A stretch of DNA of 64,000 nt from Thauera phenylacetica B4P (GTDB taxonomy: Bacteria; Pseudomonadota; Gammaproteobacteria; Burkholderiales; Rhodocyclaceae): assembly GCF_000310225.1 (NCBI RefSeq), contig NZ_AMXF01000001.1, forward strand, positions 62,001 to 126,000. Direction: 5' to 3'. The notes beneath the pieces are model-generated. The model did not search any database and was not told where the DNA came from. It saw only the letters and a program-made list of their open reading frames with translations. This document shows positions 1-64,000 of the stretch, one piece after another (the stretch's first letter is position 1; every line of letters starts with the position of its first letter). Position numbers and translations under genes: made by a program.

Positions 1-1089
1 CCACTGGGGACGCTGGGTGCGATCGCCTTCATCGCGGTTGTGGTCGTAGCTCAGGCGCAGCGTGTGATCCTGTGCGACCTTGCCCACCAGCTTGAGGAAA
101 CCGAGCTGCTGGCGCGACCCGGTCGGCGTCACAGGCCGGCCGCTGCCGTCTTCATAGTCATTCTGGTCCTGGCGCGTCAACGCGGCCATCGCCGACCAGT
201 CGTCACTGAGTCGGCCGAACACGCTGGTATGCGCCTTGTATCCCTCGGCATTGCTGTAGTAGCCCCCCTTCATCAAGGCACCCACACGTTCGCCGGGGCG
301 CAGCAGTTCCAGCGGGTCCTTGGTCACAAAGCGCAGGGTTCCCCCAAGGGCGCCTGGACCGGCGGTGGCATCACCCGTGCCGGATTGCACATCGACGCGG
401 CTGAGCAGTTCCGGTTCGATCTGCACCCGTGCCGTGTGGTGAAACACCTGGCCCACCTGGCTGGCACCGTCGACCCTCACGTTGAACAAGGTGTCCTCCA
501 TGCCGCGCACGTAGATCTTCTGTGCCGCAGCATGCCCCCCGCCCACGCTGACCTCGGGCTGAGAGGCCAGCACATCTTCCAGGTCCGTGGCGGCATAACG
601 GGCTATCGTTTTGCCAGTCACCCGTCCCGGTTCGACGGAAGAAATACCCCCTCCGGCCCCCGCCCTCACCGTCACCACCGGCAGCACTGCCTCCTTGAGC
701 GGCACCGTCGCTTCTGGCTTCGGCGGGGCTGGTGGCACTGACGGTGCTTTTCTCAGCGTGTAGCTGCCATCGCCGCCGGGTGCGATCTCCAACCCGCTGC
801 CGGCCAGGGCCTGGGCGAAGGCCTGCTCCAGTGTCAGGCTGCCGCGCACAGAGCCCGCCGTGCGGCCGCTGACCAGTGCGGGGTCGATGACGATGATGCG
901 GCCGGCGCGGCGGGCGATGCCGGTGAGCGTGGCGTCGAGCGGCCCGGCGGGCAGGTCGTAGGCGGCGGTCTGGGCGTCGGCGGCAGACTGCGCGCGGGCC
1001 GGTGCGTGGGCCAGGGCGCCGCCCAGGGCGAGCAGAACGGCCAGCGCCAGCGGGTGCAGCGCGGCGGGTCGGGCGTGTTGATGGTGCAT
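1..1089 (-). CDS. TonB-dependent siderophore receptor with STN signalling domain (3' end beyond window)
   Basis: Reading the minus strand from an ATG at 1089 gives 363 continuous residues that run off the window start. Residues 1-33 form a signal peptide ending AHAPARAQS. Residues about 40-115 form an STN (secretin/TonB N-terminal) domain, beginning AAYDLPAGPLDATL. A Pro-rich linker and TonB-box region lead into the plug domain (IARYAATDLEDVLASQPEV, then KIYVRGMEDTLFNVRVDG, then GALGGTLRFVTKD) and the start of the barrel. The STN domain marks it as a transducing receptor of the FecA class: it imports a ferric chelate through the outer membrane and signals to FecR. It is the last gene of the minus-strand sigma/FecR operon but is separated from fecR by a toxin-antitoxin pair. 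GGAGA lies just upstream of the start. The ligand is unknown. Confidence 0.9.
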   Translation of the reverse strand, partial: MHHQHARPAALHPLALAVLLALGGALAHAPARAQSAADAQTAAYDLPAGPLDATLTGIARRAGRIIVIDPALVSGRTAGSVRGSLTLEQAFAQALAGSGLEIAPGGDGSYTLRKAPSVPPAPPKPEATVPLKEAVLPVVTVRAGAGGGISSVEPGRVTGKTIARYAATDLEDVLASQPEVSVGGGHAAAQKIYVRGMEDTLFNVRVDGASQVGQVFHHTARVQIEPELLSRVDVQSGTGDATAGPGALGGTLRFVTKDPLELLRPGERVGALMKGGYYSNAEGYKAHTSVFGRLSDDWSAMAALTRQDQNDYEDGSGRPVTPTGSRQQLGFLKLVGKVAQDHTLRLSYDHNRDEGDRTQRPQW

Positions 1090-1221
1090 GCGGTTTCTCC
1101 GAAAGAACGGTGGGATGGCTGGAAGCGATGTCTTCATCAGCCTTGAACCGCGAGCGGAGAAAAGTGACAGGGGGTTGCGCGAAAAAGTTGGGAGAACCAC
1201 AGAGACAACTGGGCTGCACCC

Positions 1222-1536
1222 CTACCGCCCGAAATCCTCCCGGAAACGTTCGATCTGGTGCATGCGCTCGTGCAGCACGGTGACGATACCGATGTCGCCG
1301 TTGTCGAGTCGCTTCCAGTAGACAAAGTGTTTTTCGTACCGGAAGAAGGAACCCTGTACGCCGAACTCGGCGGGAATGGGGCGAGAGGCCACGCCGTGCG
1401 TCGCGATCTTGCTGAAGGACTCGAACAGACCGGTCACGTAGCGGTCGGCCTGCTCGGCACCCCAGCGATCCCGGGTGTGGCGGTAGATGTCGTCGATGCG
1501 CAGCGAGGCCGCTTGCTGAACACGCACCCGGCTCAT
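1222..1536 (-). CDS. parE: ParE/RelE-family toxin of a type II toxin-antitoxin system
   Basis: The 104-residue protein has the ParE fold signature: an N-terminal helical hairpin (SLRIDDIYRHTRDRWGAEQADRYVTGLFESF) followed by strands containing GSFFRYEKHFVYWKR and a C-terminal VLHERMHQIERF. ParE toxins poison DNA gyrase while RelE relatives cleave mRNA. The Arg/His-rich C terminus (HERMHQ) fits the ParE branch better. Its start overlaps the stop of the upstream antitoxin by 4 bases (ATGA), the usual translational coupling. It sits inside an iron-signalling operon between fecR and the receptor, an unusual place that may stabilise the locus or reflect an insertion. Confidence 0.85.
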   Translation of the reverse strand: MSRVRVQQAASLRIDDIYRHTRDRWGAEQADRYVTGLFESFSKIATHGVASRPIPAEFGVQGSFFRYEKHFVYWKRLDNGDIGIVTVLHERMHQIERFREDFGR

Positions 1537-1799
1537 TCGGCGGGCCTGGCCCGATTGCGGGCGATGACCTCGGCGGCCGCCAGGGGGATGTAGGTGGCAT
1601 CCGGGGCGGCAAAGGCTTGGGCCAGCTCTGCCTGGAGGCGTTGGAAGGTCTGCTGCTCGACGCGTTCCTTGTCACGCCGGATGAGGTCGCGGATGTACTC
1701 GCTGACGTTCTCGTAGGCCCCTGTCTCGCCCACGTTGGTAGCGACAAATTCGCTGAGTGCGCCGCTGACGCGCACGGTCATGGTGGTTGTGGGAGGCAT
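1533..1799 (-). CDS. parD: ParD-like ribbon-helix-helix antitoxin
   Basis: This 88-residue protein starts at MPPTTTMTVRVSGAL (ATG at 1799). The N-terminal strand TMTVRV plus the following helices NVSEYIRDLIRRDKERVEQQ form a typical CopG/ParD ribbon-helix-helix DNA-binding domain. The C-terminal part (QAELAQAFAAPDATYIPL) would wrap the toxin. ParD proteins neutralise ParE and repress their own promoter. A longer reading frame extends upstream across fecR but is only its shadow; the conserved fold starts here. The gene lies 92 bases after the fecR stop, so it may be cotranscribed with the fec operon, have its own promoter, or both. Confidence 0.85.
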   Translation of the reverse strand: MPPTTTMTVRVSGALSEFVATNVGETGAYENVSEYIRDLIRRDKERVEQQTFQRLQAELAQAFAAPDATYIPLAAAEVIARNRARPAE

Positions 1800-1891
1800 G
1801 GCGAGGTTTCTCTTGAGATGGGTGTATTCAGGATAATCAATATTGAAGACGCTGGCAACCAAAGCTCGCCCGGTATTGACCGGGCGGCTAT

Positions 1892-2971
1892 TCAGCGCAT
1901 GTCGATGCTCACCCACCAGCCGGTGCGCCGATGCACTGTGATCGGGAGCGCCCGGGCGAGCGCGACCAGGGTGCGCTCGCTGTCGTCCAGCGGAAAGCTG
2001 CCCGTCACGCGCAGGCGGGCGGCCTGGGGCGAGACGCGCAGTACACCGGGGTGGTAGGGGCGCAGCGCGTCCACCACGTCTTGCAGCGGGCGGTCGTGCA
2101 CCTCGACGAAGCCGTCTTCCCAAGCGCTGGCGGCTTGGGGGGCCAAGGCCTCTTGCGCCACGCCCTGCGCGGTCAGGCGGGCGCTGTGGCCCTGGGCCAG
2201 CGTCAGCGCTTGGCCCTGCAAGGGGTCGATGCGTACCGCCGAGTGCAGCACGGCCACCAGGCTGCTGCCGTCGTCCTGCCGCACCAGGAAGCGCGTGCCC
2301 AGGGCCTGGATGTGGCCTTGCGCGGTGTGCACGATGAAGGGGCGTCCACCGCCAGCCTCTTGGGACTCTTTGGCCACTTCGACGATCAGTTCCCCGCTGC
2401 GCAGGTGCAGGCGGCGGGCGGTGCCGTCGAAGGACTGGTCCACCACGCTGCGGGCGTTGAGCCACAGGCGGCTGCCGTCGGCCAGGGCGAAGACGCGGCG
2501 CTCGCCGGTGCCGGTAGAAAAATCGGCGGCCAGCGCGGACAGGGGCCGCTGCCCGTGGGACCACAGCAGGCCGCCACCCACGCCGGCCAGTACCAGCCCC
2601 AGCGTGTTGCGCAGGGCGCTGCGCCGCCCGGCTTGTGGCAGCAGGCTGCGGCGCATGGCTTGGCGGGGCGCCAGCCCCTGCGGCAGTTCGTTCAGGCGGC
2701 CGAGCGCACGCTCCATGCGCGTGGCGGCGGCTTCGTGCCGTGGATCGGCGCGGCGCCAGGCGTCAAAGGCGGCGTGGTCGGCCGCGCTGGCTTCGCCGGA
2801 GCGCAGCTGGACCGCCCAGGCGATGGCGCGGGCGGCGATGGGGTCTGTAGGGTCGGCAGGGTCGAGCGGCTCGGGAAGTGGGTCAGGCGCGTTCGGCGCG
2901 GAGCGGTCGGCAGTTGGTGTTGCGCCCGGATCGTCACCCAAGCCACCCGCATGGTTCTCAGAGCGCGGCAT
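1892..2971 (-). CDS. fecR: FecR-family anti-sigma/sigma regulator (second copy)
   Basis: The protein has 359 residues. The N-terminal cytoplasmic DUF4880-like part (ARAIAWAVQLRSGEASAADHAAFDAWRRADPRHEAA, residues about 46-85) binds the sigma factor. A single membrane helix lies around residues 120-136 (LRNTLGLVLAGVGGGLLW). The periplasmic FecR domain (RVFALADGSRLWLNARS and IQALGTRFLVRQDDG) and C-terminal part (GSFPLDDSERTLVALARALPI) follow. It overlaps the upstream sigma gene by 14 bases and so is translationally coupled. Role by family: it transmits the occupied-receptor signal from the STN domain of the TonB receptor across the inner membrane. The Asp/Pro-rich N terminus (about 45 residues before the domain) is longer than usual. 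Confidence 0.92.
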   Translation of the reverse strand: MPRSENHAGGLGDDPGATPTADRSAPNAPDPLPEPLDPADPTDPIAARAIAWAVQLRSGEASAADHAAFDAWRRADPRHEAAATRMERALGRLNELPQGLAPRQAMRRSLLPQAGRRSALRNTLGLVLAGVGGGLLWSHGQRPLSALAADFSTGTGERRVFALADGSRLWLNARSVVDQSFDGTARRLHLRSGELIVEVAKESQEAGGGRPFIVHTAQGHIQALGTRFLVRQDDGSSLVAVLHSAVRIDPLQGQALTLAQGHSARLTAQGVAQEALAPQAASAWEDGFVEVHDRPLQDVVDALRPYHPGVLRVSPQAARLRVTGSFPLDDSERTLVALARALPITVHRRTGWWVSIDMR

Positions 2972-3479
2972 AGCAACGTGTGAGGGCCTCGCCCATGTAC
3001 TGCCGCACGCGACTGACGGAGACGCCGATCTCGGCGGCGATCTCGGCGTAGGTCAGACCGTCGAGCTGGCTGAGCAGAAAGGCCCGTCGCGCCTTGGCCG
3101 ACAGGCCGTCGAGCAAGGCATCGATGGCCATCAGGGTTTCCAGCGCCATGGCCCGCTCTTCGGCGGAGGGTGCAAACTCCTGCGGCACCAGGGCCAGTTC
3201 GGCCGCCCAGGCAAGTTCAAGCCGTTGGCGCCGCTGATGGTTGAGCAGCACGTGCCGGGCCACGGTGGTCAGATAGGCGCGGGGCTCGTCCAGCCGGGCC
3301 GGAATGCGGGAGGTGAGCAGCCGCACGAAGGTGTCGTGCGCCAGATCGGCAGCGCGGTGGGTGCAGCCCAGTTTCTTGCGCAGCCAGCCGTGCAGCCAAC
3401 CGTGGTGGTCGCTGTAGAGGCTGTGTATTTGCTGCTGGAGCGCGGCGGCCTCGGGTGATCCTGTGGTGCTGAAGTTCAT
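2958..3479 (-). CDS. fecI: FecI-like ECF sigma factor (second copy)
   Basis: The 173-residue protein has sigma region 2 (DLAHDTFVRLLTSRI, then PRAYLTTVARHVLLNHQRR) and region 4 (ALLDGLSAKARRAFLLSQLDGLTYAEIAAEIGVSVSRVRQYMGEAL) in the order and length of FecI-type iron-starvation sigma factors. Its start ATG overlaps the stop of the preceding fecR (3476) by 4 bases. It is clearly homologous over its whole length to the sigma factor at 4503-5036 (shared DHH.WL.GWLR..LG and DLAHD.F.RLL), so the sigma/FecR pair has been duplicated in tandem. It should direct RNA polymerase to the adjacent receptor promoter. Confidence 0.92.
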   Translation of the reverse strand: MNFSTTGSPEAAALQQQIHSLYSDHHGWLHGWLRKKLGCTHRAADLAHDTFVRLLTSRIPARLDEPRAYLTTVARHVLLNHQRRQRLELAWAAELALVPQEFAPSAEERAMALETLMAIDALLDGLSAKARRAFLLSQLDGLTYAEIAAEIGVSVSRVRQYMGEALTRCYAAL

Positions 3480-4516
3480 GGTGATGGAGCCGCTCCCTTG
3501 CCCTTGGGCTCAATGCTGCTCCACCAGGGCAGTGTGTGCCGCACCTGGACGGGCAGCACCGTGGAGAGCATGACCAGCGCCCGGTCTGTGTCGTTCAGCG
3601 GAAAGCTGCCGAACACGCGCAGGTCGGCGACCTCGGGGGCGACGGCCAGGTGGCCGCGGCGGTAGCGCGCCAGCTCGGCCGCGACCTGGGCCAGGGGCAT
3701 GTCCTGGGCGATCAGCAGGCCTTGGGTCCATGATTCGCGGGCGGGGGCGGCCAGTGCGGGATCCTCGACACCGCTGCCGCTGAAGCGGGTCTGCTCCCTG
3801 GCCCGGAGGACTCGGGTGCTGCCGCTGGTGGCGGTGCGCACCTCGACCGCGCCTTCATAGACCGCGACAAAGGTCTGCCCGTCGTCTTCCAGCCGCACAT
3901 TGAAGCGCGTGCCCAGGGCGCGCAGGCGTCCTTGAGGGGTGTCGACCACGAAGCCCCGGCGGGCATCGGCTGCCGTCTCGATGAAGATGTCACCCGTCAC
4001 CAAGCGCAGGCGGCGCAGGCCGGGCTGGTAGTCCTCGTTGAATGCGCTGGCCGAGCCCAGCCACACGCGGGTGCCGTCGGAAAGGGATACTTCGCGCACT
4101 TCGCCCACGCTGGTGCGGTGGTCGGCCGCCCAGGCCATGGCCATGGCGGGCAGCGTCGTGTGGCGCCAGACGGCCCAGCTCAGCAGCCCGGTGCCACCAC
4201 AAGTTGCCAAACCCAGCAGGGTGCGGCGCCGGAGCGCATGGTGCCGCGCGGTTTGCAGCACTTCGACGGTGGAACGCGGGTCGACGCTGCTCTGGATTGG
4301 CTCGAAGCGGCGGCTGACCTGCTCGACGCAGCCCCAAGCCGCGCGGTGGGCTTCGCTGGCTGCCAGCCAGGCTTCCCAAGCCGCGCGATCAGTGTGGACA
4401 GCTTCGCCAGAGCGCAGCAGCGCGAACCATTTCGCTGCTTCCTGCATGGCCCGGTGCTTGGCGTCGCGCGTGTCTGCGCTGGGCGCTGACGGGAGGGGCA
4501 GTTCAGCCGCGGACAT
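3476..4516 (-). CDS. fecR: FecR-family anti-sigma/sigma regulator (first copy)
   Basis: The protein has 346 residues from the ATG at 4516 (MSAAELPLPSAPSADT); a longer frame to 4606 is antisense shadow of the sigma gene. The sigma-binding N-terminal domain is KWFALLRSGEAVHTDRAAWEAWLAASEAHRAAW. A membrane helix (TLLGLATCGGTGLLSWAVW) follows, then the periplasmic FecR domain (REVSLSDGTRVWLGSASAF, then LRALGTRFNVRLEDDG) and C-terminal GSFPLNDTDRALVMLSTVLPV. It overlaps the upstream sigma factor by 14 bases and the downstream sigma factor by 4. This gives an unbroken coupled sigma-FecR-sigma-FecR series served by only one visible receptor. Confidence 0.92.
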   Translation of the reverse strand: MSAAELPLPSAPSADTRDAKHRAMQEAAKWFALLRSGEAVHTDRAAWEAWLAASEAHRAAWGCVEQVSRRFEPIQSSVDPRSTVEVLQTARHHALRRRTLLGLATCGGTGLLSWAVWRHTTLPAMAMAWAADHRTSVGEVREVSLSDGTRVWLGSASAFNEDYQPGLRRLRLVTGDIFIETAADARRGFVVDTPQGRLRALGTRFNVRLEDDGQTFVAVYEGAVEVRTATSGSTRVLRAREQTRFSGSGVEDPALAAPARESWTQGLLIAQDMPLAQVAAELARYRRGHLAVAPEVADLRVFGSFPLNDTDRALVMLSTVLPVQVRHTLPWWSSIEPKGKGAAPSP

Positions 4517-5036
4517 TGTGATGCGCCTCCATCTGCATGCACAGCAGCATGGCCTGCGCCACATACTTGCGCACCATGCGGGTGGAGACGCCCAACTCGG
4601 CGGCAACTTCCTTGTCGGTCATCTCGCAACCCACCGCCAGCACAAAGGCCCGAGCGGCCTTGGGCGAGATGCCTTGCAGCATGGCGTCGATGTCCTGCAG
4701 GGTTTGCAGGACGATGGCCTGCTGCTCGGACGAAGGAGCGAACGATTCGGGCTGGGCTGCCAGCGCTTCGAGCCAAGCCGCTTCGACCTGACGGCGACGC
4801 CAGAGATCGACGCACAGACCATTGGCCATGGTGCGCAGGTAGAGCCGCGCCTCGGGCGGACCGTCAAAGCGCCGGGGCGTCACCAGCAAGCGCAGGAAGG
4901 CGTCGTGCGCGAGGTCGGCGGCATCCGCGGCATTGCCCAGGCGGCGGCGCAACCATCCCTGCAACCAGTCATGGTGGTCGCAGTAGAGGGCCTCCACGGA
5001 GGGAGAAAGCGTTGGGTCGAGCGCGCTCACAGGCAA
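4503..5036 (-). CDS. fecI: FecI-like ECF sigma factor (first copy)
   Basis: The 177-residue ECF sigma factor has region 2 (DLAHDAFLRLLVTPRRF, LYLRTMANGLCVDLWRRRQ) and region 4 (DAMLQGISPKAARAFVLAVGCEMTDKEVAAELGVSTRMVRKYVAQAM). It is the first gene of the minus-strand operon and lies about 60 bases downstream of a palindromic Fur box at 5095-5113, so iron repression is likely. Region 4.2 differs from that of the second copy (STRMVRKYVAQ versus SVSRVRQYMGE), suggesting the two copies may recognise different promoters. Confidence 0.92.
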   Translation of the reverse strand: MPVSALDPTLSPSVEALYCDHHDWLQGWLRRRLGNAADAADLAHDAFLRLLVTPRRFDGPPEARLYLRTMANGLCVDLWRRRQVEAAWLEALAAQPESFAPSSEQQAIVLQTLQDIDAMLQGISPKAARAFVLAVGCEMTDKEVAAELGVSTRMVRKYVAQAMLLCMQMEAHHNVRG

Positions 5037-5094
5037 GTCATCACGCCGCGCGATGGTTTGCCCGCACAGCTTTCGGGATCAGGGAAGTGTGTTG

Positions 5095-5113
5095 AATAAG
5101 AATTATTCTTATT
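5095..5113 (-). promoter_or_regulatory. Fur box upstream of the tandem fecIR operon
   Basis: AATAAGAATTATTCTTATT is a perfect 9-1-9 inverted repeat in otherwise GC-rich DNA, and it matches the hexamer-array form of Fur sites (consensus GATAATGATAATCATTATC). It lies 58 bases before the ATG of the first sigma factor at 5036. The element strongly suggests ferric-uptake-regulator repression of the whole minus-strand fec operon. Confidence 0.85.
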
Positions 5114-5174
5114 GTAACGGGCTCGACGCCACAGGGGCAAGTTCATGCCCTCCGTTCGAGCGGTGTCGAGTCGA

Positions 5175-5798
5175 TCAGCCGTGGCGATGGAAATTCGCCA
5201 CCACCCTGCTCAGGAAGAACGCGCCGGAAACCGGCAGCATGGCCAGCAGTACGGGGGAAATGGTGATCGGGGTTACGAACGCGACGATGCTTGCACACGC
5301 CATCAGAACGAAGGCGCTGGCGTGGAGGGCGAACCACTCCGGATCGTGCGGCTTGAACTGCTTGGCACGCAGGATGCGGACGACGAAGCCGTCGATCACA
5401 GTGGCAATGATGACGAATGCCTGCAGCGGCAGCCACTCGATCAGCGCCGCGAGCCGGTAGGTCGCAAGCAGCAGCTGGGCATCGATCGAGCGGAAGTAGG
5501 TGTTGCCAAAGAAGCGCTGATTGACGCGAGCCATTTCCTGGGCGACGGCTTCGGCCATGCGGTCCGTGCCGGGCGCTTGTGCTGAGGTTGGTACCGGGCT
5601 GGCGGCGCTCAGGGCCTGGTTCATCGAGAGCGCGCGCTCAAGGATGAGCACTGCGCGCGCCTCGCTCCACGTTGCCGTGTTGAGCTCGTGTTCGCTGTGG
5701 ATCTGGTTCAGGAAGCGCTCGGGCGGGTTCGCGGCGGGCAGGTACAGCACGAAGACCAGCAGCAGGGTCAGGGCTGCGACAGCAATGATGCGGATCAT
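5175..5798 (-). CDS. ICE membrane protein, DUF4400 (PFL_4697 family)
   Basis: The 207-residue protein starts at MIRIIAVAALTLLLVFVLYL. It has an N-terminal membrane helix, a soluble stretch (residues about 25-110) and two or three C-terminal membrane helices (LLATYRLAALIEWLPLQAFV, ALHASAFVLMACASIVAFVT, SPVLLAMLPVSGAFFLS). Architecture and position directly downstream of traD fit the DUF4400 family of integrative-element membrane proteins. The start overlaps the traD stop by 4 bases (ATGA). The function is not established; the context suggests assembly or anchoring of the coupling-protein complex at the inner membrane. Confidence 0.8.
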   Translation of the reverse strand: MIRIIAVAALTLLLVFVLYLPAANPPERFLNQIHSEHELNTATWSEARAVLILERALSMNQALSAASPVPTSAQAPGTDRMAEAVAQEMARVNQRFFGNTYFRSIDAQLLLATYRLAALIEWLPLQAFVIIATVIDGFVVRILRAKQFKPHDPEWFALHASAFVLMACASIVAFVTPITISPVLLAMLPVSGAFFLSRVVANFHRHG

Positions 5799-7702
5799 GC
5801 TGCAACCCGATGGTGCGGCTTCGGGAACGGTGTTTCCGTGTCGAGGATCGGGAAGCGTCCCTTGATGATGCGACCCCCCGACACCGATGCGAAGTACTGC
5901 AGATTCGGCAGCTTGCCCAGGACATCGGCAGGGACCATTTCCTCGAAGCTCTCTGTGATCTGCGTGGAGTGGCTGGCCGAGAAGTCGCCCAGATGCGCGT
6001 CGGCACCATGGCTCAGGCCGACGCGCAGCGAATGGATGGCCGTCTTGCCGAAGGTTTCGACCACAAAGTCCTGTGTCGGCCGATCCTTGGAGCGGAGCGC
6101 GATCAGGTTGTTGAGGTTGCCGAGTGCCATGCGGGCCGCGTCCTCGCTGCCCAGGCGCTTGGCGAGGTCGGCCAGGGTCTGCATGGCGCAGGTGGTGTAG
6201 ATGCCGCCTTCTGCTCCCTTGTTCAGGATTTCGATCAAGGGCTGGTTGATGACGTTGCTGACTTCGTCGACGAACAGGGAGATGCGGCGGTAGCCGCCCA
6301 GGTTGTAGCGCATGCCGGCGCGGGCGGCGAGGTCGGCGAGGGCCAGGGCACCGATGGCGGAGGCCACGGAGGGGTCGGGCAGGGAGTCCAGGCACATGTA
6401 GAGCACGTGTCCGGCGCGCTCGATCTTCTCGAAGTTCATGATCGCCCGCCTGTCCGTCGGGTCGAACGGATCGGGGCTCAGGCTGCGGCCTAGATCGCCG
6501 GAGGTCAGCATCGAGAGGATGGGCAGCAGGTTGGCCGTGATCTTCTGGTAGTGCTCCCGGTTGTGCCGGAAGACCCGGACCTGGGAATCGATGACCTTGC
6601 TGCGCTGGCCCTGGGGAACGTGATGCTCGTAGAAGGCGACGAAGGCCATGAGGTCGGCGCTGGCCGCTTCCGATGGGCGCTTCAGGTTGCCGCGGTGCAC
6701 CTCATGGAGCAGGCGCTTCATCTCGGGGTGCTCGCGCCAACCATCGCGGAACTCCGCGTCGTAGAAGCGCCGCAGTGACTGTTCGAGGACCGGCTCGATG
6801 CCGCCTTCGATGTAGCGGGTCAGCTTGGCCAGGCTTGGACGTTCTTCGAGGTCCACGAGCCCCTGCACCACGACGTTGACCGCGTCCCACGAGAAGGCAC
6901 CGAAGGCCCCGGCCGTATCCGGCGGAAGGATGGACTGGATTCGGGAGGCGAGTTCGGTCGGCTTCTGCCAGTTGAAGGCGAAGTCGAGTCTCACCCCAGT
7001 CTCGGGAAAGGCGGGGTGGAACTCCAGGAAGGTGTCGGCCTCCCGATAACGCTCACAGGCGCGAACGGCGGCACGCTTGAGCCGGCGGCTGTTCTTCGGG
7101 TCGATGACGATGACGACGTCACCGCGCCGGACGGCCTGGGTGACGAGATTGGATAGCGCGACGCCCTTGCCCGCCTGCGTGGTGCCCACCAGAATCGTTC
7201 CCCCCTCGAAGTTCTGCAGCGGCCGATAGAGCGGGCGCTCGCGGGGCTCGACTCCGTGGATGTAGGGAAGGCCGATCTCGGAGTCCGGCTGGGGGGTGAC
7301 CTTGTACCCCAGCCAGTTGAGGAGCGCGGGAGATGCGGTATAGCTGCGGTAGTCGACCTTGGCGAGTTCGTACAGGCGCTGCGAGTGCAGGGGCTGCCAG
7401 TTGAAGCCGAAGCCGAGGAATACCTGGTCCGGGTTCCGGGTCAGGCGTTCCTGCTCGGCCGGCCCGATGACCTGCATGGCACGGCCGCTCAAGGCGGCGC
7501 GCAGCACCATGATGTGGGCGGCCTGCGCGGCTCGCCAAACCGCCATCAGCAAGCATGCGACTGCCACTGGCATCGCGATTCCGATGGGTGCCTGGGCACG
7601 TACGGCCATCACGACCGTGGCGAATACAGCCATCAGCCACATGGCACTGGCGTAAGCCTCGTAGGCTTTGCGCCAAGGCATCTCGTATGCGCGCGCCAGC
7701 AT
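5795..7702 (-). CDS. traD: TraD-type conjugative coupling ATPase (SXT/TOL-like)
   Basis: The protein has 635 residues. Two N-terminal membrane helices lie at about residues 18-66. The Walker A motif is GTTQAGKG (residue about 171) and the Walker B motif LFVDEVSN (about 474). Further conserved VirD4/TraD motifs include VIVIDPKNSRRLKRAA and GGIYTTCAMQTLADLAKRLG. Type IV coupling proteins link the relaxosome to the mating channel and pump DNA using ATP. Size and order (TraI-like, TraD, DUF4400) match the SXT/TOL and PFL_47xx ICE families. It lies 1 base downstream of the TraI-like gene and is intact in sequence. Confidence 0.92.
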   Translation of the reverse strand: MLARAYEMPWRKAYEAYASAMWLMAVFATVVMAVRAQAPIGIAMPVAVACLLMAVWRAAQAAHIMVLRAALSGRAMQVIGPAEQERLTRNPDQVFLGFGFNWQPLHSQRLYELAKVDYRSYTASPALLNWLGYKVTPQPDSEIGLPYIHGVEPRERPLYRPLQNFEGGTILVGTTQAGKGVALSNLVTQAVRRGDVVIVIDPKNSRRLKRAAVRACERYREADTFLEFHPAFPETGVRLDFAFNWQKPTELASRIQSILPPDTAGAFGAFSWDAVNVVVQGLVDLEERPSLAKLTRYIEGGIEPVLEQSLRRFYDAEFRDGWREHPEMKRLLHEVHRGNLKRPSEAASADLMAFVAFYEHHVPQGQRSKVIDSQVRVFRHNREHYQKITANLLPILSMLTSGDLGRSLSPDPFDPTDRRAIMNFEKIERAGHVLYMCLDSLPDPSVASAIGALALADLAARAGMRYNLGGYRRISLFVDEVSNVINQPLIEILNKGAEGGIYTTCAMQTLADLAKRLGSEDAARMALGNLNNLIALRSKDRPTQDFVVETFGKTAIHSLRVGLSHGADAHLGDFSASHSTQITESFEEMVPADVLGKLPNLQYFASVSGGRIIKGRFPILDTETPFPKPHHRVAA

Positions 7703-7703
7703 G

Positions 7704-9452
7704 TCAGCCAGCCTCTTTCTGCTGACACGGCAGGTCGATCACGTGCCGTTTGTCGATCAGGACGCCGACAACCTCCTGTCCCTGGAAGTCCCGTGAGATC
7801 GGCGACGGCTCCGCGAGCATGCCGACTTCGCCTAGGGACCGCATCGCGGCGGGCGGCGCCACTTTGCGGGCAGTTAACGCAGCCAGAGGAACGAACAGTC
7901 CGTCGTCCGTAGGCTTTGCCGCCCAGTCGGCTTCGGGTCCCGACAGCGTTGCAACGATTGCCGCCAGCGCATCGCGGAGCGTGACAGGCAGCCGAAGGGG
8001 GGCGAGCAACCTGGCTTGCTGCGGCTCGTCGGGGCGAGGGGTGATCGGCATGGGCGCGGGTGCTTCGTCCGTAGGCGTGGCAGGGGGCGGGTCGAGGAGG
8101 GCCAATTGCTGGGGATGTTGCGGGGACGGCGCTTCGGGGGCTGGAGAGATCGGTGGCGGCGGCGTGGCACGCGGGCGCTTCCTGCTGCTTCCTTTCGCGC
8201 TTTCGTCGGTACTTGGGAGGGGCTGCGGCGCTGGCTTGGTCGAGATGGCCGGCGCAACGGCTGCCGCGTCTGCCGCCAGCGCGGGCGGCGTCAGCAGCGG
8301 ATTGGCGAACGCTTCCGGCAGTTTGTCCGACTCCGCAAAGAGGATCGCCGCGGCGCTGACCTTGACGGCCTCCAGCGCAGCCTTGTTGCCTGGCGGATGG
8401 ATGAGCCAGGTGGCCTTCCCATCTTCCTGTGCGGTCAGCACACCGGCCGTGAGCAGAACTTCGAGGATGGTCTCGGGCGCCTTGGGAATGCCGGGAAGCT
8501 GGTCGGCTTCGAGCAGCTTGCGGATGTCGTCGGCACTGCCGGGCCACACCATGAACATCCCGTCCGGGCCATACCAGACGCGAGACTTCTCCGCGTTCGG
8601 GGTCCAGCCGTGATTGGAAGCCGCCAAGCGTCGCAGCGCATCGACGAGATAGCGTTCCAGGTGCGACCCCAGTTGGGGCTTGCCGTAGCGTTCGGCACTG
8701 GCCAGCAGGAAACGATCAATCACCAGCGCCAGGGCGCGGCGGACCAGGGATTCCAGCACATTGTGGTCGCGGTAGATCGGGATGCTGGCGACCGCCGCGA
8801 GCAGGTGCGGGACGATCTGGGTGTTTCCCGTTGCGAGGTCCTGCAGGTTCTCCGCAGACACCACGTGCGGCAAGGCGAAGAGGCCCAGCGAGCGGCTTTC
8901 GACGGCGTTGGGGCGCCACTTCAGGAAATAGCGCTTGATCTGGTGGTGACGGAGCCAGCCGGTCAAGGGTCGAAGGTAGGGAGACCATTCGTTGCCGGCT
9001 TCGTCGGTGACGATGACATGGCTCAGCGGGCGGTGCAGCTCGCAGCACAATCCGCCGATGAAGGTAGCTAGGCGCCAGCGCGGTTCGAGGTGACGACGCT
9101 CGGTGATGGTCGCCCGCCCGGAAAAGATGTGGGCGTCGGTGCCTTGCAGCGCGAAGAAGGCTGTTTCGAGGCCGATGCGCAGAAGGCCGCCCGGCTCATT
9201 GAAGTAGTTGTCCGCCGTGCAGGGGAGCAGATGCACGTAGGTGGCATAACGGCGCAGCAGGGGGAGGATTGTCTGCTCGAAGCTGGGGCGATCCATGCCG
9301 AAGCACAGCTTGATCCGGTCGATGAGTTCCTGGTGCGCCGCGAGCAAGGCATCCACGTCGAGGGCAGGAATGCCCGGGTCGACCGAGGGATAGCTGAACT
9401 CGGTCGCAAGCACCTGCGCGCCAGGCGACGAACTGTTTGTAGAGACATCCAT
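7704..9452 (-). CDS. TraI_2/MobH relaxase-like protein with degenerate active site
   Basis: The protein has 582 residues from MDVSTNSSSPGAQVL. The N-terminal half resembles the TraI_2 domain of MobH relaxases: LLPCTADNYFNEPGGLLRIG (residues about 76-95) aligns with the family's metal-binding HH..GGLL.H segment, and GGLCCELHRP (about 132-141) with the LLHDxGKP HD motif. In both places the histidines and the HD pair are missing here. After a long Pro-rich linker the C terminus (VTLRDALAAIVATLSGPEADW, then ALTARKVAPPAAMRSLGEVGML) resembles TraI_2_C. It directly precedes traD, as relaxase genes do in SXT. It could be a non-catalytic partner, or a relaxase that has lost nicking activity. The upstream reading frame overlaps the FlhC-like gene and is not used. 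Confidence 0.7.
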   Translation of the reverse strand: MDVSTNSSSPGAQVLATEFSYPSVDPGIPALDVDALLAAHQELIDRIKLCFGMDRPSFEQTILPLLRRYATYVHLLPCTADNYFNEPGGLLRIGLETAFFALQGTDAHIFSGRATITERRHLEPRWRLATFIGGLCCELHRPLSHVIVTDEAGNEWSPYLRPLTGWLRHHQIKRYFLKWRPNAVESRSLGLFALPHVVSAENLQDLATGNTQIVPHLLAAVASIPIYRDHNVLESLVRRALALVIDRFLLASAERYGKPQLGSHLERYLVDALRRLAASNHGWTPNAEKSRVWYGPDGMFMVWPGSADDIRKLLEADQLPGIPKAPETILEVLLTAGVLTAQEDGKATWLIHPPGNKAALEAVKVSAAAILFAESDKLPEAFANPLLTPPALAADAAAVAPAISTKPAPQPLPSTDESAKGSSRKRPRATPPPPISPAPEAPSPQHPQQLALLDPPPATPTDEAPAPMPITPRPDEPQQARLLAPLRLPVTLRDALAAIVATLSGPEADWAAKPTDDGLFVPLAALTARKVAPPAAMRSLGEVGMLAEPSPISRDFQGQEVVGVLIDKRHVIDLPCQQKEAG

Positions 9453-9529
9453 CTCGCGTACCTGATCTGGATCGATGGGCGCATCGTGCGTGTCGGCGCT
9501 CGATCCGTCCAGCAGGAATTGGCCCCGGA

Positions 9530-10177
9530 TCAAGGCGAATTCGACGGTGGGTGCGGAGCGAGTCTTTCGCACCAGCACGCGCTGATCCAGAACATCTGGA
9601 TGTCGCGTTGAAGCGTTTGCCTGGGATAGGCAGCCTGGATGCGTGGATCCTTGGTGTGGCGATTGAGCAGCTTGCAGAACGGGCATTCGTGGTTGGTGAG
9701 CGGCGCCAGACTCAGACTGGTCAGGTATTCGCTCTTGCATGTCGGGCAGGTGAAGATCGAGAAGCTCCTTGCGGTCACGAACCAGCGCCCGGTGGTGTGG
9801 GCCACAAGGTCGAAGGCGCGATCGAAGCTGATCCGGGGCTGCGTCTTGCAGAAATTGAGGTAGTGCCGATAGGCGCCGATCAGTGCGAGCGGCGGGTCGA
9901 TACCGCGGGAAGCCAGCCGGCGGACGAGGACGACGATGATTGAGGCCTCGGTTCGGCACAGCAGGTTCGCATTGTGGTACCACTCGCGGGAATCGGGATG
10001 GCGGCCGCGGCGCGGTCCGCCGAGGGGATGGCGGAACAACTGGTGCAGTTGGCCTGCCGAAAGGCCCGTGAGCAGCTGGATGGTCCGGATCCGTGCGCCG
10101 AGCTCGGCGCATTCGGTGGCCACGGCAAGGGCATGGATGTGTCGTTGCGCATGGAGAAGATTGCGTTCGCTCTTCAT
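9530..10177 (-). CDS. FlhC-like (SetC/AcaC-type) transcriptional activator
   Basis: The 215-residue protein starts at MKSERNLLHAQRHIHALAVA. ECAELGARIRTIQLLTGLSAGQL and ALIGAYRHYLNFC follow the FlhC pattern (ARLRLINLETGL, then ALIKAYRLYL). The C-terminal CPTCKSEYL and HECPFC supply the four cysteines of the FlhC zinc site. FlhC works in a heterocomplex with FlhD. In SXT ICEs and IncC plasmids the homologous SetCD and AcaCD complexes switch on transfer genes. The start overlaps the FlhD-like stop by 4 bases. With no flagellar genes nearby and ICE genes on both sides, it is most likely the conjugation activator. Confidence 0.8.
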   Translation of the reverse strand: MKSERNLLHAQRHIHALAVATECAELGARIRTIQLLTGLSAGQLHQLFRHPLGGPRRGRHPDSREWYHNANLLCRTEASIIVVLVRRLASRGIDPPLALIGAYRHYLNFCKTQPRISFDRAFDLVAHTTGRWFVTARSFSIFTCPTCKSEYLTSLSLAPLTNHECPFCKLLNRHTKDPRIQAAYPRQTLQRDIQMFWISACWCERLAPHPPSNSP

Positions 10178-10506
10178 GGCAATACACTCCCATCTACTGG
10201 GCAAACGGGACGAACCGGACGGGCGGCCTGGGCAGGATGAACCATCAACAGCGCGCCAGCGAGTTGAGGCGGCCAGGCCAGAACCTGGACGAGGTCGGCA
10301 CGCGGGGGGAAGAGACACTCGTCACCGAGGTGCGTGACGAGGCTCAGAATGTCCTGAAGGTCGAGCGAGGCGAGAAACTCGGCCTGGTCGGCATCGAGTC
10401 CGAAGCGACTGCATGCGATTGCGTTATCGTGCTTGGCACATTCCGCAATCAAGATGAGCATGTTCAGATTCGCGATCTGGACCTGCGAAAGCTCGAGTTT
10501 GCCCAT
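10174..10506 (-). CDS. FlhD-like (SetD/AcaD-type) partner activator
   Basis: The 110-residue protein begins MGKLELSQVQIANLNMLILIAECAKHD. It follows the FlhD pattern of an N-terminal dimerisation helix (NLSYLLLAQRL in FlhD) and a helix-turn-helix part (SRFGLDADQAEFLASLDLQDILSLVTHLG ending in DECLFPPRADLVQVL). FlhD and FlhC form a heteromeric activator, and the 4-base overlap with the FlhC-like gene supports that. The last 30 residues (QAARPVRPVCPVDGSVLP) look unstructured. The assignment rests on pattern similarity plus the adjacent FlhC homologue. Confidence 0.75.
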   Translation of the reverse strand: MGKLELSQVQIANLNMLILIAECAKHDNAIACSRFGLDADQAEFLASLDLQDILSLVTHLGDECLFPPRADLVQVLAWPPQLAGALLMVHPAQAARPVRPVCPVDGSVLP

Positions 10507-10724
10507 TGCTTTCTCCGCGCAGACTTTGACGAGACACGCGGCCGAAAGTGAGCTTCGTCATTGGCATGCTCCGGCGAACGGCAGCGTCGTTGGGATCGAG
10601 ACTATTTGCACGGGAATGGCTCCGTCAATATCGTCAAACTCGCAAAATGCGAGGGCCACTCGCAAAGGTCGGCGCGGGGAAGGCAATGCGAGTTGACTTG
10701 ATCGCCTTGTCATGTATCTGAAGC

Positions 10725-10894
10725 GGCTTTGTTGCACAAATCGATTTCCCGGCGCCATAGCCCCAGCCCCGGACGGACTCATGCCACGGCGGCAGTCTGA
10801 GGACGGTCGATCTGGCTCAAGTGATTGAGCAACGCGACCCGCACATGCAACCCGATCACCTGGCGCTCAAAGGTGCGCGCCATCACCCGCTCTC
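10725..10894 (-). mobile_element. IS5-family (IS903-like) insertion sequence remnant
   Basis: On the minus strand 10894-10779 encodes RERVMARTFERQVIGLHVR and on to a TGA at 10779. This is the C-terminal tail of an IS5-family transposase (ERVxARTFERQxxELxxRxALLNRF pattern). The flanking sequence at 10725-10743, GGCTTTGTTGCACAAATCG, is the terminal inverted repeat type of the IS903 group. Only this end survives. The element stops abruptly at about 10894, where a fragment of an unrelated gene begins, so it was truncated by deletion or recombination. Confidence 0.75.
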
Positions 10895-11107
10895 TTGCCC
10901 TGTGTCTTCATCCGCGACATTCCCGAGCGCGAGGCCATTGATACTGCGCGCCGGGCCGGCATTGATCTCCTGGGTCTGGCGGCGCTGCATACGTCGACCA
11001 AACACAAGGCTGGTTTCCTGATGGGGTTCGCGGCCTATACCCGCGATGAGTTGGAAGTGGCGGTCAAGAAGCTCGCCAGTGTGCTCCTGGCGTTGGGGCG
11101 CCGATAA
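10895..11107 (+). pseudogene. C-terminal fragment of a MocR-type (GntR/aminotransferase) regulator
   Basis: The frame encodes about 70 residues (REAIDTARRAGIDLLGL, then GFLMGFAAYTRDELEVAVKK, to a TAA at 11105). GFAAYTRDELEVAVKKLA matches the C-terminal end of fold-type I aminotransferase domains in MocR/PdxR regulators. No DNA-binding domain or PLP-binding region is present. The fragment starts exactly where the IS5 remnant ends, so most of the gene has been lost. It is unlikely to be functional. Confidence 0.6.
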
Positions 11108-11205
11108 CGGCATGCGGGTGGACGCATGTCGATTGTCGGACGGAAAGTGTGAATCGACGAATCGACAAGAGTAAGACGAGCCCCCCGCGGGGGCTCACAT
11201 GGGGG

Positions 11206-11922
11206 TCATTCATCACCGTACAGCGTCAACCCTTCCAGTATTGGGGCATCGGCATCGAACACCAGCATGCGCGCGTCGGCGACCGCAGCCCGGTGCAGCA
11301 CCTCGACCAGGGATTCCGGCATGCCTTTGTTGCGATGCTCCTGTCGCAACTGCTCTGCGGTGATACCTTCGATTGGTTGCAGGTTCGCATCCGTCCAGGG
11401 GGTGGCGATCAGCTTCACGCCGATCGCGGGGCTGTACGGGATGCGGAAGGCGACGAACAGAAGGCCGCTCGGTGTGGCGATGTCCGCCAGTTCGGCGAGG
11501 AAACGACCCGCCTCGGCGGTGAGATGGGCGCTGCTGATCTCCCAGCACCGGCTGTAGAAGCCAGTCTCGAAGCTCAGTCGTCGCACCACTTCCCGCGCGG
11601 CTTCGGCCGAGTAGGTGTCGCCGACGTGGACGGGCTGGCCGGAGTCGTCGCCGCTGACGGCGTAGACCACGGTGCGCACCACGCCCTCGGTCTGGCATCG
11701 GGCCTCCAGGTCTTCGGGAATGTCCTGGCCTTCGGTGATCAGGGCGAAGTCGTTGTTGAAGACGCAGGGAAAGAGCGCAATCTGGTCATTGGGCAGATGC
11801 GCCTGGCTGGGATGCAGCGGGCGCCAGACCGGCGGGCAGTCGTCCTCGGTGGTGATGCACAAGGTGCGATCGATGCGCAGCTTCTGGTAGCCGCGGAGGA
11901 AAGGGTTGGAATCAGGGTGCAT
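11206..11922 (-). CDS. Conserved ICE hypothetical protein
   Basis: The 238-residue protein begins MHPDSNPFLRGYQKLRIDRT. It is soluble and acidic with no signal peptide or membrane helix. Segments such as VVYAVSGDDSGQPVHVGDTY, FETGFYSRCWEISSAHL and ARMLVFDADAPILEGLTLY are visible, but I recognise no catalytic motif. It lies in the block of ICE accessory genes (DUF932, primase, GHKL ATPase) on the same strand and has inverted repeats in its leader. It may belong to an ICE-associated domain-of-unknown-function family such as DUF5983, but I cannot confirm that. No function is proposed. Confidence 0.7.
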   Translation of the reverse strand: MHPDSNPFLRGYQKLRIDRTLCITTEDDCPPVWRPLHPSQAHLPNDQIALFPCVFNNDFALITEGQDIPEDLEARCQTEGVVRTVVYAVSGDDSGQPVHVGDTYSAEAAREVVRRLSFETGFYSRCWEISSAHLTAEAGRFLAELADIATPSGLLFVAFRIPYSPAIGVKLIATPWTDANLQPIEGITAEQLRQEHRNKGMPESLVEVLHRAAVADARMLVFDADAPILEGLTLYGDE

Positions 11923-12111
11923 GGGGTTTCTCCATCAGAGGAAGTGGAGCCTGTTCCCCGGCTGGGGAGCAAGCTCCGTGGTTGAAGAGATGTTGAGAAC
12001 GGCGAGGGACACGGCCTCGAATGGAGGCGCATGTGTCCCTCGTGGGTGGAAATAGGAACGGGTGGCGAACAAGCGGGCCGGCGTCTCCTGGTGCGCCGGC
12101 CATTCACCGGG

Positions 12112-13170
12112 TCAAACCGCTTCGGCCAACCCCTTCCACTCGCGGCTGGACAGTTCGACGAGCTTGCCGCCCAGCGCCTCGAACTCGGTGGCGCGGTCGT
12201 AGTCGCCCACCTCCTGGCTGTAGTGCGTCACGGCATTGACGAGCCCGTATCCAGACAGGTCGCCACCCATGATCAGGTGACGCAGCACGCCATCCCCTTC
12301 GGCTTCGGTCAGCGTGTAGCGCTGGCGCAGCACCTCGACCGTTTTCGTGGGGCTACCCGTAAGCTCGACGCCCATCGTCTTCTGCATCTTCGCCGCAATT
12401 TGCAGGAAGGTGGCTTCGGACAGGGCGGACTGAACCACATCACGGACCCGCAGGAAGAAGGCACGGTCATCTGCCTGGAGCGTGTCGTCCTGGAAGATCG
12501 TCACCGAGTCATCGCTGCCGAGCGCACGGCCCAGGTGAGTCTTGCGCAGCGACTGGTCGACGGCGATCAGCCCGTTGCTGCATACCAGCCGGAAGACCAG
12601 CGGCTGGACCGTGAGGGTGCCGTGGCCGACTTCGGAGTTCGAGATGACGATGCCGGCCTGGACCACATCGCCGACACGCATCTCGTACTGCAGGCGCGGC
12701 AGGATGTACTTGAGGTACATCTTCGTCTCGGTGAGCTCGGCCGACTCGACACGGCCGTCCAGATGACCGAGGATCGGCAGCACGTGCTCGGCGAGATCGT
12801 AGTTGTCGAGCCGCCGATAGCGATCCGAGAGCACTGCGCGCACCCGTCCATCGAGGGTGCGCAGCATGTGGCGATCACCTTCCTGCTCCAGCCACGTGTT
12901 GACGTTGCGATCGAGCAGCGTCGGCTGCTCGGTGCGCATGCGCTCGAAATACGCCAGCGGGATCCGCAGCTTGTCCGCGAGCTGTCGGCGGGCGAGCGGT
13001 GTCACGTCATACCGACGCGGCGATTCGGGCTCTTCGACGACCAGTTCGGTCTCGCCGTCTTCCCGCGTCGTGTGATGGATGAGGGAAGAGGGCAGGACCA
13101 GGTCGCGCTTGCTGAGGCGCTGGCGATCGAGTTCCTGGGCCAGGCTTTGGAGCGAACGTCCGTTTTTCAT
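12112..13170 (-). CDS. DUF932 domain protein
   Basis: The 352-residue protein starts at MKNGRSLQSLAQELDRQRLS (ATG 13170, preceded by GGAGA with good spacing). RYDVTPLARRQLADKLRIP, VRAVLSDRYRRLDNYDLAEHVLP, LVFRLVCSNGLIAVDQSLRKTHLG and the C-terminal VNAVTHYSQEVGDYDRATEFEALGG follow the DUF932 pattern common on ICEs, plasmids and phages. The family is related to phage-plasmid recombination or anti-defence loci but its biochemistry is not settled. The longer upstream frame to 13407 contains no family sequence. The leader has two perfect GC hairpins (13208-13237 region and 13417-13437). Confidence 0.85.
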   Translation of the reverse strand: MKNGRSLQSLAQELDRQRLSKRDLVLPSSLIHHTTREDGETELVVEEPESPRRYDVTPLARRQLADKLRIPLAYFERMRTEQPTLLDRNVNTWLEQEGDRHMLRTLDGRVRAVLSDRYRRLDNYDLAEHVLPILGHLDGRVESAELTETKMYLKYILPRLQYEMRVGDVVQAGIVISNSEVGHGTLTVQPLVFRLVCSNGLIAVDQSLRKTHLGRALGSDDSVTIFQDDTLQADDRAFFLRVRDVVQSALSEATFLQIAAKMQKTMGVELTGSPTKTVEVLRQRYTLTEAEGDGVLRHLIMGGDLSGYGLVNAVTHYSQEVGDYDRATEFEALGGKLVELSSREWKGLAEAV

Positions 13171-13416
13171 GTGAATCTCCTTTTCGGAAATGAAAAGCGG
13201 GGACGGCACGACCCCTGCGGGGATGCGCATCCCCGCCAGGGTTGATGAAGGCCGGCCAACTGGCCGACCCGGGTTCGGCGCGAACGCGTCGCGCATGGGC
13301 TTCAAGGCTGCCTTTGCGACGCCCAAGGGCGCGGCAGGTATGGCAGCTACCAGGGGAGCGAGGCTCCCGGAGAAAACCTTTTCGCTGGCACCGTGGGCAG
13401 GTGCCACTGAAAAGGC

Positions 13417-13437
13417 GGTGCAGCCTCAGGCTGCACC
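13417..13437 (-). promoter_or_regulatory. Perfect hairpin between primase and DUF932 genes
   Basis: GGTGCAGCC-TCA-GGCTGCACC is a perfect 9-bp stem with a 3-base loop, lying 20 bases after the primase stop codon. No U-run follows on the transcribed strand, so it looks more like an RNA-stabilising or processing hairpin than a classical terminator. Similar GC hairpins precede most genes of this ICE block. Confidence 0.5.
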
Positions 13438-13457
13438 CCTCTCAACGCAATCGATCT

Positions 13458-14471
13458 CTATGCGGCTTGCCGCATCTGGGCCTGCCAACGCCGAAACCAG
13501 ATGTCCGACCAGTCGACCCCAGGCCACTTGGGCACGAAGACCTGGACCTGCCGCCGTACACCACCTTTTTCCTCTCTCTTGAGGCGGCGCGCGAGGGCGA
13601 AAGCGAAGGCTTGTCCCGCGAAATCGCCATCAGCATCGTTGTCGGCGTAGACCGAGACCTTGGTCACCGTGTCGGGAATCCAGACCTTCTCGAGGTTCCC
13701 GGCGCTGAGCGCGGCCCAGGCCGGCTTGCCGGTGCGCAGGTGCACCGCGAGGCTTTTCTCGATGCCCTCCGTGAGAGCCAGTTCGTCCGTCGCCCCGAAA
13801 AGCCGCACCGCCGCGCCGGTGATGCCCGAGGTGAGCACTTTCTTGGCATCGTTGGCCGCGAGCTTGCGCCCTTCGGGCAGATAGGTCCGATGCAGCGACA
13901 CGATGTTGCCCTCCGGCCCCTGGATGCTGGCGAGCATCGCGGGGTACTCGGCAATCTTGCGCGACTTGCCACCCTCGTCCTTCTCGTAGTACCCGAGCTT
14001 CGGGTGAAAACGCAGTACCGACGGGTAGCGATCGAGGACCAGGCCCCGAGACCTCAGGTAGCGGTCCACGACGTCGCCATGGATGATGGGCTGGGCTTCG
14101 TTCCAGATGCGCTGGACAAGCTTCTTCATGCGATCCGGCGATGCTTCGTTGCCGGCAGCCTGCAGGGGCCGCGGGTACGAACCAAAGTACTGCTCGGCCG
14201 CCTCCAGGACGCGGTTGAAGTCCATCCCGGTCACCTGCTGCGCGAGCTGGAAGCCGCCACCAGGGCCGCAGTTGCGGCAGTGGTAGTTGCCCTCGCCGTA
14301 CTTGTCGGTGAACTGGAAGCGGTCCGTTCCGCCGCAGAAGGGGCAGGGCAGGTTCTGGCGCTTCTTGATCATCCGGGGATCCAGGCCCAGGTGCAGCAGG
14401 AACTCCGGCCAGCGTCCGTGGGCGCGGGCCTTCACGTCGTCGATGCGACGTTGATACTCTTCCTTGGTCAT
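13458..14471 (-). CDS. ICE DNA primase with zinc finger and Toprim domain
   Basis: The protein has 337 residues from MTKEEYQRRIDDVKARAHGR. A four-cysteine zinc finger (CPFCGGTDRF then CRNC, residues about 42-70) matches the DnaG/P4-type primase zinc-binding domain. The Toprim domain carries the acidic motifs TEGIEKSLA (glutamate about residue 233) and ADNDADG (about 275-281). It would synthesise RNA primers for replication or complementary-strand synthesis of the transferred element. The longer frame up to 14648 is not needed; the ATG at 14471 starts the conserved region. The C-terminal tail is WSDIWFRRWQAQMRQAA. Confidence 0.88.
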   Translation of the reverse strand: MTKEEYQRRIDDVKARAHGRWPEFLLHLGLDPRMIKKRQNLPCPFCGGTDRFQFTDKYGEGNYHCRNCGPGGGFQLAQQVTGMDFNRVLEAAEQYFGSYPRPLQAAGNEASPDRMKKLVQRIWNEAQPIIHGDVVDRYLRSRGLVLDRYPSVLRFHPKLGYYEKDEGGKSRKIAEYPAMLASIQGPEGNIVSLHRTYLPEGRKLAANDAKKVLTSGITGAAVRLFGATDELALTEGIEKSLAVHLRTGKPAWAALSAGNLEKVWIPDTVTKVSVYADNDADGDFAGQAFAFALARRLKREEKGGVRRQVQVFVPKWPGVDWSDIWFRRWQAQMRQAA

Positions 14472-14640
14472 GATGACCTCCAAGACGAGCCCCCTGGGCA
14501 AGGCCTGCCGATTCGGGCGAGGCTCGGATGCGTTGCAGGGGACGGGGGCGCGTCCGGTGGAAGCCGGACGCACGGGTTGAAATGGAGCCGGGTGGGGCTC
14601 GGGTGAATACCGCGGCTGACGAAGCCAGCCGCGGCGGACA

Positions 14641-16242
14641 TCACTCAATCAGGCTGACCTCGTGGCTACCGGCATCGATGCCGATCTGCACGCGGAAGCT
14701 GAGGCCGCGCAGCAGCGGATACCGCTCGGATCGCGCGTCGCTGATCAGCGAGCGCATGGCCTCCTCCGGATCCGCCATGCGCAAGCGGCGAATGAGGTCC
14801 GCGAGCGCGCTTACGTCGGCGTTCATGTCGGATTCGTGGAAGCGATCATGGCCGTCGTAGTAGGACGCGTACTGGCGTACCGCGCGACCGCTGCGTTCCC
14901 CGGCGGGGATGTACAGCGTGCCGTCGTGGTAGAGGCCGTCCTCGGAGAAGGTCGCCTCCACGTCGCCCATGCTGATGGTGACTTCCTCGCACAGAACCAC
15001 GTGTGCCGAGATCCAGCTGCCATCGAGGTAGGAGCGCTGATGCTCATGGGAGACCCGTATCGACACCTCTTCCTTGTTCAGGTCGCGGACATACGAATGA
15101 ATCCAGTGGCCGGCATCGAGATCGTCCGAGGCCATGACGACATAGCCCTTGGCCCGCGCCAGCATCCACTTCGCGGCGTTTTGCCCATCCGGCCAGTCGA
15201 GCCTGACCAGTTGAAACCGTCCGCTCTCGATGTCCTGTCGGGGCAGGGCGTGCACCGGGTGCTCCAGGAAGTCCAGATGCGGCGTTGGCGTGCGTTGCGG
15301 GTACCCCTTGATGCGCTCGCAAACCTGCCTCGGGATCAGCTCGATGTCATTGAGCAAATCCAGATGCCGGTGGTGGCGCATCACATTGAAGAAGTCCTCG
15401 ATGAACTCTCCCGCGGCCATTCCCGCCTTGCGATCGAGCAGCGTGTCGCGCCAGCTCTGGCGGATTTGCTGCCGGATCTTCGTTTCCTGCACGTCTGCGT
15501 CGATCAGGGTGTCCCGGTCGGGCAGGCGTGCGAAAAAGACCTTCGAGTCGAGATGGACGACGTTCGGCGTCTCGGTGATCGACAGGTAGTTCGGCAGGAA
15601 CATCACGCGAAAGCCCTGCAGATACACATCGACGGACAGCGAATGCTGCCCGCTGTGCGTCCCGACGAGGTGGACCGAGCCAACCGGAGTCTCGACGCTG
15701 CTCAGGCGATAAGGAGCACGGGGCCGGTCGATGGGCCGGCCGTTGAATTCCACCTGCACGGGGAACCCCATGCACAGGCTCGCAAGTCGCGAGTCGAGAT
15801 CGGGGAGTTCCACGCCTTCGAGTTCGATGATGGTTCCCATCTCCGGTCCGTAGTCGGTTTCCTCCACCGGGATCTCGGACCGCGCCAGGGCGGCGGCCGT
15901 GTCGAAGGCGATCTGCCTGCCCCGCGAGATGACCGTGCAGCGGGTCGCGGCATAGAGGCAGCGGGAGAACCCGGCGCCGAAAGGATGCTCCTCGGCGCGC
16001 AGCGCTTCGCCCCAACCGGACTCATTGAAGGCCAGCAGCTTGCCGAAGTCGTCGATGCCGTGCCCGTTGTCGCGCACCCGCAGGGTACGGGAGACGGGGT
16101 CGTGGCTGACTTCGATCAAGGTCGCGCCGGCGCGGCGCGCGTTCTGCAGCAGTTCCGTGACCAGCGTGAACCGGTCGCTGAAGGCGAAGCGCTGGTTGCG
16201 CAACGTGCCTTCTTCATTGATGCGGACTTGGACGGTGTCCAT
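14641..16242 (-). CDS. GHKL (HSP90-like) ATPase of ICE type
   Basis: The 533-residue protein begins MDTVQVRINEEGTLRNQRFA. The N-terminal ATP-binding (Bergerat) fold is visible: N box ELLQNARRAGAT (about residues 30-41), G1 box VRDNGHGIDD (about 56-65), and a later Gly-rich EEHPFGAGFSRCL. The remainder (about 180-533) has no domain I can name. Stand-alone HSP90-like ATPases of this size recur in PFL-type ICEs, and their role is unknown. Its 3' end lies about 170 bases before the primase start on the same strand. The Asn and Gly/Asp ATP-binding residues are intact, so ATPase activity is plausible. Confidence 0.82.
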   Translation of the reverse strand: MDTVQVRINEEGTLRNQRFAFSDRFTLVTELLQNARRAGATLIEVSHDPVSRTLRVRDNGHGIDDFGKLLAFNESGWGEALRAEEHPFGAGFSRCLYAATRCTVISRGRQIAFDTAAALARSEIPVEETDYGPEMGTIIELEGVELPDLDSRLASLCMGFPVQVEFNGRPIDRPRAPYRLSSVETPVGSVHLVGTHSGQHSLSVDVYLQGFRVMFLPNYLSITETPNVVHLDSKVFFARLPDRDTLIDADVQETKIRQQIRQSWRDTLLDRKAGMAAGEFIEDFFNVMRHHRHLDLLNDIELIPRQVCERIKGYPQRTPTPHLDFLEHPVHALPRQDIESGRFQLVRLDWPDGQNAAKWMLARAKGYVVMASDDLDAGHWIHSYVRDLNKEEVSIRVSHEHQRSYLDGSWISAHVVLCEEVTISMGDVEATFSEDGLYHDGTLYIPAGERSGRAVRQYASYYDGHDRFHESDMNADVSALADLIRRLRMADPEEAMRSLISDARSERYPLLRGLSFRVQIGIDAGSHEVSLIE

Positions 16243-16277
16243 GACATGCTCCTGTGAAGTGCATGCGGGCCCGCACC

Positions 16278-16299
16278 CATCGCGGGAGGGCCCGCGATG
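16278..16299 (-). promoter_or_regulatory. GC hairpin upstream of the GHKL ATPase gene
   Basis: CATCGCGGG-AGGG-CCCGCGATG is a perfect 9-bp stem with a 4-base loop, centred about 45 bases upstream of the ATG at 16242. It resembles in size and place, but not in sequence, the hairpins in front of neighbouring ICE genes. Confidence 0.5.
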
Positions 16300-16315
16300 G
16301 GGAAACGAAGAAGCG

Positions 16316-16639
16316 TCAGTGCCTGGTCTGCACTGGCGCGGTGTAGAGCTGGCCCGCCGTCAGGGCCTCGACGACGCTGTGCGTCGCGAAGTCATGAGGG
16401 GGCAGGTGCTGCGTGTCGATGACGGCGCCGGTGCTGTCCAGGCGCTCGACCTCAATGACCATGGGGTGCCAGCGCACCCGGTAGCTCAGCTTGTCGGCGC
16501 CGGAGATCACGAAGACGCGACCGGCCTGGCCGGTGAGCACTTCGCTTTCCTTGATGAGGAACTCGATCTCCGCAAGCCCGCGCAAGCGCATCGGATGCGT
16601 CGCCCGGGGTTCTGGCCGCTTCTGTGAGTCCATGTACAT
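16316..16639 (-). CDS. Small ICE hypothetical protein
   Basis: The 107-residue protein (MYMDSQKRPEPRATHPMRLR, then RVFVISGADKLSYRVRWHPM, then VVEALTAGQLYTAPVQTRH) is soluble with no recognised motif. The start is uncertain: the second Met (residue 3) or Met at residue 17 (MRLRGLAEIEF) would also do. It is in line with the GHKL ATPase and the next small gene, all minus strand with short gaps. No function is proposed. Confidence 0.6.
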   Translation of the reverse strand: MYMDSQKRPEPRATHPMRLRGLAEIEFLIKESEVLTGQAGRVFVISGADKLSYRVRWHPMVIEVERLDSTGAVIDTQHLPPHDFATHSVVEALTAGQLYTAPVQTRH

Positions 16640-16648
16640 GAGAGCCTC

Positions 16649-16891
16649 CTATAGGCGGGATGTCGGGCAGTCACGGGCGATCACGGCTTGCACCAACGGG
16701 TCGTGTGTGGCCGCAGCTGCCGTGTTTGCGCGTTTCGGAGTCGTGGCCGGCGCGCATGACGCCTCGTGTTCGAGGTGCCTCGCGCGCATGAACTCCTCGT
16801 GCCGCACGGCATCGTCGTAGTCCATGCGGCCGACAATTCCATAGGCGGCCAGGACCGCCAGCAGGATCAGGATGTCTTTGAGCGTCGCCAT
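16649..16891 (-). CDS. Small single-pass membrane protein
   Basis: The 80-residue protein starts with a membrane helix (MATLKDILILLAVLAAYGIVG) followed by a charged segment (RMDYDDAVRHEEFMRARHLEHEA) and an Ala/Thr-rich tail. A Shine-Dalgarno GGAGG lies upstream, and 16913-16932 holds a perfect GC hairpin. It is probably an inner-membrane accessory protein of the element; its function is unknown. Confidence 0.6.
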   Translation of the reverse strand: MATLKDILILLAVLAAYGIVGRMDYDDAVRHEEFMRARHLEHEASCAPATTPKRANTAAAATHDPLVQAVIARDCPTSRL

Positions 16892-16912
16892 GACGCCTCC
16901 TTGGAGACGGAA

Positions 16913-16932
16913 GGGGAGCGCGGGCGCTCCCC
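16913..16932 (-). promoter_or_regulatory. GC hairpin upstream of the small membrane gene
   Basis: GGGGAGCGC-GG-GCGCTCCCC is a perfect 9-bp inverted repeat, 22 bases upstream of the ATG at 16891 and just after the stop of the preceding gene at 16959. Confidence 0.5.
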
Positions 16933-16958
16933 GGTGAATGGGTGCATGGATCGGCGAT

Positions 16959-17519
16959 TCATGCGAACAGGTCGCCCAGCACGTTCTGGCGCTTAAGCTG
17001 CTCGTTGATCCATTGCGGGTTCTTGCTCAGCCGGTCCGACGCCCATTGCGGGTTGTGCGAGATCGCCTCGCGAACCCAGGCGGGATAGCGGTCGAGCGTT
17101 TCGCGCAGCCAGCGCCGGACGTAGCCCTGCAGCAGGTCACGCACGTCGTTCACGTCCAGGCGACCGAAGTAGGGGTAGGTCGACATCGGGCTGCAGCCCG
17201 CCACCTGCAGGCAGCTCGCGAAGGAGAATGGCTGTCCGTCCTTGTCCGGATCCGTGAAGACCCAACGCAAGGTGTCGAACTTCTCCTCGAGCGGCGTGCC
17301 GGGGTCGGCCAGGGCGGAGAGATCGTCCAGGAGCAGGCAGTGCAGCCGGACCACGTCCTCTTCGGTCCATTCGACAGGCGATGCTTCATCGCTTTCGTCG
17401 AGTTGGTGCTGAACCGATTGCGGGTCGGGCGCGGTGTCCGCGATACGGGGAAACCGCCGCGGCGGAAATCCCATGTGGCCCGAATGGAAAGAAACAGGCT
17501 GAAGGTTGGAACCAGGCAT
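16959..17519 (-). CDS. ICE hypothetical protein
   Basis: The protein has 186 residues from MPGSNLQPVSFHSGHMGFPP (ATG 17519 with GGAGG upstream). The C-terminal half is helical and contains a repeated pattern: RYPAWVREAISHNPQWASDRLS followed by KNPQWINEQLKRQ, two copies of a NPQW unit. No catalytic motif is recognised. The reading frame upstream (to 17765) is antisense noise. The gene is divergent from the DUF1845 gene at 17994 across a region with inverted repeats. Function unknown. Confidence 0.65.
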   Translation of the reverse strand: MPGSNLQPVSFHSGHMGFPPRRFPRIADTAPDPQSVQHQLDESDEASPVEWTEEDVVRLHCLLLDDLSALADPGTPLEEKFDTLRWVFTDPDKDGQPFSFASCLQVAGCSPMSTYPYFGRLDVNDVRDLLQGYVRRWLRETLDRYPAWVREAISHNPQWASDRLSKNPQWINEQLKRQNVLGDLFA

Positions 17520-17538
17520 CGTGGCCTCCGAAAGAAAC

Positions 17539-17576
17539 GCGGGGCACGACGCGTCCGAGCGGGGCGTGTGCCCCGC
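17539..17576 (-). promoter_or_regulatory. GC hairpin in leader of the 186-residue gene
   Basis: GCGGGGCAC (17539-17547) pairs with GTGCCCCGC (17568-17576). The stem ends 20 bases upstream of the ATG at 17519. It belongs to the set of hairpins placed just before ICE genes. Confidence 0.45.
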
Positions 17577-17850
17577 AGGGTGGTAATGGGCCGACGCGTG
17601 TGGGCGTTGGCCGGTGGTGACGAGACTGGCTTGGGGCGGACGATCCGCCGGATCGGTATGCCAGCTACCGCAGGGAAGATTGCTTTCGGCACGGGAGCGG
17701 CAGGCTCCCGCCTCGAAAGCAGGGTTCAAAGCGGAACTAAGCCACCCAGTGGAGAAGGGGGGCACGTGGAATCGCGGACGCGATTCGCTCGGAACAGGGG
17801 GCTTGCCGACGAGATGCGCAGGGCCAGCTACTGCATGCGGTAACGATAGT

Positions 17851-17879
17851 GACCGCCTCCAGGGCGGTCAATACCGCCC
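17851..17879. promoter_or_regulatory. Overlapping inverted repeats in the divergent ICE promoter region
   Basis: The half-sites GACCGCC (17851-17857), GGCGGTC (17863-17869) and ACCGCCC (17873-17879) form two overlapping perfect inverted repeats (7-bp arms, 5-base and 4-base spacers). They lie between the divergent genes starting at 17519 (minus) and 17994 (plus). This geometry fits an operator that controls both directions. The protein that binds is unknown; the FlhDC-like pair or the DUF1845 protein are candidates. Confidence 0.5.
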
Positions 17880-17993
17880 GATGCGAAGTCCACCTCGTGA
17901 TGGCAAATTCGGGCGGTTTGGGCGGGATATTCGGATGGAGTTCCGAAAGCCGTGCGAGGAACATCGGTCTCGGTTCGACAGTGGAGAGCTCTG

Positions 17994-18803
17994 ATGGCGG
18001 CAAGCAAATCCGATATGCAGATCGTCAAGATCGACGAGGGCGCAGTCAATGCGCGCATCCTGGCGCGCGAGTCCAAGGCGGACTTCCGGCGAGTCGAGGC
18101 AGCCAGCATCAAGGTGCTGGCCCGTTTCACGAGCGCCGAGGGCAAGCGCCTGTTCGTGCGCTTCTTCAGCACCCTGCAGCTCAATGCGCACTTCATTTCC
18201 GTGATCGCCCGTACCCGATTGGAGTCGGCCGACGTGGCGAAGGTGGAGGAGGCCATCAAGTCCAGGATCGATGGTGTCGCCACGAACCTCAATCAGGCCA
18301 TCGACGGCGCTGAGGCTCTGTTCAAGGCGAACGGCATCACCAGCGCCGCCACCTACGACACCAGGCCGCTGGAGATCGAGGTGGGGGTCATTTCGTCGAC
18401 CGGCAGGCGGTATCTCGAGCTGATCGCCAAGCTCGACCAATTGATGCCGCTCTTGCAGACCTTGGAAATTCACGAGGTCATCAACACGCAGGTGCTGGAC
18501 CAGCAGCGGGCAACCTTGAAGCGTCAGGTTCGGGATGTCGCCAACTCCGCGCGGAGCCTGGCGTCGGGTCTGCGGCGGCGGATGAACGCCATGGCAGCGG
18601 CAGCTGGTTCTGCCGCGAGAGGCCAAGGTGCCGCTGGTGATGCTCGCGAGGGCTCCGAGGAACATCACAACAATGGCGTGGTCGAGGAATCGCCCGAAGG
18701 CGCAGAGGCTGTTGCCAGCATCGAGGCGGAGCACCTTGGTGAGGGGGCTCGCTACGAATCCCCCGCTGATGAGCCAGCGCCAAAGGCCGGAGATCCAGAC
18801 TGA
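17994..18803 (+). CDS. DUF1845 / AcaB-like ICE regulator (PFL_4669 family)
   Basis: The protein has 269 residues from MAASKSDMQIVKIDEGAV (GGAG upstream; an earlier in-frame ATG at 17952 is less convincing). MQIVKIDEGAVNARILARESKADFRRVEAASIKVL and the long alpha-helical body (VISSTGRRYLELIAKLDQLMPLLQTL) match the DUF1845 family of integrating-conjugative-element proteins, some of which are named AcaB-like activators. The C-terminal 50 residues are acidic and disordered. It is the first plus-strand gene of the ICE block, read away from the replication-type genes. Confidence 0.75.
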   Translation: MAASKSDMQIVKIDEGAVNARILARESKADFRRVEAASIKVLARFTSAEGKRLFVRFFSTLQLNAHFISVIARTRLESADVAKVEEAIKSRIDGVATNLNQAIDGAEALFKANGITSAATYDTRPLEIEVGVISSTGRRYLELIAKLDQLMPLLQTLEIHEVINTQVLDQQRATLKRQVRDVANSARSLASGLRRRMNAMAAAAGSAARGQGAAGDAREGSEEHHNNGVVEESPEGAEAVASIEAEHLGEGARYESPADEPAPKAGDPD

Positions 18804-19210
18804 TGGATCGCCAGGACCAGCTCAGTCGATCGCCTCTACGGCCACTTGCGGATGGAGTCTTGCTGCGTTGGATCGGAGTGCCTTGATCGTCGTTCAGGAC
18901 CTGCGATACCGTATCGCTCACGTCAAGCCGTGAAACAACAGTGCTACTGCAGATGCTGTTTGGCTCGATGAACCTGGCGCCCATGGAGCGCTGGGCGTTG
19001 CGGACGTGACCCGCCTTCTCTAGCTGCAGGCAAGCCGCGGTAGCTGCGGTTGATTGCTCGATCTTCCGTTCGTCAGGAAGGACCGTCTGGTCCGCCGGGA
19101 ACCCGTCTCTTCGTATGTGCCGTCGCCTGGGAAGCCGATGGCAAGCCTTGCGTGTGCGCTTCCCTAGCGATCGTTCGAAACTGACCTAGCACGATCGTGA
19201 CGAGGGGGTC
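18804..19210. other. Intergenic stretch without a recognisable gene
   Basis: About 400 bases follow the DUF1845 stop codon. I see no conserved open frame, tRNA or convincing terminator. The sequence before 19211 presumably contains the promoter of the AlpA-like gene. Confidence 0.4.
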
Positions 19211-19507
19211 ATGAACTTCGGCCTGCATGAGGAACCGAACATGCCCACCGCAACCACCATTCTTCAACTCGTCCCGCCCTCGCGTGCGGCGAGTACTCCC
19301 CCGCCAACCTTGCCCGAGACGGGGTTCGTGCGCGAAGCCCGATTGCTCGTCTTCCTGCCGTTTTCCCACTCGACCCTGTGGCGCCGTGTCGCCGCGGGAA
19401 CGTTCCCTGCGCCCATCAAGCTGTCCGAGCGAGTCACCGCTTGGCGGGCGGAGGATGTCCGTGCCTGGATCAAGGCTCAGGGGGAGGGCGGCGCAGCCTC
19501 CGGGTGA
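19211..19507 (+). CDS. AlpA-family regulatory protein
   Basis: The 98-residue protein has a C-terminal helix-turn-helix of AlpA/excisionase type: ARLLVFLPFSHSTLWRRVAAGTFPAPIKLSERVTAWRAEDVRAWI. AlpA proteins bind DNA and control integrase or excision genes of prophages and ICEs. The start may instead be the Met at 19241 (MPTATTILQL), since the first ten residues have no family similarity. Confidence 0.82.
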   Translation: MNFGLHEEPNMPTATTILQLVPPSRAASTPPPTLPETGFVREARLLVFLPFSHSTLWRRVAAGTFPAPIKLSERVTAWRAEDVRAWIKAQGEGGAASG

Positions 19508-19594
19508 GCCGTCGTCGAGGCTTCCGGCCCTGGTTTTCCGACGAAGGGCTCCCTGACAGGGGCGGTCGGAAATCCGGGGGCGGGCCTCTCGTCG

Positions 19595-20002
19595 TCATGG
19601 TGAACTGTGCGGAGCAGTTTTCGACTGTCGGGCTCCTGTGTCGAGGTGGCGATTCCACGCGCGGTAAGTTACCCAGGCCGCGCCAAGCCCCACAGCCCCT
19701 GACACGATCTGATCCCAGTCCGGGGTGTAACCCGGGCGATCGAACTGGTCTTCCCAGAGCTCGTATCCGAAGTGCCACATGGCGGTGAGTGCCATGCCTG
19801 TCCAGAAGGTCAGGCGCATGCCGCCCATGCTGTAGAACAAGAAGGGAAGGAACAGCCCGAGCAGGAAGTGAGCGACGAAGTAGTGGCGCGTGAAATAGAG
19901 GCCAATCGTGGCTTGAAGCGCGATTGCGAGAACGCAGCCTGAGGCGAAGAAAAGTCCTGCAAACCGCGAAGTTGTCCGCTCGCGCGGAGTGAGTTTGCTC
20001 AT
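19595..20002 (-). CDS. Small polytopic membrane protein
   Basis: The protein has 135 residues from MSKLTPRERTTSRFAGLFFA. It has about four hydrophobic segments (FAGLFFASGCVLAIALQATIG, FVAHFLLGLFLPFLFY, TFWTGMALTAMWHFGYEL, QIVSGAVGLGAAWVTYRAW). The arrangement WHFGYELWEDQF resembles small VanZ- or DUF2238-like membrane proteins, but I cannot assign a family. It follows hipA by about 40 bases on the same strand and may be cotranscribed. Function unknown. Confidence 0.6.
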   Translation of the reverse strand: MSKLTPRERTTSRFAGLFFASGCVLAIALQATIGLYFTRHYFVAHFLLGLFLPFLFYSMGGMRLTFWTGMALTAMWHFGYELWEDQFDRPGYTPDWDQIVSGAVGLGAAWVTYRAWNRHLDTGARQSKTAPHSSP

Positions 20003-20045
20003 GTCCAGTACTGAGTGGCCCACGGTGGCATTCCGCACCAGGACA

Positions 20046-21332
20046 TTACTGGCCCGCAAGTACCACAGCAGGATCAAGTTCAAACCCTGGGTAGTTGAAT
20101 GCGCCGGCCAGTTTGTCGCAGTCGGCGAGCGTCGCGCCTTGTTGCCGCAGGGTCGCATGCCAGCGTGAGGCCACCACTTGCTGAAGCTGGTCGACGATGG
20201 CCGTCGCGTGTTCGAGGGAGAGCTTGAACTGCCCATGTTGCGAGACCAGGTTGGCGCGGTTCGCGTAGCGGTTGAAGGTCCCGCAGGTCATGGCGAGATC
20301 CCGCTTTTCGGCGCTCGTCAGCGGGTTGGGCGTCAGGTCGTACGCAGGCGACAGTTCCCACTTGTCCGTCGTCGCGATCAAGGCATGGTTGCGGGGATGG
20401 TCGTCGGTGTTCGAGATGAGGGCGTTGAACACCATGCGCCGGAACAGCTCTTCGAGGTCTTGTGCCGATCGTGCACTTCGCCGCCGCAGTTCGTCGGCCA
20501 GCAGCAGATACGACCACTTGCCCCGGTCTCCATGCGAGTCCTCGGCGCCCAGTGCGGTCAAGCCGCTGACCATGCGGTGGCGCAGGTAGTACCCGTCGGC
20601 GGTCAGCGTGCGGTCGAAGCGCTGCACAAGCAGTACGTCCTTTCCGGCGACCGTTTCGATGCGGTGTCTCGCAACGCGCAGACCGCATTCCTGCGCCAGA
20701 GCGAGCATCGCGCCTTCGACACGGGCGTTGTTCCACTTGTCGCCGCGGTCCGGAAACTTGGCGAGCCAGAGGCCCTCGCCATCTTCGACCACGTTCTTGG
20801 GGCGGGCGCCGCCCATGGAGGAGCCGGGCTGCAGGAGTTCGAGCATCTGCTCGGGCACGCCAGTCTTGCCTGCTGCTTCATCCTCCAGGAACTGTTCGGC
20901 CGCCGCAAGCAGGGCCGGCAGTTGAATGACTTGGTTGAACCTGCGGACTGGCGCGGGGGGCACCTTGTCGCGGCCAAAGGACAGGGCGCCCGCGCGATCC
21001 TCCGGCGAGTGCAGCAGGTAGTCGACCTCGGTGAGGTCGGTGCGTCCGGTATGCTTTTCGATGATGCGACGCCCCCAGGCGTCGGGCGAGGCGTCGCGCA
21101 GGGCGCCGAAGATGCCTTTGAGCTTGACCGTCCGCATGCGTCGCGGCGCCAGGGGCAGCTCGTAGGGTTCCAGCGGCACCGCGTCGGCGCGCTGCAGATA
21201 GGCCGGGTTGTAAACGAACGAGCCCGTCGGCACCCCCTGTGGGAAATCCAGCTTGTAGAACCCCGCCGTCACGACCTCCAATGACTGCGGCAACTGGAGG
21301 TAGACATAGGCACGCTGGTCAGAACTCGTCAT
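20046..21332 (-). CDS. hipA: HipA-family serine/threonine kinase toxin
   Basis: The protein has 428 residues from MTSSDQRAYVYLQLPQ. The N-terminal HipA domain contains GSFVYNPAYLQ. The kinase part has the Gly-rich SSMGGARPKNVV, the catalytic ISNTDDHPRNH (Asp and Asn) and the metal-binding Asp of YDLTPNP. HipA kinases phosphorylate aminoacyl-tRNA synthetases and induce growth arrest and persistence unless bound by HipB. The gene overlaps hipB by 14 bases. All catalytic residues visible to me are kept, so it is probably active. Confidence 0.92.
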   Translation of the reverse strand: MTSSDQRAYVYLQLPQSLEVVTAGFYKLDFPQGVPTGSFVYNPAYLQRADAVPLEPYELPLAPRRMRTVKLKGIFGALRDASPDAWGRRIIEKHTGRTDLTEVDYLLHSPEDRAGALSFGRDKVPPAPVRRFNQVIQLPALLAAAEQFLEDEAAGKTGVPEQMLELLQPGSSMGGARPKNVVEDGEGLWLAKFPDRGDKWNNARVEGAMLALAQECGLRVARHRIETVAGKDVLLVQRFDRTLTADGYYLRHRMVSGLTALGAEDSHGDRGKWSYLLLADELRRRSARSAQDLEELFRRMVFNALISNTDDHPRNHALIATTDKWELSPAYDLTPNPLTSAEKRDLAMTCGTFNRYANRANLVSQHGQFKLSLEHATAIVDQLQQVVASRWHATLRQQGATLADCDKLAGAFNYPGFELDPAVVLAGQ

Positions 21333-21663
21333 CGAGTCGCTCCTTGCGATGGCGAACCCGCTGCGGCAGGCGCGTGAGCTCCAGTTGCTTGCCTTCTTCG
21401 TCGCGCTCAGGGTCGGCAAACGCCTGGATCTCGGATTCCAGGCCCATGGCCCAGAGCATGGCCAGGTAGGCTCCCAGGCCGGTTTGCAGGTTGCCGGCTT
21501 CTACAGCACGCGCGGTGTCGTAGCTGACGCCCGCCTTGGCCGCCAGCTCGCGCAGGGTCAGTCGCCGGCGCTTGCGGGCCACCGCCAGCCGCTCGCCGAT
21601 GCGCAGGGCGCCGTCCCTCACGGCGAACGGAGCGGTCTGATTCAGCTGAAGGGGGCGGGGCAT
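21319..21663 (-). CDS. hipB: HipB-like helix-turn-helix antitoxin
   Basis: The 114-residue protein has an XRE-type helix-turn-helix (IGERLAVARKRRRLTLRELAAKAGVSYDTARAVEAGNLQTGLGAYLAMLWAMG). HipB binds and silences HipA and represses the operon. Repeated TTTCAG/CTGAAA elements lie just upstream of the start (21674-21787), consistent with autoregulation. Its stop overlaps the hipA start, giving coupled translation. Confidence 0.88.
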   Translation of the reverse strand: MPRPLQLNQTAPFAVRDGALRIGERLAVARKRRRLTLRELAAKAGVSYDTARAVEAGNLQTGLGAYLAMLWAMGLESEIQAFADPERDEEGKQLELTRLPQRVRHRKERLDDEF

Positions 21664-21673
21664 GTTGAATTCG

Positions 21674-21787
21674 TCTGAAATGAATATAGAGTTGGTTTCA
21701 GCATACTTTTCGTGGGCTCGTGAGTCAAGCCTGCGTAGACTGAAACAGTTCCGATTCTATTTAGAGACGGTTTCAGTCGTTCTGTCT
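21674..21787 (-). promoter_or_regulatory. Repeated TTTCAG/CTGAAA operators upstream of hipBA
   Basis: In this AT-richer stretch just before hipB, GACTGAAACAGTT (21738-21750) is repeated in inverted form as GACGGTTTCAGTC (21776-21788). Further GGTTTCAG (21694-21701) and CTGAAA (21675-21680) copies occur. Multiple spaced inverted copies upstream of an XRE-type antitoxin fit HipB operators overlapping the promoter. Confidence 0.6.
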
Positions 21788-21834
21788 GTGTGGGTTGTCG
21801 TCTTCCAAACATGCTGCCGAAGTTCCAACCTCAA

Positions 21835-23049
21835 TCAGTGGGTTGGAGGCTGCACTTCCGTCCCACTTTCCAGAATCTTCAGGAACGCCGCATAGGCAAA
21901 GACACGACCGCGTTGCTTGCCGGTGATTTCGCCCACGATCTCGAGGCTCTCCAATGCCTCGAATGCCTTGTTGACGGTGGGAGCGCTGAGGCCGGTTTTT
22001 TTTTGGGCCTGCGCCGCGTTGAGAAACGGGTGTGTCTGGAGCAACTCGTGCACCCGGAGCATGGAGTTGGTCTGTTCTCCACAAGCCGAGATACGCTCCC
22101 TGTCCGCCTGGAAGAGGGCCACGATGCGCATCGCGCTCTCATGGGCGTTGTTGGCGGTCTCTGCCACACCGGTGAGGAAGAACTCGGTCCAGGTTTCCCA
22201 GTCGCCGCGAAGTCGAACGTCCTGCAGCAGCCGGTAGTACTGTTCCCGATGGGTCTTGAGGTACAGGCTGAGGTAGAGCAGGGGTTCGTGGAGGACCTTC
22301 TTTTCAACCAGGAACAGGGCAATCATCAGGCGGCCCAGGCGCCCGTTGCCGTCCAGAAACGGGTGGATGGACTCGAACTGCACATGCAGCAGCCCGGCCT
22401 TGATGAGAGGGGGAATGAGTGCGGAATCGTCATGGAGAAAGCGCTCGAGGTCATCCAAGCAGCGTTCCATCTCGTTGACCGGGGGAGGCACGAAGTGGGC
22501 GTTGCCCGGCCGAGTGCCCCCGATCCAGTTCTGGGAGCGACGGAACTCGCCCGGATTCTTGCTTTGCCCGCGGCCCTTCTGGAGGAGCCTGGCGTGCATG
22601 TCCCGCAAGAGGCGCAGGCAGAGCGGCAGCCCCTTGGGGTCTCGCAGGACGCCCAGCCCGTACATCATGGCGTCCACGTAGTTGGACACCTCGGTGATAT
22701 CGTCGAGTGGCTTGCCAGCCAGAGCGGCGTTCTCGTACTGCAGGAGGTCGTCGAGGGTGGACTGGGTTCCTTCGATTTGTGACGAAAGAACCGCTTCCTT
22801 GCGGACGTACATGTAGAGGAACAAGGCCTTGTCCGGAAGCAGCATGGACACGCCGTCCAGTCGGCCAATCGCCCGGTCTGCCTCGCTGAGTCGCTGGAGC
22901 AGTTGAGGGGAGAGCGCCAGTGGGGGTTCCGGCGGCAATGGGGGCGGAACGTAAGCGTTGACGGTTTCGTCGAAGGCCACGGTTGATACGTAGCGCCCGA
23001 TCCTTGGATTCGTCGGGTGGGCGTCCTGGGGAGCGTCGTTGTTTGGCAT
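21835..23049 (-). CDS. Fic-domain AMP-transferase
   Basis: The 404-residue protein has the full Fic active-site motif HPFLDGNGRLGR (residue about 226). It also has an N-terminal inhibitory helix SSQIEGTQ (about residues 87-94, S/T-x-x-x-E-G type), so it is a self-inhibited class II Fic protein. A C-terminal winged-helix-like part (FLNAAQAQKKTGLSAPTVNKAFEALESLEIVGEITGKQRGRVF) is typical of this subfamily. Fic enzymes transfer AMP or other nucleotides to target proteins; the target here is unknown. It lies next to hipBA in the ICE cargo region, divergent from no gene, with a short AT-rich upstream region. Confidence 0.9.
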   Translation of the reverse strand: MPNNDAPQDAHPTNPRIGRYVSTVAFDETVNAYVPPPLPPEPPLALSPQLLQRLSEADRAIGRLDGVSMLLPDKALFLYMYVRKEAVLSSQIEGTQSTLDDLLQYENAALAGKPLDDITEVSNYVDAMMYGLGVLRDPKGLPLCLRLLRDMHARLLQKGRGQSKNPGEFRRSQNWIGGTRPGNAHFVPPPVNEMERCLDDLERFLHDDSALIPPLIKAGLLHVQFESIHPFLDGNGRLGRLMIALFLVEKKVLHEPLLYLSLYLKTHREQYYRLLQDVRLRGDWETWTEFFLTGVAETANNAHESAMRIVALFQADRERISACGEQTNSMLRVHELLQTHPFLNAAQAQKKTGLSAPTVNKAFEALESLEIVGEITGKQRGRVFAYAAFLKILESGTEVQPPTH

Positions 23050-23262
23050 GGCCTTAAGTTAAGGTGGCTTAAATAGCAATGGGTGTTAGTAAAAAATTCA
23101 GCATCAAATTTTACTAACGCGTTTGCACACCGGCAAGAACTGTCCTTGAATCCTTCTTGCTGCCGGTTGGTCAGAGGTTGGGGTTGCGTCCGTTCGTCCC
23201 TCATTGAATCTTCGCCGGCAAACATGGCCGGCCAGATTCGATGATGCGATGGCTGGAGGGAC

Positions 23263-23293
23263 AAAAAAATCCCCCAGCCTTGCGACTGGGGGA
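23263..23293 (-). terminator. Rho-independent terminator after the methylase-helicase gene
   Basis: On the minus strand, a stem of TCCCCCAG/CTGGGGGA with an 8-base loop (23270-23293) is followed by seven T residues (23269-23263). It begins just after the stop codon at 23299, so it ends transcription of the large gene. Confidence 0.88.
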
Positions 23294-23298
23294 GTCCA

Positions 23299-26200
23299 TC
23301 ATGCGGCGGCAAGCGCGGCGTCGGCATCAGCGTCAGCCGCGTGGCTGCCGGCCTCGTCCTTCGTGAGGTCGAGTTGCTTGATCAGTTCCGCCTGACGCGC
23401 TCGTAGCGTGTTCAGGCGCAGCTCGTGCTCGAACGGCCGGCTCAGCTCGACTTCAAGGTCGGCCAGGCGCTTGCGGCGTGCCTGCAGCAGGGTTCTGGCT
23501 TTGTCGGCCAGTTCCTGGACGGAGCCAAGCGTGGCGAGCAAGCCCGCCACGAGCGCCGGTCCCGTCTGGTAGGGCGTTGCGTTGTACACGGCGTTGCCTG
23601 CCAGGTAGAGCTCCGGCACGTGCTCGCCGCTCGCGCAGACGATGCCCAGGTCGAATCCGCCGAAGCACCCGAAGACGCGGTCGACGCGTGTGTGTGCGCT
23701 GGCTGCCTCTTCTTTCGCCGCCAGCACCTTCGCCCGCAACGCCTCGCCGACCGAGTCCGGTCCGACGATGCGCCGCTTGCCCATCTCCACCGTGATGGAG
23801 CCCATCTCCTGCAGTTCCAGCCGGGACAGGTCGGCCTCGTGGGCCGCCAGCTTCTTCTCCAGCGCCGCGATCGACATCGGCAGCTCGGTCACCTCGCGCT
23901 CGTTGGCGTAGCGCTGGTTGCGCCACACCCACTGCAGCGTCGAGAGCTTGGCCACCTCCGCGTCCACGCCCGCCTTTTCGATGACGAGCGGGTTGCCCGA
24001 GGCCAGGGCTTTCACCTCGGCGTAGGACAGGGCCGCGAGCGCCACGTCTTCGACGGAGCGGATGCCTCGATCCCCGCGCATGACCTGCGCGATGAAGCGC
24101 GCCTTGGTCTCCAGGGTCTGCCAGGAGTAGGCGTCGAAGGAGCCCTCGGTGACGTAGCGGAAGATGTCCACTTCCTCGTTCATGTTGCCTTGCCGCAGGA
24201 TGCGGCCCTCTCTCTGTTCCACGTCGCACGGGCGCCATGGCGCATCGAGGTCGTGTTGAGCGACCAGGCGATCCTGCACGTTGGTGCCGATGCCCATCTT
24301 CTGGGTCGAGCCGAGTAGCACGCGGATGCGGCCTTCCCGCACCGCCTTGAAGAGCTTCGCCTTTTGGGCGTCGGTGTCCGCGTCGTGGATGAACGCGATC
24401 TCCTCTTCGGGAATGCCGGCGGCGATGAGCCGCATGCGCAGATCCTCGTAGACGCTGAAGGCCCTGCCGCCCTTGGGGGACGACAGGTCGCAGAACACCA
24501 ACTGGGTACCGCGGAACTCCGCCGTGCGCTGCCAGACGGCATACACCTCGCGCACGCACGCGGCGACCTTGCCTTCCGTGTCGAACCGCGCCGAGGGCGC
24601 GATCAGCCGGAAGTCCAGCGCCGCCTTGCGGCCGTCGTTGGTGACCGCCAGCATGTTGTCCTCGTCAGGCTTTACATGACCGCTGCGGATTGCCGCGGCA
24701 CGTTCGACCAGGGTCTGCACGAAGGCCTTCAACTGCGGGTTCGGCGGGCAGGCCACGATGCGGGCCTTGCCGCCGTGCAACTTGGGCACCGGCAGCTTCA
24801 GCATCTCGGCGGTCTGGATGTCCGCCACCTCCCCGAAAATCGACATCAGCTCGGGCACGTTGATGAAGCGCGCGAAGCGCGTGTGCATCCGGTAGCCGCT
24901 GCCGTCGGGCGCGATCTCCAGCGCCGTCACCGCTTCCCCGAAGGTGGCGGCCCAGGCGTCGAACTGCTGCAGGCCCAGTTCGGCGAGCCGCTTGGGCTGC
25001 AGGTAGCGCTGCATGGTGTGGATCTCGGCCATGGTGTTGGCCACGGGCGTCGCGGTCGCGAAGACCACGCCCCGCTGACGGTTGCCGTGCAGCTGCATCG
25101 TGTAACGCGTCTTCTGGTACAGATCGAAGGCGCGCTCGGAACTTGCCATCGGCAAACCCGCCACCCGCATCTTGGAGAAGCGGAACAGGTTCTTGTGCAA
25201 ATGGGCTTCGTCCACGAACAGCCAGTCGATGCCCAGTTGCTCCCAGGTCAGCAGGTCGTCCTTCTTGCCCTGAGCCGACAGCTTGTCCAGGCGCGCCGCC
25301 CAGCTCTTTTTCATCTTTTCCAGTTGCTTCACGATCCGGTTGGACCGGTCTTCGCTCTTGGCCGCACGCACGGCCAGTTCTATGTCATGGATGACCTCCT
25401 TGATGAATCCCTCGGTGAACTCGGGGGATGTCTTGATGCGCTCGAAGCTCGCGTGGGTGATGACTACCGCGTCCCAATCGCCGGTGGCGATGCGCGAGAT
25501 GAGCTCCCTGCGGCGGTCGCCTTCCAGGTCTTCCTTCGTGGCCATCAGTACCGAGGCCTGGGGATAGAGCCGGACGAACTCCGCCGTGTAGCTTTGCAGC
25601 ATGTGATTCGGAACCACATGGCAAGGCTTGGCTGCAAAGCCCAGCCTGCGCAGCTCCATGCTGGCGATGACGCACACCGCCGTCTTGCCGGCGCCCACCG
25701 TGTGGAACAGCCCGGTGTTGCCGGACTGCACGATGCGCCACACCGCGTTCGGCTGCTGCGGGTGCAGCTTGAAGCACTGCGAGAAGCCCGGCAGCACCAA
25801 GTGCGAACCGTCGAAGGTCCGCGGCCGGGTGGCGTTGAACAGCCGGTTGTAGAGCGCGCACAGCCGCTCGCGCCGGGCCAGGTCTTCGAAAGCCCAGGTG
25901 GCGAAGCGGTCCTTCAGCAGCCCGAGCTTCTCCCGGGCGGCAAGGGTTTCGTCGGAGTTGACGACGTAGGTGTCCTTGTCGGGCACCGGATCCTTGACCG
26001 TCGGGGTCTGCACGTTGAGCGCGCACAGCACCAGGGCGACCGCATGCATGCGCGATGTGCCGAACTCCTGGGTGGCCTTGACGCTTTGGCGCACCGACCA
26101 CTCGGAGTATTCGACCGACCACGCACCCGCCTCGCCGGAATAGCGGACCTTGCAGTCCTTGATCTCCAACGCTTCCTGCATAAAGGCCTCGACGTCGGCT

Positions 26201-28311
26201 GCCGGGATCCAGACCGCACCCAAGCGGACTTCGATGGATGCCGGCGGCAGATCTTCCGGCTGCACCTTCTCCAGTGCCTCGGCGTTGCGCCGGTAGGCTG
26301 GCCCACCCATCCTCGCTTGGTCGAGCTTGACCTTGACGTTGCCGGACAGGTACTCGTCGGCCGTCTTCCAGGTCTCGTCGAGAGGGTCCTGAAAGATGTG
26401 CCCGGCTTCCGCTAGCGCCGCCGTGACCGCCTCTTCCGGTGCGGACAGCAACTGCGCCATGTAGCCCGGATCGACCCGGCCGCGCCATTGCATCGACGCC
26501 GCCAGCGCCGCCGTCGGCTCGTCGGCCGAGGTCGGCGCCGTCACGCGGCGCAGCGTCCGTTGGGTGAACAACGCCGCCTTGCGGGCGGTTTCGGTCTCCT
26601 CGTCGTAGTGCTCCAGGGACAGGAGCAGGGGATAGTCCGGGTCGCGCCGGAAGGCGAGCGCATTGGCCCGCGTCGACAGGTAGCCGTACTTCGCCACGCA
26701 GCGGTCGTAGGTGCCGTTCAGCATGGCCCGCAAGGGACGCAGCTTCTCGTCACCGTCCTCAGCCAACTGGGCGTCCAACAGTGCGCGGGCATGATCCCGG
26801 ATCGCGCACATGCCTGTGATTCTTGCCCGCTGGGTGGCGTTGAACTGCTCGTGCACATCGACGAGCGATCCGCCATCCACCCGGTGTATCCGGCTGTTGC
26901 GGATGCGGAAGGTTCCTGGCCTTGCACCAGGTTCGGCGGGGACCGGCGCATGCACCGCCAGGGCGGCGGTCTTGGCGGTGCGATAGATGCCCTCGGGCAG
27001 CATCGCGATCCGCTCGGCCAATGCGGCGGGGAGGTCACCCTCGTAGACTGCTGTCGGCACTTCCTCGTAGCCGTTGCTTTCCATGCGCAGGCGGCCGATC
27101 ACCCATTCGGGATGACGGGCGTACCACGCATTGACCGGCATGTAGGGCCGGCGGTGGCCCGGGTCGATCAAGCCGTCAGGGGCCTGGAAGCGCTCGATCC
27201 AGTCGCCATCGACCGATTCCGAACCCTCGCGCTTGCGCAGGATCAGGACGTCGGTTTGGACTTCCGTGCCCGCCAATTCGGCAAAGGCGCCCTTGGGTAG
27301 GCGGATCGCACCCAGCAGGTGAGCCTGGGACGCAAGGTGCCGGCGCACGGCCGTGCTGTGCGATTCCAGCGTGTGGCTGCTGGTGATCAGGACCACCAAG
27401 CCACCCGGTCGAACCAGATCCAGCGAACGGGCGATGAAGTAGTTGTGGATGCTGAAGCCGGCGTAGGGCCGGTTGTTCGCGTCCGGCACCTTGTAGTTGC
27501 CGAACGGAACATTGCCGATCACCAGATCGAACCAGCCATCCGGGAAGGACGACTTCTCGAATGGCGCGATGTGCACGGTGACGCCGGCCGGCGTGTACAG
27601 GGCCTGGAGCAGCCGCCCCGACAGACGGTCGATTTCCACCGCGGTCAATTGGGAGGGTGCCATCAGGTCTTCCGGCATGGCGCCGATGAAGTGGCCGATA
27701 CCGGCCGCCGGTTCGAGGATGCGCCCACCGGTGAAGCCCAGCCGCCGGACGGCCGCCCACAGGCCATTGATCACGTCGAGCGACGTGTAGTGGCTGTTGT
27801 TGACCGATGCCCGGGCCGACTCGTGGTCGACTTCGCTCAGCAGGGACTGCAACTGCTGGGCCCGTGTGCTCCAGGCCGGATCCTTCCCTTCGAGGTTGAA
27901 CGCTGCCGGGAGGCTGCCCCAGCCGGTGTAGCGCACCATGGCTGAGCGCTCATCCTTGTCCGGCGAGCGGTTCCCGGCCTCGATTCGGGCCAGGACCTCG
28001 ACCGCGCGCATGTTGGCTTCGAACTTGGCTACGGCGCTCCCCAGGCCTTTCAGATCGGCGGGATGCAATCGCGGGACGGCTTCCCGGACGACGCTGTCCG
28101 ATTCGGCGACGGTGAGTCGCCAGCTCTGTACTCGGGGCGCTACGACTTCGATGGCTTCATCGCGGGGAATCGCTGCGACGTGCACCAGAACTTGCGCCGT
28201 TTGGGGGCCAGGAAGATGTCCCGGACTGACTGGCGTATTCGCTGGGCCAGCTTCAGGTTCGAAGCCGGGGAGCCAATACGAAATGGAAACAAATGTGGCT
28301 TTCTTCGCCAT
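23299..28311 (-). CDS. Giant N6-adenine DNA methylase fused to SNF2-type helicase (DarB-like)
   Basis: The protein has 1670 residues from MAKKATFVSISYWLPGFEPE. The N-terminal methyltransferase part has SAM motif I (EPAAGIGHF, residue about 199) and an altered catalytic motif IV (NVPFG, about 266; the N6-adenine class usually has NPPY/F). The central and C-terminal helicase parts have Walker A VGAGKT (about 871), DEAH box VDEAHLHKN (about 1032) and motif VI QREGRILRQGN (about 1364). A helical region follows to the end. This fusion architecture occurs on ICEs and in phage P1 DarB, which protects incoming DNA from restriction; that role is inferred here. The ATG at 28311 starts the conserved region, and a strong terminator follows the gene. 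Confidence 0.88.
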   Translation of the reverse strand: MAKKATFVSISYWLPGFEPEAGPANTPVSPGHLPGPQTAQVLVHVAAIPRDEAIEVVAPRVQSWRLTVAESDSVVREAVPRLHPADLKGLGSAVAKFEANMRAVEVLARIEAGNRSPDKDERSAMVRYTGWGSLPAAFNLEGKDPAWSTRAQQLQSLLSEVDHESARASVNNSHYTSLDVINGLWAAVRRLGFTGGRILEPAAGIGHFIGAMPEDLMAPSQLTAVEIDRLSGRLLQALYTPAGVTVHIAPFEKSSFPDGWFDLVIGNVPFGNYKVPDANNRPYAGFSIHNYFIARSLDLVRPGGLVVLITSSHTLESHSTAVRRHLASQAHLLGAIRLPKGAFAELAGTEVQTDVLILRKREGSESVDGDWIERFQAPDGLIDPGHRRPYMPVNAWYARHPEWVIGRLRMESNGYEEVPTAVYEGDLPAALAERIAMLPEGIYRTAKTAALAVHAPVPAEPGARPGTFRIRNSRIHRVDGGSLVDVHEQFNATQRARITGMCAIRDHARALLDAQLAEDGDEKLRPLRAMLNGTYDRCVAKYGYLSTRANALAFRRDPDYPLLLSLEHYDEETETARKAALFTQRTLRRVTAPTSADEPTAALAASMQWRGRVDPGYMAQLLSAPEEAVTAALAEAGHIFQDPLDETWKTADEYLSGNVKVKLDQARMGGPAYRRNAEALEKVQPEDLPPASIEVRLGAVWIPAADVEAFMQEALEIKDCKVRYSGEAGAWSVEYSEWSVRQSVKATQEFGTSRMHAVALVLCALNVQTPTVKDPVPDKDTYVVNSDETLAAREKLGLLKDRFATWAFEDLARRERLCALYNRLFNATRPRTFDGSHLVLPGFSQCFKLHPQQPNAVWRIVQSGNTGLFHTVGAGKTAVCVIASMELRRLGFAAKPCHVVPNHMLQSYTAEFVRLYPQASVLMATKEDLEGDRRRELISRIATGDWDAVVITHASFERIKTSPEFTEGFIKEVIHDIELAVRAAKSEDRSNRIVKQLEKMKKSWAARLDKLSAQGKKDDLLTWEQLGIDWLFVDEAHLHKNLFRFSKMRVAGLPMASSERAFDLYQKTRYTMQLHGNRQRGVVFATATPVANTMAEIHTMQRYLQPKRLAELGLQQFDAWAATFGEAVTALEIAPDGSGYRMHTRFARFINVPELMSIFGEVADIQTAEMLKLPVPKLHGGKARIVACPPNPQLKAFVQTLVERAAAIRSGHVKPDEDNMLAVTNDGRKAALDFRLIAPSARFDTEGKVAACVREVYAVWQRTAEFRGTQLVFCDLSSPKGGRAFSVYEDLRMRLIAAGIPEEEIAFIHDADTDAQKAKLFKAVREGRIRVLLGSTQKMGIGTNVQDRLVAQHDLDAPWRPCDVEQREGRILRQGNMNEEVDIFRYVTEGSFDAYSWQTLETKARFIAQVMRGDRGIRSVEDVALAALSYAEVKALASGNPLVIEKAGVDAEVAKLSTLQWVWRNQRYANEREVTELPMSIAALEKKLAAHEADLSRLELQEMGSITVEMGKRRIVGPDSVGEALRAKVLAAKEEAASAHTRVDRVFGCFGGFDLGIVCASGEHVPELYLAGNAVYNATPYQTGPALVAGLLATLGSVQELADKARTLLQARRKRLADLEVELSRPFEHELRLNTLRARQAELIKQLDLTKDEAGSHAADADADAALAAA

Positions 28312-29059
28312 GTTGAGGACTCCGGATAAACAAGGAGTCCCCACGCCCGTCATGAGGAGTGGAACTCCTCGATGGGGTTGAAGGTGCGGGCCGAAGCAGT
28401 GCAGACCCAGACTGCGACGTTCGGTCGTCTCACGACCGGGCTGCTTGCGATGCATGTGTGGCGTCTCGACAGCGCGTGACGCTCGTTGTGCGGCAGTGCC
28501 GCTTTCTCCGGCGCAAGGGCGGCGGAGGCGGCACTTCTTAGCGAGGGGCGGGTAACGACCGCGACGCCGATGAGGATCGGATCGTCCGTCAGGACGTGCG
28601 CCGGGTCGCGATGACCCGCAAGCCGGTTCAGTGTCGCGCGTGCGACGGTCACCGTGCGATGGCCCGCGAGCGCGCCACGTCCAAATCTCTGGCGTGCCCG
28701 GGTCTTGGGGATGCCAATGTCACCGGCCGTCCTGGCCGACAAGGAGATGCCGTGTCACCTGGGAAGCGTGTTTTCTCGTCCGGTAGGCGGTGTGGGGCGG
28801 TTGTTTGTGGCGGGCTGGGCATCGAGCCCGTCCATTCACACGGGGATCGACCTCAGGAGCGGAATCGCTTGCGGTGGGGTGTGCATGAGCAGTGCGTGTT
28901 GTGCGCGGACGGGCGAGTGTGGGCTGGGCGCATCCGACCCACCTCACGGGCGGAAGCTGATGTCGAGTTCGGCCTTCTTTGGGCCGAACTTCTCCTGTCC
29001 CGCATGGGGCTGGATCGAGAGCATCGGAGGCAAGCCATTCCGCATGCACCGCGCTTGAA
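28312..29059. other. Long intergenic region between divergent ICE genes
   Basis: About 750 bases separate the minus-strand methylase-helicase from the plus-strand integrase-like gene. It contains an inverted repeat GAGGAGT/ACTCCTC near 28357-28373 just upstream of the methylase-helicase. Open frames on both strands (28350-28742 minus, 28596-29099 plus) have no family similarity and overlap each other, so I do not call them. It may hold promoters for both neighbours. Confidence 0.4.
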
Positions 29060-30040
29060 ATGCACAGTGAGTCAACCCGCCTGTCCATTGCGATACTGAG
29101 GGCAGTCCTTGCCGGGGGGACCTATGACGCCGTTGCTGCCGCCCATGGTTTGACCCGGACGGCCATCGAACATCGTGTCAAGCGCTTGGCCAAGCTGCTG
29201 CAACGCAAGGTCGGTATCGACGGGCTCAACCCCGAGGCGACGGGCTATGTGCACAAGCTGCGCGCAGCAAGGGCAGGTGTTGATGCGGCGCTCAATCAGT
29301 TCGAAGCCGGTGAGGTTCTGCCCGATGCTCCGCCCCAAGTCCTCTCCGACAAGGATGTGAGAACGATGATCCATCGGGCGGGTCTGCGCAGTCCGACGCC
29401 GCTGCGCGACATGGCGCTGATTCACGTCGTGCTGGCCACGGGTGCGCGACCTCTCGAGGTGGCAAGGTTGGAGATTGCTGACTACCTTGAACCGGGTGGG
29501 GCCGTGCGCGCCTGCTCGGTGATGCGCGCGGCGGTGTCGATGAACCGCAAGGAGCGTCCGCTGTTTTTTCGGAGCGCGGCGGCGGTCAAGGCCATCGATA
29601 GCTACTTGGCCTTTCGCCTCGTGCAACACGGAATGGTGCCTGAAGCCGAGGCGCCCTATCGGGGCTTCACGCCGACCGACCGGCTCTTCCTCAACGACGC
29701 AGGACAGCCCTACGTGGTGCAGTGCCAGGACGTGGACGGGCGAACTCGCTTCCTGTGCCGCCAGATGCTCGACACCTACCGCCGCATCTTCAAGCGCATC
29801 AACATGCATGGCCTCTCGGCGATGACTCTCAGACGGACGGTTGCGTTCCGGCTGGATGCGCGCGGTGCTGACGAGGAGCAGATTGGACTGATCCTCGGGA
29901 TCACGGAGAAGCAGGCCGTGCGGGAACTGCTCCCCAGAAGGCCGGAGATTTTCGAGCTGATGACCGATCTCTACACCGACGTCGAGCTACCGATGAGTGT
30001 TCCCGCCGGCGCGATGCTGGACGACCGCTTGCCTGGATGA
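29060..30040 (+). CDS. Tyrosine-recombinase-fold protein with N-terminal HTH, catalytic residues incomplete
   Basis: The protein has 326 residues from MHSESTRLSIAILRAVLAGG. A helix-turn-helix-like segment (TYDAVAAAHGLTRTAIEHRVKRLAKLLQ) comes first. The integrase-like catalytic domain follows, with the first conserved Arg in ATGARPLEVARLEI (about residues 135-148). At the second motif it has MTLRRTVAFRL, which keeps the Arg but replaces the usual His. At the nucleophile it has LGITEKQAVRELLPRR, with no tyrosine. It therefore resembles an integrase but probably cannot cut DNA, and it may act as a DNA-binding regulator. An upstream in-frame ATG (28979) adds residues without similarity. Confidence 0.7.
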   Translation: MHSESTRLSIAILRAVLAGGTYDAVAAAHGLTRTAIEHRVKRLAKLLQRKVGIDGLNPEATGYVHKLRAARAGVDAALNQFEAGEVLPDAPPQVLSDKDVRTMIHRAGLRSPTPLRDMALIHVVLATGARPLEVARLEIADYLEPGGAVRACSVMRAAVSMNRKERPLFFRSAAAVKAIDSYLAFRLVQHGMVPEAEAPYRGFTPTDRLFLNDAGQPYVVQCQDVDGRTRFLCRQMLDTYRRIFKRINMHGLSAMTLRRTVAFRLDARGADEEQIGLILGITEKQAVRELLPRRPEIFELMTDLYTDVELPMSVPAGAMLDDRLPG

Positions 30041-30300
30041 GGTACCGGTACATGGGCGCCCGCGTCATTGCCTTGTTATGCGATGCTGCTAAACCGTGCG
30101 GCTTGTCTACGAAGGCGTGCTACTCTAAAAAATCAAGCCGGAATTCTGTCCACCCAGGGGGCCTGATTGGTCAAGGCAGACGGAGCCGAGCAGCGCTTGT
30201 CGCAAGACAGCGGTTCCCATTCCTGTGGAGCCGCTCGGTTCGAACCCTGGGCAGCCCACGGGGCACAACCGAGCGGGTCCCCGCTTGTTCGGAGGTGTTG

Positions 30301-30999
30301 ATGACTTGGGCGGATGACCTGCTCCACGAGATCGATCGGGCTGACAGCGAGCGCGCCTTGTTTGACAAGGTGCAGCACGCAGCCGAGCAATTGGGCTTCG
30401 AGTATTGCGCGTACGGCATGCGGCTTCCGGTGCCGGTCACCAGTCCGAGGACCATCATGCTCAACAGCTACCCGACGCTCTGGCAGCAACGCTACGCCGA
30501 GCGCAATTATCTCGATGTCGATCCGACGGTGCAGCTGGGGGCGGTGTCGCAGCAGCCTATCATCTGGGGCGACGAGGTCTTCGCGACGACGCCCGAACTC
30601 TGGGACGACGCGCGTGACGCCGGCTTGCGTGTCGGCTGGGCGAAGTCAACGCTGGAGGGGCTGAGCGTCGGCGGCATGCTGACGCTATCGAGAACCAGCG
30701 AGCCACTCACGGACAAGGAACTGGCTGCGAAGGAGCACCGCATGCGTTGGCTTGCCCAAACCGCGCATCAGGGGTTCCGAAGGGTGCTGGCGACGAAGTG
30801 GAGCATCCCATTGTCGATCCGGGAAAAGGAGGTGCTGCGCTGGGCGGCTGATGGCAAGACCGTCACCGAGATCTCCGCAATCCTGGACATCTCTGTGGCC
30901 ACGGTCAAGTTCCATACCCGCAATGCCGCGGAGAAACTCGGCGCTGTCAATCGCACCGCGGCAGTTGCCCGTGCGGTCGCCATGGGTTTGTTGTTTTGA
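30301..30999 (+). CDS. LuxR-type acyl-homoserine-lactone receptor/regulator
   Basis: The protein has 232 residues from MTWADDLLHEIDRADSERAL (GGAGGTGTTG immediately upstream). The N-terminal autoinducer-binding domain has the W-x3-Y-x9-DP pattern (LWQQRYAERNYLDVDPTVQL, then PIIWGDE). The C-terminal LuxR helix-turn-helix is LSIREKEVLRWAADGKTVTEISAILDISVATVKFHTRNAAEKLGAVNRTAAVARAVAMGLL. It responds to an acyl-homoserine lactone, presumably made by the LuxI at 31778. The gene order luxR-rsaM-luxI is that of Burkholderia-type quorum-sensing loci. Confidence 0.92.
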   Translation: MTWADDLLHEIDRADSERALFDKVQHAAEQLGFEYCAYGMRLPVPVTSPRTIMLNSYPTLWQQRYAERNYLDVDPTVQLGAVSQQPIIWGDEVFATTPELWDDARDAGLRVGWAKSTLEGLSVGGMLTLSRTSEPLTDKELAAKEHRMRWLAQTAHQGFRRVLATKWSIPLSIREKEVLRWAADGKTVTEISAILDISVATVKFHTRNAAEKLGAVNRTAAVARAVAMGLLF

Positions 31000-31073
31000 G
31001 TGCAAGGACTGCCGATACTCATGGCGTCAGGAGCCCAGGATGGGCGTCCGAAGTTCAAGAGGTGAATCGATTG

Positions 31074-31487
31074 GTGGAAACCGAAGCCAAGCCCCCAGCG
31101 CTTCGTGATGGCTTCCTGCGGATCGCACTCGAGGATCTGCTGGCTGTTCGTTTGGTGCATCTGGTGTCTGGCCTGGACGAGGATGATCCGAGTCAGGTGC
31201 GTCGTTGCGGGACCATAACCTCCATCATGGGGTACACCGAATGGGTGAGTGAGGGGATGGCCGAGCCTGTCTCGTTGGGTTGGGACTGGCGCCTTGATCG
31301 ATTGCAGACCGGTGAGGCGAACTGCATGCGGGTTGGCTTGCCGCGTTCGAATGTGATGCTCATCGACAGCGCCAAGCGTGATTACGGCTGGGACCGCAAT
31401 TTGCAGGTGCTCGCCAGCATCGTCGACGCCATTCCATGGGCAGGTGAAACGCGTGCTGCCATTGAGCGGCGCACTATCACCACCTGA
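31074..31487 (+). CDS. rsaM: RsaM-like quorum-sensing modulator (DUF4902-like)
   Basis: The protein has about 137 residues if started at GTG 31074, which follows AAGAGGTGA. A TTG at 31071 or an earlier in-frame TTG at 30996 are alternatives. The core MGYTEWVSEGMAEPVSLGWDW, then LPRSNVMLIDSAKRDYGWDRNLQVLASIVDAIPW follows the RsaM/DUF4902 pattern. RsaM proteins sit between luxR and luxI and damp autoinducer production by an unknown mechanism. It has no recognised DNA-binding motif. The position between the receptor and synthase genes supports the call. Confidence 0.75.
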   Translation: METEAKPPALRDGFLRIALEDLLAVRLVHLVSGLDEDDPSQVRRCGTITSIMGYTEWVSEGMAEPVSLGWDWRLDRLQTGEANCMRVGLPRSNVMLIDSAKRDYGWDRNLQVLASIVDAIPWAGETRAAIERRTITT

Positions 31488-31777
31488 CCAGTCCGCGTCA
31501 AGCAGCCCCAGACTTGCTCTGCCGCAGATAACCTGAAGTCGGAAAGGGTCTTGTTGTCCTGGGCGGGCAGAATGCCCCGCCTCTTGTCCTGAGAGCCGAT
31601 CGTCATGATGCCCGCCGTCTGGTGGGCCTGGCGAGCCCGCCTGCTCACGCCATGGCGAGCGGTGCTGCGCTGCAGCGGCTCATCGCCCAGGACTTTCCAT
31701 ACGCAAAAACCGGACGCACAAGGCATCCGTTTGTGCACCTGAACAATAGGGGAGTTTCCTTACGTCCATAGGTTGAT

Positions 31778-32386
31778 GTGAAATGCGAAGCATTCGCATT
31801 TATCAATGGGCATCAGATGGAAATCCTTGCAGGTACGCAGCGCACCCTGGCCAACGACATGATGGGTCGGGTGGCCCGGTTCCGGTACCGGGTCTTCGTC
31901 GAAATGCTGGGCTGGGACCTGCCGTGCCGCGACGGGCTCGAACTGGACCAGTTCGACCGGGAGGATACGGTGTACCTGGTCGCCCGCAAAGGGGAAGAGG
32001 TGGTCGGCATGGCGCGCCTGCTGCCGACCCACAGACCCTACCTGCTGGGCGAAGTGTTTCCGCAACTGATGGGCTCGCTGCCCGTGCCCAGGGATCCCGA
32101 GGTGTGGGAGCTCTCTCGCTTCACGGCGGTCGATCTCGAGGCGGGGCCCGTTGGCGGCGCGGCCAGGCAGTTCTCCTCGCCGGTTGCGGTCAATCTGCTG
32201 CGCTCGGTGCTCAAGGTGGCTGCCGAGCATGGTGTTCAACGTCTCATCACCGTGTCGCCGCTCGGGATTGAGCGGCTGCTGCGCCGTGCGGGCTTTCTGG
32301 CCCACCGTGCCGCATCTCCCATGGTGATCGATGGCCATCCCATCTTCGCCTGCTGGATCGAAGTGCCTCAATTGAAGAGCCATTGA
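31778..32386 (+). CDS. LuxI-type acyl-homoserine-lactone synthase
   Basis: The 202-residue protein has the conserved LuxI residues: ARFRYRVFVEMLGWDLP (Arg, Phe, Trp), ELDQFDREDTVYLVA (the two Asp), GMARLLPT (Arg) and WELSRFTAV (Glu and Arg). It should join S-adenosylmethionine with an acyl-ACP to make an acyl-homoserine lactone; chain length cannot be read from the sequence. The Met at 31817 (MEILAGTQRTL) is an alternative start closer to the usual N terminus. I could not find a clear lux box in the 290 bases upstream, so its control is uncertain. Confidence 0.92.
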   Translation: MKCEAFAFINGHQMEILAGTQRTLANDMMGRVARFRYRVFVEMLGWDLPCRDGLELDQFDREDTVYLVARKGEEVVGMARLLPTHRPYLLGEVFPQLMGSLPVPRDPEVWELSRFTAVDLEAGPVGGAARQFSSPVAVNLLRSVLKVAAEHGVQRLITVSPLGIERLLRRAGFLAHRAASPMVIDGHPIFACWIEVPQLKSH

Positions 32387-32623
32387 TGGCCGGCACAGAG
32401 AGCCGTTGCTGGCAGGACCAACGCCAATTGGCTTCGTCCGGCGTTGCGGGGCTACAGCGCGCGTCGTTCCCTTCTTCCGGCGGTCATGTCCAGTGCAATT
32501 CCAGCACCTCAGGCCGCCGCGCACCGTGGGATCACCAGGAAGACGCCGCCGAGCGTCGGTGTTTCTCGCTGAAAGAGCATCTTGTGCCGCCCCTGGGTGG
32601 CCGACCTGACCAGGGAGGTCTTC

Positions 32624-33148
32624 ATGACGACATCTGATCCGCCGAAACATGCGCTGGTCGAGGTCTATCTCGCGCGCCGCAGCGATCTTCGCTCGATTGC
32701 CTCCAGGATTGTCGGCCGCCACGACCAGGTTGACGATGTCTTGCAGGATGCCTACCTCAAGCTGGTCGACGGGGTGTGCGCTCGGGAAGTCCTGAACCCG
32801 TTCGGCTATTGCTGCCAGGTCGTGCGGAACATGGCTCTCGACTATTGCCGGCGCCGCGTGGTGGAAGGCAGTTGCATTGTCAGCAGCCCGGATGGCGATC
32901 TTCCCGAGGTCGAGGGCGGCAAACCGGCCGATGCGGGCATTGACGAGCGCCGGATGCTCGAGCGGATCGAGGTCGCGCTGGCTGCGCTGCCGCCAAGGAC
33001 GCGGTTCGTGTTCGAACTGTATCGCCTGGAAGGCAGGACCCAGCGGGAGATCGCCAAGATCGTGGGCGTCTCGGCCACGCTCGTGAATTTCATGATCAAG
33101 GATGTGATGACGGTGCTCGCTGGCTGCCGCGACATTCTTGACGACTGA
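32624..33148 (+). CDS. PvdS/OrbS-type ECF sigma factor for siderophore synthesis
   Basis: The protein has 174 residues from MTTSDPPKHALVEVYLARRS with AGGGAGG upstream. Region 2 is VDDVLQDAYLKLVDGV and NPFGYCCQVVRNMALDYCRRR. Region 4 is LAALPPRTRFVFELYRLEGRTQREIAKIVGVSATLVNFMIKDVM. The GVSxTLVNFM recognition helix is the hallmark of PvdS/OrbS iron-starvation sigma factors, which read TAAA...CGTC-type promoters. Exactly such promoters occur at 33767, 62506 and 62556. No Fur box is evident in the 237 bases upstream, which follow luxI directly. Confidence 0.9.
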   Translation: MTTSDPPKHALVEVYLARRSDLRSIASRIVGRHDQVDDVLQDAYLKLVDGVCAREVLNPFGYCCQVVRNMALDYCRRRVVEGSCIVSSPDGDLPEVEGGKPADAGIDERRMLERIEVALAALPPRTRFVFELYRLEGRTQREIAKIVGVSATLVNFMIKDVMTVLAGCRDILDD

Positions 33149-33250
33149 AGGCACCAGGGCATGCACGCTCCCCGCCGGAGCGGACAGAGTGGTTTCGTCG
33201 TCCAGGCAACAACGCCGTGATGCATGCACGCCGGTGTCGATACAGGTTGT

Positions 33251-33270
33251 AGCACTCTGGTCACAGTGCT
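33251..33270. promoter_or_regulatory. 20-bp inverted repeat upstream of the small FecR-like gene
   Basis: AGCACT (33251-33256) and AGTGCT (33265-33270) form perfect 6-base arms, with an inner TG..CA pair, around the centre of a 20-bp palindrome. It lies after the sigma-factor stop and about 50 bases before the next ATG. Size and symmetry are those of a lux-type box, but the sequence is not a consensus lux box. Confidence 0.35.
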
Positions 33271-33318
33271 TTCATCTTGATATGGTTAGGGGCATTGCTG
33301 CATGACCGCGCTCCTTCC

Positions 33319-33567
33319 ATGAACAACAAACCTTCGCCTCGCCAAGACGCCTGTTGGGACGCTGCCTGGACCTGGGTCCAGAGGCAGCATGAGGTGGGGT
33401 TTGACGATCCGGCCTTCAACGCAGAGTTGGCGGCCTGGTTGCAGGCTGATCCCGCCAACCGGGCTGCCTACGACCAGGCGGCAAAGATCTGGCTGGTTGC
33501 GGGTCTGGTGCCGCCGGTCAACGATCTTCCGCCACCATCCCGATGTAGCGACCCTGCCGGCGAGTGA
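33319..33567 (+). CDS. Single-domain FecR/PupR-type sigma regulator
   Basis: The protein has 82 residues from MNNKPSPRQDACWDAAWTWV. The whole protein is the DUF4880-like sigma-binding domain (AWTWVQRQHEVGFDDPAFNAELAAWLQADPANRAAYDQAAKIWLVAGLVPP). It then stops before any membrane helix or periplasmic FecR domain. It follows the PvdS/OrbS-type sigma factor and is closed by a strong terminator at 33613-33645. By analogy with the N-terminal fragment of FecR it could bind the sigma factor directly in the cytoplasm. It could be a decayed FecR, but the clean end and terminator favour a genuine small gene. Confidence 0.75.
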   Translation: MNNKPSPRQDACWDAAWTWVQRQHEVGFDDPAFNAELAAWLQADPANRAAYDQAAKIWLVAGLVPPVNDLPPPSRCSDPAGE

Positions 33568-33612
33568 GCATCGCGGGCGGGGTGTAGTTCTCCATACTTC
33601 CCTTCCACTGCC

Positions 33613-33645
33613 AATGGCGGCGACCGGTCTCCGGTCGCCGCCATT
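33613..33645 (+). terminator. Strong intrinsic terminator after the sigma/regulator genes
   Basis: A perfect 15-bp stem (33613-33627 with 33631-33645) around a TCT loop contains the GGCGACCGG/CCGGTCGCC core and is followed by TGTCTT. It separates the sigma-factor transcription unit from the siderophore biosynthesis promoter at 33767. Confidence 0.82.
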
Positions 33646-33766
33646 TGTCTTCATGGGGGCCGCCAAGCGGCTGGCGCGGCTGTTGGCGCCCCCTTGCTTG
33701 CGCTGTCCTGTTGCGAGCAGAGGATCTCGCTGCCACGTCGTGAGACGGGCCGGGACGACGATGGAC

Positions 33767-33791
33767 TAAACAAATTCTCGGCTGCCTCGTC
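33767..33791 (+). promoter_or_regulatory. Siderophore-sigma promoter of the biosynthesis operon
   Basis: TAAA (33767-33770), 17 bases, then CGTC (33788-33791), located 85 bases before the mbtH-like ATG. PvdS and OrbS promoters share a TAAA(T)-type -35 and CGT(C)-type -10 with 16-17 base spacing. The same TAAACA-N15-CGTC arrangement occurs twice more in this window, always in front of siderophore genes. Confidence 0.75.
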
Positions 33792-33875
33792 TTGATGGCA
33801 AGGACGGGCAATTCACGAGAGGCAACCGCCGCTCGGCGCCCGGCGCCCTTCACCTGCAACGCAAGGAGATGCCAG

Positions 33876-34148
33876 ATGACGACGAGTTGCTTCGATCGCG
33901 AGGATGAAACCTTCATCGTCCTCGTCAACCATGAGGGCCAGTATTCGATCTGGCCGCACTGGAAGAAGGTGCCCGGTGGCTGGACCGCCGTGACGGACGA
34001 GAAAGGTATTCAGATCAAGGGTGACAAGAAGACCGTTCTCGAATACGTCGAGAAGACCTGGACCGACATGCGCCCGCTGTCGCTGCGCAAGTGGATGGAC
34101 GAGCAGGCCGCCAAGGCGGCGGACGCTTCCGCCGTAGTCACTCAGTGA
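33876..34148 (+). CDS. MbtH-like NRPS accessory protein
   Basis: The protein has 90 residues from MTTSCFDREDETFIVLVNHE (AAGGAG 8 bases upstream). It contains the family core EGQYSIWPHWKKVPGGWTAV and WTDMRPLSLRKWM, with the conserved Ser and three Trp. MbtH-like proteins bind adenylation domains and are needed for their solubility or activity. It is the first gene of the operon that runs to 55705, with a 17-codon-longer alternative frame that lacks a ribosome site. It probably serves one or more A domains of the two NRPSs here. Confidence 0.95.
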   Translation: MTTSCFDREDETFIVLVNHEGQYSIWPHWKKVPGGWTAVTDEKGIQIKGDKKTVLEYVEKTWTDMRPLSLRKWMDEQAAKAADASAVVTQ

Positions 34149-34156
34149 CGCCTTCC

Positions 34157-34897
34157 ATGCGGCCCCCGTACGTCGACCTGCTGGCTCTGCCGTGCGCAGG
34201 CGCGAGCGCCACCATGTACCTGCGCTGGCGTCGCCTGCTCCCCGAGTGGATTCGCATCGTTCCCGTGGAGCTGCCGGGTCGGGGTGGCCGCCTGGGCGAG
34301 CCCTTCGTCGAGGATTTCGAGCAGCTCGTTGCGCAGCTTTGTGATGAGCATGCCGACTCGCTGCGCGGCCGCTACGCCCTCTTCGGACACAGCATGGGCG
34401 CCTTGCTGGCCTATGGCATTGCCCTGCGCCAGCGTGCGCTGGAGCGGCCTTTGCCGTGGGCGCTGTTTGCGTCCGCCAGCCCGGCACCGTCGCAGCGGGA
34501 TCCGGAGCGTTTCGCCGGCAAGAACGACGATGCAGCCTTGGTCGCCGATCTGCGCAAGCAGGGCGGCACGCCGGAAGAGGTGTTCGCCAGCGAGGAACTG
34601 CTGCGGATCACGCTCGACACCCTGGGGGCTGACTACCGCGTGTGCGAGAGCTTCCGTCATGTCGAGTCGGCGCCGTTGCCTGTTCCCGTCCATGTCTTTG
34701 CGGGCAAGAACGACGACATCGCTGCTGGGCGCATCGAGGCGTGGCGCCAGGAGGCGGGTGGTCGGTTCTCTCTGGATTGGTTCGACGGGGGCCACTTCTT
34801 CATTCGTCCGTGCGAGCGGGAGGTGTTGGCGGCCGTCGTGCGCGATCTGGTGCATCGATTTTCTGGAGCAGAGCATGCAGCAGCTTGCACTGCCTGA
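34157..34897 (+). CDS. Type II thioesterase of the siderophore NRPS
   Basis: The protein has 246 residues from MRPPYVDLLALPCAGASATM. The alpha/beta-hydrolase triad is visible: nucleophile motif GHSMG (about residue 80), an acid in the GKNDDIA region and the histidine in GGHFF (about 213). Stand-alone thioesterases of this class clear mischarged carrier domains rather than release product. It is 8 bases after the mbtH-like gene and overlaps the PPTase gene by 23 bases. No integrated thioesterase is seen on the NRPSs in the window. Confidence 0.92.
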   Translation: MRPPYVDLLALPCAGASATMYLRWRRLLPEWIRIVPVELPGRGGRLGEPFVEDFEQLVAQLCDEHADSLRGRYALFGHSMGALLAYGIALRQRALERPLPWALFASASPAPSQRDPERFAGKNDDAALVADLRKQGGTPEEVFASEELLRITLDTLGADYRVCESFRHVESAPLPVPVHVFAGKNDDIAAGRIEAWRQEAGGRFSLDWFDGGHFFIRPCEREVLAAVVRDLVHRFSGAEHAAACTA

Positions 34898-35600
34898 TTC
34901 CGTGCCTGCACACGTCCAAGTCTGGCGGCTTGACCTGGACCTTGCCGCGCCCGTGGCCGACGCTGATTGGGCGGTCCTCGCCGAGGACGAGGGGGCGAGG
35001 GCGCTTCGGTACGCGAAGGCCGAGGACCGCGTGCGCTACGCGACCACCCGCGCCGCTTTGCGGCGTCTGCTTGCCTCTCGGATGCGGCGTCGCCCACAAG
35101 ATCTGCGCTTTTTTGTTGACGCCCGGGGCAAGCCGCAGCATGCCCAGCCGTGTGGGGCGGATCTGCGCGTGGAGTTCAACGTGTCCCATGCCGGCTCCCA
35201 TGCGCTCATCGCGATTTCGGGCCGCGGCGCCGTCGGTGTGGACATCGAGCGCTGCGATCCGTCGCTCGACGTTCCGAGCCTGGAACTGCAGGTGCTTTCT
35301 GCCCGCGAACGGCAGATGGATGCCGGACGGCAGCCCGGGTTCTTCGAGCGCTGGGTGGTGAAAGAGGCAGTGCTCAAGGCGGTCGGTGTGGGCGTGGCCG
35401 ACCACCTCCAGCGGCTCTCCGTGGAAAAGCCCGCAGCGGGCGACGACCGTCGCTATCGCCTGCACGACGCTGAACCTGCTTGGCCCCGGCTGGGCGCATG
35501 GCGACTCGATGCCCCCGCGGGATATGCGGCTGCCGTGGCCTGCGCGCTTCACGAGGAGCCCCAGCCGTTCCTCAGGCGCGCTGCAGCGGCGCCGTGTTAG
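34875..35600 (+). CDS. Sfp-type 4'-phosphopantetheinyl transferase
   Basis: The protein has 241 residues from MQQLALPDSVPAHVQVWRLD. FNVSHAGSHALIAI, GVDIERCD (metal-binding Asp/Glu) and WVVKEAVLKAVG (W-x3-KEA-x-LK) are the three signature motifs. It attaches the phosphopantetheine arm to the ACP and T domains of the FAAL-NRPS, PKS and NRPS. The overlap with the thioesterase stop shows tight operon packing. Confidence 0.94.
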   Translation: MQQLALPDSVPAHVQVWRLDLDLAAPVADADWAVLAEDEGARALRYAKAEDRVRYATTRAALRRLLASRMRRRPQDLRFFVDARGKPQHAQPCGADLRVEFNVSHAGSHALIAISGRGAVGVDIERCDPSLDVPSLELQVLSARERQMDAGRQPGFFERWVVKEAVLKAVGVGVADHLQRLSVEKPAAGDDRRYRLHDAEPAWPRLGAWRLDAPAGYAAAVACALHEEPQPFLRRAAAAPC

Positions 35601-35646
35601 CGGACAGGCCGCTCAAGACGATTTTGGCTGATGGGAAGGAGCCGAC

Positions 35647-36624
35647 ATGAGTGAGGTATTGACTCGATTTGAACGCAAGGCGCCGGCGGGATCCGATCTG
35701 CCCGTGCTGATCACGCCGTCCATGCCAGGGGAGTCGCTGCTGGACGCTCAGCATCGGTTGCGCTCAGACATCGAATCCATGGTTTCGACCGTCGGAGGCG
35801 TGCTGCTGCGGGGCTTTGCTGTGCCCAGCGTGGAAGATTTCCGTGCATTTGCGGCGGGCTTCGGCCATCCGCTGCTTTCTTACGATTTTGGCTCCACCCC
35901 GCGCACGGAGGTTGGCGGCGGCGTCTACACGACGACCGAGTACCCAGCCCACCAGTCGATTCCGCTGCACAACGAACAGGCCTACACCCGCATGTGGCCG
36001 ATGAAGGCTTGGTTCCACTGCGTCACACCGGCAGCGGAAGGGGGGGAGACACCGATTGCCGACAGCCGGGCGATCTACCGGCGCATGCCTGCGGCAATCC
36101 GGGATCGCTTTGCGCCCGGGATCATCTACGTGCGCAACTTCGGTGACTTCGATGTGCCTTGGCAGAAGGTGTTCAACACCGAGAGCCGTGACGAGGTAGA
36201 AGCCTTTTGTCGCAAGGCTGCGATCCGCTGGGAGTGGAAGCCCGACGGGGACTTGCGTACCACGCAGCTGTGCCAGGCCATCGAGACCCATCCGGTCACC
36301 GGTGAGCTGGTGTGGTTCAACCAGGCGCATCTGTTCCACATCTCCAACCTGCAGCCCGAGGTGCGCGAATCGCTGGAGGAGTTGCTGGGCATCGAGAACG
36401 TGCCGCGCAACACCTACTTCGCCGATGGCTCCCCGATTCCCGACGCCATGCTCGATGACGTGCGGGCGGTGTTGGATGCCGAGACGGTGTCGTTCCTGTG
36501 GGAGAAGGGGGACGTCACGATGCTCGACAACATGTTGATCGCCCATGCGCGTTCGCCCTTCAAGGGGCCGCGCAAAGTGGTCGTGGCGATGGCCGAGCCC
36601 CACGACAACCTGGACAAGTTCTGA
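35647..36624 (+). CDS. SyrP/TauD-type iron/2-oxoglutarate hydroxylase (aspartyl beta-hydroxylase)
   Basis: The 325-residue protein has the TauD fold with the metal triad HNEQAYT (His and Glu; H-x-E rather than H-x-D) and distal His in IAHARSPFKGPRKVV, where Arg would bind 2-oxoglutarate. The H-x-E form is typical of SyrP-like enzymes that hydroxylate carrier-bound aspartate to beta-hydroxyaspartate, an iron ligand in delftibactin- and cupriachelin-type siderophores. No aspartate-type A-domain code is visible in the NRPSs of this window, so its substrate module may be missing. It has an AAGGAG site and lies 46 bases after the PPTase. Confidence 0.88.
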   Translation: MSEVLTRFERKAPAGSDLPVLITPSMPGESLLDAQHRLRSDIESMVSTVGGVLLRGFAVPSVEDFRAFAAGFGHPLLSYDFGSTPRTEVGGGVYTTTEYPAHQSIPLHNEQAYTRMWPMKAWFHCVTPAAEGGETPIADSRAIYRRMPAAIRDRFAPGIIYVRNFGDFDVPWQKVFNTESRDEVEAFCRKAAIRWEWKPDGDLRTTQLCQAIETHPVTGELVWFNQAHLFHISNLQPEVRESLEELLGIENVPRNTYFADGSPIPDAMLDDVRAVLDAETVSFLWEKGDVTMLDNMLIAHARSPFKGPRKVVVAMAEPHDNLDKF

Positions 36625-36649
36625 GCCTGCCGGCCAGCAAGGACACCCG

Positions 36650-39600
36650 ATGACGATTCAAAACATCTCTCCGGATCACGCCTTCACCCCTCCGGACAAC
36701 TTCGTCGAATGCCTTCGGCGCCTCGCGGCGGACCGGCCAGAGGATGTGGCGCTGATCGTCGCGGAAGAGCGGGACGGCCAACTTGTCGAAGCGGCGCTCA
36801 CCTATCGAGCGTTCGACCAACGCGTGCGAGCTCTGGCTTCTTTGCTGCAGCGCCGCTTCGACAAGGGCGACCGGGTGCTGATCCTGCTGGATAACGACGG
36901 TGACTACGCCGCCAGCATGTTCGCGTGCTTTTTTGCGGGCGTGATTGCGGTGCCGGCGTTCCCCCCTGAGTCGATTCGCCCCCAGCACCTGGCCCGCCTG
37001 ACGGGCATCGCCGCCGATGCCCAGGCACGCGGCATACTCACCGCCAGTGCGATTCAGAGCTTGGTTGGCGGGGCCGCCGCCCAGTTTGGCCTGTCGTCGG
37101 TGATCGCCGTGGATGAGGTCGACCTCGCCACTGCGGACGAGTGGCATCCGCACGAGCCTGCGCCCGAGGACGTCGCCTTCCTGCAGTACACCTCCGGCTC
37201 CACCTCATCTCCCAAGGGCGTGATGGTGACGCACGGCTGCCTGATGGCCAATGAGCGCGCGATCCGCGAAGGGCTCTCCATCGGTGCGGACGACAAGTTC
37301 GGCGTGTGGTCGCCCCTGTTCCATGACATGGGCTTGATCGGCGGCCTGCTGCAGCCGTTCTACAGCGGTATCCCTTGCGTGCTGTGCTCGCCGCGTTTCT
37401 TCCTGGAGCGACCGGTGCGCTGGCTCGAAATGATCTCCCGTCATCGGGTCACGATCAGCGGCGGTCCGGACTTCGCTTATCGGCTGTGCCTGGATAGGGT
37501 GAAGGAGACTCAGGTCGACGGACTGGATCTCTCGAGCTGGCGCATTGCCTATACCGGTGCCGAGCCGGTGCGGCATGACACCATGGACGCCTTCATCGAG
37601 CGCTATGCGCCGGTTGGCTTCCAGGCTGGCGCCGTGTATCCGTGCTACGGCCTCGCCGAGGCCACGCTCTTCGTGACCGGCGGGCGACGCGGCAGCGGCA
37701 TGGTGGTGAACCGGTTCGATGCCGACGCGCTGTCGCGGCGCACAGCCGTGGAGGCGGCCGGTGGCACGGCGCTGGTCGGTTGCGGCCGGGTGCCTTCCGC
37801 CCACGAGATCCGCATCGCCGACCCGCAGACTGGCGAGGTTGCTGCGGCTGGCGCCATCGGTGAGGTCTGGGCCGCTGGCCCCAGCATTGCTGCGGGTTAC
37901 TGGAACAAGCCGCGCGAGACGGCAGAGGCTTTCGTCGAGCGCGACGGCACCCGATGGCTGCGCACCGGCGACCTCGGCTTCGTGCGCGAGGGTGAGCTCT
38001 TCGTGGCCGGCCGGCTCAAGGACATGATCATCGTGCGCGGGCACAACCTCTACCCGCAGGACATCGAGCGTGCCGTCGAAGCCGAGGTGGAGGCGGTGCG
38101 CAAGGGCAGGGTGACGGCCTTCGCGGTGGACGTGGATGGGCAGGAAGGCGTCGGCCTCGCGGCTGAGGTGTCGCGCGGACTGCAGAAGCTCATCGCACCC
38201 CAGGCGTTGGCCGATGCGCTGAGCGCGGTGGTAAGCGAACAGTGTGGCGAGGCGCCGCGGGTTGTGGTGCTGCTCAATCCAGGTGCGCTGCCCAAGACGT
38301 CGAGCGGCAAGCTGCAGCGCAGCGCCTGCCGCAAGGGATGGATGGATCGGTCGCTGGATGCCTATGCACTTTTCGAGGGCGGTCGCGCCGTTGGTGGGCA
38401 GGAAGGTGATGCGGAGTCTGCCGGCAACGACGCACCGCCGCTCGATGAATTGGCGCGGGCGCTCGCCGACGTTTGGCGTGACGTTCTCAAGCACGATGCA
38501 GCACGGCCTTATGCTGGCGACGCGCACTTCTTCGCTCTGGGCGGAAACTCGCTCGCAGCGGTGCAACTGGCGGCGCGTATTGCGCAGCGGTGGGGCTGCG
38601 ATTTCCCGCCACGCCTGGTGTTCGAGCATCCCCGCCTGCAGGACCAAGGCGCAGCGATCCGGCGCAGCCAGCAAGCGGGCGTGCGGGAGTCGGCATCCGT
38701 CATCCCAGTGCTGTCTGCGGAGCACCGCGCCCAGCCCTTGCCGCTCTCTTCGGCGCAGCAGCGGCAGTGGTTCTTGTGGCAGCTTGATCCGCAAAGTACC
38801 GCCTACCATGTCCAGGGTGCGCTGCGGCTCAGCGGCGCGCTCGATGCAGAGGCCATGCGCGAGGCCGTCGCCGGCCTGACCCAGCGGCACGAGTCGCTGC
38901 GCACAGTTTTCCGTGCGCGAGCGGACGGCGAAGTGGAGCAGATCGTCCAGCCGGGCGGTTCGCTGGATCTGCATCTGATCGACCTGCGCGATGCCGCGGA
39001 CACCGAGCGGGAGGCACGCACGGCCGAGGCCCTGCGTGCGCTCAACGCCCAGCCCTTCGATCTCACCCGCGGGCCGCTGGTGCGCGCCGCCCTCGTCCGG
39101 CTGGCCGATCAGGTTCACGTGCTGGCGCTGGTGATGCATCACATCGTCTCCGACGGGGCATCGATGCAGATCCTCGTGGATGAGCTGGCGGCGCTGTACG
39201 CGGCGCGGCTTGCCGGCGCGGGGGCGTCGACCTTTCCTGCTCTTGACGTTCAGTACGCGGACTACGCCGCCTGGCAGCACGGCCACCCGGACAAGGACGC
39301 ACATGAACACCAGTTGGCCTTCTGGCGCAAGCAGCTCGAGGTTGAGCCGGGTGAAGCGCAGCCGGTGCTTGCCTTGCCCGCCGATCATCCGCGCCAGCCG
39401 GTGGCCCGCTACCGTGCAGCCCAGCACAGCTTCGAGATTCCGGATGAACTGCTCGTGGGCTTGCGCGGGTTGACCGAGTCCCACGGGGCGACGCTCTTCA
39501 CCGTGCTCTTGGCCGCTTTCCAGGCGCTGCTGTACCGCTATACCGGCCAGCACGACATCCGCGTTGGCGTGCCGGTCGCCAACCGCGGCCGTCCCGAGTT

Positions 39601-41989
39601 GCAGGCGGTGGTCGGCTTCTTCGTCAACACGCTTGTTTTGCGCTTGCGTCTCGACGGGCGCATGGGCCTTACCCAGGTTCTGGCCCAGGCCAGAGAGGCT
39701 GGACTTGGCGCTCAGTCGAACCAGGACCTGCCCTTCGAGCAACTCGTCGAGGCGCTGCAGCCCGAGCGCAGCCTGAGCCACAGTCCCTTGTTCCAGGTGA
39801 TGTTCAACCACCTTCAGGAGGACTACGGCGCGTTTGCGCGCCAGACCGGTCTGGTCGTGGAGAGGCTGCCGCTGCTCGAACAGGAAGCGCAGTTCGAATT
39901 GACGCTGGACACCCGTGAGCATTCGGACGGTCGTGTGACTGCCCATCTGACCTATGCACGCGACCTGTTCGAGCCGTCGCGCATCGAGCGTCTGGCCGGC
40001 CATTACATCGTGTTGCTGCGTGCGTTGGTCGAGCGGCCCGAGCAGGCGCTGGGCGACGTTGCAATGCTGGACGGCGAGGAGCTGGGACAGATCGAGCAAT
40101 GGGCGCAGAACCCGCAACGCTACCCCGATGGGGAGCCGGTTCATCGCCTGATCGAACGCCAAGTGACGCATCGGCCCAATGCGGCAGCCTTGATTCTGGG
40201 CGATGAGGCCTTGAGCTATGCGGAACTCGACGCCCGCGCCAATCGCCTTGCACACCGGTTGATTGGCATGGGGGTGACGCCGGAGCAGCGGGTGGGCCTG
40301 GCTGTCGAGCGTTCGATCGACATGATCGTGGCTTTGCTGGCCATCTTGAAGGCGGGAGGGGTCTTTGTTCCCTTGGATCCTCAGTATCCGGCCGAGCGGC
40401 TGGCTGCCATGGTCGAGGATAGCCGGACCCGGCTCGTGCTTGCACAAAGCCACGTCCGCGAGCGGCTTCCCGCCGGACCAGCGCTGCATGTTCTGGCGCT
40501 GGACGAACTCGATCTCGATGGCGAGCCCGCCCACGCTCCTGTGATCGCACTGCACGGCGAGAACCTCGCCTATGTGATCTACACCTCTGGCTCAACCGGC
40601 AAACCCAAGGGTGTGGCTGTCGCGCATCGCGCGCTCGTCGAGCACGCCCAGCTGTCGGCGGCGTTTTCCAGCCTGACGCCGGACGACCGGATGCTCCAGT
40701 TCGCGACGCTGAATTTCGATGGCTTCATTGAGCAGCTGTTTCCGCCGCTGATCGTGGGGGCGACCGTCGTCCTGCGCGGGCCGGATCTGTGGAGTCCAGA
40801 CGAGTTCCTGCGTGAGGTGCGCGAACGCCGCATCAGCATCGTCGATCTGCCGACCGCTTACTGGTTCGCGCTGATCCAGTCGTTCGCCCGTAACGGACAA
40901 CGCGATTACGGCAGTCTGCGCGAGGTTCATATCGGTGGAGAGGCAATGCCCGCCGAGGCAGTACCGGTCTGGAACGAGGCCGGCCTGAGCGGGGTGAAGC
41001 TTCTCAATACCTACGGACCGACTGAGGCGGTGGTCGTCGCCTCCCTGCTTGATTGCACCGCCCATGTTGCGGGTGAACGTACTCTGCCGGTTCACATGCC
41101 AATCGGCCGGCCGCTGCCGGGCCGCAGTTTACGCGTGCTGGACGTCGATCTGCAGCCGGTACCGGCCGGTGTGGTGGGCGAGCTGTACATCGGCGGCCCG
41201 CTGCTCGCCCGCGGCTACCTGGACCGGGCAGGACTCACTGCGGAGCGTTTCGTGGCTGACCCCTTCGACGCGGATGGCGGCGGTCTGTACCGCACCGGCG
41301 ACCGCGTACGCTGGAATGCTGATGGGGACTTGGAATACCTGGGGCGCATCGACCATCAGGTGAAGATCCGCGGCTTCCGCGTCGAGTTGGGCGAGATCGA
41401 GGCGCAGTTGCTGGCGCAGCCCGAGGTCCGGGAGGCAGTGGTGGTGGAGAAGGACGCCCGGCTGGTCGCCTACGTGTCGCCACCGAAGGGGCTGGCGATC
41501 GATGTGCGCGAACTGCGCGCCCGGCTCACCCGTGTGCTCCCAGACTACATGGTGCCCGGCGTGGTCGTGTCGCTGGAATCCTTGCCGCTGAACCCGAACG
41601 GTAAGGTGGATCGGCGCGCACTGCCCCAACCCGAACGCCCGAGTCAGCTCACATTCGAGGCTCCGCAAGGCGAAGTGGAGGCGGTTCTGGCGCAGCTCTG
41701 GGCCGAATTGCTCGGCATTGAGCGTATCGGCCGACGCGACAATTTCTTTGAGCTGGGAGGGCATTCGCTGCTGCTGCTCAAGCTCCACCAGCGCCTCGAT
41801 GGCCATTGTTTTGCAGTCACTCCTTCCGTCGTCGATCTGTTCAGGTATCCGACGATCGAGTCCCTGGCAGTGTTTCTGACCACAGGCCCAGCCACGGGCG
41901 ACACGCGGCAACAAGTCGCAGAGCGGGCGGAACGGCAGCGGCAAGCGTTCTTGCCGCGTCGGCCGCAGATGGAGAGGAGCGGCTCATGA
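36650..41989 (+). CDS. NRPS with fatty-acyl-AMP-ligase starter (FAAL-ACP-C-A-T)
   Basis: The protein has 1779 residues from MTIQNISPDHAFTPPDNF. FAAL lies at about 12-590 (YTSGSTSSPKGV at 180, LFHDMGLIGGLLQPFYSG). An ACP follows with FALGGNSLAAVQL (about 627-640). The C domain spans about 698-1110 (MHHIVSDGAS active site). The A domain spans about 1150-1650 ([22 protein letters not shown]) and the T domain has [10 protein letters not shown] (about 1700). It should load a fatty acid onto the ACP and couple it to the first amino acid. By position, the A-domain pocket reads D-G-E-D-H-G-T-V-V-K; the acidic residues at sites 239 and 278 would suit a positively charged side chain, but I do not assign it. 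Its stop overlaps the PKS start by 4 bases. Confidence 0.93.
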   Translation: MTIQNISPDHAFTPPDNFVECLRRLAADRPEDVALIVAEERDGQLVEAALTYRAFDQRVRALASLLQRRFDKGDRVLILLDNDGDYAASMFACFFAGVIAVPAFPPESIRPQHLARLTGIAADAQARGILTASAIQSLVGGAAAQFGLSSVIAVDEVDLATADEWHPHEPAPEDVAFLQYTSGSTSSPKGVMVTHGCLMANERAIREGLSIGADDKFGVWSPLFHDMGLIGGLLQPFYSGIPCVLCSPRFFLERPVRWLEMISRHRVTISGGPDFAYRLCLDRVKETQVDGLDLSSWRIAYTGAEPVRHDTMDAFIERYAPVGFQAGAVYPCYGLAEATLFVTGGRRGSGMVVNRFDADALSRRTAVEAAGGTALVGCGRVPSAHEIRIADPQTGEVAAAGAIGEVWAAGPSIAAGYWNKPRETAEAFVERDGTRWLRTGDLGFVREGELFVAGRLKDMIIVRGHNLYPQDIERAVEAEVEAVRKGRVTAFAVDVDGQEGVGLAAEVSRGLQKLIAPQALADALSAVVSEQCGEAPRVVVLLNPGALPKTSSGKLQRSACRKGWMDRSLDAYALFEGGRAVGGQEGDAESAGNDAPPLDELARALADVWRDVLKHDAARPYAGDAHFFALGGNSLAAVQLAARIAQRWGCDFPPRLVFEHPRLQDQGAAIRRSQQAGVRESASVIPVLSAEHRAQPLPLSSAQQRQWFLWQLDPQSTAYHVQGALRLSGALDAEAMREAVAGLTQRHESLRTVFRARADGEVEQIVQPGGSLDLHLIDLRDAADTEREARTAEALRALNAQPFDLTRGPLVRAALVRLADQVHVLALVMHHIVSDGASMQILVDELAALYAARLAGAGASTFPALDVQYADYAAWQHGHPDKDAHEHQLAFWRKQLEVEPGEAQPVLALPADHPRQPVARYRAAQHSFEIPDELLVGLRGLTESHGATLFTVLLAAFQALLYRYTGQHDIRVGVPVANRGRPELQAVVGFFVNTLVLRLRLDGRMGLTQVLAQAREAGLGAQSNQDLPFEQLVEALQPERSLSHSPLFQVMFNHLQEDYGAFARQTGLVVERLPLLEQEAQFELTLDTREHSDGRVTAHLTYARDLFEPSRIERLAGHYIVLLRALVERPEQALGDVAMLDGEELGQIEQWAQNPQRYPDGEPVHRLIERQVTHRPNAAALILGDEALSYAELDARANRLAHRLIGMGVTPEQRVGLAVERSIDMIVALLAILKAGGVFVPLDPQYPAERLAAMVEDSRTRLVLAQSHVRERLPAGPALHVLALDELDLDGEPAHAPVIALHGENLAYVIYTSGSTGKPKGVAVAHRALVEHAQLSAAFSSLTPDDRMLQFATLNFDGFIEQLFPPLIVGATVVLRGPDLWSPDEFLREVRERRISIVDLPTAYWFALIQSFARNGQRDYGSLREVHIGGEAMPAEAVPVWNEAGLSGVKLLNTYGPTEAVVVASLLDCTAHVAGERTLPVHMPIGRPLPGRSLRVLDVDLQPVPAGVVGELYIGGPLLARGYLDRAGLTAERFVADPFDADGGGLYRTGDRVRWNADGDLEYLGRIDHQVKIRGFRVELGEIEAQLLAQPEVREAVVVEKDARLVAYVSPPKGLAIDVRELRARLTRVLPDYMVPGVVVSLESLPLNPNGKVDRRALPQPERPSQLTFEAPQGEVEAVLAQLWAELLGIERIGRRDNFFELGGHSLLLLKLHQRLDGHCFAVTPSVVDLFRYPTIESLAVFLTTGPATGDTRQQVAERAERQRQAFLPRRPQMERSGS

Positions 41990-44900
41990 GTCATACACCC
42001 GAAGCGTTCACTGGCGTCGAGATCGCCATTGTCGGCATGGCTGGTCGCTTTCCAGGTGCCCCGGACGTCGACGCGTTGTGGCGCAATGTCCGCGATGGTG
42101 TCGAATCGGTTGCCACACTGGGTGACGAGGACTTGCGCGCACGCGGCGTTTCAGCTGCGGCACTCGCCGAGCCGGGTTATGTCAAGAAGGGCATCCTCCT
42201 GGAGGACATAGAGCGGTTCGACGCCGACTTCTTTGGCTACTTGCCACGCGAGGCCGAGCGCATCGATCCGCAGCAGCGCTTGTTCTTGGAGGCGGCGTGG
42301 CAGGCCATGGAACACGCCGGCTACGGCGGCGGTACGGGTGCGGCTATGGTCGGTGTCTATGCCGGTAGCGGTCCAAGCCTCTACCTGCTTCAGCATCTGT
42401 TGCCGTCAATGAGCCTGCGTGACAGCGACATTGCCTCGCTGCTCGGCCTGCTCAATGGCAGCGACCTCGATTCCCTGGTTACTCGCGTCGCCTACAAACT
42501 CGATCTGCGCGGACCGGCTGTTGCGGTGCAGACGGCGTGCTCCACTTCTCTCGCTGCGGTCCATCTTGCTTGTCGAGGGCTGTTGAACCACGAGGCTGAC
42601 ATGGCTCTGGCCGGTGGCGTCTGGATCAACGTGCTGCAGGGCAGCGGTTACCGCTATCAGCCCGGCGCCATCCTGTCACCGGACGGTCATTGCCGTGCCT
42701 TTGATGCCAAGGCCGGGGGAACGCTGATCGGCAGCGGCGTCGGCGTGGTGGTGCTCAAACGCTTGAACGAGGCGATTGCCGACGGCGACACCATTCACGC
42801 CGTCATCAAAGGGTCCGCGATGAACAACGACGGCGCGGCCAAGGTGGGCTACACGGCGCCGAGCGTCGACGGCCAGGCGGCGGTGATCCTCGCAGCGCAG
42901 GCCATGGCAGACGTAAGCGCAGACACCATCGGCTACGTCGAGGCGCACGGCACCGGCACCACGCTTGGCGACCCGATTGAGATCGCCGCCTTGACCCAGG
43001 CGTTTCGGGGTGGCACCGACCGCAAGGGCCATTGCGCCATCGGTTCGGTGAAGACCAACGTTGGCCACCTGGACGCTGCGGCCGGTGTGACGGGTCTCAT
43101 CAAGACAGTCTTGGCGCTCAAGCACCGCACTTTGCCGCCGAGCTTGAACTTCGATGATCCCAATCCGCAGATCGACTTCTCCGGTAGTCCCTTTTATGTG
43201 AATACCGAGGCCAAGGACTGGCCCGCGTCGCCTGCGCCTCGGCGCGCTGGAGTGAGTTCTTTCGGCATGGGTGGAACCAATGTGCATCTGGTTCTGGAAG
43301 AAGCACCCCAGGACAGCGAAGGTGTCACGCAGCAGAACGACGCCGGTGCGTCCGACGGCGGTATGCAGGCAGTGATGTTGTCGGCGCGCAGCGCTACGGC
43401 ATTGGACGCAGCCAACCACGAACTGGCAGAGTATTTGGAGAGGCATCCTGGCCTGCGCTTGGCCGATGTCGCCCACACGCTGCGCGTCGGGCGCAAGCAC
43501 TTCGGCCATCGCGCGGTTGCACTCGTTCGCGACCGGGAAAATGCGATTCACGCGCTCACCCAGCATGACTCGCTCACTTTCTTCCATGGAGAGGCGCTGT
43601 CGGATCGTCCCACGGTGGCTTTCCTTTTCCCTGGACAGGGAGCACAGCATACGAACATGGTCCGTGCGTTGTATGAGCGCGAGGCCGTGTACCGGGAGAC
43701 GGTCGATCGCTGCAGCGAGTTGCTGCGCCCGCACCTGGCACTGGATCTGCGCGAACTGCTGTTTTCTGCGATGTCGGATGAAGTGACGGTAGGGGAGCGA
43801 CTGGCGCAGACCGCAATCACCCAGCCGGCCCTCTTCGTGGTCGAGTACGCATTCGCTCTGTGGTGGATGCATCAAGGCATCCGGCCTGACGCCATGCTTG
43901 GGCACAGCATCGGCGAGTACGTGGCTGCCTGCTTGGCCGGTGTGTTCTCGTTGGAGGATGCATTGAGCATCGTCGCGGCGCGCGGCCGGCTGCTGCAAGC
44001 CACTGAGCCCGGCGCCATGCTGGCCGTCAGCCTGCCTGAGACGCACCTGCAGGCTCACCCGTACGCCGGATGCGATCTGGCTGCCGTCAACGCGGCTGAT
44101 CTGTGCGTGCTCTCTGGTCCCGTCGAGGCGATCGACCAAGCCGAGCGCGGTCTGGCGGGCTGCGGTGTGGCGGTGCGACGCTTGCACGTGTCGCATGCCT
44201 TCCACTCGGCCCTGGTCGAACCCATGCTCGGCGAGTTCGAGGCGTTGCTGTCGCGCGTCGAGCTTTCTGCACCTCAGATTCCTTTTGTTTCCAATCTCAG
44301 CGGCCGCTGGATCACTGCCGATGAGGCATGCAGTCCGGCTTATTGGGTACGGCATGTACGCGGTACGGTGCGATTTACCGATGGGTTGGACGAACTGTTC
44401 GCCAAATCAGACCGCGTGCTGCTCGAAGTCGGGCCGGGCGAGACCTTGAGCACGCTGGCGCGCCGCCATGCGCGGGCTGGTGCGAGGCCGATGCTGGCAT
44501 CGCAGTGCCACCCCCAGCGCGCGGCGTACAACGCTGACCAGCCGGTGCGCTGCCTGGCGCAATTGTGGGTAGCGGGAGCTGAGGTTGAGGCTGCGCCTCT
44601 CTTCTGTGGCGTATCAGGCCGTCGCGTGCCGCTGCCCACCTATCCGTTTGAACGCCAATCGTACTGGGTGGAGCCGCCCAAGGAACCGGCCGGCAAGGTC
44701 GCTGAGAAGCCAGCGTCTGTCGGGCGCGACATTGCCGACTGGTTCTACGCGCCGACGTGGAAGCGCGTTCAGCCCCTGGTGCGGTCTGCGGACGAAGCTG
44801 CATCTTCTCGCGGCAGCATGCTGGTGATCGGCGACCCAAATGGGCTGACCGACCGGCTGTGCCAAGAACTGCGGGCGATGGGTCGAACTGTGGTTCGGGT

Positions 44901-46533
44901 GGAGCAGGGGCACGAGTTCGCTCAGATGGGGGCGCACCGCTACGCAGTGCGTCCCGGCGAGCGGGCAGACCTCGAGCGGCTACTGCGCCACGTGGAAGCG
45001 GAGGTCGGCCTGCCGTCCGATGTCTGTCATCTGTGGAATGTCGAGCTCGGAGACGTTCCGTCGCAACCGGAAGAAGTGCTTGAGCGCAGCTTCTTTAGTC
45101 TGCTGGCGCTGGCGCAGGTGCTGGGTGCCGCGGGCGGGCGAAAGGTCTCGCTCACGGTGGTGGCGAACCAGCTTGAGGATGTGACGGGAACCGAACCTTT
45201 GTGCCCAGAAAAGGCGACCCTGCATGGCCCCTGCAAGGTCATGCCGCAGGAGTATCCGCATCTCGCATGCCGGGTGGTCGACGTGCTGCCTTCTGCCGAC
45301 GCCGATGTGTTGGACCGGGTCGTGCAGCAGATCGTTGCCGAAATCGAGATGCCAGACGGCGAGTCGGTTGTGGCATACCGCGGCCCGCATCGTTGGGTGA
45401 GGACATTCGAGCCCGCCCATCCCGCGCTTCGAGGCGAAGAGGCTTCCGCCCAGCGGCTGCGCAAGAACGGCGTCTATCTGATCACCGGCGGCCTGGGCGG
45501 TATCGGACTCACGTTCGCTCGCTACTTGGCCCGGCAGTGGCAGGCACGGTTGGTACTGATCGGGCGCAACATCTCGTCGGACCAAGCCAAAGCGGTGGCC
45601 GAGCTGGAGGCGCTTGGTGCGGAGGTGTTGCCCCTTCAGGCCGACGTGGCCGATGCTGTACAGATGCGAGCGGCACTCGACGAGGTGCGGCGCCGCTTTG
45701 GCGTTTTGCATGGGGTTGTTCATGCGGCGGGTGTGGCGGGAGGCGGCATGATCGCGCAGCGGGAGCGTGCGGCAGTCGAGCAGGTGTTCGCGCCGAAGGT
45801 GTTAGGCACTCAGGTGTTGATGTCGCAAATCGCGAACGAGGCGCGTGATTTCGTTGTGTTCTGCTCCTCGCTCGCCAGCCTCGCTGGCGGTTTGGGCAAG
45901 GTCGACTATGCCGCCGCAAATGCCTATCTCGACGCAGTGGCAGCGGATGCCGCGCGTTCTCCCGGTGCATCGGTGGTCTCGGTCAACTGGGACGGTTGGC
46001 GCGAGGTCGGCATGGCAGCAGGGACGCCGCTGCCAGACCAATTTGGGATCGGACCCGAGCAGGGGGTGCTGATTTTCGAGCGCGTCGCTACCGGTTTTCT
46101 GCATCCACAAGTCGTCGTGTCAACGACCGACCTAAGCGCTCGTCTGGACGTGAATGGCGACGCCATTCTGTCCATCATGGCTGCCGAACCGTCCCCACAT
46201 CGACCCGATCGCAGCCATCCGCGTCCGCGCATTTCTGCTGAATATGTGGCGCCGTCCGGAGACCTTGAATGTGGTTTGGCTCGCATCTGGACCGATGTGC
46301 TCGGCATTGCTCCCCTGGGAGCGGATGACAACCTGTTCGAACTCGGGGGCGACTCGCTGCTTGCGATCCAACTGCTGGCCAAGGTGAGAAGCACTTACGG
46401 CGTCGACCTGCATCCTGCCGTGTTTTTCAGGGATCCCACGATTGCTGCCTTGGCTGTTCTCATCGAGATGCGTTTGATTGAAGAGATAGAGAACACTGAT
46501 TCCACGACACATCGCGTGTCCGAAAGCGCTTGA
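41986..46533 (+). CDS. Type I PKS module (KS-AT-KR-ACP)
   Basis: The protein has 1515 residues from [22 protein letters not shown] spans about 12-430 with Cys185 (TACSTS), His321 (EAHGTGT) and His361 ([10 protein letters not shown]). AT spans about 540-860 with Ser641 (GHSIGEY) and an HAFHS motif, which usually means malonyl-CoA. KR spans about 1164-1340 with GGLGGIG and the Ser and Tyr1308 ([12 protein letters not shown]). The ACP has Ser1457 ([13 protein letters not shown]). All catalytic residues are present. It adds and ketoreduces one C2 unit between the first and second amino acids, giving a beta-hydroxy-gamma-amino segment as in cupriachelin-like siderophores. Confidence 0.94.
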
Positions 46534-46543
46534 GAGATTTGCC

Positions 46544-49500
46544 ATGTCCGACAGTCTGAATCTTTCCACGCGCCGTGCAAATTTGAGCCTGACGCAGCGT
46601 GCCATGTTGCAGGCCCGGCTGCGCGGTGGGCATACGACCAACGCTGCACAGAGCATCACTCCGCGCCAACCCCGATGCGATCGCGCGACCCTGTCGTATG
46701 CCCAGCAGCGGCAGTGGTTTTTGTGGCAGATGAACCCGGAGAGTACCGCCTATCACATGTGCGGCGGACTGGCGCTTACTGGGCATCTTGATGTCAATGT
46801 CATTCGCAGCAGCCTTGATGCGCTCGTCGCCCGTCACGACTCCCTACGGACAACATTCCGTGCGGACGGCGAGGGTGTCGCCGAGCAGATCATCCACGCC
46901 CGTTCGGATATTCGTCTGCCCTACTTCGATCTATCGGACATGGGTGCCGATGAAAAAGCAGTTCGTCTGAAAGACGAGATCGAACGGAGATGCGCGCAGC
47001 CTTTTGTCCTTACGTCTGGGCCGTTGCTGCGCGCCGTGCTGTTCAAAACTGAGAAGAATGAGCATCACCTTGTCGTAGTGATGCACCACATTATTTCCGA
47101 TGAATGGTCGACTCAGATCATTCTCGATGAGATGGCCACTTTGTATGGTGCGTACCTTGAAGGCGCGTCGCCACAGCTGCCGGACTTGCCGATCCAGTAT
47201 GCCGACTATGCAGTGTGGCAAAGGGCATGGATCAACGGTGTAGAAGGTCAGCGCCAGCTCGCCTGGTGGCGAGCGCAGATGGGCGACGAGCATCCGGTGC
47301 TGGCATTGCCGACAGACCGGTCGCGCGCAGGTGACGGCCGATATACCGCGGCACGGCATCGCATCGTGCTGGAAGCAGAGCTTGTGGGCCGACTCCGGCA
47401 GCAGGCGCAGGCCCATGGTGGAACACTTTTCATGGCTCTCCTGACGGCCTTTGAGGCATTGCTGTTCCGGCATACGGGCCAGGCAGACCTTCGGGTTGGC
47501 GTGCCAGTGGCCAACCGCAATCACTCTGAGGTGGACAAGGTCGTTGGTATCTTTGTGAATGCCCAGGTGCTGCGCGCGCAGATCGATGGGCGGATGCCGT
47601 TGGCCGAGTTGTTGGCGCAAACGCGAAACGTTGCGCTTGGGGCTCAGGCGAATCAGGATCTCCCGTTTGAACAGTTGGTTGAAGCACTACAACCCGAGCG
47701 TCATTTGGCTACCCATCCCTTGTTTCAGGTGATGTTCAACCACTTGAGGCGCGACCATCGATCGTTGCAGATATGGTCGGGATTGACTGTGGAGCGCCTT
47801 GATTTCGATGAATCTGATGCTCAGTTCGAGTTGGCGCTGCAAACGTGCGAATACGAGGACGGCCAGATTGAAGCGAGCTTCAGCTATGCCCGGGAGTTGT
47901 TCGAACCTGAGACCATCGATCGGATGGCGGGCCACTACGTGGCGGTGCTGCGTGCGCTGGCCGACCATCCCGAACAGGCGGTAGGCGAGATAGACCTGTT
48001 GAGTGACGCCGAGCGTTGGCAGCTAGCCGATTGGGGCGTGAACGAGCGGCGGTACCCGGATGTGGAGCCGGTGCACCGGCTGATCGAGCGGCGGGTGCAA
48101 GCCCGTCCGGAAGCCACCGCGCTGGTGTTCGGCGACGAGGCCCTGACCTACGCGGAGCTCAACGCGCGAGCCAACCGCCTGGCGCACCGGCTGATTGCCT
48201 TGGGTGTGCGGCCGGAGGTGAAGGTGGGGATTGCGGTGGAGCGCTCCATCGAGATGGTGGTGGGCCTGCTGGCGATCCTGAAGGCGGGCGGGGCCTATGT
48301 GCCGCTGGACCCGGAGTATCCGGGCGAGCGGCTGGCCTTCATGGTTGAGGACAGTGGGATCGGGCTGCTGCTCACGCAAAGCCACTTGGCGGCGCGCGTG
48401 CCGCGCGGCGCTGCCCTGACCGTTCTGAAGTTGGACGCGCTCGATCTGGGCAATGAGCCTGCGGAGAGCCCCCCGTTTGCGCTGCACGGCGAGCACCCGG
48501 CCTACGTGATCTACACGTCTGGTTCCACGGGCAAGCCCAAGGGAGTGATGGTGCGCCACCGGGCGCTGAGCCATTTCCTGCACAGCATGCGGGATGCGCC
48601 CGGCCTGGCGGCCGACGACATCCTGCTGGCGGTCACCTCGCTGTCGTTCGACATCGCCGCACTCGAGCTCTACCTGCCGCTGATCAGTGGGGCCCGGATC
48701 GTGATCGCCTCGCGGGACGAGGCCCGCAACGGCGAGGCGCTCGCCCGGCTCATCGAGCAAAGCCAGACCACGGTGCTGCAGTGCACGCCGGCAAGCTGGC
48801 GACTGCTGCGGGCGGCCGGATGGCCGGGTGCCCAGGGTAGACGCTTCAAGGGCTTGTGCGGCGGTGAGGCCCTGCAGCCCGATCTGGCCCAGGATCTGCT
48901 CAGCATCGGGGTGGATCTTTGGAACATGTACGGTCCCACCGAGACGACGATCTGGTCCGCCGCGGGCCGGGTGGGGGAGGAGGGCCCGCCGCACCTGGGC
49001 CGAGCGATTGCCGCGACACGGTTGCATGTGCTCGATGGCGCGCTGAACCTCGTGCCGCAGGGCGTAGCGGGCGAGCTGTACCTGGGCGGCATCGGCTTGG
49101 CGCGCGGGTATCTGAACCGCGCGGGACTGAGCGCGGAGCGTTTTGTGGCCGACCCGTTCGGGGCCGATGGCGAGCGGCTGTACCGCACCGGCGACCTTGC
49201 GCGGTGGAACGCCGAGGAGCAGCTCGAGTACCTGGGCCGCATCGACCACCAGGTGAAGATCCGCGGTTTCCGGATCGAGGTGGGGGAGGTGGAGGCCCGA
49301 CTGCTGGCGCAATCCGGGGTGCGCGAGGCGGTGGTGGTGGCCAGGGAGGGGCCGGGCGGCGCGCGGCTGATGGGCTACGTCTCGGCGGTGGCGGGGCAGG
49401 CGATCGAGGCAGGCGAGCTGCGTGAGCGGCTGGGCCGGCAGTTGCCGGACTACATGGTGCCCAGTGCGGTGGTGGTGCTGGATGCGCTGCCGCTCAATGC

Positions 49501-52500
49501 CAATGGCAAGGTGGACAGGAAGGCGCTGCCGGAGCCTGGGCTGGAGGGCACACGCGAGTACGAGGCGCCGCAGGGCGAGGTGGAAGAGGCGCTGGCCAAG
49601 ATCTGGGCCGAAGTGCTGGGCGTGGAGCGCGTGGGGCGCCACGACAACTTCTTCGAGCTCGGCGGACATTCGCTGTTGGCGCTGAGTCTGCTCGAACGCA
49701 TGCGCGTGCAAGGCATGACCACGCAGGTTCGTACCCTGTTCCAACAGCCCGAACTGGCGGCCTTCGCCAAGGAGATATTGCAAGCGTCGGGGCGCAATGA
49801 AGTGATCGTGCCGCCCAACTTGATCCCGGCTGGTTGCCGGGCGATTCGACCAGAGATGCTGACGCTGCTCGAATTCGGGGCTGGCGAGATTGCTCGTATC
49901 GAAGCGGCGGTGCCGGGTGGGGCGACCAACATTCAGGACATCTACCCGCTGGCGCCGCTGCAGGAAGGCATCCTGTTCCACCACATGCTGCAAACGGAGG
50001 GCGATGCCTACGTTACCCCTTGTCTGCTGAGCTTCGATAGCCGGGAGCGGTTGGAGCACTTCATCTCCAGTCTCAACCGGGTGATAGAGCGCCACGACAT
50101 TCTGCGCACGGCGGTGCTGTGGGAGGGGCTCGGGGAGCCGGTGCAAGTCGTCCATCGACAGGCACAGCTTGAGATCGAGTGGCTGGAGGACGAAGTTGCG
50201 GGTAGCGTAGCCGATCGATTCAATGCCCACGTCGATCCGAGACATCACCGCATCGATGTGCGGAAGGCGCCGATGATCCGGGCGGTGGCCGCGTACGACG
50301 CGGAGCAAAGCCGTTGGCTGCTGCAATTGCCCAGCCATCACCTGGTACTGGACCACACGACGCTGGAACAGTTGGTGGGCGAGATCGCGCTGATCCAGCA
50401 GGGCAAGGAGGCCCAATTGCCCGAACCGGTGCCGTTCCGGCGCTTCGTGGCGCAGGCGCGGTTGGGTGTGAGCCGGACGGAGCACGAGGCCTTCTTCGGC
50501 AAGATGCTGGGCGATGTGGAAGAGCCCACGGCGCCGTTCGGACTGCTAGACGTGCAGGGAGATGGCAGTGATGTCGAGGAAGTGCGACTGCCGCTGGAGA
50601 CAGAACTGGCCAGGCAGATACGAGCGCAGGCGCAACGCCACGGGGTGAGCGCAGCCAGCCTGTTCCATCTGGCTTGGGCGCTGGTGCTGGGCAAGACGAC
50701 GGGCAAGGGCGACGTGGTGTTCGGCACCGTGCTGTTCGGACGCATGCAAGGAGGCGAGGGCGCGGAGCGGGCGCTGGGCATGTTCATCAATACCTTGCCG
50801 GTCCGCATTCGACTGGGGGGGCGCAGTGTGCTGCAAAGCCTGCGCGAAACCCAAGCGGTGCTGACGGGTCTGCTGCATCACGAACACGCCAGTCTGTCAC
50901 TGGCACAGCGGTGCAGTGGGCTGCCTGGGGGGACACCGCTGTTCTCGGCGCTGCTGAACTATCGCTACAGCGTGCAGCAGGACGAGGGCGAGACAGCCAG
51001 CGCTTGGGAAGGCATGGATGTGCTCGGCGGCGAGGAGCGAACCAACTACCCGGTGGGCATGTCGGTGGATGACCTGGGGCAGGGCTTCCGACTGGTGGGG
51101 CAGGTCCAGAAGACAGTCGGTGCGCTGCGGCTGTGTGAGTACCTGCGGGCGGCCGTTGCCGGTCTTGTGGAGGCGCTGGCCGACCATCCCGGACAGGCGG
51201 TAGGCGAGATCGACCTGTTGAGCGATGCCGAGCGTCGGCAGTTGGCCGATTGGGGTGTGAACGAGCGGCGGCACCCGGATGTGGAGCCGGTGCAGCGGCT
51301 GATAGAGCAGCAGGTGCAAGCCCGTCCGGAAGCCACCGCGCTGGTGTTCGGCGATGAGGCGCTGACCTACGCGGAGCTCAACGCGCGAGCCAACCGCCTG
51401 GCGCACCGGCTGATTGCCTTGGGAGTGCGGCCGGAGGCGAAGGTGGGGATTGCGGTGGAGCGCTCCGTCGAGATGGTGGTGGGGTTGTTGGCCATCCTGA
51501 AGGCGGGCGGAGCGTACGTGCCGTTGGATCCGGAGTATCCGGCCGAGCGGCTGGCCTACATGGTCGAGGACAGTGGGATCGGGCTGCTGCTGACGCAGAG
51601 CTGGGTCAGGGAACGCATCCCGGCGACAGAGCGGCTGGGGGTGCTGGAGCTGGATAGGCTGGACCTCGGCGGTGAGCCAGAGCACGACCCCAATGTTGCG
51701 GTGCATGGGGAGGGCCTGGCGTACGTGATCTACACCTCGGGCTCTACCGGGCGACCAAAGGGGGCGGCAATCCGGCACCGGTCGCTGGCCAGTTGCATGA
51801 CCTGGATGCAGCAAACCTATGGTCTGACGTCGACCGACACAGTGCTGCACAAAGCACCATTCGGCTTCGACGTGTCCGCATGGGAAATCTTCTGGCCGCT
51901 GACGGCGGGTGTGAGACTGGTAGTAGCCAACCCCGGCGACCACCGTGACCCCGAGCGGATCACCGAATTGATTCGCACGCATCAGATTACGACGCTGAAC
52001 TTCGTGCCTGCGATGCTGCAGGCCTTCTTGGCACACGAAGGCATCGAGGGAGAGACGCGGCTGCGGTACGTGATCTGCGGCGGCGAGGCCATGCCTGCGG
52101 CGACGCAAGGCGAAGCGCTGCGCCGGCTCGAAGGCGTGAGCTTGCAGAACCTGTACGGTCCGACCGAAACGACGATTCACGTTACACAGTGGAGTTGCCG
52201 GGATGACGGGCAGAGCTTGGTGCCGATTGGGCGCCCCATCTCCGGGACCAATGCCTATGTGCTGGATGGCGAGTTGAGCCCTGTACCGCAGGGCGTAGCT
52301 GGTGAGTTACTCATTGGTGGTGAGCTCTTGGCGCGGGGCTACCTGGGTCGCGCGGGGCTGAGTGCGGAGCGGTTCGTGGCTGATCCGTTCGACGAGGGGG
52401 GCGGCCGGTTGTACCGCACGGGGGACCTGGTGCGGTGGAACGCGGAGGGCCAGCTGGAGTATCTGGGGCGGTTGGACCACCAGGTGAAGATCCGCGGGTT

Positions 52501-55500
52501 CCGCATCGAGCTGGGCGAGATCGAGGCGCAATTGCTGGCGCAACCCGAGGTGCGCGAAGCGGTGGTGGTGGCCAAGGACGGGCCGGGCGGAGCGCGGCTG
52601 GTGGGCTACGTGTCCGCAGTGGCGGGGCACACCATCGATCCGGCCTTGCTGCGTGCACGGTTGAGCAAACAACTGCCCGACTACATGGTGCCCAGTGCGA
52701 TGGTGGTGCTGGAGAGCCTGCCGCTCAACGCCAACGGCAAGGTGGATAGGAAGGCGCTGCCCGACCCCGGGCTTGACGGTGAGCAGGCGTACGAGGCACC
52801 GCAAGAGGGGGTGGAAGAAGCGCTCGCCAAGATCTGGGCCGAGGTGTTGAAGTCGGAGCGGATCGGCGCAACGGACAATTTTTTCGAGCTGGGGGGGGAC
52901 TCCATTATCTCGATACAAATCGTCAGTCGCGCACGGCAGGCGGGCATTCGTATCGCCCCGAGAGATCTGTTTACCCACCAAACCGTGCGGGGGCTGGCTG
53001 CTGTTGCCGAGCTGGCCGATGCGCGCGCTGTGGATCAGGGACCGGTCACCGGGGAGGTGCCGCTGATGCCGATTCAGCGCTGGTTTTTCGAGAGGTTGAT
53101 CCCCGACCGACACCATTGGAACCAGTCGGTGGTTTTGACACCGATCCGTCCGCTCGACGGTGGCGCGCTCGACCGGGCACTCAGGGCGGTCATCGAACAT
53201 CACGATGCGCTTGGCCTGGGTTTCGTTGAAACCGCAGCGGGCTGGCGGGCGACCCACCGGAACATGCGCGCAGAATCCGTCCTTTGGCAATCGGCTGCAA
53301 CGGATGATGCAGCGCTCCAGGCGCTTTTCGACCAAGCGCAGCGCAGTTTGAACTTGCAGAATGGCCCCTTGCTGCGTGCCGTTCTCGCGACCTTGCCACA
53401 GGGTGAGCAGCGACTTCTGTTGACCGCCCATCATCTGGTCGTCGATGGCGTGTCGTGGCGGATCTTGCTTGAGGATCTGGAGCGCGTTTATCGTCAGGCG
53501 AGTGCCGGACAACCGGTGACGCTTCCGGCCAAAACGGGTTCTTTCAAGCGTTGGGCCGAGCATTTGCATCGCTATGCCGAAGGCTCGGACATGAGACTTG
53601 AGGTCGATCACTGGAAATCGCAGTTGCAAGGGGCTCCCATCGATCTGCCCGTTCGGTCCCGCGAGGGTCTTGTTTGTAGGTATGCGCAAACGGCGTATTC
53701 GCGACTCGATGCCGCGACCACGCAGAAGCTGCTGCATGCGGCAGCTGCGGCATACCACACGCAGATCAACGATCTGCTTCTGACCGCATTGGCCCGCGTC
53801 CTGACCCGTTGGATCGGCCATTCATCCGTGCTGATTCAGCTCGAAGGCCATGGCCGGGAAGAACTGTTCGATTCGATGGACCTCTCGCGCACGGTTGGGT
53901 GGTTCACGACGATCTTTCCGGTGCGGCTTACACCGCCGCCGGCGTTCGCAGACTCCGTCATGGCGATCAAGGAACAGTTACGGACCATTCCGAACAAGGG
54001 CATCGGCTTCGGCATCCTGCGCTATCTCGCGGATTCCGCATCGCGCGAAGCTGTGGGTGCGTTGCCCCAGCCGCGGGTCACCTTCAACTACCTCGGGCAG
54101 ATCGAGAGCGGATTCCAGAACGACAGTATTTTCAGACTTGCAAACGAAAGTGCGGGAAGAGGGCAGAGCTTGGACGCGCCTCTGGGTAACTGGCTGACGA
54201 TCAATGGGCAGGTTGTCGGTGGTCAACTGAGCTTCGGCTGGATCTACAGTTCTGAGATGTTCGATGCCGAAGTGGTGCAGCAATTGGCGGACGATTACGC
54301 GATGGAACTGCACGATCTCACCGAGCATTGCTGCGAGGTGAAAAATTCGACCATCACAGTGTCGGATTTTCCATTGCTGCGAATGAGCCCATCGGAGTTC
54401 GATGTCTTGCCGGTCTCTCATGCGGATGTCGAACAGGCTTATCCGCTCTCGCCGATGCAGCGATCCATGTTGTCGAGCGCTGCCTGCGAAGATGGGGACC
54501 ACATCTACCAACTGTGTGTGGACTTGCTGGATGTGGATGTGCAAAGGCTATACGGCGCCTGGCAGGCAGTCGCCGCTGTGCACGATGTGTTGCGGACGGG
54601 CTTTGTCGTGGGCAGCAGGCCGCTTCAGGTGGTCTACCGCAGCACCAGGGTGCCATTTGAAGTGCGCGATGGCAGCAACATGACGGCAGCGGATCTAGAG
54701 GCTTTGGCCGCTGCCGAGCGCATTGCCGGCTTTGATATGGCCCAAGCACCCTTGTTCCGCCTGCTTGCCGTGCAGACCACCGGAAATTCCCATCGTTTGA
54801 TCTATACCAGCCACATGATTCTTGTCGACGGCTGGAGCGGTTCTCGCCTGCTGGGCGAAGTGTTGCAGGCTTACGCCGGCAACCCTCCGGCACGACCGCG
54901 CGGGAATTACGGGGAGTATCTCGCTTGGCTGGAGAGCAGGGATCACACGGCTGACGAAAAATTCTGGAAGAACCAGATATCCAGACTGAACGCCCCCACC
55001 CTGTTGGGGCGGTCTTGCGCGACCTCCGAAGCCAACGTCCACGGGCATCACATGGCCGCATGTGACGCGCAAGAAACGCAATGCTTGCGGTTGTTCGCGC
55101 AGCGGAATCGGTGCACGTTGAATACGCTCGTGCAAGCTGCCTGGCTGCTGATGATCTGGAAGGAGCGTGGCTGCGCGACGGTTGGCTGCGGCATGACCTT
55201 GTCCATCCGACCCGCAGAGCTGCCAGACATCGAGCGGCAGCTTGGTCTTTATGTGAACGATGTTCCTCTGATCGTGACGATAGAAACTGAGCGGCCCTTG
55301 GGTCAATGGTTAACTTCGATTCAGGATCTCAACGTGGAAATTCGCCATCACGGGCAGACTGCGCTGAGTGATATCGAGTGTTGGGCGGGACAGCGACCGC
55401 TGTTCGATAACGTGATCGTTTTTCAAAACTACCCCTTGACGGGAGTCACGGCGCTGGATGCCAGCGCAGGCCCACGGATCGAGCACCTGCAAGCCCGGGA

Positions 55501-55705
55501 GCAAACAAGTATTGATCTCACCTTGTACGTCTACGCGGAAGAACGTCTGGAGTTCCACTTCGATTACCGACAGCATGCATTTTGCCAAGAAGCGGTTGCC
55601 GAACTGGGTCGTTGTTTGACCGAGACGCTTGTGGCGTTTGCCGTGAGCGATGCGGACGCGCGTGTTTGCGATGTCGCCTGGCGGGCAGATCAGAGGAATG
55701 GCTGA
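46544..55705 (+). CDS. NRPS (C-A-T-C-A-T-E-C) ending in an orphan condensation domain
   Basis: The protein has 3053 residues from [21 protein letters not shown]1 is at about 52-463. A1 is at about 498-1000, with pocket D-I-L-Q-L-G-M-I-W-K (glycine type), and T1 has [10 protein letters not shown] (about 1037). C2 is at about 1134-1543, and its start [10 protein letters not shown] resembles the dual epimerisation/condensation signature. A2 is at about 1570-2080, with pocket D-V-W-N-I-G-L-I-H-K (closest to threonine codes), and T2 has [11 protein letters not shown] is at about 2170-2603 ([15 protein letters not shown]). C3 is at about 2630-3033 ([10 protein letters not shown]). The protein then stops 19 residues into what would be the C-A linker. 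No A, T or thioesterase follows, and a broken IS3-family element lies just downstream. Confidence 0.93.
47954..48382 (+). repeat. Left flank of A1, near-identical to 51173-51601
   Basis: These 429 bases (end of C1 linker to first third of A1) align without gaps to 51173-51601 in A2 and differ at scattered sites only. At the protein level both run [20 protein letters not shown] and on to GIGLLLTQS. See the matching right-flank repeat. Confidence 0.85.
49061..49615 (+). repeat. Right flank of A1, near-identical to 52292-52846
   Basis: About 555 bases spanning the end of A1 and the A-T linker (motifs [19 protein letters not shown]) align gap-free to 52292-52846 of A2. The stretch between the two flanks, which holds the substrate pocket, is clearly different between A1 and A2. 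Confidence 0.82.
51173..51601 (+). repeat. Left flank of A2, copy of 47954-48382
   Basis: Second copy of the A-domain left-flank block, in the same frame and of the same length as the copy in A1 (offset 3219 bases). Confidence 0.85.
52292..52846 (+). repeat. Right flank of A2, copy of 49061-49615
   Basis: Second copy of the A-domain right-flank block (offset 3231 bases). The different offset from the left block shows that the core between them has a 12-base length difference. Confidence 0.82.
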
Positions 55706-55829
55706 TCGTGCGGCGGGGGGTAGAAAGCGAGGGCAGCTCCCAGTATCCTCTTGAGAAACAGATGTGATGATTGAGGTCATCATGTAGCAGTTACGACCGA
55801 TTTAGTTGATCTGGAGGCCGAGAGCAGCA

Positions 55830-56279
55830 GCGCGTTGGCGCTGGGCAGCAGAACACCCGAGAGCGTCATCCATCACGGTGATCAGGGGAGCCAGGGCGGC
55901 TCCACTCGCATTCGGCAAGCGCTGTCACGAAATGGGAGTTCGCCCGTCGATCGGTACGGTTGGCGATGCCTACGACAACGCAATGGCCGAGAGCTTCTTT
56001 GCCGGCCTTGAGTGCGAACTGATCGACCGCAAGACCTTCCGGACGAAGACCGAAGCGCGTCTGGCCGTCTACACCTGGATCGAGGGCTGGTACAACCCGC
56101 GCAGGCGGCGTTCCGCGCTGGGCTACCTCTCACCGATGAACTACGAGGAAAAACACCGCGCAACTCAAGCGAATCTCGACAAACCCGGGTTACCGACCGG
56201 GCCGCTCGCCCCTGGCCTGGATGGGGCCGGCGGCGGCCCCGTGGGTAACCCTGCTATCGAGTACGATCACACGGCTTGA
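55830..56279 (+). pseudogene. IS3-family transposase (OrfB) C-terminal remnant, frameshifted
   Basis: FGKRCHEMGVRPSIGTVGDA, AMAESFFAGLECELIDRKTF and WIEGWYNPRRRRSALGYLSP, ending near 56277, are the C-terminal integrase-core sequences of IS3-family OrfB (last DDE glutamate in AESFF). Upstream, the VIHHGDQGSQ segment (around 55867-55896) is in a different frame, so there is a frameshift at about 55900. OrfA and most of OrfB are missing. The right end is probably the GGGGCCAACTCCA at 56309-56321. The element abuts the 3' end of the truncated NRPS and lies 11 bases from the receptor stop. Confidence 0.85.
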
Positions 56280-56331
56280 TTTCCAAGCCACAAACCGTCC
56301 ACCGGATGGGGCCAACTCCAGTGTTGCCGCT

Positions 56332-58713
56332 TTACCACCGGTAAGTTGCGGTTGCGGTGACAGTGCGTTCTTCGCCGCGATACCAGCCGTCGAAGGCATT
56401 GCTTGTGTAATAGCGTTTGTTGAATAGGTTGGTGGCGTTCAGCGCAAGGCGCCAGTGGCTGTCCAGGTCATAACGCAGGCTTGCGTCGAACAGCGTGAAG
56501 CCTGGCTGTGATTTGGTGTTGGCGGCATCGTCCCACCGCTTGCCAACGTACCGTGCGCCTGCACCAATGTTCAGACCGTGCAGGCCGCTATCGCGAAACG
56601 TGTAGTCAAGCCACAGCGATGCCATCTGTTTGGGGGCCTGAATCGGCGTCTTCCCTTGCTCCACATACCAGGTGTCGCCTTTGCGGCCTTTGATGTCGTT
56701 GTAGGTGAAAGAGGCTGTAGCAAAGAGGCCGGGCATCAGCTTGCCCTTGGCTTCCAATTCAAGGCCGCGCGAGCGCACGGCACCGACTTGCTCGCTCACT
56801 CCACTGAGAGGGTGGGTCACCGAGATGTTCTCTTTCTGCAGCTCGAATACCGCAGCAGTCAACAACAGGTCACCGCTCTTGGGCTGGTACTTGACGCCTG
56901 CTTCCCACTGTTTGCCTTCGGTGGGCTTCGCGTCCAGCGCGTCAAATGCCCCGAACGCCGGCTGGAACGAGGTGCCGTAGCTGACATAAGGTGCCCAGCC
57001 GCCCGGGGCAAGCCAAGTCAACGCTGCACGACCGGTCCAGGCTTTGTGCGTGCTACTTTGAGTGCCGCCCCGAGAGGACGAACTGTCCTCCCCCTTCGCC
57101 GTGTCGTGCCTGCCTGATAGTGTGAGCAGCCATCGGTCCGCGAACTTGGCCTGATCCTGTACGTACAAGCCCACGCTACGGAGCTTGTTGGGGCCATAGA
57201 CGCCGCCGGGGGTGTTGGGGGCGGGAATTGGCAGGTATACCGGGTTTAGCAGGTCCAGATCCGGGGCGCTTCCCGTCAGATATTGTTCTTTGGCGCGCAC
57301 ACGGGTCCAGTCCACGCCGGCAATCAGCCTGTGCGCTACATCGCCGGTCTGGAGCCGGCCCTCAAGAAAACTGTCAAGCGAAGTTTGCTTGAGATCGCCA
57401 AATCCGTGAACCGCAGTCCGCGTGAACGTCCGCCCGTCGGCTTGCAGCGACGACCAGATATGGTGCTTGTCTGTCTCGCGGTCCGCGTAGCGGAATTTCT
57501 GCCGAAAGCCCCAGTTGTCGCTGAACTCGTGGCGGAACTCGTATCCCAAGGTCCATGCCTTATGGACAATGTTGCTGTAGCGCGGATCACCTTCGCGAAC
57601 GTTGGTTGGTTGCCTGTTCGCGTCAGCCACATAACCGACATCGTCGCCAGCCTCATGTTGAAGCGTGGATGCGAGCAAGGTCAGCGACGTGGCTGCTGAG
57701 GGTTGCCACAACAGAGAGGGGGCGAAGTACTGGCGCTTGGTTTCGGCCCTCTCACCCCCCGGATACTTCGCCTGATCGTCGTTGCTTCGCGTCAACCCAA
57801 CCAGGCGGAACGCGAGATCGTCTCCAATCCGGTCACCATAGTCTATGGCCAATTGCCGGTGCTTGAAGTTGCCAAGCTGCACCTGGGCCTCTCGGATGGG
57901 TTCGTTCAATGATGGCCGCTTGCTGACGCGGTTGACGATACCGCCGACATCACCCTGCCCAAAGGTGGCCGAGGACGGACCACGCAACACTTCGATGCGC
58001 TCCATGCCGTAGACCTCGGTCATCTGGCCGATATCGACAAAACCCAATTGCGCCAACCCATCCAGGTAGTCGTGGGTCGAACTGTCAAAGCCTCTCAGGG
58101 TCAGGAATTCGTAGCCACGGTCGTCACGTCCATAGGTACGCGTGAAGACTCCCGGCGTGTAGTTGAGGGTATCGAGGACCTCCCGCATGCCCTTGGTATC
58201 GATCTCCTCGCGCCCGATCACGGAAACGGACTGCGGGACTTCGGTGATGGGCGTATCGGTCTTAGTCGCGGTGGCGCTGCGCTTGGCAGCGTAGCCCCTA
58301 ACCGGCCCAGTAGCCGTTTCAGGTTCCGCACCCGCCTTCACTGTCACGGTTGGCAGCATCGCCCCTTGGTCGGCGGGCGGACGGGCGGCCTTGATCACCA
58401 TGGAGCCTCCTTCCTGCGTGGCCACAAGCCCGCTGCCGGTGAGGAGTTGATTGACAGCCTCGCGCGGCGTCAGGTTGCCTTTGACCGCTGGCGCCTTCTT
58501 GCCCGCGACAAGGGCGGGGGAGAAGGCCACGGGAACGCCCGTCGCCGCGGCCAGTTCGTTCAGTGCGGCGTCGAGTGATTGCGCCGCGATGGAGATGGCC
58601 ACCGGCTTGTCTGTGGTGGCGGTCTGGGCATGAACAAGCCCGGGAGCGCTGATGGCCAGGGCAATGGCGAGGGTGAGTGGAGCGAGGTTGAAGTGGAGGT
58701 GCGGGTGGCGCAT
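56332..58713 (-). CDS. TonB-dependent siderophore receptor with STN domain
   Basis: The protein has 793 residues from MRHPHLHFNLAPLTLAIALA. It has a signal peptide (to GLVHAQT), STN domain (about 45-100, ISIAAQSLDAALNELAAATG), TonB-box and linker region, plug (about 155-280, EVPQSVSVIGREEIDTKGMREVL, then GPSSATFGQGDVGGIVNRVSKRP) and a 22-strand-type barrel. It ends with the aromatic ATATYRW expected for outer-membrane assembly. FecR and a sigma factor lie upstream in the same direction, so it is a signalling ferric-siderophore receptor, probably for the product of this locus. An inverted repeat TTAAGAGT/ACTCTTAA (58727-58767) is upstream. Confidence 0.95.
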   Translation of the reverse strand: MRHPHLHFNLAPLTLAIALAISAPGLVHAQTATTDKPVAISIAAQSLDAALNELAAATGVPVAFSPALVAGKKAPAVKGNLTPREAVNQLLTGSGLVATQEGGSMVIKAARPPADQGAMLPTVTVKAGAEPETATGPVRGYAAKRSATATKTDTPITEVPQSVSVIGREEIDTKGMREVLDTLNYTPGVFTRTYGRDDRGYEFLTLRGFDSSTHDYLDGLAQLGFVDIGQMTEVYGMERIEVLRGPSSATFGQGDVGGIVNRVSKRPSLNEPIREAQVQLGNFKHRQLAIDYGDRIGDDLAFRLVGLTRSNDDQAKYPGGERAETKRQYFAPSLLWQPSAATSLTLLASTLQHEAGDDVGYVADANRQPTNVREGDPRYSNIVHKAWTLGYEFRHEFSDNWGFRQKFRYADRETDKHHIWSSLQADGRTFTRTAVHGFGDLKQTSLDSFLEGRLQTGDVAHRLIAGVDWTRVRAKEQYLTGSAPDLDLLNPVYLPIPAPNTPGGVYGPNKLRSVGLYVQDQAKFADRWLLTLSGRHDTAKGEDSSSSRGGTQSSTHKAWTGRAALTWLAPGGWAPYVSYGTSFQPAFGAFDALDAKPTEGKQWEAGVKYQPKSGDLLLTAAVFELQKENISVTHPLSGVSEQVGAVRSRGLELEAKGKLMPGLFATASFTYNDIKGRKGDTWYVEQGKTPIQAPKQMASLWLDYTFRDSGLHGLNIGAGARYVGKRWDDAANTKSQPGFTLFDASLRYDLDSHWRLALNATNLFNKRYYTSNAFDGWYRGEERTVTATATYRW

Positions 58714-58726
58714 CGAGGTCTATTCC

Positions 58727-58767
58727 TTAAGAGTGGCGTGAATGAAAATAAGTCTCACTACTCTTAA
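58727..58767 (-). promoter_or_regulatory. Inverted repeat in the receptor promoter region
   Basis: TTAAGAGT (58727-58734) and ACTCTTAA (58760-58767) are perfect 8-base inverted repeats 25 bases apart, just upstream of the receptor start at 58713. The interval holds an AT-rich AATGAAAATAAGT. It may be part of the FecI-type promoter or a binding site for another regulator. Confidence 0.4.
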
Positions 58768-58837
58768 AGACGCGCGACCAATCCAGATGTACACCCCTTT
58801 CGCAACTTTTTCTTACACAGACCGGGTGGTCTTGAGG

Positions 58838-60046
58838 TCAGTGCGCCTTGACGACCTCGGTGTTGCCGTCGGCCAGCGCGACCAGGCGTACCGGGAGAAT
58901 CTGCGGCAGCACACCAGCGAACATGTCCGGGCGGCCGATCTGGTAGCTGCCACCGATGCGCAATGCCGCTACTTCCGGATCCCGGATCACCAGGCGGGTA
59001 GCGTGGTATCGCTCCAGTTCGTGCACCGCATCGGACAGAGGGGTGTTCGTGAAGCGCACCAATCCTTGCCGCCAGGGGGCAACGCTGGCAGGGGAGATGG
59101 ACGAGACCTGGCTCATCTGACCGGAAAGCGAGACCTGGACGCCCTGGCCTGCAGACAGTTCGACGGAATGGGGATGGAGGGGACTGGACTGGTCGCGGGC
59201 GTCGATGGTCACGTCGGCTACCCTGACGCGCCCGTCCTCCACCGCAACGTTCACGGTTCCGGCATCGGCACCGTCCTTCATATAGCGGACCGCAAAGCGT
59301 GTGCCCACCACCGTGACACGGGCGGGGCCGGCCAGAACGTCAAAGGGCTTGGCGGTGTCCGGTGCCACGGTGAACATGGCCTGACCATGCGCCATGCGGA
59401 CTTCACGGCGACTGCGGTAGAGCGAGACCTCCAGGCGGGTGTCCGCGTCGAGCGTCAGATGGCTGCCATCGGGCAGCGGCACGTCCAGCCGCTGTCCTTG
59501 CTTCGCCGCATAGGTGCTGGCAAAGGTCGGCTGCGTCCACTGGTACCAGGCAATGCCGGCGGCCATCGTGCAAACGCCACAAAGCGCTGCAACCCCGGCG
59601 CCGAAACCGCGCGGCCACCATGAGCGGGCGCTCGGCGCGGGTGAGCGCCGCGGGCCATTGTGCGGGCGCTGCTTTTGCTCGGTGGGTGGGGTGTCGGTGC
59701 CCTGCTGGGTTGGCCTCTCTGGCTGGTTCACGGGAGACCCGCGACGGGGCGTGCACAGATGCGCCACCCGCTCTGCTGGCACGCTGCGAAGCAGGCGAAT
59801 GCTCTCGTCCACCTGTGCCCAGGCGCTTGCGTGGGCCGGATGGGCTGCGCGCCAGGACTGGAACTCGGCCTCCTCAATGGCGCTGAGCCCTTGCTCCCGG
59901 CGCGTGTGCCAGTCCGTCGCGGCGACGTCGACCGGATCCTGGTCGCGGACGAATGCCTCGAGTTCCCGCGAGGCCACTTCATCGAGAGAGGCATCCGCGG
60001 ACGGTGAGCAACAAGAAGAGCCCGTGGGGGCTGTCGTTCGGATCAT
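58838..60046 (-). CDS. fecR: FecR-family transmembrane sigma regulator
   Basis: The protein has 402 residues from MIRTTAPTGSSCCSPSADAS (GTG at 60073 is an alternative start). The sigma-binding part is VAATDWHTRREQGLSAIEEAEFQSWRAAHPAHASAWAQVDES. A Pro-rich linker with a single membrane helix (FGAGVAALCGVCTMAAGIAWYQW) follows, then the FecR domain (QRLDVPLPDGSHLTLDADTRL, then VTVVGTRFAVRYMKDG) and C-terminal IGGSYQIGRPDMFAGVLPQILPV. It relays receptor occupancy to the sigma factor at 60118. It lies between its sigma gene and receptor gene on the same strand. Confidence 0.92.
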   Translation of the reverse strand: MIRTTAPTGSSCCSPSADASLDEVASRELEAFVRDQDPVDVAATDWHTRREQGLSAIEEAEFQSWRAAHPAHASAWAQVDESIRLLRSVPAERVAHLCTPRRGSPVNQPERPTQQGTDTPPTEQKQRPHNGPRRSPAPSARSWWPRGFGAGVAALCGVCTMAAGIAWYQWTQPTFASTYAAKQGQRLDVPLPDGSHLTLDADTRLEVSLYRSRREVRMAHGQAMFTVAPDTAKPFDVLAGPARVTVVGTRFAVRYMKDGADAGTVNVAVEDGRVRVADVTIDARDQSSPLHPHSVELSAGQGVQVSLSGQMSQVSSISPASVAPWRQGLVRFTNTPLSDAVHELERYHATRLVIRDPEVAALRIGGSYQIGRPDMFAGVLPQILPVRLVALADGNTEVVKAH

Positions 60047-60117
60047 CTTATTTGTATAGACGCACGAGGCCACGCAAAACTACACCCCGCAGTATCGACT
60101 CGGTGCGCAAGGGTTCT

Positions 60118-60738
60118 CTATTCCTTGGCATGGCTGCCCTTCTGCGTCTGCCTGCATGCGGCGCAGGCCAGTTTGCCGCGGCTGATGTACTGGTTGACCA
60201 TGCTGAGCGAGATGCCCATGCGCTGCGCGATCTCCTTGTTCGGGAGTTCATCGAAAGCGTAGAGGCAGAACGCTTCGCGGCATCGGGTCGGCAACCCCTC
60301 GATGGCCTTGAGATAGGCCTCGGCCGCCTGCGAGGAGGCGTAGATCTCCTCGGGCTGAAGATGTTGCGGCTGGGTCGGCAGGACGGCCTCGTCGAGTTCA
60401 TCGATGTTGTCGTGCCGCCGGATATCCGCGCGCCGATCCATGTCGATCTTGGCGTTCAGGGCCACTTGTCGCAGCAGGGCCCGAGGCTCGAGCACCGCTT
60501 GCCCGGCCTGCTGCATGGCCAGGACGCGCGCGTAGCTCTCCTGTGCCAGGTCGGCCGCAGTGTCGTGATCCTTGACCTTGCGCAGGCAGAAGTTCAGGAG
60601 TTCCCGATAGTAGCGAGTGATCACAGTCCAGCCAGCGCCCCAAAGTGACGACGTTTCCTGGCAAGGGCATGCGTCAAGCCGGCTGTGGTGGATCACCGAC
60701 GCCGCGCCGCCAGGGCTCGAGGCCATTCCCGGACGCAC
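60118..60738 (-). CDS. fecI: FecI-like ECF sigma factor of the siderophore receptor unit
   Basis: Region 2 (AADLAQESYARVLAMQQ, ALLRQVALNAKIDMDRR) and region 4 (AIEGLPTRCREAFCLYAFDELPNKEIAQRMGISLSMVNQYISRGKLACAACR) are those of FecI-type sigma factors. The frame from 60738 gives 206 residues. The first 38 look unrelated, and a GTG at 60624 (VITRYYRELLNFCLRKV) would give 168 residues, the usual length, so the true start is probably there. A Fur box at 60861-60877 lies upstream. Confidence 0.88.
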   Translation of the reverse strand: MRPGMASSPGGAASVIHHSRLDACPCQETSSLWGAGWTVITRYYRELLNFCLRKVKDHDTAADLAQESYARVLAMQQAGQAVLEPRALLRQVALNAKIDMDRRADIRRHDNIDELDEAVLPTQPQHLQPEEIYASSQAAEAYLKAIEGLPTRCREAFCLYAFDELPNKEIAQRMGISLSMVNQYISRGKLACAACRQTQKGSHAKE

Positions 60739-60860
60739 GGCGTGGCTATATGGCTAGCGTAGGCCAAGCGAAGCAGGGCTCGGCGCTTACCAGGGGCGGG
60801 TCTCTCCCTGGGATCGGGGGGGACCCAATCCCTGGCAGCGAGGCCTCTGTAGCATCATTC

Positions 60861-60877
60861 GGAATGACAATCATTCC
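60861..60877 (-). promoter_or_regulatory. Fur box upstream of the sigma/FecR/receptor unit
   Basis: GGAATGACAATCATTCC is an inverted repeat (GGAATGA and TCATTCC arms around CAA) that matches the Fur consensus core AATGATAATCATT. It sits between the stop of the monooxygenase gene and the sigma factor start, so it most likely gives iron repression of the fecIRA unit at 60738-56332. Confidence 0.78.
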
Positions 60878-60999
60878 ATTCTACTCGAATGTCCGCGATC
60901 TGACCACTATGAGTGCCTGCGCTTGTGTCCCGCGTTCGGTGGGGCTTGTTACTCCAAGGAAGTGACCCATCGATCCTTCCTTGGGGCGTGGCGTGACGC

Positions 61000-62301
61000 T
61001 CAGGTGGTGGCAGCAGCGAGTTTTTCCGTGCTGGCGCCAGGCTTGCGCACGGTGGATGATTCCAGCGCATCGATGATCTCCTTCACGCGCAGGGCCGTCA
61101 CGGAGAGCAGGGTGTCGCTCAGCCCATGGCTGCCCTCGCATGCCCCTTGCAGAAAGATGGCCGGCTGGAACTCGGTGGCAGACCTGAGACGGTAGTTGCG
61201 GTCCACCTGGAGATCGCCCAGGTGCTTGGCGAGCGGGGTGAGCAGGGGCTTGTGGTTCTCGCGCTCGTACCCCGTTGCCAGCACCACGGCGTCGTAGCGC
61301 CGCGTGAGTTCCATGTTCTGGTCCAGATCGCGCAGCACGAGTTCAACTCCGTCTGCGCGCGCATTTGCGCTCAGTACCTCGTGCCGCCGCAGCAGGTGAT
61401 GGCGATCGCCGCGCACGACCCGTTGTTCGTACAAGATCTTGTAGATCTGCTGAATGAGTTCGAGATCCGGGGCCGCGTAGTTGGTGCGGTGGAACTCCTG
61501 CAGCAGTTTGGCGCGGGTGGCTTCGTCCTGCTGGAACATGTGATCGGTGAAATCCGCGTTGAAGATGCCGTTGACGAACGGGCTGTCGTCGGACGGGTGC
61601 AGGGCCCGGCCGCGCATGATCAGGTCGACGTCGGTGGGCTCCGCTCGGTTGTGCAGGTCGACGAAGATCTCTGCCGCGCTCTGGCCGCCTCCGATGATGG
61701 CGACCTTGCGCGCGTTGCGGTTGGCTGCAATGCCGGTGAGGTAGCCGTTTGAATGGAAGACGCGGGCCTCGCCTGCCAGCTTCTTGAAGCAGTCCGGCAC
61801 CTTGGGCGACCCGCCGACGCTGACCACGAGGTTGCGTGCCAGGCGATCCCGCACGGCGCCTCGTTGGTCACGGGATCGCACCCGCAGCAGGGGAACGTGA
61901 CCGTCCTTTTGCTCAGGCAGCACCTCGATGACCTCTTCGGCATATGCGCAGATGTCGTCGAACTGGCGAGCAGCCCACCCGAGGTAGTCGCTGAACTCGT
62001 GGCGACTCGGGAAGAAGGACTTGAGGTTGATGAAGTCGGGCAGCCGGCCTTGCTCGTGCAGGTAGTTCACGAAGGTGAAGCGGCTGCGCGGGTTGCGCAG
62101 CGTCGCCAGATCCTTCAGATAGGAGATCTGCATGTGGGCATGGTCGAGCAGCATGCCCGGGTGCCAGGAGAAGCCGGCTTGCTTTTCGATGAAGAACGCG
62201 TCGATGGGGCGGTGCCCTGCCTGTCGTTCTTCCTGGAGGGCAATGGCGAGGGCGATGTTGGATGGCCCGAATCCGATTCCGATCAGATCATGGATGTGCA
62301 T
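61000..62301 (-). CDS. L-ornithine N5-monooxygenase (siderophore hydroxylase)
   Basis: The protein has 433 residues from MHIHDLIGIGFGPSNIALAI (TGAGGA upstream). FAD motif GIGFGPSN, the SWHPGMLLDHAHMQISYLKDL segment, NADPH motif AIIGGGQSAAE, the lysine/ornithine-hydroxylase stretch FNADFTDHMF and ATGYERE are all present, as in PvdA, OrbX and DelL. It hydroxylates the side-chain nitrogen of ornithine to make the hydroxamate precursor. A siderophore-sigma promoter on the minus strand (62506-62530) lies 205 bases upstream. The longer frame to 62505 is unsupported. Confidence 0.93.
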   Translation of the reverse strand: MHIHDLIGIGFGPSNIALAIALQEERQAGHRPIDAFFIEKQAGFSWHPGMLLDHAHMQISYLKDLATLRNPRSRFTFVNYLHEQGRLPDFINLKSFFPSRHEFSDYLGWAARQFDDICAYAEEVIEVLPEQKDGHVPLLRVRSRDQRGAVRDRLARNLVVSVGGSPKVPDCFKKLAGEARVFHSNGYLTGIAANRNARKVAIIGGGQSAAEIFVDLHNRAEPTDVDLIMRGRALHPSDDSPFVNGIFNADFTDHMFQQDEATRAKLLQEFHRTNYAAPDLELIQQIYKILYEQRVVRGDRHHLLRRHEVLSANARADGVELVLRDLDQNMELTRRYDAVVLATGYERENHKPLLTPLAKHLGDLQVDRNYRLRSATEFQPAIFLQGACEGSHGLSDTLLSVTALRVKEIIDALESSTVRKPGASTEKLAAATT

Positions 62302-62505
62302 GCGGTGGTCCTCACGAGGTGGTGCTGATGGATGGGGCATCTGAGATCGTCGACACAAAAGACATCGATGAAGACGCCGATGACGCACGGCCGCAGATCG
62401 GTCGTGAGGGGGCCATCTCGGTCCGGACGGGCTGCGCCATAGCACCGCACCGGGGATGTCCGGCGCAGAGGAGCTCATGGCGTGATGGCGGTCCCATGCC
62501 AACAA

Positions 62506-62530
62506 GACGGGGGAGGGCTTTGTTTGTTTA
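62506..62530 (-). promoter_or_regulatory. Siderophore-sigma promoter for the ornithine monooxygenase
   Basis: Read on the minus strand: TAAA (62530-62527), 17 bases, CGTC (62509-62506). The spacer starts CAAAC, as in the promoter before the mbtH-like gene (CAAAT). It is back-to-back with the plus-strand promoter at 62556. Confidence 0.72.
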
Positions 62531-62555
62531 GTCCGCAGGGCTCCGCGAGCGTGGC

Positions 62556-62580
62556 TAAACAGATGCGCGGCTGGTACGTC
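62556..62580 (+). promoter_or_regulatory. Siderophore-sigma promoter for the formyltransferase/acylase genes
   Basis: TAAA (62556-62559), 17 bases, CGTC (62577-62580), 128 bases before the formyltransferase ATG at 62708. It shares TAAACA with the other two promoters of this type. Confidence 0.72.
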
Positions 62581-62707
62581 TTATGAGGCAACACACCTGA
62601 TCGCGAGCGCAAAGTAGCTGGCTGCGTGAATCGGATCAGGCCGTGGACACCAGGATGCGTGCCGGTTGGCAGGCGTCTTCGCCAGAACATGCCTCTTCAT
62701 ACCGACC

Positions 62708-63556
62708 ATGGCTCAGAAACGTCTTGTTTACATCTGGTCCCTCAGGAACGCCGCCGCGGACAAGGCGGGCCAGCACATCAACTACAAGGCCGAGGCGCGG
62801 TACATGCCCTCGCCACTCGAGCATCTGGTGACCCTGCTCAACGAAGGCCCCTTGGGCGAGCATTTGGTGCTCGACCGCGTGATCTTCGATGACGACGAGG
62901 GTTCTCCCGCAGACCGGGCCAAGCTGGCCGACTACGGCTTCACGCCTCGGCCCGGGGGGGCGTGGTTCTACCCTCCGGGGCTGACCGTCCAGGGGCGTGC
63001 GCTCAACGACTTGCTCACGCCCGTGCCCTCGACCTACCGGCGTTTGCCGCTGAACGATCCCCGGCGCGCCAGTGGCAAGCATGATTTCGAGGAGCGCCTG
63101 CTGGCTGCGCTGACCGACGTGCAGGCCGATGTCGTCGTGCTGGATGGCTTGCTGGTCATCCTGGATGAGTTGGTGCGTCCGGGGGCGCCATTCGCCCGGC
63201 GCATCTACAACATCCATCCCGGAATCACGCGGGATGGCTCGACCCACCAGCGGCGCGGCGCCTACGCCACGCTCGACGCCCTGCATGGCGCGCGGGGCAG
63301 GAAGGTGGTGAACTGGCAGACGATGGAGGACATCGACGTGCCCGTGGTTCGTCAGACCGGCGCGTCTTTCCATTACGTTGACAACGGCATCGACTCCGGA
63401 GAAGTCGTGGCCGACGTCCTGGCCACCGACATCGACCCCGAGGACACGATTTTGGAGCTGCGCTGGAACAACTTCCATCGCAGTCTTTTCCCGGCGCTGG
63501 AGCGGGGCCTCGCCAAGGTCGTGGGCGTCGAGCTGGGAGTGGCCCATGCCTGCTGA
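62708..63556 (+). CDS. N5-hydroxyornithine formyltransferase
   Basis: The protein has 282 residues from MAQKRLVYIWSLRNAAADKA. NIHPGITRDGSTHQRRGAYA carries the Asn-x-His of the formyl-THF transferase active site, with a later Asp in NGIDSGEVV. The family resembles PvdF, DelP and CucK-type enzymes that convert N5-hydroxyornithine to N5-formyl-N5-hydroxyornithine, the hydroxamate iron ligand. It is divergent from the monooxygenase that makes its substrate and overlaps the downstream acylase by 11 bases. Confidence 0.9.
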   Translation: MAQKRLVYIWSLRNAAADKAGQHINYKAEARYMPSPLEHLVTLLNEGPLGEHLVLDRVIFDDDEGSPADRAKLADYGFTPRPGGAWFYPPGLTVQGRALNDLLTPVPSTYRRLPLNDPRRASGKHDFEERLLAALTDVQADVVVLDGLLVILDELVRPGAPFARRIYNIHPGITRDGSTHQRRGAYATLDALHGARGRKVVNWQTMEDIDVPVVRQTGASFHYVDNGIDSGEVVADVLATDIDPEDTILELRWNNFHRSLFPALERGLAKVVGVELGVAHAC

Positions 63557-64000
63557 ACCCGGGATCGCGCGGGCGTGGGGGCAGCGGTGTGCCTCGGGCG
63601 CGGTGCTGATCGCCGCGTTTTCGCTCCTGATGCCCCATCAGGCGCGCGCCCGTGGGGCGTCGGATGAAGCGATGGCCGCAGTCGCGCGATCCATCGAGAT
63701 CCGGCGCACCACCGATGACATTCCGCACATCCGAGCGACCGGATGGCGCGACCTGGGCGTTGGCATCGGGTATGTGCAGGCGCAGGATGCGCTGTGCACG
63801 CTGGCGGAGTCGTTCGTGACCAACGAAGGTCGACGATCCATTTTTTTTGGCGCGGAGCAGCGTCCCTCGGTTGATTCCAATGTGGGGCGATCGAAGAACA
63901 TCGACTCGGACTTCTTCTTTCGGGCCTTTGTCGATGACGCTGCGGTGGCGCGTTTCCAGGCCGAGCAGCCCCGTGAGTTGAACGAACTCGCAGAGGGTTT
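63546..64000 (+). CDS. PvdQ-like/penicillin-amidase-family acylase (3' end beyond window)
   Basis: From ATG 63546 about 151 residues are seen. A signal peptide (SGAVLIAAFSLLMPHQARAR) is followed by IRRTTDDIPHIRATGWRDLGVGIGYVQAQDALCTLAE, the start of the alpha subunit of Ntn-hydrolase acylases. In pyoverdine synthesis PvdQ removes the fatty acyl tail from the precursor in the periplasm; related enzymes also cleave acyl-homoserine lactones. The catalytic Ser and beta subunit lie outside the window. It is coupled to the formyltransferase. With a FAAL starter on the NRPS, a deacylation role is plausible. Confidence 0.85.
   Translation, partial: MPAEPGIARAWGQRCASGAVLIAAFSLLMPHQARARGASDEAMAAVARSIEIRRTTDDIPHIRATGWRDLGVGIGYVQAQDALCTLAESFVTNEGRRSIFFGAEQRPSVDSNVGRSKNIDSDFFFRAFVDDAAVARFQAEQPRELNELAEG

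Follow-up and report, generated by a model that had tools for sequence, protein, structure and literature searches.

Siderophore genes of the window and the closest described systems

In the portions of the literature available, variochelin-type NRPS-PKS clusters of Variovorax (PMC10999976) combine an acyl start, a PKS, a TauD hydroxylase placed before an Asp module, and Ser and ornithine modules. The delftibactin/delftichelin clusters of Delftia (PMC11472818, PMC13122642) are likewise described there as NRPS-PKS systems with β-hydroxy-Asp, modified ornithines and a formyltransferase, and their pathway figures list a TE. The cluster of Thauera phenylacetica B4P studied here shares all of these features except the TE. 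It differs from the variochelin type in that TauD ends an NRPS here and the PKS there, that Gly-Ser stands before Asp, and that the last NRPS breaks off after a C domain with no terminal TE found, and from the Delftia pathways in that this C domain lacks its catalytic His. The literature searched showed no description of the cluster, which is not proof of absence. A Variovorax PDNC026 plasmid locus (L177) that was also compared resembles the variochelin type.

The genes lie in what we call the window, the whole 64,000-nucleotide stretch of contig C1 that was analysed, in a draft assembly of 681 contigs:

34091..34897, + strand, stand-alone (type II) thioesterase (PF00975, 139.7 bits)
35647..36624, + strand, stand-alone TauD-type (aspartyl) β-hydroxylase (PF02668, E=1.5e-46)
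36545..41989, + strand, NRPS 1, fatty acyl-AMP ligase-T-C-A(DGEDHGTVVK, Lys/Orn-type)-T (domains, code; A. facilis orthologue)
41806..46533, + strand, PKS, KS-AT-KR-ACP (domain matches)
46544..55705, + strand, NRPS as assembled, C-A(Gly)-T-C-A-T-E-C (Pfam domain matches, ORF)
56332..58713, - strand, TonB-dependent receptor, STN, plug and barrel (Pfam; A. facilis comparison)
61000..62505, - strand, L-ornithine N5-monooxygenase, Lys/Orn oxygenase family (PF13434, 401.6 bits)
62666..63556, + strand, formyltransferase-like protein (PF00551, 28.5 bits, cut-off 26.1; A. facilis orthologue)

Several traits of a β-hydroxyaspartate/hydroxamate lipopeptide siderophore NRPS-PKS were present, namely an acyl-AMP ligase start with a PKS module, a modified-ornithine module together with ornithine oxygenase and formyltransferase, and, on a second contig (C176), an Asp-coded A domain with a degenerate (interface) C domain beside a TauD hydroxylase. 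A genome profile search found no release thioesterase terminating the line. Pfam matches bore out the preliminary description in that genes for the ornithine oxygenase, the formyltransferase and the TauD hydroxylase are retained; an ornithine oxygenase is known from the variochelin-type family as well, and we infer that the formyltransferase-like protein acts on hydroxyornithine.

The locus is probably best explained in two parts: an assembly artefact that separated C176 from the NRPS, and a real loss at the 3' end of that gene, which would have left a vestigial C domain behind.

Contig C176 and the modules between two A domains

Nine Condensation matches were found genome-wide, all of them on C1, inside the window, or on C176. 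The latter contig is 8,916 bp long and carries three ORFs on its minus strand. One, open at its 5' edge, encodes A(Ser code DVWHVSLIDK)-T-C-TauD, so that TauD forms the end of the ORF preceding the next, of 1035 aa, which encodes a weak degenerate C domain (Condensation, 84.8 bits), an A domain with the Asp code DLTKVGHVGK, and a T domain. The third begins with a C domain and reaches the contig edge early in an A domain. Degenerate C domains of this kind are known as interface domains.

The first 84 bases of C176 are identical to its last 84. With 40 of 61 candidate places in the genome scored, this 84-mer had one other copy, which falls within the NRPS's second A domain and agrees in frame:

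51389..51472, + strand, repeat J, 84 bp, C176 loop-out junction (identity to both C176 ends)
51473..52345, + strand, A domain core, code DVWNIGLIHK, modified-ornithine type (code reading; available part of PMC12283262)

At the left edge of repeat J the copies diverge immediately, and at the right edge the match to the C176 start extends 11 bp further. Identical contig ends with a single in-frame partner form the pattern expected of a graph loop attached to its path by a repeat, and repeats in such clusters can cause misassembly, according to the part of PMC5484115 available. The 8.8-kb segment of C176 would belong at 51389-51472, having been looped out at a repeat of 84-95 bp between two A domains. 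When C176 was reinserted there, the first protein came to 2990 aa and the last to 1962 aa, neither with internal stops, and the order became C-A(Gly)-T-C-A(Ser)-T-C-TauD, interface-A(Asp)-T, and C-A(Orn-type)-T-E-C.

The restored order has counterparts in other genomes. Plasmids of Eleftheria terrae (L178) and Variovorax PDNC026 both carry C-TauD, then interface-A(Asp)-T, then C-A-T-E-C, and in Variovorax the match upstream of J reads C-A(Gly-like)-T-C-A(Ser-like). There, a C domain of the type found just 5' of J precedes a Ser-type A domain, which agrees with the restored order and not with the assembled one; in a second Variovorax copy of that C type the next A domain is a different one. Janthinobacterium (L179) has the pair of C-TauD and interface-A(Asp)-T in common with these loci and orders its later modules differently. 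The E. terrae plasmid cluster resembles ours further in its TauD and FAAL-NRPS genes, a convergent receptor and an ornithine oxygenase; unlike the Thauera cluster, its line continues with A-T-E-C-T and a separate TE, and no PKS was matched in the stretch read.

The assembler did join both flanks of J, and homologous A domains could recombine, so the assembled window might be right, with C176 an NRPS locus of its own or an excised circle. Both broken C176 genes, however, end in an A domain and need the 84-bp partner, and this NRPS is the only one found, in frame; together with the synteny in relatives this argues that C176 belongs here and leaves the separate-locus reading very improbable. Some of the cells might also carry C176 as an excised circle. 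The window most likely shows a looped-out, mis-assembled NRPS, a splice deduced from contig ends and synteny. GC content was dropped as a sign that C176 belongs here, the first 20 kb of contig C5 also standing at 0.624.

An alignment, its positions set by the PheA numbering, gave the A-domain codes. In order they are DGEDHGTVVK, DILQLGMIWK, DVWHVSLIDK, DLTKVGHVGK and DVWNIGLIHK, of which the second to fourth presumably stand for Gly, Ser and Asp. In the available part of PMC12283262, DVWNIGLIHK is among the modified-ornithine codes, and DGEDHGTVVK, known from Lys domains, shares 90% identity with an Orn code. As predicted from these codes, the ornithine oxygenase, the formyltransferase and the two TauD hydroxylases (stand-alone at 35647..36624 and at the end of the C176 ORF), hydroxamate and hydroxyaspartate ligands are both encoded. 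A third iron ligand, at the DGEDHGTVVK module, is uncertain because that code is listed with Lys domains. The restored line would read acyl-[Lys/Orn-type]-malonate-Gly-Ser-(β-OH)Asp-(N-OH)Orn, and its chain would still bear the usual iron ligands.

The preliminary description had reported that no module for hydroxyornithine or hydroxyaspartate was visible. For hydroxyornithine this was mistaken, as DVWNIGLIHK lies inside the window at 51.3-52.3 kb; for hydroxyaspartate it holds for the window alone and fails for the genome, in which the Asp module is on C176. A product prediction made from the contig as assembled would miss Ser and hydroxyaspartate and overstate the deletion, and the case illustrates how the looping-out of modules by an assembler, at a repeat between A domains, can give a false picture of an NRPS cluster.

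The 3' end of the last NRPS

The ORF 46544-55705 is open over 3053 aa. Its terminal Pfam Condensation match covers residues 31-433 of the final 454 aa, and the remaining 21 residues are followed by a stop, with no A, T or TE matched by Pfam. This confirms the early ending that had been noted from the sequence, as Pfam matches and a transposase comparison do for the IS3-family fragment and the opposite-strand receptor beyond it:

53048..54367, + strand, E (epimerisation) domain (Pfam; conserved-column count)
54431..55639, + strand, orphan terminal C domain, HHxxxDG = HMILVDG (Pfam; alignment)
55806..56279, + strand, IS3-family relic, last third or so of a transposase, frameshifted (PF13683, PF13333)

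We compared the terminal C domain with 80 fetched loci, 66 of which matched at the threshold used. The frame continues for at least 500 aa in 58 of these, the locus ends first in four, and a stop follows within 200 aa in four (L113, L118, L138 and L143), which are distant (24-32% identity), L118 having masked bases there. Among the closer relatives, 17 instances of the C domain were readable: an A domain comes next in 13, the first A-domain residues stand at a contig edge in two (A. facilis small contigs), a T domain without A follows in two (E. terrae and G586), and a stop in none. NRPSs that stop soon after such a C domain were seen in the four distant cases, so a natural terminal C domain may have precedent, and in 0 of the 17 closer ones. 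A thioesterase was present in all ten relatives with a readable 3' end, a count outside which L177 and L179, read in part, were left. Among nine loci from the family search, one (L217) stops at a contig edge, and the other eight, G586 (L224) among them, have a PF00975 TE above the cut-off (35-106 bits); a receptor adjoins the TE in seven of the eight, on the opposite strand in six. The remaining two relatives, A. facilis (TE at 51.5 bits) and E. terrae (TE at 31.7 bits), both have a convergent receptor.

The genome searches, which scored a few candidates per genome and can miss copies, turned up no close relative of the same NRPS end. In the family of A. facilis, 11 of 399 genomes matched, including A. 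facilis, with a best identity of 47% and two candidates per genome scored; nine of the ten others were read (G563 was left out). Within its genus one of 47 genomes matched, A. facilis itself, with few candidates per genome scored. Close relatives of the same NRPS end were sought in 150 genomes, of which five matched, our own included, the others at 30-35% identity, and the Asp module was found across the order in two of 399 genomes, again including our own (two candidates per genome scored, so copies may be missed). A near search of the plasmid collection with window positions 54000-58000 gave no match.

In this genome, a PF00975 profile search found no terminal TE; relatives' TEs score down to 31.7 bits, so that a diverged one might have escaped it. 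Using the A. facilis TE as query also gave nothing, in a search without positive control. The stand-alone thioesterase at 34091..34897 is by far the best PF00975 match, the seven others scoring at most 34.4 bits. Matches above the cut-off on C272, C256 and C22 (28.7-34.4 bits) were rejected, since each looks like a common alpha/beta hydrolase with no NRPS nearby. One hydrolase gene is present in similar copies on both C256 and C272, and the assembly may be composite.

It had also been suggested that the missing NRPS had moved beyond position 64000. In this assembly that alternative found no support and was rejected, for it and for any other location, as Condensation matches occur on the window part of C1 and on C176 alone. 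Other AMP-binding and carrier-protein matches genome-wide had no accompanying Condensation domain; C185, the one contig read among those, carries a carrier-plus-ligase gene.

Since all ten readable relatives have a TE and none follows here, the 3' end is best read as a derived truncation. A T domain and the thioesterase at least would have been lost, probably with an A domain (A-T), and perhaps a whole C-A-T module too; E. terrae and G586 go from C to T and TE without A, so less may be missing than A-T-TE.

The relic beyond the stop matches the end of the integrase core alone. Compared with IS3 transposases of Azospirillum and Methylobacterium (on other plasmids), it starts near '...VIHHSDQGSQ' and then continues in another frame; about 70% of the transposase gene is missing, and the complete transposase of an intact IS3 element is absent. 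With 40 of 42 candidates scored, a single copy turned up in the assembly, and on this basis a misjoin at 55.7 kb caused by a multi-copy IS was rejected. The last NRPS probably lost its 3' end by a deletion whose other end lay in an IS3 element, now a relic. It is plausible, though not proven, that this element brought about the deletion; a simple deletion from an IS end would not leave the relic truncated on the NRPS side, as it is here.

The orphan C domain is altered as well. A Met codon at 54815-54817, in the motif HMILVDG (from 54812), occupies the second His of HHxxxDG, which we take to be the catalytic residue. Of 130 aligned matches, 129 have His at this position and the remaining one, a terminal C-T in L113, has Ser; 10 of 10 further matches have His. 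Seven of 40 near-invariant columns are changed. Fewer changes are seen in 53 of 57 representative relatives, and the four that reach 7 or 8 are overall more distant. In the adjacent E domain, 2 of 61 such columns differ. Although its ORF is still open, the orphan C domain looks vestigial, and the line would probably end functionally at the Orn-type module.

Four distant NRPSs do stop soon after such a C domain, and for a malleobactin-type siderophore the available part of PMC4786211 proposes putrescine addition by C4 of module 4, so the terminal C domain could in principle be a natural end that releases the chain by condensation with a free amine. We regard this as highly unlikely: the intact HHxxxDG of a functional C-terminal condensation release is absent, and with Met for the catalytic His the domain would be a poor release domain; a TE is found in 10 of 10 readable relatives; and an IS relic lies at the junction.

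Comparison with Acidovorax facilis and release of the product

Acidovorax facilis DSM 649 (L187, L128) shares the start of the line with Thauera, and the flanks are 94.7% (window 30181-46491) and 93.6% (58199-64000) identical in DNA. The segment between 46491 and 58199 is not collinear, and here the NRPS core and the receptor barrel are unlike, the A. facilis line ending C-A-T-TE; the A domain at 51473..52345 is 86.6% identical to its terminal A domain. The N-terminal STN part of the receptor is 87.7% identical over 171 residues, whereas the whole protein is 50% identical, its plug and barrel having diverged. The peptide core and receptor barrel thus changed together relative to A. facilis.

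Against A. facilis, nine genes or parts of genes in the flanks gave dN/dS of 0.045-0.221 at dS of 0.08-0.37. These ratios, averaged over both lineages, indicate that purifying selection maintained the flanking genes through most of the period since the two diverged; a recent loss of the pathway would still be compatible with such low values. The preliminary description had proposed that an IS-linked deletion took out the modules for hydroxyornithine and hydroxyaspartate along with the release domain, leaving the pathway crippled or with a shorter product. Its account of the end itself stood, in that the last NRPS is truncated beside an IS3 relic, its 3' end looks derived, and no terminal TE was found; its loss of modules did not, as the Asp module is on C176 and the Orn-type module is in the window. 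With the flanking genes under purifying selection, the proposal in its full form is unlikely.

How a chain would leave the truncated line is a matter of hypothesis. The stand-alone thioesterase might let it go slowly, the hydroxyornithine might free it by cyclising on itself, or there might be no release. The normal role of the stand-alone thioesterase is probably proofreading, since A. facilis keeps a stand-alone type II thioesterase beside its terminal TE. A working, shortened synthetase is conceivable, which would stop at N-hydroxyornithine with a dead C domain, release its product by cyclisation or the stand-alone thioesterase in place of a cis thioesterase, and have arisen after a swap of the core and receptor-barrel cassette on a mobile element; we put this forward tentatively and think it somewhat doubtful. 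Loss of the release end and decay of the last C domain next to neighbours under purifying selection raise the question of whether the line can release a product without a cis thioesterase, and the core and receptor-barrel swap relative to A. facilis would bear on the joint diversification of siderophores and their receptors. Contig C1 also carries conjugation genes.

Apparent exchange of the NRPS core, and termini of other assembly lines

In a sequence comparison with the siderophore cluster of Acidovorax facilis, collinearity was absent across 46492-58198, while the flanks on both sides were approximately 94% identical. Relative to Acidovorax facilis, this segment looks like a cassette-like exchange of the NRPS core together with the receptor barrel.

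Unusual terminal architectures were also noted in other NRPS lines, in which an A-less C-T plus TE follows E-C. In the plasmid cluster of Eleftheria terrae (L178:23101-34867), the line terminates in an A-less C-T after E-C, with a separate TE, and at the locus of the relative G586 (L224:8763-11393), the TE is fused to the A-less C-T terminus. Furthermore, a distant acidobacterial NRPS (L113:3982-5700) has a C-T end, and its terminal C domain, like the orphan C domain in the window, lacks the catalytic His, which is replaced by Ser.

Genes upstream of the cluster

The following features were annotated upstream of the siderophore cluster:
21835-23049, Fic protein that scores 406.7 bits against the SoFic defence model
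23299-28455, minus strand, 1718-aa protein with methylase-like and helicase-like parts, weakly matching the DrmD, mad2, and BrxH models
30037-31487, LuxR-type autoinducer receptor, then a DUF4902 protein

The 1718-aa protein may have a role in defence, and the siderophore could possibly be under quorum control via the LuxR-type receptor.

Mobile-element setting and assembly

The plasmid conjugation genes traC, traD, and traU were matched on the contig carrying the window (NZ_AMXF01000001.1) and at window positions 5837-7429, and the siderophore cluster therefore seems to lie on a conjugative element or plasmid. The contig is 229 kb, with no overlap between its two ends. Elsewhere in the draft assembly, one hydrolase gene was present in two similar, non-identical copies on the short contigs C256 and C272, representing either a paralogue or a hint of two strains mixed in the assembly.
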